A stretch of 32,057 nucleotides of DNA, taken from contig DYMH01000031.1 in assembly GCA_020721645.1 (NCBI GenBank), positions 1 to 32,057 on the forward strand. Reading direction: 5' to 3'. The notes beneath the pieces were generated by a model that worked only from the letters and a program-made list of their open reading frames with translations, made no database searches and was not told where the DNA came from. The stretch comes from Draconibacterium orientale (GTDB lineage: Bacteria > Bacteroidota > Bacteroidia > Bacteroidales > JAADGE01). The position numbers were made by a program, and so were the translations under genes. Of the stretch, positions 1 through 32,057 are shown in pieces (positions within the stretch are counted from its first letter, which is position 1; every line of letters starts with the position of its first letter).

Positions 1-1
1 G

Positions 2-181
2 AACAGCCTCATGGTTTGTATGATATTGTTTATGTATGTAAGTCTATTAATTTATTATAGAGTCCGGTATAAAATGCTCAAATTTTGGAATCAGAGTCGC
101 AAAGCGGTTATCTTATTAACTGTTTTACAGTATTTTGATAACAACCCATTTTGCATAAATATCCGTTATGCGACTTTTTAA
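2..181 (+). CDS. possible 3' end of a truncated membrane-protein ORF
   Basis: This frame is open from base 2 to a TAA at 179-181, about 59 codons, and may continue from outside the window. The predicted peptide begins with a hydrophobic stretch (VCMILFMYVSLLIYY) followed by Arg/Lys-rich sequence, which resembles a last transmembrane helix with a cytoplasmic tail. No family is recognised. An open frame of this length in AT-rich DNA can arise by chance, and a palindromic structure overlaps it, so the call is weak. An ATG at 11 would give a 56-residue small protein instead. Confidence 0.27.
   Translation, partial: NSLMVCMILFMYVSLLIYYRVRYKMLKFWNQSRKAVILLTVLQYFDNNPFCINIRYATF
95..175. repeat. imperfect nested palindrome
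   Basis: Three pairs of arms face each other around a centre near base 125: ACTGT/ACAGT (119-123 and 127-131, loop TTT), GTTATC/GATAAC (107-112 and 137-142) and AGTCGCA/TGCGACT (95-101 and 169-175). The outermost pair is off-centre, so the full structure would need a bulge. It could be a degenerate mobile-element remnant or a 3'-end structure of a gene left of the window. It lacks the tight stem and T-tract of a standard terminator. Confidence 0.35.
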
Positions 182-211
182 ACTGAACTCATTATACGTT
201 TTCGTGTGAAT

Positions 212-997
212 TTAATCTTCGATTTCCGGATTTTTTAGTAATTTCAACTCAATGTTCGAAACAGAGGCGTGTTTTTTTCCGGTTCCTTCGCTGTGGTCGA
301 GTATGCGACCTAAAATTGATTTGGGTTTCTTTTTAGAATCTGTGGTTATCTGAACAGTAACCACGCCGGATTGCCCGTTTTTTGGAATGATTCCGTTGTT
401 GTTGATGTCCATGGTTCCGTCTTCGTATAAAACGCCGATAGTCATTCGTTGACTGACAGATAAATCATCGGGATACAGTGTTATTTTTGCACTCAGCATG
501 TAAGTTCCTGTCGGTAAATCATTAATAGTGAATGGAATAACCGACGATTCGCCGTCTGCCGGGAGTTCCCAGTGCATTTTTTGGTCCCATAAATTTCCTG
601 CTTGTTTTTTTTCTTTTTTTTCAGTTTCCTCAACCCGAGCGGCTATTGTTTTTTCTTTTGTCAAGCTGTCGATTATAATATCATATATTTTTATGTATTC
701 ATCGAGATTTTCAGTATAATATTTTAGTGTTGCATTGAATTGATATCTGTTGATTTTGTGCTTGATATACACATAATTATACAACGATGTGGAATCTTGA
801 ATGTCGAGTTTTTTATCCAAATCGGCTGTTCGTATAATTCCATCGGCACGGTGCATATCAATTAATACTTGTGTAAACTCATCTACGCTGAGTATGCTTT
901 TATCGATAGATGTTTTTTGGGAACAGTTTGAGAATAAAAAGATAAATATCAACAAAATACAAATGTTTTTTTTACTTTTTCGGATTATTTGTTGCAT
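212..997 (-). CDS. DUF4296 domain lipoprotein
   Basis: The 261-residue protein starts with a lipoprotein signal: a basic N-terminus, a hydrophobic core, and a lipobox-like FSNC with the acceptor Cys at about residue 25. Residues 35-115 match DUF4296, a domain found almost only in Bacteroidota, with the pattern of an acidic-hydrophobic first helix (EFTQVLIDMHRADGI) and a later YYTENLDEYIKIYDIIIDSL segment. A charged Lys/Glu linker follows at about 120-135, then a C-terminal part that looks beta-rich. The function of the family is unknown. The product is probably a periplasm-facing lipoprotein. It lies downstream of the giant surface-protein gene on the same strand, but a terminator and 427 bp separate them, so it is probably transcribed alone. 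A copy of a dispersed 90-bp repeat ends about 14 bp upstream of its start codon and may carry its control region. Confidence 0.82.
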   Translation of the reverse strand: MQQIIRKSKKNICILLIFIFLFSNCSQKTSIDKSILSVDEFTQVLIDMHRADGIIRTADLDKKLDIQDSTSLYNYVYIKHKINRYQFNATLKYYTENLDEYIKIYDIIIDSLTKEKTIAARVEETEKKEKKQAGNLWDQKMHWELPADGESSVIPFTINDLPTGTYMLSAKITLYPDDLSVSQRMTIGVLYEDGTMDINNNGIIPKNGQSGVVTVQITTDSKKKPKSILGRILDHSEGTGKKHASVSNIELKLLKNPEIED

Positions 998-1010
998 TAT
1001 AAAAAAAGAT

Positions 1011-1100
1011 AAGTAATTATTAATTGTTAATGAAGTAATAATTTGATTTTGATAAGAATACGGACATCGTAATATACAAATAAATCTGTCCGATTATTTA
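1011..1100 (-). repeat. dispersed 90-bp repeat, copy 1
   Basis: Read on the minus strand, this stretch matches 19781-19877 at about 85 of 90 positions; the two copies are inverted relative to each other and 18.7 kb apart. The best-preserved core reads TATTCTTATCAAAATCAAAT on the minus strand. The copy ends 13-14 bp upstream of the DUF4296 start codon. It contains no ORF. Confidence 0.85.
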
Positions 1101-1196
1101 ACATGGTTTTCTATAAAAATCACACGAATTTATAGTTATTTTTAAGATTTTACAAAATGATTTTGTTTGATATTAAGGATTTGTAAGGAAATAACA

Positions 1197-1330
1197 TGGT
1201 TATTTTTTAAAACCGGTTCGCTTTGTTTTGATTGTATTTATTCGAGGCAAAGCCTCTTTTAAAATATTCGATTAAGGCAGAGCCTTAGCCGAACGATTCA
1301 CCAAATGAATAGCTTATATCGTTACAGTGC
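1197..1330. repeat. two short GC-containing palindromes in the intergenic region
   Basis: Two similar palindromes sit 30 bp apart: GAGGC-AAA-GCCTC (1244-1256) and TAAGGC-AGA-GCCTTA (1273-1287), each preceded by ATTCGA or TTCGA. The rest of the region is AT-rich and has no credible ORF. Such paired short palindromes resemble REP-type dispersed repeats, although no third copy was found in this window. They may also form hairpins in the 3' tail of the giant-gene transcript. Confidence 0.45.
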
Positions 1331-1375
1331 CTTAGGTGTATTGCTATTCTCAGGATTCTGATTGTTTTTTAAAAA

Positions 1376-1406
1376 CAAAAAAGGGAAAATAAATTCCCTT
1401 TTTTTG
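1376..1406 (-). terminator. rho-independent terminator of the giant gene
   Basis: The stem AAAAAAGGGAA/TTCCCTTTTTT (1377-1387 and 1394-1404) closes a 6-nt loop. On the minus strand it lies 20-50 bp past the stop codon of the giant gene and is followed by a T-rich tract. It is nearly symmetric, so it could also act on transcription from the other side. Confidence 0.8.
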
Positions 1407-1424
1407 TTTGATGGTAAATTAAGA

Positions 1425-4400
1425 TTATTGTCCGACCAAGAATATTTTCTTTGTGAAAACACCGTATTTTCCGGTCAATTTCACAATATAAGTTCCGGCA
1501 GGCAGTGATTTAACATTTATTCTTGCAAATCCTTCTGTACTGTTTGATGTTTGGAATGCTGTTTGTCCCAAAATATTTATCAAGTGTACCGAACCAATTA
1601 TTGCGTTTGGAGTGCCGGATTTTAAATAAATGTCGTTTCCGTTGGAAAAAATATCGACATTCGGGTTTTCGTTTGCGATATTTGGAACAGTGCTTGGTGC
1701 GAGTGCAAAAATGATGCGAAATCGGTTGTCGAATTGTCCGACTTCGGAGTTGAATGTGTAATTTAACCCGCTCAGCTCATATATTTTACTTTCCAAAATA
1801 TCCTCGAACCAAACTTCGGTATTTTCATCGAGTGTTAAATCGCTCACCGAAAGTGAGTATTCGCCTGTAATGGTAGCTTTGAAGCCCAAGGGAATAATTA
1901 AATCGTCGAAGTACGAGGGCAAAGAATTGATTGCGGCTCGTGTGCCGTTGTCGGTAAACGAATAGATTTGCGGTGTTTCGTACCAGTCGCCGGGGAAGAG
2001 TTTGAAGGCATCGTAATTGTCGTCGAAACCTGTTGTGGCGTTGGTGTTGAAACGGATGGCTGTTTCATCGGTAATTCCGTTTCGTGTAACATTGAGGCGA
2101 ATCAGGTCGAGCATTTGCTTGTTTTTCAATTGTGTTGCTTTGTAAAAAGCGTGCGTGCTTGTTGTACGGGCACTTGCAGGTGTTATTAATGTTCCGGTTT
2201 GATTATCGGTAGTTGGGATGCCTTCTTTCACTTTTACAAAATATCCTTGCATCGGCGGAATAATTCCGGTTGCTTCGTTTACTCCGGCTTGTGTATTTTG
2301 AGCACCATCTGCTGCAACGAAATACGAGTAATTTAGACCGTTCCAGAAATAGACGGAATTATAGATATTGGTTTTTGTCCAAGCGGCATTGTCCCAATCA
2401 ATATGAGCAGGATATGGATTTCCGATAAAATTCCATCCTTTTTTCAGCATTTCGCTTTCCGAAACTCCTGTGTAAGTGAGATTTTTGCTTTTATCGCCTG
2501 TATTAAAATCGCCGGAATTTGTTCTTTCAATCAACACGGTTAAATCTCTATCAACATAGTATGTGTAGCCTGTCATGGGCGTCATATTTCCCGAATATTC
2601 GATCCAGTCGGCTCCTAATTGATCCCATGTGCTTCCGGGTTCGTTGTACGAATAAAAATTCGGGTTGTAGTACGGCAGATATGGGTCGCTTTTAAACCTG
2701 TCGGCATGGGTTGCAGCGGTGGGCGAGGCAACATGGTGATATTTTAACCCTGAAAGATAAAGTTGGGTTGTTACCGCAGATGTTGCTCCGTAACTTATTG
2801 TACTATTGTTAATTAGTGAAGAATTTCCTGTTGCATCAGACTGTAACAGTAATGAGCCGTTGATGTAAAATCTGCCCGAAACTGTAAGTGATTTTAAGGG
2901 ATTAATAGTTAATTGTGCCCCATCGCTGAGTATTAGTTGTGCTGCAACGGCATCATTGTCGATAATTGGTTGATTTGCCGGGGTGCCAGAAATTAATGAG
3001 TTCAGCGAAATTGTCGGAACGCCTCTTGTCCAGTTATTGGGGTTGTTCCATTGGGTTGAGATATTTCCTGTCCACGAATTGTAGCTGTTCAATGGATTGT
3101 CGGTATCCATTGAACCGAACCCACAAGCACCAAAAGTTGTAAATGCAAGGCTCGATGTTATTGTTCCTTGGGCAATGGTTCCTGTTGTTGATGCTTGTCC
3201 TCTGTCTTCCCACTGATTGGTAACATAAAGAGCTGTTGTAAGGCTCGAAATTTTGTCGATTCCGGAGAGGGCTCCGTCTTCCCAATAAAATGTAACAAAT
3301 GGTGTTTGGGTTCCGGCTGTTCGGTCTAATGTCCAATATTCCGAACCGCTGACGTGATTGAGGGGAGCAAGGAAGTTTGAAATATCAGAATACGGACTGT
3401 TGTGGTATTGTGCTACAAAAGTTGCAGAGCCTGAGGCGTTGTCGATATTCATTGCCAATCTTGCAAAGATGCTTCCCTGTCCGAGTGGGAAAACGAAATC
3501 ATCGTTTCCAATTTTTGTTATTGGACCGGAAACGTAACTTGCATTGGTATTCCCGCCAACGAGAGTAACATTGTCTTCAACAATCAGCATTTCGGTGGGC
3601 GAAGTTTCAAAAATTCCGTCCATCATTGTCCACATCGAATTTGCCGATAAGGTTAAATCGCTATACAAAATCACTTGCGGGTATGCACTTGAAGTATTAT
3701 TGAGAGTAAAATTATAAAATTTCTCATCGTTATAGTTAAAAATCAATTGCGTTGAGTTTCCAAGGAAGTTTACAGTGCTTGTTCCGGGCGAAAATATACC
3801 TTTGTTAGACCAATCTCCAAAGAGAGTTAAAGAATGCGAGCCGCCTGCAAATGTTGCTCCGGAATTGACAGAAATATCGTTTTCAACAGTAACATTAGAT
3901 GCCAATGTTTTTGTATTTGTCCCTTCTAATAAGATGTTGTAAAAATTTCCTGTTCCTGTGTTTGTGATACTTTGGTTGGTTCCGTTAAGGATAACATTTC
4001 CATCGCCGTGATTGAATGTTGCGTTGTTTATCCAATTTTGTCCGACATAAATTTTGTCGGTAGGGTCGCTGACTGTGAAAACGCCATGATTGATGTTAAA
4101 CGTTCCGTCAACATGAAGACTTGTTCCGGTTGAATATTCGGCATTCCCGATGGAGTTGATTGTGAGATTCCAAAAGTTAGATGATGAAGAAATTGCGAGG
4201 ATTTTTCCTGCCGGAGCATCAAAAATAACTGTTGAACTTCCGCCGTGAACAAAGGTGCCTTCCATGATATAAATATCGGCTACATTGATATTGCTGCCGG
4301 AACCGGATTCAACAGTCAGTTTACCACCCAAGCCGACAACAATTGAATTATCGGCATCTAAATTTTTATTGCTTCCTATTGTCAGGAAACCGCTGTTTTC

Positions 4401-7400
4401 AATTGTTAAATCGAAGCAAACGCCATCTGCTCCCGAATTGAGTATCGGATTCCAATGGTCGGTTTCATCGATATTCGGAATCAAAGCAATGTCGTTTGCA
4501 GTGGGTACAAGGTGTGGGGCTAATGTGTTCCAATTGAGCTGATTGTTCCAATCGGAACTCACAGAGCCTACCCAAACATATTTGTTGTGAGTGTTGGTCC
4601 ATTGAACAAGTCCTGTTAAAGCTCCTCCGTCGGGAATATCGTTTTCGTAATTTTCGCCGGCAACACTTCCAAGTGCATCTTCAAAAGTAATAATACCTGT
4701 TCCCGATAAGCGTTTCACATTAACCGAGGCTCCTCCGTGAAAATAAACGCCGGTTGCGGTGAAGTCTGCAAAGTCGTTTTCGAGCCATAGGTATTGTCCG
4801 GACGAAGTTCCGTTTCTCCAAATACCGTTCGAGAAGTTGTTTGTGGCATCGATGGTGGCTCCGGGAAGAATATGAAACCCGTTGATGTTTGTGTTCAGGA
4901 TATTATAGTTTTGGGCATGAATGGTTCCGCCAAAGTTCACATTGAGGGCATAAGTTCCTGTTTCGGATTGAATATATGCCGGATTGTCAATATCGGTACC
5001 CAAAATAATGAGTGTTCCGGCTCTGTTTACTTCAACCGATGCGTTATTTCCCGTTTTCAAATATGCGTTTCCGTTGATATTTAAAATTCCGCCGGCAATT
5101 GTCAGAACATCTGTACTACTACCGTCTCCCATGTTAAATTCTCGATGGTTAAGGTCGAAAGTTCCTGAGTTTACGTTTAAGTTATGCAGTAACCTGAGAT
5201 TGTTCGTTGTAAGTTGTACCGTTGTTGCTGAATTTGCCGAAATATCAATATTATAAAAACTTGAAGTTCCGGGATTGAAAACTTGTGATACATTTGTTCC
5301 TGCAAGTACCAATTTGCCTGTTTGAGAGGTAAATATATCGTTATTAGAAAAATTCCCTTTCACAGTGAGAATGCGATTGGTGGCTGCAAGGTCAAAATTC
5401 CCGTTGAGTATTCTAAATTCATTATTAACGGTTAAATCGTGTGCCAGTTGAATGACAGATGCCGTATTTATTTCTAAATTATAGAAATAATCGTTCAGGT
5501 TATTAATTGATTTAATACCGAGAGGTGAATTGAAAATAACAGTACCTTGCCCGGCAGTAAACATGCCGGAATTTCCCCAATTTCCGCCAACCGACATTTT
5601 GTCGTTTGTTGAATTCATCACAATGTTTCCGTCAAAAATAACATCACCTGCAATTTCGAGAGTTGTAGTAACAGTTGCTGCTGTATTTAACGTAAGTATT
5701 GCATTTTGTTGAATATCAATGGTTTTTGAAACAGCTCCATCGTGGTCGATAATCGGTTGATTGGTTCTTTGCCCGATAACAACATTATCCGAAATCAGAG
5801 GTATTCTGTTCGGGCCGGAGTTTACTTCCCAGTTTGAGATTTTATACCAATCGTTATCCGTATTTCCTGTCCACATCACATAAGGCGGCGAAATCCAATT
5901 GATAAGGCTTCGGTCATCGTTGTCAAAATCTTCGCCTGCAAATGAACCCGAATAGTTCGCGAAATCCAGAGTCCCGCCCACAGCAATTGTTTTCGTAACA
6001 TTGCTTGCACCTCCTGCCGGATTGAAAGGAAATGAGACCTCGGTAATTGGGTTTCCTCCTGCTTGGGAGAAATCCTGATTATTTTCAATTCGCAGACATG
6101 TTCCTCCGTTAGTGGAGTTGGTAAATGTTCCGTAACTGAAATTATAAGCCGGGTCGATAATACCGCCATCTTTGATATAAATTCCGGCTTCTGCCATGTA
6201 TTCGAACAAATAGTTTCTTGCCTTGATTGTGCCGCCATTTTCGATGTTGAAATAATATCTGCCTGCATAATTTGTAACCGTTGCAACATTTGCAGCTTCT
6301 CCAACGACATCAATTTCGCCGCCCGAATTGACTTTTAATGTACCGTAATCGGGAAGTTTTAGTATTCCTCCGGCTCCGATTTTGTATGTTCCCGATATTT
6401 CGTGAACTTCACCATAATCTCCCATTCTGACAACTCTTCCGTTTCCATCGAAAATTCCGGCAATCAGGTTAAAATTCCCATTCATTTGGAGGGTATCCTG
6501 TAAATAATAAGTTGCACCCGAATTGATGGTAAGATTGTTGAGAATGGAATTATTTAATAATAAATTTGATACGCCTGTCGGTTTATTCAAGTAATATGTT
6601 CCGGTGGTAGCGAAAGTACCCGAAAGTGCCGACATATCACCGCCGACATACATGATTTGGTCTTGATACATAATTCCGTTGATAACTCGCAAATTATTTT
6701 GAACGGTGATGTCTGTCCAATGGGCGCGAAGTTCGCCGGCATCTTTATTAACAGTTAATTTATAAAATGGATTGGTGTTTTTGCTTGCTTCATAGATGTA
6801 TAGATAGGAATAAGCATCGCTGCCGTCGAAGATGACTTCACCCTGCCGAGGATTGAAGGTTGCTCCTGATTGATTATACCAACTACCTTCGATATTGATG
6901 CGATAGTTATTTGTTGTAACATCTAACGAAGCATCATCGTAAAAATAGAGTATTCCGTTAATATCCAGATGCCCTGCTGCTGTCTTGGCACTGTTGTCGA
7001 GATAAACTCTTCCGTAAACCACGGGAACGGCCGCAATTGTTTGAGGCATTGTTCCGTCGTACATGGTATAACTGTTTTCATCGAGATTAAAAGTTGTGAA
7101 TCCGGCAGGGAAATTGTTTGCTCCGCGAACATACAGATATTTATCGGCAACGATTGAAAGTGTGCCTGTACCGAGAGTATTTGTAATTTGATATGTTTGC
7201 AGATTAAGATAGATACAAGGTGCTATTATTGAAATATCACCTGTGATATCGGTGTTTCCTTCCAAAATAACGCCTCCGTTATTTTTCAATAAAAGCGTGT
7301 TAAATTTTGAGGCTGCAATGTATTGATAACCTTCACGGTCAAATTCGATAATTCCCGAACCTGAGAAAGCTCCTGTACCAATCCAGCGAGGACCGGAAAA

Positions 7401-10400
7401 TGTGTGTGTAAATCCGCCGTCGTTAAATCCTCCTGTTGCTTCAATGGTAACATAATTGTTCAAATCAATAACATTTCCGCCGACCAAAGTCCCATTCTTA
7501 ACAATCAAATTTCCATTGATGCTGCAAGTTCCGGCAGTTGTTTTATTGTCCGAACCGTTTACAGTAACGTTCCATAAATTGGCATTTGTAATGGTTTGGT
7601 TATTTGTACCATCGAACAAAACAGTTCCCTGTGTTGTATTGTCGAACGAGCTGCCTGCAATACTATTGTAATTTCCTTTGATATGAAGTAAATAATTGTT
7701 TACAATCGGTTGAACGGTTCCTACTGATATTGTAAAATCTTTATCAACAAATATTTCTGCCCTGTTGAGCATGAAAGTTGCACCACCGTTAAATGTGATG
7801 TTACCAAATTCCGAATCGCGTGGATCTATCGAGATACTTCCGCCGGCTGCATTAAAAATAACTGTACCGTTTCCGTGTACGAAGAGTCCATTTTGTCCGC
7901 GTGTCCAATTTCCGAGAACGGACATCGAACAACCGGCATCTTCAACAGCAAGTATCCCTACGTTGGTTCCGGTTCCCACATATACATCTCCGCTTACTGT
8001 TAAATCCCAGCCGGCTCGCATCGTAAGGAAACCATCGGTAATTGTGAGGTCTTTGCACACGGCATTTTGCCCGGTAATAACGGGATTGTTCGAGCGGAGC
8101 GGTATAATGGCATTCGTTAAATTTGTGGGGACATTTGCGGGCGACCAATTGTTTGCTGTAAACCAATCGGTGCTCACCGTACCAACCCAATACGCTTCGG
8201 TTGGCACGGGCCAAGCAATCAGGCTTGTTCCGCTGTTGTTTTCGCCTAGTGGGTCGGCTTCGTAGGTTTTTCCTGCAAGCAATCCGCTGCATGTACCGCC
8301 AAAAGTGAGAACTCCGGTTGAAAGGGCATCACGTTTTACATTAAAGTGGGTTCCGGCTGTTGGTGTTCCGTTGTAATTAAACGTAAGATTATCAACTGTT
8401 CCGAGTGCTGAAACATTGGCATTGCAATATAAATATCTGCTACCGGCAATACCGCTCAAATCGGACCAAGTACCGTTCGAGAAATCGTTGGTTGGGTCGA
8501 TAGTTGCTCCGGCATCAACATAGAATCCATCATCGGTTAAATATTTCATCAAATAATATTGGGCGTGTATTTTTCCTCCAGAATTTATATTGATATCGAT
8601 TCGGTGGGTATTTGTGTGCCAATCGGTTGATGTAATTGTTGCGTTGTTTCCGGTTGTACCTAACATTTTCAGGGTTCCTACAACATTGAGTTGAGGATTT
8701 CCAAGGTCTCTGCAACTGAAAATCAGCGAAGCCCCGGCATCAACATCAAGAGTCCCACCTGTTTGAACAAGATGTTGTTCGGCTTGCGGTTCAACCGGGT
8801 CGTTCGGGTCATCATTTCCGAGGCGAAGAATTTGTCCGTTTAAGTCTAAGGTTGCCCCCGATCCAATTATTAAGTCTTCGTAGAAACGAGTTTCTTCTGT
8901 CAATGTATATGTTCTTGTTTCTTGTGAACCCATGCTTTGGTTAAAAGTAACATTATCGAAACTACCTAAACCTTGTTTAATAGTTTTTGCATTTGTTGTA
9001 TTGCTTTCAAAAGCAAAAATATTTCCCCAAGCATATAAATATCCGTTATTTGTGAAATTACCGTACATCGTAACATTGTAGGTCGGAGTGCTTGTTTCGG
9101 CATCTTGCGAACAACGTAATTGGGTTCCTTGCTCAATGTTGAGATTCTCGATATTAATATCTCCGATTAATTGTCGTACTCTGTCCCATTGGTCGTATCG
9201 GCGGAACGTAAAATCTTTTGCTGCCATTGCAGGTATGTATTGAGTTCCGTTTCGGTCCCAAATAAAACTTGCATTGTCGGTTGCCCAAGTTCCGCCGTTG
9301 TTTGTAATTCTTTCGGAGGCAATATTGTGGGTTAAATTGTTCATATTCACATTTGTACCGTTTCCGACTGTGAAAGTTCCGTTATTTACATTTATCCCGT
9401 GATTGATAAAAGATTTTATACCTGCATTGCTGAATGCTACAGCATAAAAATCGTTTTGTGCTCCGGGGTCTATTGATTGTGCTGCTGTTCCTGTGAAATT
9501 GATAACATATCCCGTATTATTGAAAATTCCGTTGTTTGTCCAAGTTGAACCGCTGAAATCCATGCGGTATGGACAATATAAGGTAACTCCCGCATTTACG
9601 GTTAAATTTCCTGTAACATTGATATAATCTTCACCTCCATAATATATTGATTTTGTGCCTGTTCCTGCAAAAATAGCATTTTTCATATCAAAAACAGTTG
9701 CTCCTTGTCCGGCATCGTAAATGCGTTGGTCGGCACCATCGAAAGTCATTGTAGTAGAGCCCGATGGTGTGTATTTTCGGATATCAACAGTTGCACCGGC
9801 AATGTTAATATTATGTCCGTTATCAATGAGTGTGGGGTCGTTGTAAACCATTTGAAAACTGCCTTCAACATCAAGATTCCCGTCGAGTGAAATATTAATT
9901 TCGGCATCGGTATAGATATATAAATTACCGTAGTTTGGCTTCGTATAAATTATTTGGTCTCCAACTGTTCCTCGGATGTACACGCGACTGTCTTTGTGCA
10001 AATTATAAGTAGTAAACTCTACGGGAAATGCATTGCCGACAGTAGCCGGATTGTAGTCGTTCACATAAGCTGTTGCGGCAAGCGTGAATGTTTTACCGAC
10101 ACCGGTTGATGTTATATTTACTGTTTCCTGTTGAAGATAGGCATCTTCGAGTATCGATACATCTCCCGAAATATTCAAATTTTGAGATACGACTCTAAAA
10201 TAGCCGCGATTTTTCTTGATTACATTGTTGAAGCCTGTAATATCAGCATCAACGGTAAAATACTCACCAAAATGATTAAGGGTACCGTTTGTTCCCCAAA
10301 TGATTTGCGGTCCGCCGGTTTCGAGCGATAAATTTCCCCAAAGATTAATTGTGTGGTCAGCGACATTTAAAGTGGTTTCGTTGTCGTAAATATACAAACT

Positions 10401-13400
10401 TTCGTTTACGGTGATGTCGCCCGCAACGGTTTTTGTTGTTGCATTTAAGGTGTTTATTCTTCGCACCATCAATTGGTAATATGTTGTCGGATAAATGGTT
10501 TGGTTGATATTTGCATAGTAATCAACTGTTCCGCCACTGAGATTGATGGTTTCAAAATTTTGGGGGAAGTTGTTTGCACCGTTTACATAGATACGCCCGG
10601 TGCTCATATTCAGGGTATTTGTTCCGCCTGCACCGTTAATTGTTGTTCCGTCAACGATATAAAGAGCGGCACTGTTAATAACAAGATTGCCGTTGATTAT
10701 AATGTTTTTGCGAGTGTATTTTGTTTGTGTTCCGGTGATTGTAACGTTGTTAAACGTAGTTTCTTGGGTTGAAGCCGAACAAATATTTTGCGTATTAGCT
10801 TCACCATCGAAAATAACGGAGCCGGAGCCTGTTTGAGTAAAGCCTGCATTGCCAACATTGTTAGTCCAATCTCTTCCAACGTATATTATGTTTGTTCCGC
10901 CATCGAAAATTGTTCCTGCTTCGATAATCAGATTATTGTTAATGTCAATATTTGCAGTTGCTGTTTTTGTTCCGGAATTACTTGTTGTGAAGTTGTAAAA
11001 TTCGCCTCCGTTAATATTTTGGTTTCCTGCATTATTAAAATTAACAGTGCTTGTTCCGTAATTAAAAATTGCTCCGCCTGTTCGAGTCCAATTTCCGGCT
11101 ATGGTAATGGTGTTTGTTCCGGCATTGAGTGTTCCGCCTTGCAGTTCTATATTTCCATCGATATCAAGGGGTGAGCTGATGACGTTTGTTCCGCCGGTTC
11201 CGTTAATTGTGAGATTGAAAAATGGGTCGGCTGCTCCTTTTGTTGTAATAGTGTGTGTGCCGGTTGCAGGATTAAAAACAACGCTCGAACTGCCTTCGTT
11301 GAAAGTTCCTTCGTTCGACCATGAACCGCCAAGTGTAATGATGTCGCCGGCATTTGTTTGAGTGAGGACGGAATTTGCCCCAATTGTAATGTTTTCGGCA
11401 ACCGTGAGCTTAAATCCGTTCAGAACCAATGCAATTTGATTCGTGCCGGAGTTTATTATGATGCTCTTTGCCAACCCATCGGCAACCGTATTCAAATCTA
11501 CTGTATATGAACCTGCAACCGCACTATGGTCGAGAATTACGATTGATGTGGCAGTGGGAACTGAGTTGCTCGCCCAATTGAAAGGGTCGTTCCAGTGAGT
11601 GTTGTCGCCGTCGCCGTCGGTGTTTCCGTCCCAATAAACGGCACCGGGATAAGACCAGTTGATGAGTGTTCCGGGTGATGCGTTATCGCTGTCGTAATCT
11701 TCGCCTGCGAGCGTACCGGTTGCATTTTCAAAATTCATGGCACCATTTCCTGATGTTCTTTGAACATTGGAGCTTGGTCCTGTATTAAATGTTACGTTCT
11801 GAATTAGTCTGTCGCCGCCAAGGTTTATTCCGGTTGTTGTAAGATATGCTGTTCCGTTTCCCGATGAAAAGCTTCCGTTTTGGAATGTATTTGTGGCATC
11901 AATTGTTCCTCCCGTAATATTGATTCCGTTGCCTGATGTTCCGGCAATTCTGTAATTTTGAGCGTGAATTATACCGGTGGTTTGAGCAAAAATAAAAGTT
12001 CCGGTTGTAGCAATGAGTGATGCCGGTTTATCAGAAATACCTGTCAAACTGAAAATTCCGCCCGCATTGGTAAAAGTTGCACCGCTTCCCATGCTCACAG
12101 AGGCATCTTCATTAACAGATAACGAGCCGCCGTTCATTGTAATATCTCCGCCGGCATCATTTGTTGTAATTTTGTTCGAGTTGAGGTATAAATCGCCGTT
12201 TGTTATCGTAATTGCTCGATTGTTGTAGAGTGATAAACTGCTTTCAAATGTGTAAGAAGTTCCTGCGGCACCTTCAAAATTTAAGATGCTGTATGTGTTT
12301 GAAGTTCCGGGGTCGAATGTATGGTTTCCGCTTGTGGGGTTTAATGTTATTTTTTCGCCGTAATTGTTATTGTACAGACTACCGTGATGGATAAAATTTC
12401 CGCCGACTTCAATGTCATTAATACCATAAGTTCCGGCATCGTAACTTTGGTAAAATCGACCTTTAACAATTTCGAAGTTGTTTTTTACGGTCAAATTGCC
12501 GTGAATAAACATCCAATAATCCGAATTCGTGGCATTTATTGTTAAATTGTAAAAATCCTTTGTTCCACCCAGTGTGGTGATTTGTCCTGTTCCGTGTTGA
12601 GTGTTTGTTTTTCCTGTAAATATTCGGTTGTATTCACCTGTAACGGTAACAGTTCCTTCGTGAGCCATAAATGAACCGGTGCTTTCGTTGTGCCAGTAGT
12701 CATCTAAGGTAATGCTGTAACTCAAAGCACCTACGTCAAGCGTTGCATCTTCAATCCACAGGTCTCCGGTTAAATTAATATCGCCTGTTAATGTTTTTGT
12801 ATTTGGTTTTTGAAGTCGAATCGAATGAAAGCTCGATTGAGAGATGGATTGAGGGCTTGTTCCGTCGAAATATATGGTGTTATTATGTCGAAAGATTCCG
12901 GTATTAATCCAATTTCCTTCAACAAAATGATCCCAATATTGTCCATCGAGAGTTGTGTTATTTATCGTAACATTTCCTTGAAAACGGAATGAGTTGTCGT
13001 ATAATCGTTTAACGGCAGTTCCTGAAAATTCAACATCAGCAAAAACGATTGTATTTGTATGGTAGTTTCTGATAAGTTGAGCGGCATCGATACCATCGAA
13101 GTATGCTTTACCGTTGTGGTGGATAAATGTGCAACCTTCGCGAAAATAGAAGTCGCGGGCAACACGAAAATCGCGTCCGTTCATATCGAAAGCCGCATGG
13201 TCTTCAACAAAATTGAATGTTCCGTTGATGTCGATGTTTGTATTGATTGTAACTAATTTATTTGCACCCGGTTTGTCGATGTATAAATTGTAAAAGTAAC
13301 TGTTTGCATTGGCAGCAACGGTTTGATTTGCTGTTGTTCCGTCGAAAGTTGTTATTCCGCCGGTTTGATGAAATTGACCGGTTGTTTGCTCTGTCCAATT

Positions 13401-15788
13401 TCCTTCGATGTAAATGTATTGTTCGGTTTCAACAGATACGCCGGCTTGGATAACCAAGTTTTTTAAAATATCCAGAGTTCCGGAAATGGTCTTTGTTCCT
13501 GAGCCTGAAAAAGAGACATTAGAGAAATGCGATTGACTGATATCTTGTGTTGTTCCGTCGAATATTACATTATTGGTTCCGGTTAGGTTAGTGGTTGCAA
13601 GGCTCATTTTCCAGTCGCCCGCAACATTTATTTGACCAGATAAGTAAGTAAGAACCGGCGTATAACCAACGGCAGCCATGTCACCATTTATGTCGAGATT
13701 TGATTGTGGATTTTTAGTGTTATCACCGTAGAGTTCAACATTTCCGTAAGTGAAACCGCCGGGAATGTTTTGATTTGAGCCGTTAACAGTTCTGTTGAAA
13801 CGAACTGTACTGTTCACATCAAATGTTTTCCCCGAAAAACCGGCAATTGACGTTTGAAAGGTATTTGTACCGCTTGTGAGCAACCATACATAAGCACCAA
13901 GGTTGAAGTTGCTGCCGCCTGTAATTTTATTTTCATACATATCAATATAAAGCCGGTTTGCATTATCACCTCCTGAATTTGTTGCAGAGAAGTTACCGTT
14001 TACTATGATGTTATCATAAAAACGCTTGTAATGTACCGTTGTGGGTGCTGTATTTGTAATTGTGAGGTTATTAAATGTATATGTTCCTGAACCTCCGTTA
14101 TAAATGTGTTGATCAGCATCAGGGGCATCAAGTGTAACCGAACCGGTTGAAGTTAAAGAACCGTTCCCGCCAAGATCATCGGTATTTACAATAGAACCGG
14201 CGATGGTGTGGCTGTATGCTCCCATTTGAAAATTTACATTACTGTATAAATACAAATTACCGTTAATATCCAAATTATTGCTTGCTGTTTTTGTGTTGTA
14301 ATTCAAATATAAATGCCAGTACGTTACCGATGAATTAATTGTTTGAGCAATATCCGTATCATAACGTGCAAAAGAGTTTGGGTCGAAGGTGATTGTACCA
14401 AATCCGGTAGGGAAATTATTTGCCCCTCTGATGTATAAATATTTGCTGCCTTTGACGAGCAATGTTTTTCCGGCTTGCCCGATGAGTTGAGAACCATTGT
14501 TGATTACAAGGTAATTATAATCGGTGTTATCTTCTAAACCCACGGTAACATTACCGTTTACACGCATAATATCATTTGAGCCTACATGAAGGTATTGAGC
14601 AATAATATTTGCAGTTCCTACGGTGAAATCGCCGTCTCCGCCGTCATCGTAAAATGTTCCGCCGGTTGAAGTGATTGTTCCGCTCAAATTACAGGTTCCG
14701 TCAATACGAAAACCGTTGAGGGTGTGATTATTTCCGCCGTCATTCAGGACTGCGTCGTTATATATGTAGGTCAGCCCTTTGGCAATCATGTTTCCTGAAA
14801 TTGTTTTAGGAAATCCGACACCTCCGTTATCAAAATAAACTTCGTAAAATTCAACATTTGAAGTTCCTGCGGTAGTTCCTATCGTAATTGTTTGTGTTTC
14901 GGTTGCCGAATTGAATAATACCTGTCCGGCTGTTGCTTCGTAGGTACTTCCGTCAGCTGTTGTAAAATTTCCTTGAAAAATATTGTATTGAGATGATTTT
15001 ACCTCCGTATTATTCAGAATATTAAAATCGTTAGTAACTGTGGTTGCAGCTCCAATAATACCAATTCCTGCACCGTTGAATGTTAAATTATGAAATGTTG
15101 CAATTTCTGTAATAGACTGTATTAGTGGAGCATTCATGATAATCGTTCCGTTTCCGGTCATTTGCCCGGTTCCGTTTTCTGTCCAGTTTCCGGCAACGGT
15201 GTGCGTTAAACCTCCATCGGCAAAAGTAGCTCCGTTATCAATAACAACAGCACCTTGAATATCAAATGCCACGCCGGCTGTTACTGTTCCTGTGTTGAAA
15301 GTTACTTTTGCAAATTGCGGCGTATTTGCTCCTCCGGCAGTTATTGGTCCTTTGAAAACAATGTCCGCAGTTTGGCTCGAAGTATTGTAAAAATCAAGTA
15401 TTCCGTTGTTTGTCAGGTTGCCTTGAAATGTTACAATGTGGGTAATGTCAAACGAACCAACGGTAAAATTCCCTCCGGCTGCAACAGATGTAAATCCTGT
15501 AACGATTAGGTTTCGTGATGTTGCATCGTTACCGATTACAAAATTTCCGTTTACTGTTAAACTTAAAATCGTTGCATCTTGATTTAAAGTAACAGTTGCT
15601 CCGGCAACTATTGTTACATCATCTGCTGCACCGGGAACTATACCGCCCGTCCAGGTTGTCGCGGCATTCCAAAGTCCGCCTCCCACTGTTGAGGATATTG
15701 AGGCAGCTTGGGAAGCTGAACTTAATGAAACAAAATAAAACAGAGCAATGATGCTCTGTATAATATAATTCTTGGTAATTTTTTTCAT
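1425..15788 (-). CDS. giant T9SS-secreted repeat protein (surface adhesin-like)
   Basis: The gene encodes about 4787 residues. A signal peptide (MKKITKNYIIQSIIALFYFV..., cleavage after about residue 28) opens the protein. Most of the length is degenerate short repeats of the type GNLTVNG...GNWTNNGTF...GTVTFNGT.QTI, rich in Gly, Asn and Thr and poor in Cys, as expected of a right-handed beta-helix. Modules of the type W.G....W....NW....VP recur near residues 35, 1384, 2532, 3305, 3736 and 4237. Residues ~4350-4700 form a non-repetitive domain (GWNFIGNPYPAHIDW) often found before T9SS tails, and residues ~4705-4787 are a type A sorting domain (Por secretion tail; INILGQ, LPAGTYIVKL). The product should cross the outer membrane by T9SS and be attached to the surface or released. 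I chose the ATG at 15788, not the in-frame ATG at 15842: it gives a clean signal peptide, and a perfect -7 box (15812-15819) lies between the two. The ligand is unknown. Confidence 0.93.
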   Translation of the reverse strand: MKKITKNYIIQSIIALFYFVSLSSASQAASISSTVGGGLWNAATTWTGGIVPGAADDVTIVAGATVTLNQDATILSLTVNGNFVIGNDATSRNLIVTGFTSVAAGGNFTVGSFDITHIVTFQGNLTNNGILDFYNTSSQTADIVFKGPITAGGANTPQFAKVTFNTGTVTAGVAFDIQGAVVIDNGATFADGGLTHTVAGNWTENGTGQMTGNGTIIMNAPLIQSITEIATFHNLTFNGAGIGIIGAATTVTNDFNILNNTEVKSSQYNIFQGNFTTADGSTYEATAGQVLFNSATETQTITIGTTAGTSNVEFYEVYFDNGGVGFPKTISGNMIAKGLTYIYNDAVLNDGGNNHTLNGFRIDGTCNLSGTITSTGGTFYDDGGDGDFTVGTANIIAQYLHVGSNDIMRVNGNVTVGLEDNTDYNYLVINNGSQLIGQAGKTLLVKGSKYLYIRGANNFPTGFGTITFDPNSFARYDTDIAQTINSSVTYWHLYLNYNTKTASNNLDINGNLYLYSNVNFQMGAYSHTIAGSIVNTDDLGGNGSLTSTGSVTLDAPDADQHIYNGGSGTYTFNNLTITNTAPTTVHYKRFYDNIIVNGNFSATNSGGDNANRLYIDMYENKITGGSNFNLGAYVWLLTSGTNTFQTSIAGFSGKTFDVNSTVRFNRTVNGSNQNIPGGFTYGNVELYGDNTKNPQSNLDINGDMAAVGYTPVLTYLSGQINVAGDWKMSLATTNLTGTNNVIFDGTTQDISQSHFSNVSFSGSGTKTISGTLDILKNLVIQAGVSVETEQYIYIEGNWTEQTTGQFHQTGGITTFDGTTANQTVAANANSYFYNLYIDKPGANKLVTINTNIDINGTFNFVEDHAAFDMNGRDFRVARDFYFREGCTFIHHNGKAYFDGIDAAQLIRNYHTNTIVFADVEFSGTAVKRLYDNSFRFQGNVTINNTTLDGQYWDHFVEGNWINTGIFRHNNTIYFDGTSPQSISQSSFHSIRLQKPNTKTLTGDINLTGDLWIEDATLDVGALSYSITLDDYWHNESTGSFMAHEGTVTVTGEYNRIFTGKTNTQHGTGQITTLGGTKDFYNLTINATNSDYWMFIHGNLTVKNNFEIVKGRFYQSYDAGTYGINDIEVGGNFIHHGSLYNNNYGEKITLNPTSGNHTFDPGTSNTYSILNFEGAAGTSYTFESSLSLYNNRAITITNGDLYLNSNKITTNDAGGDITMNGGSLSVNEDASVSMGSGATFTNAGGIFSLTGISDKPASLIATTGTFIFAQTTGIIHAQNYRIAGTSGNGINITGGTIDATNTFQNGSFSSGNGTAYLTTTGINLGGDRLIQNVTFNTGPSSNVQRTSGNGAMNFENATGTLAGEDYDSDNASPGTLINWSYPGAVYWDGNTDGDGDNTHWNDPFNWASNSVPTATSIVILDHSAVAGSYTVDLNTVADGLAKSIIINSGTNQIALVLNGFKLTVAENITIGANSVLTQTNAGDIITLGGSWSNEGTFNEGSSSVVFNPATGTHTITTKGAADPFFNLTINGTGGTNVISSPLDIDGNIELQGGTLNAGTNTITIAGNWTRTGGAIFNYGTSTVNFNNAGNQNINGGEFYNFTTSNSGTKTATANIDINNNLIIEAGTIFDGGTNIIYVGRDWTNNVGNAGFTQTGSGSVIFDGEANTQNICSASTQETTFNNVTITGTQTKYTRKNIIINGNLVINSAALYIVDGTTINGAGGTNTLNMSTGRIYVNGANNFPQNFETINLSGGTVDYYANINQTIYPTTYYQLMVRRINTLNATTKTVAGDITVNESLYIYDNETTLNVADHTINLWGNLSLETGGPQIIWGTNGTLNHFGEYFTVDADITGFNNVIKKNRGYFRVVSQNLNISGDVSILEDAYLQQETVNITSTGVGKTFTLAATAYVNDYNPATVGNAFPVEFTTYNLHKDSRVYIRGTVGDQIIYTKPNYGNLYIYTDAEINISLDGNLDVEGSFQMVYNDPTLIDNGHNINIAGATVDIRKYTPSGSTTMTFDGADQRIYDAGQGATVFDMKNAIFAGTGTKSIYYGGEDYINVTGNLTVNAGVTLYCPYRMDFSGSTWTNNGIFNNTGYVINFTGTAAQSIDPGAQNDFYAVAFSNAGIKSFINHGINVNNGTFTVGNGTNVNMNNLTHNIASERITNNGGTWATDNASFIWDRNGTQYIPAMAAKDFTFRRYDQWDRVRQLIGDINIENLNIEQGTQLRCSQDAETSTPTYNVTMYGNFTNNGYLYAWGNIFAFESNTTNAKTIKQGLGSFDNVTFNQSMGSQETRTYTLTEETRFYEDLIIGSGATLDLNGQILRLGNDDPNDPVEPQAEQHLVQTGGTLDVDAGASLIFSCRDLGNPQLNVVGTLKMLGTTGNNATITSTDWHTNTHRIDININSGGKIHAQYYLMKYLTDDGFYVDAGATIDPTNDFSNGTWSDLSGIAGSRYLYCNANVSALGTVDNLTFNYNGTPTAGTHFNVKRDALSTGVLTFGGTCSGLLAGKTYEADPLGENNSGTSLIAWPVPTEAYWVGTVSTDWFTANNWSPANVPTNLTNAIIPLRSNNPVITGQNAVCKDLTITDGFLTMRAGWDLTVSGDVYVGTGTNVGILAVEDAGCSMSVLGNWTRGQNGLFVHGNGTVIFNAAGGSISIDPRDSEFGNITFNGGATFMLNRAEIFVDKDFTISVGTVQPIVNNYLLHIKGNYNSIAGSSFDNTTQGTVLFDGTNNQTITNANLWNVTVNGSDNKTTAGTCSINGNLIVKNGTLVGGNVIDLNNYVTIEATGGFNDGGFTHTFSGPRWIGTGAFSGSGIIEFDREGYQYIAASKFNTLLLKNNGGVILEGNTDITGDISIIAPCIYLNLQTYQITNTLGTGTLSIVADKYLYVRGANNFPAGFTTFNLDENSYTMYDGTMPQTIAAVPVVYGRVYLDNSAKTAAGHLDINGILYFYDDASLDVTTNNYRINIEGSWYNQSGATFNPRQGEVIFDGSDAYSYLYIYEASKNTNPFYKLTVNKDAGELRAHWTDITVQNNLRVINGIMYQDQIMYVGGDMSALSGTFATTGTYYLNKPTGVSNLLLNNSILNNLTINSGATYYLQDTLQMNGNFNLIAGIFDGNGRVVRMGDYGEVHEISGTYKIGAGGILKLPDYGTLKVNSGGEIDVVGEAANVATVTNYAGRYYFNIENGGTIKARNYLFEYMAEAGIYIKDGGIIDPAYNFSYGTFTNSTNGGTCLRIENNQDFSQAGGNPITEVSFPFNPAGGASNVTKTIAVGGTLDFANYSGSFAGEDFDNDDRSLINWISPPYVMWTGNTDNDWYKISNWEVNSGPNRIPLISDNVVIGQRTNQPIIDHDGAVSKTIDIQQNAILTLNTAATVTTTLEIAGDVIFDGNIVMNSTNDKMSVGGNWGNSGMFTAGQGTVIFNSPLGIKSINNLNDYFYNLEINTASVIQLAHDLTVNNEFRILNGNFDLAATNRILTVKGNFSNNDIFTSQTGKLVLAGTNVSQVFNPGTSSFYNIDISANSATTVQLTTNNLRLLHNLNVNSGTFDLNHREFNMGDGSSTDVLTIAGGILNINGNAYLKTGNNASVEVNRAGTLIILGTDIDNPAYIQSETGTYALNVNFGGTIHAQNYNILNTNINGFHILPGATIDATNNFSNGIWRNGTSSGQYLWLENDFADFTATGVYFHGGASVNVKRLSGTGIITFEDALGSVAGENYENDIPDGGALTGLVQWTNTHNKYVWVGSVSSDWNNQLNWNTLAPHLVPTANDIALIPNIDETDHWNPILNSGADGVCFDLTIENSGFLTIGSNKNLDADNSIVVGLGGKLTVESGSGSNINVADIYIMEGTFVHGGSSTVIFDAPAGKILAISSSSNFWNLTINSIGNAEYSTGTSLHVDGTFNINHGVFTVSDPTDKIYVGQNWINNATFNHGDGNVILNGTNQSITNTGTGNFYNILLEGTNTKTLASNVTVENDISVNSGATFAGGSHSLTLFGDWSNKGIFSPGTSTVNFLGNSTQLIFNYNDEKFYNFTLNNTSSAYPQVILYSDLTLSANSMWTMMDGIFETSPTEMLIVEDNVTLVGGNTNASYVSGPITKIGNDDFVFPLGQGSIFARLAMNIDNASGSATFVAQYHNSPYSDISNFLAPLNHVSGSEYWTLDRTAGTQTPFVTFYWEDGALSGIDKISSLTTALYVTNQWEDRGQASTTGTIAQGTITSSLAFTTFGACGFGSMDTDNPLNSYNSWTGNISTQWNNPNNWTRGVPTISLNSLISGTPANQPIIDNDAVAAQLILSDGAQLTINPLKSLTVSGRFYINGSLLLQSDATGNSSLINNSTISYGATSAVTTQLYLSGLKYHHVASPTAATHADRFKSDPYLPYYNPNFYSYNEPGSTWDQLGADWIEYSGNMTPMTGYTYYVDRDLTVLIERTNSGDFNTGDKSKNLTYTGVSESEMLKKGWNFIGNPYPAHIDWDNAAWTKTNIYNSVYFWNGLNYSYFVAADGAQNTQAGVNEATGIIPPMQGYFVKVKEGIPTTDNQTGTLITPASARTTSTHAFYKATQLKNKQMLDLIRLNVTRNGITDETAIRFNTNATTGFDDNYDAFKLFPGDWYETPQIYSFTDNGTRAAINSLPSYFDDLIIPLGFKATITGEYSLSVSDLTLDENTEVWFEDILESKIYELSGLNYTFNSEVGQFDNRFRIIFALAPSTVPNIANENPNVDIFSNGNDIYLKSGTPNAIIGSVHLINILGQTAFQTSNSTEGFARINVKSLPAGTYIVKLTGKYGVFTKKIFLVGQ
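4497..4933 (-). repeat. internal protein supermodule, copy D
   Basis: This part of the giant gene encodes GGTIHAQNYNI, then GATIDATNNFSNGIW, then AGENYENDIP, and ends with the YVWVGSVSSDWN...NW...VPT module. The whole block is about 145 residues. Boundaries are approximate. Confidence 0.75.
5796..6236 (-). repeat. internal protein supermodule, copy C
   Basis: The order is the same as in the other copies: GGTIKARNYLFEYM, GGIIDPAYNFSYGTF, AGEDFDNDDRSLINW, then MWTGNTDNDWYKISNW...IP. The copy is about 147 residues long. Sequence identity to the other copies is modest, which suggests old duplications. Confidence 0.75.
8131..8585 (-). repeat. internal protein supermodule, copy B
   Basis: The block reads GGKIHAQYYLMKYL, GATIDPTNDFSNGTW, LAGKTYEADPLGENN, then YWVGTVSTDWFTANNW...VPT. 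It is about 152 residues long and slightly expanded in the middle compared with copies A, C and D. Confidence 0.75.
11551..11985 (-). repeat. internal protein supermodule, copy A
   Basis: The block reads GIIHAQNYRIAGT, GGTIDATNTFQNGSF, LAGEDYDSDNASPGTLINW, then YWDGNTDGDGDNTHW...NW...VPT. It is about 145 residues long and is the most N-terminal full copy. Confidence 0.75.
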
Positions 15789-15811
15789 AGGGATACATTT
15801 TAAAATCAAGA

Positions 15812-15819
15812 CAAAGATA
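15812..15819 (-). promoter_or_regulatory. -7 promoter box for the giant gene
   Basis: On the minus strand this reads TATCTTTG, a perfect match to the Bacteroidota -7 consensus TAnnTTTG, and lies 23 bp before the ATG at 15788. The -33 element is weak: ATTG at 15836-15839, with a short spacer of about 16 bp. Transcription would start near 15806, which excludes the longer in-frame start at 15842. Confidence 0.5.
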
Positions 15820-15842
15820 TTAAATAAAAAGTTGTCAATCAT

Positions 15843-16721
15843 CTCGTTTTTGATGTTATTAAATCAAAAAAAACATAAGGTAGTAAAATTTATTTTTAGA
15901 ATGGACGAAATTTCGTAGAAATATTGAAAGAGCTTGACAAAAATTAATTCTATTTTTTTTGACCAATGAGCAAAAATTGTTGATGAACCTAAAAAAAATA
16001 TTCGACAAATTTAATTTTTTACTTTAAAACGATTTTATTTTTTAAAAAAAGTGATAATTTTTTTCTTAGCATCAAAAAAAAGAAATTAAATTGATATATT
16101 TTAGCCTTATTTTTTCACAATTAAGTGATTTTTTTTTAATATAATTCAAAATTTGCAATGTAATATTATTTGTAAAACGGTTGAATTGGGAAAATCGTTA
16201 TAGATTAAATTATTGATATGTATATTATTACATTTGTAATATAGTAAAAGTGTTTTTTAAGCTGTAAAATCGAGTTCCGGATTATTAATACTTCTCCGAG
16301 AAAAATAATTTTTGTGCATCTTATTTTTTTTTTAACTTTACTGTCTGAATGAAAATTCAAGATAATATTTCAAAAGATTTTATTTGAAATAAAAAAAATA
16401 TTTACCACAAAACAAAAAAAGAGTGTTTGAGGGTTTATTTTAAGGCAAAATTTGAACGTTAAATTCAATTACCCTACGGAAAATTTCTGTTGAATATTTT
16501 TGCTAACGTGATAAAATTTGAGATTTGCAAATAATTAAAAATCAGCAACTAAATTTTACGTTAGTTGGAATAAAAAAGAAGAAATCGAAGTGAAAATTGT
16601 AGCCGATTTAACTTTATAAATTTATCTTATAATCAATTTAAACAACAATATCCGACAGTATAGAGATTTTTTTTTAAGAAAAAAATGTATATTAAGATTA
16701 AAAAATATTTTTTAGTGCAAG
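15843..16721. other. AT-rich divergent intergenic region
   Basis: These 879 bp lie between the divergent giant gene and the cytochrome bd operon. They are very AT-rich with long A and T runs, and no credible gene was found on either strand. TAnnTTTG-like boxes occur on the plus strand at 16229-16236 (TACATTTG) and 16495-16502 (TATTTTTG), but neither has a convincing TTTG element 19-21 bp upstream. The promoter of the cyd operon is therefore not settled. Confidence 0.6.
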
Positions 16722-16925
16722 ATGATATTCAAAAAGATATATCAGTTTTATTATCAAGGATTTAAAAACATGACCGTAGGGAAAAAACTCTGGGCAGTAA
16801 TTATTATTAAATTAATAATTATGTTTTTAGTACTTAAAATATTCTTTTTTCCTAATTTTTTAAAAACCAATTTTAAGACAGAAAAAGAGAGAAGTAATTA
16901 CGTTATTGATCAATTAACTAAATAA
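16722..16925 (+). CDS. DUF4492 small membrane protein linked to cytochrome bd
   Basis: This 67-residue protein has one predicted transmembrane helix at about residues 26-45 (AVIIIKLIIMFLVLKIFFFP), preceded by the family motif FYYQGFKNMTVGKKLW. It matches DUF4492, which is typically encoded directly upstream of cydA in Bacteroidota and some Campylobacterota. Its stop codon is 8 bp before the cydA ATG, so the two are almost certainly co-transcribed and perhaps translationally coupled. The function is unproven. By size, membrane topology and position it could be an accessory subunit of the oxidase, like the small CydX of proteobacteria, although the sequences are unrelated by eye. No other CydX-like ORF is visible in the operon. 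Confidence 0.88.
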   Translation: MIFKKIYQFYYQGFKNMTVGKKLWAVIIIKLIIMFLVLKIFFFPNFLKTNFKTEKERSNYVIDQLTK

Positions 16926-16933
16926 ATTAAATT

Positions 16934-18496
16934 ATGGAACACATTGATTTTTCGCTCGTGGATTGGTCTCGAGCCCAGTTTGCCCTCACTGCAATGTATC
17001 ATTGGCTTTTTGTGCCACTGACTTTGGGCCTTTCATTTATTGTGGCGTTCATGGAAACGAAGTATGTGCGCACAGGCAATCCGGAGTGGAAACGCATTAC
17101 TAAATTCTGGATGACATTGTTCGGAATCAATTTTGCTATTGGTGTGGCAACAGGCATTATCCTCGAATTTGAATTTGGAACCAATTGGTCAAATTATTCA
17201 TGGTTTGTGGGTGATATTTTTGGTGCACCCTTAGCTATAGAAGGAATTATGGCTTTCTTTATGGAAAGTACTTTTATTGCCATTATGTTTTTTGGTTGGA
17301 ACAAAGTAGGTAAAAAATTCCATTTAGCATCAACATGGCTTGTGGCAATCGGTTCCAATCTTTCGGCACTCTGGATATTGGTGGCCAATGCGTGGATGCA
17401 AAATCCGGTAGGCATGAAATTCAATCCCGATACTGCACGCAACGAAATGGTCAATTTCTGGGAAGTCCTTTTTTCGCCCGTAGCCATCGATAAATTCACA
17501 CACACCATTTTGTCGGGTTACGTTTTGGCTTCCATTTTCGTAATTGGAATAAGTGCTTGGTTTTTATTGAAAAACAGAGAACACGTGTTTGCAAAAAAGA
17601 GCATTCGTCTTGCAACGATATTCGGACTAATTTCTGCTGTTCTCATTGCCATAACAGGCGATAATTCGGCAAAAATGGTAGCAAAACACCAACCCATGAA
17701 ATTTGCCGCCATCGAAAATCTCTATCACGGAGAGGCAAACGCTCCGCTTACAGCAATCGGCATGTTGCAACAAAGCAACGAGCCTGCCAAACACGATTTT
17801 GTGTTCAAAATTCAAATACCCGGAATGCTGTCCTTTTTAGCATTCAACAATACCGATGCTTTTGTACCCGGCATCTACGATTTGCTTAACGGAAACCCCG
17901 AACACAATATCCTTTCGTACAAAGAACGCTGCGAAAAAGGCAAAATCGCCATTACATCGCTCGGAGAATATAAAACCGCCAAAAAATCGGGTAACGACAG
18001 CCTTGCCAAAGCAGCCCTCATACGATTTGAAGAAAATTATCCGCATTTTGGCTACGGATATTATGCCGACAGAGACCTGACCGAACTCGTGCCCAATGTT
18101 CCCGTAAATTTTTATTCATTCCGCATTATGGTTGGCTTGGGATTTTATTTTATTTTATTCTTTGCAATCATTTTATTTTTTGCGTTGAAAGATAAACTGC
18201 AAAACAAACGCTTCTTACTCTATACTGCCCTCTGGACAATACCTTTGGCATATATTGCTGCCGAATTGGGTTGGGTTGTTGCCGAAGTTGGTCGCCAACC
18301 ATGGCTGATACAAGATATTTTGCCCACAATTGCTTCGGTTTCGCAAGTTACACCCGCTTCGGTGCAAATAACATTTTGGCTCTTTTTTGTAATTTTTACA
18401 GGTTTGCTTATTGCAGAAATAAAAATTATGCTCACCCAAATTAGAAAAGGACCTGAAAATGCAGCAGAAGTTACTCAAAATTCACAAATTAATTAA
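16934..18496 (+). CDS. cydA: cytochrome bd quinol oxidase subunit I
   Basis: CydA carries the three hemes of cytochrome bd and the quinol site, and reduces O2 to water at the inner membrane using quinol. At 520 residues it is the length of E. coli CydA (522). Heme ligands are visible by position: His23 (AMYHWLF) and His190 (FTHTILSGY), matching the E. coli b595 and b558 histidines, and Met399 in FYSFRIMVGLG for heme b558. The quinol-loop motif KHQPMKFAAIE and the family signature GWVVAEVGRQPW are intact. The quinol loop is of the short type. The gene lies between DUF4492 (8 bp gap) and cydB (17 bp gap) in a clear operon. The enzyme has high O2 affinity and, in species studied, tolerates sulfide, which fits the sulfur-linked operon downstream. 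Confidence 0.97.
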   Translation: MEHIDFSLVDWSRAQFALTAMYHWLFVPLTLGLSFIVAFMETKYVRTGNPEWKRITKFWMTLFGINFAIGVATGIILEFEFGTNWSNYSWFVGDIFGAPLAIEGIMAFFMESTFIAIMFFGWNKVGKKFHLASTWLVAIGSNLSALWILVANAWMQNPVGMKFNPDTARNEMVNFWEVLFSPVAIDKFTHTILSGYVLASIFVIGISAWFLLKNREHVFAKKSIRLATIFGLISAVLIAITGDNSAKMVAKHQPMKFAAIENLYHGEANAPLTAIGMLQQSNEPAKHDFVFKIQIPGMLSFLAFNNTDAFVPGIYDLLNGNPEHNILSYKERCEKGKIAITSLGEYKTAKKSGNDSLAKAALIRFEENYPHFGYGYYADRDLTELVPNVPVNFYSFRIMVGLGFYFILFFAIILFFALKDKLQNKRFLLYTALWTIPLAYIAAELGWVVAEVGRQPWLIQDILPTIASVSQVTPASVQITFWLFFVIFTGLLIAEIKIMLTQIRKGPENAAEVTQNSQIN

Positions 18497-18513
18497 CCTA
18501 AAAATTAAACATC

Positions 18514-19686
18514 ATGTTTGAAACTTTTTCATATCTCTTCTTGCAACAATATTGGTGGATTATCGTATCACTTTTGGGTGCAATTCTTGTGTTTCTGATG
18601 TTCGTACAAGGCGGACAAACATTGATATACACACTCGGAAAAACCGAAGACGAACGTACTGTTTTAGTCAATCTTTTAGGCAGAAAATGGGAATTTACAT
18701 TCACAACTTTGGTAACATTCGGAGGTGCATTTTTCGCATCATTTCCTTTATTCTATTCCACAAGCTTCGGCGGAGCTTATTGGGTTTGGATGTTAATATT
18801 GATAGCTTTTGTCGTACAAGCTGTTGCCTACGAATATCGTAGCAAACCAAATAATTTTTTAGGACAAAGAACCTTCGAAATTATGCTTTTTGTAAACGGA
18901 TTGTTAGGAACAGTACTGATTGGAACAGCAGTTGCAACTTTTTTCACAGGCTCTGCATTTTCGGTCGATAAAATGAATCTCACATTACTCACCGGCGATA
19001 AAATGCCAATAATTTCCGAATGGAAAGGACTTGCATACGGGCTGGAAGCCGCTTTGAATCCACTGAATTTATCTTTGGGACTCACGGTATTCTTCTTATC
19101 TCGCGTGTTAGCCATCTTATATTTTATGAATCGTGTTCGCAACATCGAAATCATTGAACGAGCAAAAAAACAACTGATTTACAATGCTATTCCGTTTGTT
19201 GTTTTCTTCTTAACCTTCGCAATTTGGTTGATGCTTTCATCAGGTTTCGCCGTAAATCCCGAAACGAAAGAAATCTTTGTCGAACCCTTCAAATATTTTC
19301 ATAATTTGATACAAATGCCCGTTGTTGCCGTATTATTTGTCATCGGCGTGCTTATGGTACTAATTGGTATTATTCGTCCAATAACTTGCTTTGAAAAATG
19401 CAACACCAAAGGCATATGGCTTAGTGGTATCGGAACAGTGCTGACTGTCTTTTCGCTTTTCCTTTTTGCAGGTTTTAATAATACTGCCTATTATCCTTCA
19501 ACTTTCGATTTACAAAGCTCATTGACAATAGAAAACAGCTCATCAAGCCAATATACTTTAACAGCAATGAGTTATGTTTCACTTCTTGTACCTTTTGTTA
19601 TTGCTTATATTTGGTTTGCATGGAGGGCAATGGACAGCAAAAAAATCGACATCGAAGAAATGAAATCTGAATCTCACATTTATTAG
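18514..19686 (+). CDS. cydB: cytochrome bd quinol oxidase subunit II
   Basis: CydB is the heme-free partner of CydA and forms the second half of the oxidase in the inner membrane. The 390-residue product has about eight to nine hydrophobic helices and is close in length to E. coli CydB (379). It begins with an aromatic-rich N-terminus (FSYLFLQQYWWIIVSLLGAI) and has the early segment QGGQTLIYTLGKTEDERT, where most CydB proteins carry the comparable Gly-Gln-rich first loop. It follows cydA by 17 bp. A strong terminator lies 32 bp after its stop, so it is the last gene of the operon. No cydC or cydD gene is in the window. Confidence 0.96.
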   Translation: MFETFSYLFLQQYWWIIVSLLGAILVFLMFVQGGQTLIYTLGKTEDERTVLVNLLGRKWEFTFTTLVTFGGAFFASFPLFYSTSFGGAYWVWMLILIAFVVQAVAYEYRSKPNNFLGQRTFEIMLFVNGLLGTVLIGTAVATFFTGSAFSVDKMNLTLLTGDKMPIISEWKGLAYGLEAALNPLNLSLGLTVFFLSRVLAILYFMNRVRNIEIIERAKKQLIYNAIPFVVFFLTFAIWLMLSSGFAVNPETKEIFVEPFKYFHNLIQMPVVAVLFVIGVLMVLIGIIRPITCFEKCNTKGIWLSGIGTVLTVFSLFLFAGFNNTAYYPSTFDLQSSLTIENSSSSQYTLTAMSYVSLLVPFVIAYIWFAWRAMDSKKIDIEEMKSESHIY

Positions 19687-19718
19687 GATTGATACAATTT
19701 TCATCATAAGTGCTTTTG

Positions 19719-19755
19719 AAAGAATCGGTAAATTTTTTTACCGGTTCTTTTTTTT
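19719..19755 (+). terminator. rho-independent terminator of the cyd operon
   Basis: A 14-bp stem (19719-19732 with 19737-19750; core CGGT/ACCG, one G-U pair in the RNA) closes a loop of four T residues and is followed by a run of T residues. It lies 32 bp after the cydB stop and separates the oxidase operon from the octaheme cytochrome operon. Confidence 0.9.
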
Positions 19756-19780
19756 GATACGGTAACCACCGAAAATTGGA

Positions 19781-19877
19781 TAAGTAATCGGACAGATTTA
19801 TTTGTATATTATAAAGTCCGTATTCTTATCAAAATCAAATTATTACTTCATTAACCATTAATAATTAACCATTACTT
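19781..19877 (+). repeat. dispersed 90-bp repeat, copy 2
   Basis: This plus-strand copy matches the reverse complement of 1011-1100. The first 80 positions align without gaps and differ at about five sites; near the right end a short insertion (TTAACCATTAAT-type sequence) breaks the match. It lies between the cydB terminator and the octaheme operon promoter and contains no ORF. Confidence 0.85.
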
Positions 19878-20090
19878 AATAGCCTCCATAAAAAATTTGA
19901 CCAAAAATATTGAATCATTTTTAACCAACAATTTGGAAAACCAATTTGATGTGTTAAAAAACATTTTAAAAAAAACTTGATATTTCTACTGATATCGGTG
20001 TATAAAATAATTAAATAACATATAATCAGATATTTGAAAAACATGTTTTAATGCTATGTTTTTAAACATCTGAAAATGTGTTTGAATATA

Positions 20091-20122
20091 TATATGTATG
20101 TATTGGTAATTATGTATTTTTG
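20091..20122 (+). promoter_or_regulatory. promoter of the octaheme cytochrome operon
   Basis: TTTG at 20091-20094, a 20-bp spacer, and TATTTTTG at 20115-20122 fit the Bacteroidota housekeeping promoter (TTTG, 19-21 bp, TAnnTTTG). Transcription would start near 20128 and give a leader of about 248 nt before the ATG at 20376. The leader is AT-rich, and no known riboswitch was recognised in it. Confidence 0.6.
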
Positions 20123-20375
20123 CATTGTAATTTTTACTTGGCGGAAAAATCAATAGCAATTAGAGATTTTTTTGTGATATTGAGAATTAATTTTCATCAC
20201 ACAAAAGAATTATATCTGTCTTTTTCAATATAAGTATAAAAATACTGATTATTGTGCTAAATTTAAAGTTTTTTATACAAAAAGTAACACAAACCCATGA
20301 TTGCTAAAAATTAAATAACTTTTATTCACATTATTAATTTCTAAAAAGAATTAAAGAATAATTAATTAACAAAAT

Positions 20376-21986
20376 ATGAAAAAAGCAATTCTTCTTATCA
20401 TTGGATTTAATTTACTGATTTTAATTGGCATTTATGTTTTTAAACAAGATGATGTTGTTGATATAAAATTGGAAAAATTAAAACAAACTTATGCAGTAAA
20501 ACCCATTGCATCTGTCGATCATTCGAAACTTCCGGCACTTCAAAAAGTTTTTAAAACTCCGCAGGAAGTAACTTTGGCGTGTATTTCGTGTCACAACGAA
20601 TCTGCAAAAGAAGTGATGACCTCGTCGCATTGGAATTGGGAGCGTGCCGGATATATCGAAGGACGCGGCGTTGAATTTTTGGGAAAAAAGAATATCATCA
20701 ACAACTATTGTCTTAGTTCCAAAGACAACGAGCAAGCTTGTGCCAAATGCCACATTGGTTATGGAATGAAAAATAACGACACCTATAATTATAGAGATTC
20801 GAGCAATGTCGATTGTATGGTATGTCATGACAATAGCGAAACCTACCAAAAAGGCTCTTCAATGGCAGGAAATCCGGACAGAAATGTAAATTTGGCAAAA
20901 GTTGCACAAAGTGTTGGTTTGCCTATAAAAAGTAATTGCGGTTCGTGTCATTTTTACAGCGGCGGAGGTAACAATGTAAAACACGGCGACTTAGAAGAAG
21001 CACAGTTTAATTGCAGTCGTGATGTCGATGTTCACATGGCTTCCGACGGACTGAATATGGAATGTGTAGCTTGCCATACCGCAACCAATCACCAAATGAA
21101 AGGACGTTTATACTCCGTTTCATCAGATGACCAAAACCGTGCATATTGCGAAGATTGTCATACCTCAACTCCGCATTTAGATAAAATTTTAAATACACAT
21201 ACGGCACGAATTGCTTGTCAAACATGCCATATACCCGAATATGCCAAAGTAAATTCCACCAAAATGGATTGGAAATGGTCTGATGCAGGTAAATTAAAAG
21301 ATGGGAAACCATACGAAACTGAAGATTCTCTTGGCAACCATGATTATATGTCGATTAAAGGATCTTTTATCTGGAAACGTAATATAAAACCTGATTATGT
21401 TTGGTTCAACGGAAATGCAGGACACTACATCATCGGAGACAAAATCACCTCTACTCCGATTCAATTAAACACACTCAATGGCTCGTATAACGATAAATAT
21501 TCAAAAATTATACCCGTAAAAATAAGTACAGGCGATCAAATTTATGACAAAGAGTATAATTATTTGATTATTCCCAAATTATTCGATCCCGAGAAAGGAG
21601 ACAGTGCATATTGGCAAGATTTCAATTGGAATGATGCTGCAACTGCCGGTATGAAACATATTGGGTTGCCTTTCAGCGGATCATACGGATTTGTCAATAC
21701 CGAGATGTATTGGCCCATTAACCACATGGTTTCACCAAAAGAAAAATCGGTAAGCTGTGCCGAATGTCATACCCGTGATAATGGCAGATTAGCAAAATTG
21801 GGCGGGTTTTATCTGCCCGGACGCGACAGAAATACCCTTTTGGATTTCTTTGGAAAGTGGTTAATTATTCTTTCAATTATTGGAGTTGTAATTCACAATT
21901 CGATGCGAATATTTACCGCTTATCGAAATAAACAAGTAGAAACCAAAATTATTAATTATAAAATCAACGATGATGACAACGAATAG
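20376..21986 (+). CDS. octaheme c-type cytochrome, tetrathionate reductase (OTR) family
   Basis: This 536-residue protein has eight CxxCH heme-binding motifs, beginning at Cys69, 122, 147, 188, 230, 258, 281 and 461. The spacing, with a long gap before the last heme, and the block NNYCLSSKDNEQACAKCHIGYG around the second motif fit the octaheme tetrathionate reductase family typified by Shewanella OTR. OTR proteins reduce tetrathionate and, in vitro, also nitrite and hydroxylamine, so the natural substrate here is not fixed. An N-terminal hydrophobic helix (residues 3-22) directs export. A second helix near residues 490-510 (WLIILSIIGVVIHNSMRIF) should anchor the C-terminus in the inner membrane, leaving the hemes in the periplasm. 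The stop overlaps the start of the cytochrome b gene by 17 bp, pointing to tight co-expression and a likely complex. Confidence 0.88.
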   Translation: MKKAILLIIGFNLLILIGIYVFKQDDVVDIKLEKLKQTYAVKPIASVDHSKLPALQKVFKTPQEVTLACISCHNESAKEVMTSSHWNWERAGYIEGRGVEFLGKKNIINNYCLSSKDNEQACAKCHIGYGMKNNDTYNYRDSSNVDCMVCHDNSETYQKGSSMAGNPDRNVNLAKVAQSVGLPIKSNCGSCHFYSGGGNNVKHGDLEEAQFNCSRDVDVHMASDGLNMECVACHTATNHQMKGRLYSVSSDDQNRAYCEDCHTSTPHLDKILNTHTARIACQTCHIPEYAKVNSTKMDWKWSDAGKLKDGKPYETEDSLGNHDYMSIKGSFIWKRNIKPDYVWFNGNAGHYIIGDKITSTPIQLNTLNGSYNDKYSKIIPVKISTGDQIYDKEYNYLIIPKLFDPEKGDSAYWQDFNWNDAATAGMKHIGLPFSGSYGFVNTEMYWPINHMVSPKEKSVSCAECHTRDNGRLAKLGGFYLPGRDRNTLLDFFGKWLIILSIIGVVIHNSMRIFTAYRNKQVETKIINYKINDDDNE

Positions 21987-22632
21987 AATTTATATCTACA
22001 AAAGATTTGAACGTTTCTGGCATTGGACGCAAGCCGCACTAATTATTTTTTTAGCCATTACAGGTTTTGAAATTCATGATTCCATTCATATTTTCGGATT
22101 TCAAAAAGCTGTTCAATTTCATAATTTTGCTGCAATTGCTCTTATTATTCTTATCGCATTTGCCATATTTTGGCATTTAGCATTCGATGAATGGAAGCAA
22201 TACATTCCCACTCAAAAAAAATTAGTGGAACAAATAAAATATTATTTATTTGGCATGTTTAAGGGCGAAAAACACCCTACCGAAAAAAATGCACTTCAAA
22301 AATTAAATCCACTTCAAAGATTAATATATCTTGGGTTCAAATTATTTATGGTCCCCGTTGTTGTGATTTCCGGATTGCTTTACATGTTCGATAAAACCAT
22401 CGATGCAAACGGCATTGTTGTCAGCAGTGGGATAAAACTCGAAAATATTGCGGTTTGGCATACTTTCGGAGCATTTTTACTTATTGGATTTCTTATCGTA
22501 CATGTGTATATGACAACCACAGGGCACACTTATACCTCGAACATAAAAGCAATGTTTACCGGTTACGAAGATGTTGAAACCGAAGAACATGTTGAAAAGG
22601 CAAGTGAGGAAACTGAATCAAATAAAATTTAA
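21970..22632 (+). CDS. membrane cytochrome b (b561/Ni-hydrogenase type)
   Basis: The 220-residue protein has four predicted membrane helices and the histidines expected of a di-heme cytochrome b: RFWHWTQAALI in helix 1, FHNFAAIALI and WHLAFDEW around helix 2, and WHTFGAFLLIGFLIVHVYM near the end. It resembles the cytochrome b subunits of hydrogenases, formate dehydrogenases and multiheme reductases that exchange electrons with quinol. The acidic tail (about residues 198-220) is probably cytoplasmic. The gene overlaps the octaheme cytochrome gene by 17 bp, so I infer that it oxidises quinol and passes electrons to that cytochrome, or accepts them in reverse. A second ATG directly follows the chosen one, so the start may be one codon later. 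Confidence 0.85.
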   Translation: MMTTNRIYIYKRFERFWHWTQAALIIFLAITGFEIHDSIHIFGFQKAVQFHNFAAIALIILIAFAIFWHLAFDEWKQYIPTQKKLVEQIKYYLFGMFKGEKHPTEKNALQKLNPLQRLIYLGFKLFMVPVVVISGLLYMFDKTIDANGIVVSSGIKLENIAVWHTFGAFLLIGFLIVHVYMTTTGHTYTSNIKAMFTGYEDVETEEHVEKASEETESNKI

Positions 22633-22649
22633 AATTAAAATATAAAATT

Positions 22650-23177
22650 ATGCAGGCGAAACCATTCATGAACCCATACTTTGCGGGTTTTTTACTCGGA
22701 CTCGTTTTATTGACCACAATATATGTTACCGGTCGCGGACTCGGAGCCAGCGGAGGAACAAAAAGTGTGGTTACCTCCCTCGTAAAAAACGTAACACCCG
22801 AACATTATTCAACCACCAAATATTATCAGCAAGGAGAAGCCGAACATCATGGAAATCCTCTTAAAAATTGGTTGTTATTCGAAATAATCGGTGTTTTTAT
22901 CGGAGCTTTCATCTCCGGTGTAATTTCTGACAGAGTCGGTTTGAAACTCGAAAAAGGACCGGGCGTTGGAAATAAAACACGCATTATTGCCGCAATAATA
23001 GGTGGTTTATTATTCGGATTAGGCTCTCAATTCGGAAGGGGTTGCACAAGCGGTTCTGCACTCAGCGGAATGGCTGTGATGTCGTTCGGAGGAATTATTA
23101 CAATGCTGGCAATTTTCGGCTCGGCATATATGTTGGCTTATTTTTTTAGAAAACTTTGGATAAATAAACAAAATTAA
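22650..23177 (+). CDS. YeeE/YedE family sulfur transporter, first half
   Basis: This 175-residue membrane protein has about four hydrophobic helices and the family motif FGRGCTSGSALSGMA near residue 130, where the Cys is the expected relay residue for sulfur compounds. The best-studied member, TsuA (YeeE), imports thiosulfate through a chain of cysteines. Many Bacteroidota split this fold into two half-size genes, and the following gene supplies the other half 1 bp downstream of this stop. The two products probably form one channel in the inner membrane. Substrate identity is not shown by the sequence; thiosulfate, sulfite or a reduced sulfur species are the main options. The gene starts 17 bp after the cytochrome b stop, inside the same unit. 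Confidence 0.85.
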   Translation: MQAKPFMNPYFAGFLLGLVLLTTIYVTGRGLGASGGTKSVVTSLVKNVTPEHYSTTKYYQQGEAEHHGNPLKNWLLFEIIGVFIGAFISGVISDRVGLKLEKGPGVGNKTRIIAAIIGGLLFGLGSQFGRGCTSGSALSGMAVMSFGGIITMLAIFGSAYMLAYFFRKLWINKQN

Positions 23178-23178
23178 T

Positions 23179-24372
23179 ATGGGACCATTAGTACCGGATA
23201 TTCTCAGCAACGAATTTAGTTTTGTTGTTGCATTAGTGATTGGAATTGCCTTTGGATTTGTTTTAGAACAAGCAGGATTTTCAACCACAAAAAAATTAGT
23301 AGGACTATTTTACGGCTATGATTTTACCGTATTAAAAGTTTTTTTTACAGGCGGCATTGTCGCCATGATAGGCGTTGTTATATTGGGGCATTTCGGAATT
23401 TTAGATTTAGACCTGATTTATGTTAATCCTACCTTTCTTCGATCGGCATTAATAGGCGGCGGAATTATGGGAGCCGGTTTCATAATTGGAGGTTTTTGCC
23501 CCGGAACCAGCATTTGTGCCGTGGCTACCGGAAAAATTGACGCTTTTTGGTTCATCATTGGTTCATTGATAGGCATCTTAATTTTTATGGAATTTTATCC
23601 GTCGTTTGAAAAAACGTATTTTGCCGATAATATGGGCAATCTGAGAATGGATAAATATTTAGGGATGTCCCAAGAATTATTTGCAACTCTGCTCACAGCA
23701 TTGGCAATTTTAGCGTTCTTTTTTACCCAAAAAATTCAAAACAAAGTTCGCAATGATCAATCTGTCTATCCAAAAGAAAAAAAGATAAGATACAGTATTT
23801 TTGCTGCCATACCTTTTATTATAATTATCATCGTTGTATTAACCCCAAGTTTTGAGCAACATATAATCAATAAGGCAAATATGGTTGAGAATCAAAAATC
23901 AGCAAAAGAAATGACAGCCGATAAATTGGCGATTGATCTTGCGAATAATTATTATCAAATCAATTTGATAGACCTTAGAAGTCCCGAAAAATATAAAGAA
24001 TATCACTTACCGCTCTCAATCAATATCCCATACGACAGTCTGCAAAACCGCGAGTGGAAAAATTATTTCAAGCAAAAATATAAAACAAATATTTTCTATT
24101 CCGATTCTATCGATATTGCCCGAAAAGCGTATGTTATTGCTACAAATATCGGCGATGCTGAAACATATATTCTGCATGAAAATATCTCAGAATTTAAAAA
24201 ACAGAATTTAGATACTCATGTAGCACCCGTTTCTGCTACAAAAGAAGAACAGCAGCTTGTTGAATTTCGGAACGAAACAGCACGAAGAATATTAGACTTA
24301 GAAAATAAACTGAAAAACCAAATGCAACCTGCAAAAAAAGAAATTAAAAAGGTAAAAGGCGGATGCAGCTAA
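23179..24372 (+). CDS. YeeE/YedE transporter half fused to a cysteine-less rhodanese-like domain
   Basis: Residues 1 to about 190 are the second YeeE/YedE half, with the motif GGFCPGTSICAVATGKIDAFW carrying two cysteines. A further membrane helix (about 209-226, FAAIPFIIIIIVVL) is preceded by many Lys/Arg, so by the positive-inside rule the tail should face the periplasm. Residues ~250-345 fit a rhodanese-like domain (LIDLRSPEKYKEYHLPLSINIP). The catalytic-loop position that normally has Cys is Ser308 (NIFYSDS), so it should not act as a classic sulfurtransferase. The remaining tail is charged and helical and ends GGCS, placing one Cys at the penultimate position. The gene begins 1 bp after the first half. 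It may bind a sulfur substrate and pass it to the channel, but that is inference. Confidence 0.83.
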   Translation: MGPLVPDILSNEFSFVVALVIGIAFGFVLEQAGFSTTKKLVGLFYGYDFTVLKVFFTGGIVAMIGVVILGHFGILDLDLIYVNPTFLRSALIGGGIMGAGFIIGGFCPGTSICAVATGKIDAFWFIIGSLIGILIFMEFYPSFEKTYFADNMGNLRMDKYLGMSQELFATLLTALAILAFFFTQKIQNKVRNDQSVYPKEKKIRYSIFAAIPFIIIIIVVLTPSFEQHIINKANMVENQKSAKEMTADKLAIDLANNYYQINLIDLRSPEKYKEYHLPLSINIPYDSLQNREWKNYFKQKYKTNIFYSDSIDIARKAYVIATNIGDAETYILHENISEFKKQNLDTHVAPVSATKEEQQLVEFRNETARRILDLENKLKNQMQPAKKEIKKVKGGCS

Positions 24373-24451
24373 TAAAAAATAAGAATATGTACAAATTTTG
24401 AATAATAACAAGAATATTATCAAATCCGGAGTATTATATTAAACAAAAAAA

Positions 24452-25633
24452 ATGAACACAGAAAAATCAGGATTCAACACAAAATTAATCCATGCCGGCG
24501 AAATACACGACCAATTCGGTTCGGCAACCGTACCAATTTATCAAACATCAACATTTTCTTTTGAAAGTGCAGAAGACGGAGCAAAATGCTTTGCAGGCGA
24601 AAGCAACGGTTACATGTACACACGCATTGCAAATCCAACCATCGATGCACTTGAACGACAAATAGCTGCTCTCGAAAATGGTTTCGGAGCCGTTGCCGTA
24701 AGTTCCGGAATGGCTGCTGCCACTACGGTGTATTTATCATTGCTCAGTCAAGGCGACCATATCGTCAGTACCGATGCAATTTACGGACCGGCTCGCGGTG
24801 TGATGGAAAAACAATTTGTCCGTTTCGGAATCGAATCAACCTACATCAACACAACCGATGCCGCAAATGTGAAAGAAGCCATTCGCCCCAACACAAAAGT
24901 GGTTTATATTGAAACTCCCGCAAATCCAACAATGGATATGACCGATTTGAGAGCAGTTGCCGAAATTGCTCATCAACATGGTTGCTTGTTGGTTGTAGAT
25001 AACACATTTTGCAGCCCCTATCTGCAAAATCCCTTAGATTTTGGAGCAGATGTCGTTTTTCATTCGATGACAAAATTCATTAACGGGCACGCCGATATTG
25101 TTGCCGGAATAATCATCGCCAAAGAAGAACAACTCTACAAACAAATACGTAATATGATGGTATTGATGGGTTGCAATATGGATCCACATCAAGCTTATAT
25201 GGTATTACGCGGTGTTAAAACATTGGGAATAAGAATTGACCGGGCACAAGAAAGTGCATTGAAAGTAGCTGAATATTTGGAAAATCACCCCAAAGTGGCA
25301 TGGGTAAAATATCCCGGTTTGAAATCGCACCCACAATACGAATTAGGCAAAAAGCAAATGCGTGGCGATGGTTCCATGATTAGTTTTGGATTGAAAACCG
25401 GCTACGAAGGAGCCAAAAAATTGATGAACAACGTTCATTTAGCCCTATTAGCAGTTTCTTTGGGCGGTGTGGAAACACTCATTCAGCATCCGGCATCAAT
25501 GACACATGCCAAAGTTTCGGCACAAGACAAAGAAAAAGCAGGAATAAGCGACGATTTGATTCGTTATGCCGTTGGTATTGAAGACGTAAACGACATAATT
25601 GATGATTTAAAACACGGCTTAGACAAAGTTTAA
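24452..25633 (+). CDS. PLP-dependent methionine gamma-lyase / sulfhydrylase family enzyme
   Basis: This 393-residue protein belongs to the Cys/Met metabolism PLP enzymes (gamma family). The PLP lysine is Lys208 in HSMTKFINGHADIVAG. The phosphate-binding SSGMAA segment (near residue 90), the YTRIANPT motif (Tyr and Arg from the neighbouring subunit) and the EAL-type ALERQIAALE helix are intact. Members make or break C-S bonds: methionine gamma-lyase releases methanethiol, cystathionine gamma-lyase and synthase act on cystathionine, and homoserine sulfhydrylases fix sulfide. The Cys that follows Tyr-Gly in classic methionine gamma-lyases is Pro113 here (YGPARGV), so the exact reaction is open. 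It lies 79 bp after the transporter gene with no terminator between, so I place it in the same sulfur-related unit. The product is cytoplasmic. Confidence 0.85.
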   Translation: MNTEKSGFNTKLIHAGEIHDQFGSATVPIYQTSTFSFESAEDGAKCFAGESNGYMYTRIANPTIDALERQIAALENGFGAVAVSSGMAAATTVYLSLLSQGDHIVSTDAIYGPARGVMEKQFVRFGIESTYINTTDAANVKEAIRPNTKVVYIETPANPTMDMTDLRAVAEIAHQHGCLLVVDNTFCSPYLQNPLDFGADVVFHSMTKFINGHADIVAGIIIAKEEQLYKQIRNMMVLMGCNMDPHQAYMVLRGVKTLGIRIDRAQESALKVAEYLENHPKVAWVKYPGLKSHPQYELGKKQMRGDGSMISFGLKTGYEGAKKLMNNVHLALLAVSLGGVETLIQHPASMTHAKVSAQDKEKAGISDDLIRYAVGIEDVNDIIDDLKHGLDKV

Positions 25634-25652
25634 TAATAATTAGTATAATAAT

Positions 25653-25686
25653 AAAGACAAAGCATTTACGCTTTGTCTTTTTTTTT
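25653..25686 (+). terminator. rho-independent terminator of the octaheme-sulfur operon
   Basis: A perfect 11-bp stem, AAAGACAAAGC/GCTTTGTCTTT (25653-25663 and 25670-25680), closes a 6-nt loop and is followed by T residues to 25686. It lies 19 bp after the stop of the PLP enzyme gene. Confidence 0.93.
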
Positions 25687-26186
25687 AATATTGATTTCGC
25701 CACAGCTGCATCTTGATTCGCATCTAAATGGTGCGTTGAAAAAAACGTGTTTGTAAAAACTTGTTATATTGCGAAATATTAATAATCTGTTCAAATCTTT
25801 TTTAATGAATCCGTAGAAGAAATCGTAAAAAATCATACTATAAAGTACAAAAGCAATTAAATATTAGAAGAAACGAGTCTTTCCGAAGCATCATTAAAAA
25901 TCAACAGAATCTTTTCAAAATCAATTTGGAAATGATCCCTAAATTTTCCAAAACACCGTTATATTGAAACAAATGAATTTAAAATAATAAAATTAATTGT
26001 AACAACCATTTATAACACTTGTTATGGTGTCATTAATTTGTCATATAAGAAATTAAGAAAGATAAATTTAATTTGAATTTAATAGAATTTTTAGAAGTGT
26101 AACAAATACAAATACAGATAAATATGAAAATTAAATTAAAAATAATAAAAATAAATATTTTTAATTGAAAAATATTTTAGAACTCA
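25687..26186. other. AT-rich intergenic stretch without a recognised gene
   Basis: About 500 bp of AT-rich DNA between the operon terminator and the promoter of the AP2 gene. I saw only short interrupted frames, no RNA gene and no clear repeat. Confidence 0.55.
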
Positions 26187-26218
26187 TTTGGATATATATA
26201 TTTTTTGTTATAATTTTG
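26187..26218 (+). promoter_or_regulatory. promoter of the AP2-domain gene
   Basis: TTTG at 26187-26190, a 20-bp spacer, and TAATTTTG at 26211-26218 match the Bacteroidota promoter pattern exactly. Transcription would start near 26224, about 54 nt before the ATG. Confidence 0.7.
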
Positions 26219-26277
26219 TTTAGTCGAAAACGACCAAAGAAATTATTTAATTAAAAACCGCCTTAAAATTAAAAATT

Positions 26278-26853
26278 ATGATTTACAAATTAAATCTGAA
26301 AAATTCAAAAGAAACTGTCTTGGTTGACGAAAAAGTTTGGGAATTTTTAAACAGCGATCCCGAATTACTCCGAATTAAATTTTTGGAAAATCTGCGAGAA
26401 CATTCCTTAGGATATGCGTTTTATCAAAAACATTGGCCACAACCGGATAAATCTTACAAAGTGCAAACAATTTATATCCATAAATTGATTGCCGAAACAT
26501 TTATCGAAAAACCCGTTTCGGAAGACAGAATGTTCGTTTTGTTTAAAAATGGAAAAACAAAAGATTGCCGACTCGAAAATTTGGGTTGGGTGAGCCGCAG
26601 TCGATTAGTTCGAAACACAAAAAATATCAACAGTAAAACAGGCTATCGCGGTGTTACAAAAGACGGCAAACGATTCCGAGCAATTATCTACAACAATAAC
26701 TATAAAATTGCATTGGGACGATTTGCTACTCCGGAAGAAGCTGCATTAGCCTATAACGAAAAAGCCAAAGAACTATTCGGCGATGATGTTCGTTCATTAA
26801 ATAAAATTCCGAAAGAAAAATTGGACGCTATTTTAGCAGCAAAAAATAGCTAA
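26278..26853 (+). CDS. AP2-domain protein with a degraded HNH motif
   Basis: The 191-residue protein has two recognisable parts. Residues ~62-112 follow the pattern of HNH homing-type nucleases (VQTIYIHKLIAETFI, then NGKTKDCRLENLGWVS), with His68 present. The catalytic His that normally precedes Lys-Asn-Gly is replaced by Phe89, so nuclease activity is doubtful. Residues ~120-175 form an AP2/ERF DNA-binding domain (TGYRGV, then LGRFATPEEAALAYNEKA and a final SLN). HNH-AP2 proteins are usually phage or intron-borne endonucleases. Here it stands alone, with its own promoter and terminator and without a split host gene, which suggests a captured element now used as a DNA-binding protein. Residues 1-60 are not recognised. 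The coding sequence is AT-rich like its surroundings. Confidence 0.78.
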   Translation: MIYKLNLKNSKETVLVDEKVWEFLNSDPELLRIKFLENLREHSLGYAFYQKHWPQPDKSYKVQTIYIHKLIAETFIEKPVSEDRMFVLFKNGKTKDCRLENLGWVSRSRLVRNTKNINSKTGYRGVTKDGKRFRAIIYNNNYKIALGRFATPEEAALAYNEKAKELFGDDVRSLNKIPKEKLDAILAAKNS

Positions 26854-26861
26854 AAATATTA

Positions 26862-26897
26862 AAAAAAAAACACCGAAAATATTCGGTGTTTTTTTTT
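26862..26897 (+). terminator. rho-independent terminator of the AP2-domain gene
   Basis: The core stem CACCGAA/TTCGGTG (26871-26877 and 26882-26888) is extended by nine A-T pairs and closes the 4-nt loop AATA. The T run doubles as the -33 region of the SRP RNA promoter that follows. The A-rich 5' side means that it could also terminate in the reverse direction. Confidence 0.9.
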
Positions 26898-26924
26898 GCA
26901 GACCGAAAAATCTTTATACTTTTG
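26895..26924 (+). promoter_or_regulatory. promoter of the SRP RNA gene
   Basis: TTTG at 26895-26898, an 18-bp spacer, and TACTTTTG at 26917-26924 form a Bacteroidota-type promoter. The RNA should start near 26929. The -33 TTTG is made by the end of the upstream terminator's T-tract, so terminator and promoter share bases. Confidence 0.7.
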
Positions 26925-26928
26925 TGCC

Positions 26929-27026
26929 GGGTAAGTCTTATACGATCAGCTCCCGCTGAATCCCCCAGGTCTTGACGGAAGCAAGGGTAAGTGGTTGTAG
27001 CGGTGCGATATAAGTAGCTTACCCAC
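26929..27026 (+). ncRNA. ffs: signal recognition particle RNA, small bacterial type (4.5S-like)
   Basis: The conserved apical part of SRP RNA is present: CCCCCAGGTC, then TTGACGGAAGCAAGGGT, with the GGAAGCA sequence that binds Ffh. The ends pair as expected: GGGTAAG with CTTACCC (26929-26935 and 27018-27024), CTTATA with TATAAG (26937-26942 and 27009-27014), and CCGCT with AGCGG (26953-26957 and 26999-27003). The RNA of about 98 nt forms one long hairpin and works with Ffh and FtsY in co-translational targeting of membrane proteins. A run of seven or more T residues after 27026 should end transcription. The ends are set by promoter spacing and pairing and could be off by a few bases. Confidence 0.93.
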
Positions 27027-27041
27027 TTTTTTTGTGATATA

Positions 27042-27072
27042 GTTGGTAATGAAAAACGAGCAGGTATCTTTG
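27042..27072 (+). promoter_or_regulatory. promoter of the transaldolase gene
   Basis: TATCTTTG at 27065-27072 is a perfect -7 box. A near-consensus -33 (GTTG, 27042-27045) lies 19 bp upstream. Transcription would begin near 27078, about 49 nt before the ATG. Confidence 0.6.
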
Positions 27073-27126
27073 AAAATCTGCCGACAAACATACTGACAGC
27101 CAATTTCTAATCCCTAATTTTTTTTT

Positions 27127-27783
27127 ATGAAATTTTTTATTGATACCGCAAATCTGTCACAAATTAAAGAAGCCCAAGATTTGGGAGTTCTCGACGGAGT
27201 TACAACAAATCCTTCGCTCATGGCAAAAGAAGGAGTTAAAGGACAACAAAATATCCTGAATCATTACAAAGCAATTTGCGAAATAGTGGACGGCGATGTC
27301 AGTGCCGAAGTAATTGCCCTCGATTATGAAGGAATGATTACAGAAGGCGAGATTTTATCCGCTCTTCACCCGCAAATTGTTGTGAAAGTTCCAATTACAA
27401 AAAACGGAATCAAAGCCATAAAATATTTTTCGGACAAAGGCATCAGAACCAACTGCACCTTGGTGTTTTCTGCCGGACAAGCACTGCTTGCCGCAAAAGC
27501 AGGTGCAACCTATGTTTCGCCCTTCATTGGTCGTTTGGACGATATTTCTTCTGACGGTGTTGAGCTGATTTATAAAATTGTTGAAATGTACAATTACTAT
27601 GGTTATCAAACCGAAGTATTGGCAGCTTCGGTACGACACACACAACACATTTTGCAATGTGCCGAAGCCGGTGCCGATGTGATTACCGCCCCGCTCGATG
27701 CAATTCTCGGCTTGCTCAATCACCCGCTGACTGACAGTGGGTTGGAAAAATTTTTGGCAGATTATAAAAAAGTAAACGGATAA
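27127..27783 (+). CDS. tal: short transaldolase (TalC / fructose-6-phosphate aldolase family)
   Basis: The 218-residue enzyme is a complete single-domain member of the small transaldolase family and is cytoplasmic. The Schiff-base lysine is Lys87 ([10 protein letters not shown]), and the N-terminal [11 protein letters not shown] and GVTTNPSL motifs bind substrate. The family includes true transaldolases, which move a dihydroxyacetone unit in the non-oxidative pentose phosphate pathway, and fructose-6-phosphate aldolases. In the motif [11 protein letters not shown] the residue after Pro is Phe133, as in transaldolases; E. coli FsaA has Tyr there. I therefore favour transaldolase. It has its own promoter and stands alone. 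Its 3' end faces yaaA, with a palindromic element and a shared terminator between. Confidence 0.92.
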
Positions 27784-27809
27784 TTTTCCCGACATTATTT
27801 TACTTTAAT

Positions 27810-28035
27810 AAAATATTTAATGCTTATCCCGATTATTACCTATATAGTTTGTAAAATTTGTATCTTATTGTAAAACAGTGAAAAAAGAAATTATTTTTTG
27901 AGACGTGTGCAACACGTCTCTACGTGCAAAACTTTCTGCATGATGAGTAGAGACGACTTGCGGTCGTCTCAAAAATAAAAAAAATGTTTCAAAATAACAT
28001 TTTAGGTATTATCCGGGATAAGCATAAAATATTTT
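27810..28035. mobile_element. MITE-like palindromic element
   Basis: Inverted arms of 33 bp at 27810-27842 and 28003-28035 match at 29 of 33 positions and share the core GGGATAAGCAT. Inside lie two similar hairpins, GAGACGTG/CACGTCTC (27900-27920) and GAGACGAC/GTCGTCTC (27950-27970). These hairpins are themselves arms of a larger palindrome (TTTTTGAGACG at one end, CGTCTCAAAAA at the other). There is no ORF. The layout of about 226 bp suits a non-autonomous miniature transposable element or a large REP-type repeat that inserted between two converging genes. No transposase is in the window. Confidence 0.68.
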
Positions 28036-28036
28036 T

Positions 28037-28065
28037 AAAAAAAGCCTGTTATTCAGGCTTTTTTT
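28037..28065. terminator. bidirectional terminator between tal and yaaA
   Basis: The stem AAAAAAAGCCTG/CAGGCTTTTTTT (28037-28048 and 28054-28065) closes the 5-nt loop TTATT and has T-tracts in both directions. It lies 11 bp past the yaaA stop on the minus strand and about 250 bp past tal on the plus strand, so it can end both transcripts. Confidence 0.9.
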
Positions 28066-28076
28066 ATCTCCCAAAA

Positions 28077-28841
28077 TTAACGAGTAAAAACAAATTCATT
28101 TGCCGTTGATAAACGCGAATTAAAAGCGTATCCTGCCAAATTGAATGCTTTCAAATCTTCCGTTTTTTCAATTCTGTTTTGTATGATAAATCGACTCATT
28201 AAACCACGTGCCTTTTTTGCAAAAAAGCTGACAATTTGAAAATTACCTTCTTTATCTTCTTTAAAAATAGGTGTTAAAATTTTTGTATTCAATATTTTAG
28301 AGTTTATTGCCTTAAAATATTCGTTTGAAGCCAAATTCACTAAAACAGCATTATTTTTCATGCCTGCATTTAATTCTTCGGTGATGCAATTTCCCCAGAA
28401 ATCATAAAGGTTTTTACCGTGTTTTCCGGCAATGGCGGTGCCCATTTCCAAACGATAAGGCATAATTAAATCCAAAGGTTTTAATACACCGTATAAGCCT
28501 GATAAAATTCGCAGATGATTTTGTGCAAAATCAAAATCCGATTCCGAAAAAGTTTTCGTATTCAAGCCATCATAAACATCGCCGTTGTAGGCATTTACAG
28601 CTTGTTTGGAATTTTCGATTGTGTGATTGATTTTCCATAACAAAAAACGTTCAAAATTTAAATCTGCTAATTTCGGGCTGATTTTCATTAAATCGGATAA
28701 TTCGGAAGCCGAATATTTTTTCATTATTTCGACCAATATGTTCGATTTTTTTAGAAAAACAGGTGTTGAAAAATTTTTGAAACTGATATTTTTGTCGAAA
28801 TTCAGTGTTTTGGCGGGAGATATGATAATTTGTAACATCAT
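28077..28841 (-). CDS. yaaA: peroxide stress protein YaaA family
   Basis: The 254-residue protein matches the YaaA/DUF328 (UPF0246) family over its full length; E. coli YaaA has 258 residues. Family motifs are clear: IIISPAKTLNF at the N-terminus, LYGVLKPLDLIMPYRLEMGT in the middle, VNLASNEYFKAI, and VSFFAKKARGLMSRF near the end. In E. coli, YaaA is induced by OxyR and lowers free intracellular iron during peroxide stress; it also binds DNA. The protein is cytoplasmic. Two consecutive ATG codons open the ORF, and the second (28838) gives the usual family N-terminus MLQIIISPAK, so the start may be one codon later. It converges on tal and is divergent from the helix-turn-helix gene. Confidence 0.93.
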   Translation of the reverse strand: MMLQIIISPAKTLNFDKNISFKNFSTPVFLKKSNILVEIMKKYSASELSDLMKISPKLADLNFERFLLWKINHTIENSKQAVNAYNGDVYDGLNTKTFSESDFDFAQNHLRILSGLYGVLKPLDLIMPYRLEMGTAIAGKHGKNLYDFWGNCITEELNAGMKNNAVLVNLASNEYFKAINSKILNTKILTPIFKEDKEGNFQIVSFFAKKARGLMSRFIIQNRIEKTEDLKAFNLAGYAFNSRLSTANEFVFTR

Positions 28842-29047
28842 TATTGAGTTTAAATTTGGAGTGAAAGTATAAAATAATTTTCTTTCCGTATCCTATTTTA
28901 AATAAAAATAAGTGAAATTAAAGATATTGTAAAAAATTATAAGAAAATCTTTTACATTTTACGAAAAAATTCTTTAATTTGCATAAGAACAGCGTTTGTA
29001 ATTGAAAACATCGAACGTTGCCAGCAAAAACCCCTAAATTAATCGAC

Positions 29048-29572
29048 ATGTTTTTAACCGTAAAAGAAGCCATCGACATGAGCGGCATGAGCCAAACGAC
29101 CATTCACAGGCTGTGTCAGAAGTATGAAGGAACAAAATACGTTCAAAAGGAAAACAATAAATATTTGGTGGATAAGGAATTTTTAATGGATAAATATCCA
29201 ATTGAAAATGACACTTTTTCCACTTCAAATAGTGCTAATCCTCAAAATGGGGAAAGTTTATTGAAGTCTTTGATTGAAAAAAATCATACAATCACAAGTT
29301 TGACGATTGAAAACAACGGATTAAATCAAAAATTATCTGAAAAAATCGAAGAATTGCAAAAATTGCAAAACGATTTACATGCAACAAAGCAGATGAACGA
29401 AGAACTGGGTAAATCAGTTTCGATGTCAATGGCGAAAGCTGCTGTATCAGAGGTTTTACAAACCGAATCGCCGGACTCCAAAGCCCTGATTCGATATCAA
29501 CTTATAGGAATAACAATTTCGGTCTTGGTGGTTGCATCGTTTATTTTTGCAATGTACTATTTCACAAATTAG
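29048..29572 (+). CDS. predicted membrane-anchored helix-turn-helix protein
   Basis: The 174-residue protein combines an N-terminal excisionase/MerR-like helix-turn-helix (residues ~1-50, FLTVKEAIDMSGMSQTTIHRL), a middle region ~75-125 rich in Leu, Glu, Lys and Asn that looks like a coiled coil (LNQKLSEKIEELQKLQ), and one C-terminal transmembrane helix (~152-171, IGITISVLVVASFIFAMYYF). The topology suggests a DNA-binding head held at the inner membrane by its tail. I know no function for this combination. I chose the ATG at 29048; a TTG at 29018 in the same frame would add 10 residues (PAKTPKLID) but is a rare start. The last 11 bp overlap the end of the convergent DUF2459 gene. Confidence 0.72.
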   Translation: MFLTVKEAIDMSGMSQTTIHRLCQKYEGTKYVQKENNKYLVDKEFLMDKYPIENDTFSTSNSANPQNGESLLKSLIEKNHTITSLTIENNGLNQKLSEKIEELQKLQNDLHATKQMNEELGKSVSMSMAKAAVSEVLQTESPDSKALIRYQLIGITISVLVVASFIFAMYYFTN

Positions 29573-30248
29573 ATTTTCGTTTTAAAACATAAAGTATGCC
29601 TTTGTCGAAAGGCGACCAAAGCGGTGCCGAAATGCCCGCTTTTTTCATGCCATCGGCTGTCCAATTGTTGCAGGTGAAAAAAGCAGAATAGTGTCCCAAG
29701 CCATTGTAAAATTGCTCAAACTGCATGGTTTTATTTTGCGATTTAATAATATTTCCGGAGGAATCAAATTGAAATGAAGATGCAATGTATGATGTTAATT
29801 CGGCGTATTGATTCGCTGAAATCGAAAGACGCAGTGTATTTTCGGATTCTTGCGGTTGATAGTTTAAGTAGCGTACCGAAAGAGCCGTTTCGGAAGGAAT
29901 TGCAGCCCGAGCAAGAGTTTTCAGGCGAATGTTTTTCCATTCGGGGGTGTTCATATAAAATTCTTTATTGCCCCAGCCAAAGCAAATATATTTTGAATGA
30001 AGGCATTGCGGAGAGAAATCGCTTATTGGGACAAATTTTTTCCAATTGAAATTATCGGCTTCTGTTGGTAATATAAACGAAGTATGAACTCCATTGCTTG
30101 TGATGTAAATCGGGATTCCTGTTTCGGTTTCCGTAAAATTTCTGTTTACAATGAGAATACTGCCAAGAATGGCTGCTGATAAATACGTTATTATTACAAT
30201 TAAAACGCAGATTAATAATGCTTTAAGTGTTTTTAATATTTGCTTCAT
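29562..30248 (-). CDS. DUF2459 (TIGR02117-type) membrane-anchored protein
   Basis: The 228-residue protein has one N-terminal hydrophobic helix (about residues 10-33, LLICVLIVIITYLSAAILG) and a soluble domain that should lie in the periplasm. It fits DUF2459: GIPIYITSNGVHTSFILP near residue 45, YICFGWGNKEFY near 88, and the C-terminal block HYSAFFTCNNWTADGMKKAGI. The conserved His (GVHT) and Cys (TCNNW) look like possible catalytic residues, as in cysteine peptidase or amidase folds, but no activity is established to my knowledge. It lies 58 bp downstream of the SpoIIE-type phosphatase gene on the same strand and may be co-transcribed with it. Confidence 0.78.
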   Translation of the reverse strand: MKQILKTLKALLICVLIVIITYLSAAILGSILIVNRNFTETETGIPIYITSNGVHTSFILPTEADNFNWKKFVPISDFSPQCLHSKYICFGWGNKEFYMNTPEWKNIRLKTLARAAIPSETALSVRYLNYQPQESENTLRLSISANQYAELTSYIASSFQFDSSGNIIKSQNKTMQFEQFYNGLGHYSAFFTCNNWTADGMKKAGISAPLWSPFDKGILYVLKRKSNL

Positions 30249-30306
30249 TTTATTTTTTCAATTCGTTTTTGGGCGAAGCGGCAAATCGAATTGAGTTCGC
30301 ATTTTG

Positions 30307-31884
30307 TTAAATCATTTGAATGCCAATAACAGTAACATCGTCGCGTTGTACTTCGTTTTTTCGATGATTGTTGAAAATAGAAATCAGACTGAGTTCTTGA
30401 TTTTCTATCGACAAATCGGAGATTGATTCAATAATTTTGATAAAACCCAAAGACCCTATTTTTTTTCGTTCCGGCGAATTTTGGTCGAGGATTCCGTCAG
30501 TTATCAGATATAACAAATCATCGGGTTCAAAAACGAGTTCGCGGTCGCTGAAAAATGTTGTGTCATAGTGTTGTCCTCCAATAGTTTTCACATCTCCACG
30601 CAACTTCTGAACGATTCGATGTTTTTTTCGAAAATAAAAGATTGATTGTTTGGCACCTGCAAAAGTAACCTTGGTTCGATTGTCCGAAATTTTCTCAAAT
30701 TTGCACAGCGAAATGTCCATTCCGTCTTGATTAAACGATTTTTGTTGGTTAAGTATATTGTGAACATTTCGGTTAAGCGTTTCAAGGATTTCACTGGGTT
30801 TATAAATTTTTCTTTCGTCCACAATTTCACTCAGCAAACGACTTCCGATTAAAGACATGAAAGCTCCCGGAACTCCGTGTCCGGTGCAGTCGGTAACCGC
30901 AAGGAAAAAGAAATTCGTATTTTCGGGCGATGAGAACCAATAAAAATCGCCGGAAACAATATCTTTGGGTCGAAAGAAAACAAAAGCATTCAATTTTTTA
31001 GTCAGAAGTTCTATCGGAGGCAGGGTTGCCTGCTGTATTGTAAGAGCATATCGCAAAGCAGCATTGGTATTTTCGGCAAATTTTGCCAGCTCGTAATTTT
31101 TCTTTTCCAATTCATCGCGTTGTGCAGAAATTTCTTCGTTCTGTTGTTTTATTTCATTTTCGGCAAGTTTTCGAGCCGTTATTTCGGTATCAACAGCAAT
31201 CAATCTTTCAATTTCGCCGTCCTTGTTCAACATCGGACTGAGTGTTGTTTGTACCCAAACTCGATGTCCCGATTTTGTTTCATCGGTAAATTCGTATGAA
31301 ACCGGAACTTTATCTGAGATGCACCGGTTGAGGGTTTGGAGAACTCTTTCGTTGGGGGCGGCAGTAAAAATATTCCTCTTTTTTTCGGCAAATTCATCTA
31401 TTGAGAGTTCGTAAAGCCGAGTAAATGCTTCGTTTACAAACTCAAAAGTACCTTGACTGTCCATAATAACAACAGCGTTATCTATTTTATTCACCGTATA
31501 TTGCAATCGGTCTAACTCTTTTTTTAATTGGGCATTATATTTTTCTGTGATTTTAGACTTCTTTTTTTCGGTGTTGAGTTGTTCTTTTAATTCATATAAA
31601 TCTTTACTTTGGTTGTGAAATGTTTTTTTTATTTTTTTATTTTGAGATTTTAGAATAAAAATCAAAAATATAAGCATTAATATTAGAAATATAGAAAGAA
31701 AATAAAGTGTCATAAAATTTGGTTCAATTGTTGTTTTAAAAATGATATAAGCGGGAAAAACGAAATCATTATCAGTAAAAACAATATTTTGGGGAAAGTA
31801 AAAGTTATTAAATAAGTTGATGTCGAAAAAAATATATTCTGTTCGATGAATTTCAAATAAAATATTTTCCGGCAAAATTAACAT
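30307..31884 (-). CDS. membrane-anchored PAS-SpoIIE (PP2C-type) phosphatase
   Basis: This 525-residue signalling protein has one membrane helix (~60-80, LYFLSIFLILMLIFLIFIL), a coiled coil (~90-125), a PAS domain with its C-terminal cap (~126-240, VNKIDNAVVIMDSQGTFEFV, then VAVDTEITARK), a second short coiled coil (~243-270), and a SpoIIE/RsbU-type serine phosphatase domain (~295-525). The metal-binding acidic residues are present: SGDFYW, VTDCTGHGVPGAFM, ITDGILDQ and QRDDVTVIG. Such enzymes dephosphorylate anti-anti-sigma proteins or similar partners when the PAS domain senses a signal. No partner gene (STAS or HATPase kinase) is nearby. The start is uncertain: Met58 at 31713 would give a 468-residue protein beginning right at the membrane helix, and residues 1-57 have the Phe/Ile/Asn bias of translated AT-rich DNA. 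Confidence 0.88.
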   Translation of the reverse strand: MLILPENILFEIHRTEYIFFDINLFNNFYFPQNIVFTDNDFVFPAYIIFKTTIEPNFMTLYFLSIFLILMLIFLIFILKSQNKKIKKTFHNQSKDLYELKEQLNTEKKKSKITEKYNAQLKKELDRLQYTVNKIDNAVVIMDSQGTFEFVNEAFTRLYELSIDEFAEKKRNIFTAAPNERVLQTLNRCISDKVPVSYEFTDETKSGHRVWVQTTLSPMLNKDGEIERLIAVDTEITARKLAENEIKQQNEEISAQRDELEKKNYELAKFAENTNAALRYALTIQQATLPPIELLTKKLNAFVFFRPKDIVSGDFYWFSSPENTNFFFLAVTDCTGHGVPGAFMSLIGSRLLSEIVDERKIYKPSEILETLNRNVHNILNQQKSFNQDGMDISLCKFEKISDNRTKVTFAGAKQSIFYFRKKHRIVQKLRGDVKTIGGQHYDTTFFSDRELVFEPDDLLYLITDGILDQNSPERKKIGSLGFIKIIESISDLSIENQELSLISIFNNHRKNEVQRDDVTVIGIQMI

Positions 31885-32035
31885 AAAACGTTTTATCAGT
31901 GTATTGGCTATGCGATATACTCAAAAATATCAATGCTTTACAATTTTTTGTTAAAATATAAAAATTTTATGGTATAAATATAAGACAAAAATTTTCAAAA
32001 AATGATAATTAGAGTCCGTCCATAAAGTCAACGTT

Positions 32036-32057
32036 TTTCGGGATTTTTATCCCGAAA
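32036..32057. repeat. hairpin at the window edge
   Basis: TTTCGGGAT and ATCCCGAAA form a perfect 9-bp inverted repeat around a TTTT loop and end exactly at the last base. It follows AGAGTCCGTCCATAAAGTCA, which could be the terminal part of an insertion sequence or repeat continuing outside the window. It could also be a terminator of a minus-strand gene further right, though no T-tract is visible on that side. Confidence 0.5.

Follow-up and report, generated by a model that had tools for sequence, protein, structure and literature searches.

How sulfur is presented on the periplasmic side to YeeE-type transporters is an open question (PMC11582611). It is raised by a gene from Draconibacterium orientale (contig DYMH01000031.1), in which one half of a split transporter of this type is fused to a rhodanese domain. 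The window, i.e. the whole stretch of DNA analyzed, is 32,057 nucleotides long. An earlier note had described the fusion from sequence alone, with Ser308 replacing the catalytic cysteine and a C-terminus reading GGCS, and this description held when the ORF, the Pfam matches and the individual residues were checked. The question is what a rhodanese without its catalytic Cys, but with a Cys at its very end, does on a sulfur transporter.

The fusion ORF starts one base past the stop codon of the 175-residue half-transporter gene (Table 1). Hydropathy analysis indicates six membrane helices, and cysteines are limited to positions 107, 113 and 396. Residues 301–312 read YKTNIFYSDSID, with Ser308 at the rhodanese Cys position. 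In the AlphaFold2 model, based on 64 homologues, the rhodanese domain is confidently folded (block means mostly ≥88), the next helix spans residues 355–378, and the tail beyond it is disordered (58 and 41). Foldseek matches of the domain include the rhodaneses BH2092 and RDL2; the rhodanese fold is present and the catalytic loop Cys is absent. A disordered tail after a confidently folded domain fits the mobile Cys arm suggested in the earlier note.

The rhodanese domain is inferred to lie on the periplasmic side. This placement, previously proposed from the positive-inside rule, is supported by the loop ahead of the last helix (residues 187–206), which carries six Lys/Arg versus two acidic residues, by homology to TsuA, and by stand-alone relatives whose N-terminus bears a membrane anchor or which have a lipoprotein-like signal. 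TsuA is a nine-helix protein (PMC11582611) whose partner YeeD binds on the cytoplasmic side (PMC11073785). By homology, the five-helix half 2 would therefore start outside and end inside, such that the sixth helix would exit to the periplasm. Cys396 is the single Cys of the portion assigned to the periplasm.

Table 1. Coordinates of the cassette, of features within the fusion and of other genes in the window
Feature	Position	Strand	Basis or remark
Very large protein, 4805-aa ORF	1425..15842	-	No Pfam match at E<=1e-5
Two CydA, CydB-like genes (cytochrome bd oxidase subunits), 5' of cassette	16934..19686	+	Translation judged by eye
Octaheme c-type cytochrome, tetrathionate reductase family (TIGR04315), 536 aa	20376..21986	+	NCBIfam
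Cytochrome b561-type membrane subunit, 220 aa, presumed quinone link	21970..22632	+	Pfam Ni_hydr_CYTB E=4.1e-30
YeeE half 1 (PmpA-like, TsuA C-terminal half), 175 aa, four helices	22650..23177	+	Pfam
Cys132 of half 1, TsuA Cys293 equivalent, first channel Cys	23043..23045	+	TsuA alignment
YeeE half 2–rhodanese fusion with GGCS tail	23179..24372	+	397 aa, ATG start
YeeE half 2 (PmpB-like), aa 1–206, five helices, Lys/Arg-rich final loop aa 187–206	23179..23796	+	
Cys107 of half 2, in GGFCPGT, TsuA Cys91 equivalent	23497..23499	+	PmpB-Cys91 equivalence from PMC11582611
Sixth membrane helix, aa 207–225, predicted to run toward the periplasm	23797..23853	+	Hydropathy 2.68; AlphaFold2 helix 199–221
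Rhodanese domain, aa 260–341	23956..24201	+	Pfam E=2.5e-7; confident fold; Foldseek rhodanese matches
Ser308, catalytic-Cys position of rhodanese	24100..24102	+	
Basic disordered tail, aa 379–397, after helix 355–378	24313..24369	+	Low pLDDT; lowest dN of the gene
Gly394-Gly395-Cys396, conserved C-terminal motif	24358..24366	+	
Cys/Met-metabolism PLP enzyme	24452..25633	+	Nearest methionine gamma-lyase models, below their cut-offs
PAS-SpoIIE phosphatase-type signalling protein	30307..31884	-	

Both transporter halves exceed the gathering score of the Sulf_transp family (PF04143), with E=4.6e-19 for half 1 (profile positions 177–308) and E=1.4e-13 for residues 33–209 of the fusion. Half 1 also matches the TsuA structures 6leo/8j4c (residues 237–330). 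In TsuA, thiosulfate is relayed past Cys293, Cys91 and Cys22, and YeeD adds a ‘fourth cysteine’ inside (PMC11073785). The first two are indispensable in TsuA, and their equivalents, Cys132 in the RGC motif of half 1 and Cys107 of half 2, are each kept in 137 of 138 homologues; the Cys22 equivalent is not conserved. The two halves thus belong to the YeeE/YedE (PmpA/PmpB-type) family by sequence and channel cysteines, while transport of thiosulfate or sulfane sulfur is inferred, without assay data. Characterized members of the family are importers (PMC11073785, PMC11582611). TusA and YeeD are absent from the cassette at the 80 homologous loci described below, and searches of the genome of the window and of several other cassette-bearing genomes gave no TusA-type acceptor; a cytoplasmic TusA or YeeD is rejected as a routine partner on these grounds. 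Since the genome of the window shows no TusA, export or a different acceptor stays possible.

Among 99 related genomes, 51 contain a match, with the rhodanese either fused or encoded as a separate gene beside the transporter half. When GTDB species genomes were searched with the transporter half as query, at least 553 relatives were returned, of which the best 80 loci were analyzed; their record labels are Bacteroidota, Ignavibacteria, Kapabacteria, Acidobacteriota, Fibrobacteria and LCP-89. None of 97 fusions has the loop Cys (Ala in 63, Ser in 17, Gly in 14, Asp in two and a gap in one). A Gly-Cys pair lies within three residues of the C-terminus in 94 of 96 complete fusions and in 55 of 57 separate rhodaneses. 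The Cys of the fusion tails is last or second-last and nearly always part of Gly-Gly-Cys; the Gly ahead of Gly-Cys is kept in 93 of the 94 tailed fusions, and the residues preceding it are variable. The fused exceptions are apparently L088, with an early stop, and L008, where the following ORF overlaps the frame. The periplasmic part has no Cys other than the terminal one in 58 of 102 fusions.

Conservation of Ser308 and of the final Cys, which the earlier note had proposed as a check, was therefore confirmed for the Cys and not for the Ser. The conserved trait of the loop is the absence of Cys, and a functional role for a conserved Ser308 is rejected, as the position is mostly Ala. The note had also stated that close homologues with an active Cys and no terminal Cys would mark the protein as a decayed copy, and the homologues show the reverse. 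A chance GGC end is ruled out because such ends recur in homologues and because a GGCX-stop pattern search of the window's own genome gave no other credible ORF ending in this way. The Cys-less loop and the GGC tail are a family trait, not decay. In a comparison with the nearest relative (L031), dN rises from 0.09 in the tail to 0.24 in the rhodanese domain and ~0.6 in the C-terminal helix. By this measure the tail is the most constrained segment of the fusion, with the reservation that the value rests on 19 codons only and that synonymous sites are near saturation in this pair.

The genomic setting is fixed. In 77 of the 80 loci, an octaheme cytochrome gene is followed by those for cytochrome b, YeeE half 1 and YeeE half 2–rhodanese, in this order, and the other three are truncated at contig ends. 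Draconibacterium orientale (L037) is among the carriers of the cassette. No further gene is common to the 80 loci, regulator-like genes being present at 10–13 of them, and a plasmid search gave no match. The PLP enzyme gene downstream was considered as a member of the system and rejected, being near one of the 80 loci; the cydAB-like genes are likewise near just one. The first gene of the cassette resembles octaheme tetrathionate reductase in that its product passes the family cut-off (564.5 bits versus 375) and has eight CxxCH motifs, and a hydrophobic membrane helix is found at both of its ends. Unlike other octaheme relatives, which occur alone or only with a cytochrome b, it is membrane-anchored and part of a fixed cassette with both a cytochrome b and a transporter. 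In a phylum sample counted by hand, each of 36 membrane-anchored octaheme proteins is encoded within ~3.5 kb of a tailed rhodanese; no tailed rhodanese is near the shorter octaheme forms (mostly ~456–477 residues) or near the 13 intact members of family f96. At the three f96 loci examined (L185, L186 and L187), octaheme cytochrome and cytochrome b are encoded without transporter or rhodanese. As these two occur elsewhere on their own, the transporter–rhodanese pair looks like an addition to a respiratory unit that already works. Nitrite and hydroxylamine are also reduced in vitro by the octaheme family (title cited in PMC11237559), and the substrate of the enzyme here is uncertain for that reason.

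In a second type of operon, the genes ahead of the transporter halves encode a Tat-type molybdoenzyme together with Fe-S and NrfD-like subunits. The molybdoenzyme aligns over its full length (E=5e-203) to the structure 2vpw, which is deposited as thiosulfate reductase and is the Thermus polysulfide reductase (Psr). One to three separate tailed rhodaneses are encoded 3' of the transporter halves in these Psr-like operons. Some of the separate proteins are single-domain, membrane-anchored and mostly Cys-less. Others (L141–L146 and L152) are lipoprotein-like tandem rhodaneses with two intact Cys loops and the shared tail at the end, so that active and inactive rhodaneses bear one common arm. It is possible, and no more than a suggestion, that the double rhodanese loads the tails.

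The tails of rhodaneses from one operon match each other. In 19 operons with at least two tailed rhodaneses, the 13 residues before GGC of the first two proteins are 66% identical within the operon versus 29% for permuted partners (p ~2e-4). The rhodanese bodies are not more similar within than between operons (28% and 33%). At identical tail residues, 193 codons agree, where local usage predicts 182.6, and 131 differ synonymously. Synonymous codons thus agree at the level of chance, and neither gene conversion nor a recent duplication is supported as the source of the match. Matched tails on unmatched bodies, with randomized synonymous codons, point to selection by a shared partner, which is the simplest reading and a likely one. 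The 19 operons are not fully independent, as some genomes are closely related, and the matching was measured in multi-rhodanese operons, not in single-tail cassettes such as that of the window. In eight genomes an EEEGGC-stop ending occurs in three copies per genome, the one extra copy being another double rhodanese. A role of the GGC tail as a genome-wide sorting signal is not supported, as EEEGGC ends are restricted to these proteins in the eight genomes.

These data lead us to favor, by a modest margin, a membrane-tethered periplasmic sulfur-carrier arm that serves both transporter and reductase. The anatomy, the conservation, the cassette and the selection on the tail are shown. Half 1 and half 2 (residues 1–206 of the fusion) would form a split YeeE-type channel for sulfur anions, and the sixth helix would exit to a Cys-less rhodanese-fold scaffold holding the basic flexible tail, with Cys396 as the reactive group. 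In keeping with the C-terminal-Cys sulfur carrier that the earlier note had considered possible, Cys396 may take up sulfane sulfur or thiosulfate, present as Cys-S-SH or Cys-S-S-SO3-, although this loading is inferred. It would then swing between Cys132, at the periplasmic mouth of the channel, and the active site of the octaheme enzyme, which is presumably linked to quinone; these contacts are also inferred. The swing would couple sulfur redox chemistry with transport, the substrate and direction being inferred, and the arm would mirror, on the opposite membrane face, the cysteine that YeeD offers to YeeE. Support comes from the absence of a loop Cys, the terminal Gly-Cys, the retention of the essential channel cysteines, and the matching, constraint and confinement of the tails, and further from the fixed cassette with a tetrathionate-reductase-family enzyme and the second context with a Psr-like polysulfide/thiosulfate reductase. 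There are precedents in SoxY, which has a C-terminal GGCGG (PMC6067878), in Sud, which supplies polysulfide reductase (cited in PMC2754497), and in the reaction of a protein Cys with tetrathionate to give Cys-S-thiosulfonate (PMC4175335). Against the model, there is no biochemical evidence for sulfur on Cys396, and a periplasmic reductase alone needs no sulfur import. The uncertain substrate of the octaheme enzyme, the failure to find a TusA-type acceptor in the genome of the window and the limitation of the tail-matching data to multi-rhodanese operons also weigh against it.

Several other explanations were weighed. Cys396 could act as a thiol gate or redox switch, forming a disulfide with Cys132, Cys107 or another tail and thereby gating the transporter without carrying sulfur. 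A single invariant periplasmic Cys on a flexible tail beside a Cys-lined channel would suit such a switch; however, the tail also occurs on separate proteins, including an active double rhodanese lipoprotein, which a gate fails to explain, and the rhodanese scaffold suggests sulfur handling. We regard the gate as unlikely. A similarly low rank is given to a docking or attachment tag, in which the tail is read by a partner that assembles a complex, or its Cys is covalently modified, again without sulfur carriage. The match over ~13 residues within operons, produced by selection on amino acids, is what binding to a shared partner would give, but pure docking does not need an invariant Cys, and the restriction of the ending to this gene set in eight genomes indicates no general attachment system. 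Docking and sulfur carriage are, moreover, mutually compatible.

The direction could also be reversed, with the channel exporting a cytoplasmic sulfur species to Cys396, which would offer it to the respiratory enzyme. The missing Cys22 equivalent and YeeD, the lack of TusA in the cassette, the failure to find it in the window's genome and several others, and a Cys acceptor on the outside speak for this version; it remains improbable, since the characterized family members import. Decay of a rhodanese to an inactive leftover with a chance terminal Cys is all but excluded: only Ser308 in place of the catalytic Cys speaks for it, whereas nearly all homologues over several phyla are in the same state and purifying selection is strongest in the tail.

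Compared with known systems, the transporter belongs with the YeeE/YedE proteins (TsuA with YeeD (TsuB), SoxT and the split PmpA/PmpB), its halves corresponding to PmpA and PmpB. It differs from these in the sixth helix, the periplasmic rhodanese and the GGC tail added by the fusion, and from TsuA–YeeD in the absence of a Cys22 equivalent and of YeeD or TusA in the cassette. In layout, the favored carrier arm can be compared with SoxY of SoxYZ, which is periplasmic, has a Cys between or after glycines at its extreme C-terminus and offers one arm to several partners. Unlike SoxY, the fusion has a different fold, is tethered to the membrane via the transporter and has its Cys last or second-last without trailing GG; the SoxY family is not among its Pfam or NCBIfam matches. 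Sud, the polysulfide-sulfur transferase of Wolinella succinogenes, is periplasmic, rhodanese-like, dependent on a single Cys and partnered with a Psr-type enzyme (cited in PMC2754497). The Cys of Sud is located in the rhodanese loop; the fusion differs in having no Cys there, in carrying it on the tail and in being joined to a transporter half. Co-encoding with a Psr-type reductase, as for Sud, is seen for the stand-alone relatives, and the cassette of the window instead has the octaheme enzyme. In DsrC/TusE and LbpA, sulfur is held by a Cys close to a flexible C-terminal end or by an arm that swings, and a Gly-flanked Cys close to the C-terminus is found in many LbpA (PMC6067878), but these proteins are cytoplasmic, of unrelated folds and without a membrane tether.

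The component families (YeeE halves, rhodanese fold and octaheme cytochrome) are known. In the open-access literature searched, nothing was found on a rhodanese with a C-terminal GGC or on this cassette, and within that literature the family appears undescribed. The fusion lies outside both the classical rhodaneses, having no loop Cys, and SoxY, having no match, and possibly functions as a SoxY- or Sud-like carrier. A bolder reading, toward which the balance also tips slightly, is an undescribed class of periplasmic carriers, in which Cys-less or active rhodanese scaffolds would have a common GGC arm at the C-terminus and, either joined to split YeeE channels or encoded beside them, make up a substrate-channelling module that plugs into an octaheme or a Psr-type respiratory sulfur enzyme. 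The arm is a candidate answer to the question of sulfur presentation that is built physically into the transporter. It recurs over several phyla and with two sulfur respiratory enzymes, and the question thus becomes addressable through a single residue, Cys396. The physiological role of the octaheme tetrathionate reductase family is uncertain, and the arm would also place this family in a genomic context specific to sulfur. A further suggestion is that a GGC carrier arm originated separately from that of SoxY.

Two variations were observed among the relatives. Three Cys are present in 32 of 102 fusions. In L002 and L004, the two additional Cys are located immediately ahead of the rhodanese domain and within the helix that follows the loop; such extra Cys, which the window protein lacks, are a possible disulfide or redox pair. 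Among the separate tailed rhodaneses, L127, L132, L133, L135–L138 and L140 have a Lys-rich ...EGC end rather than GGC, and those examined sit in Psr-like operons.
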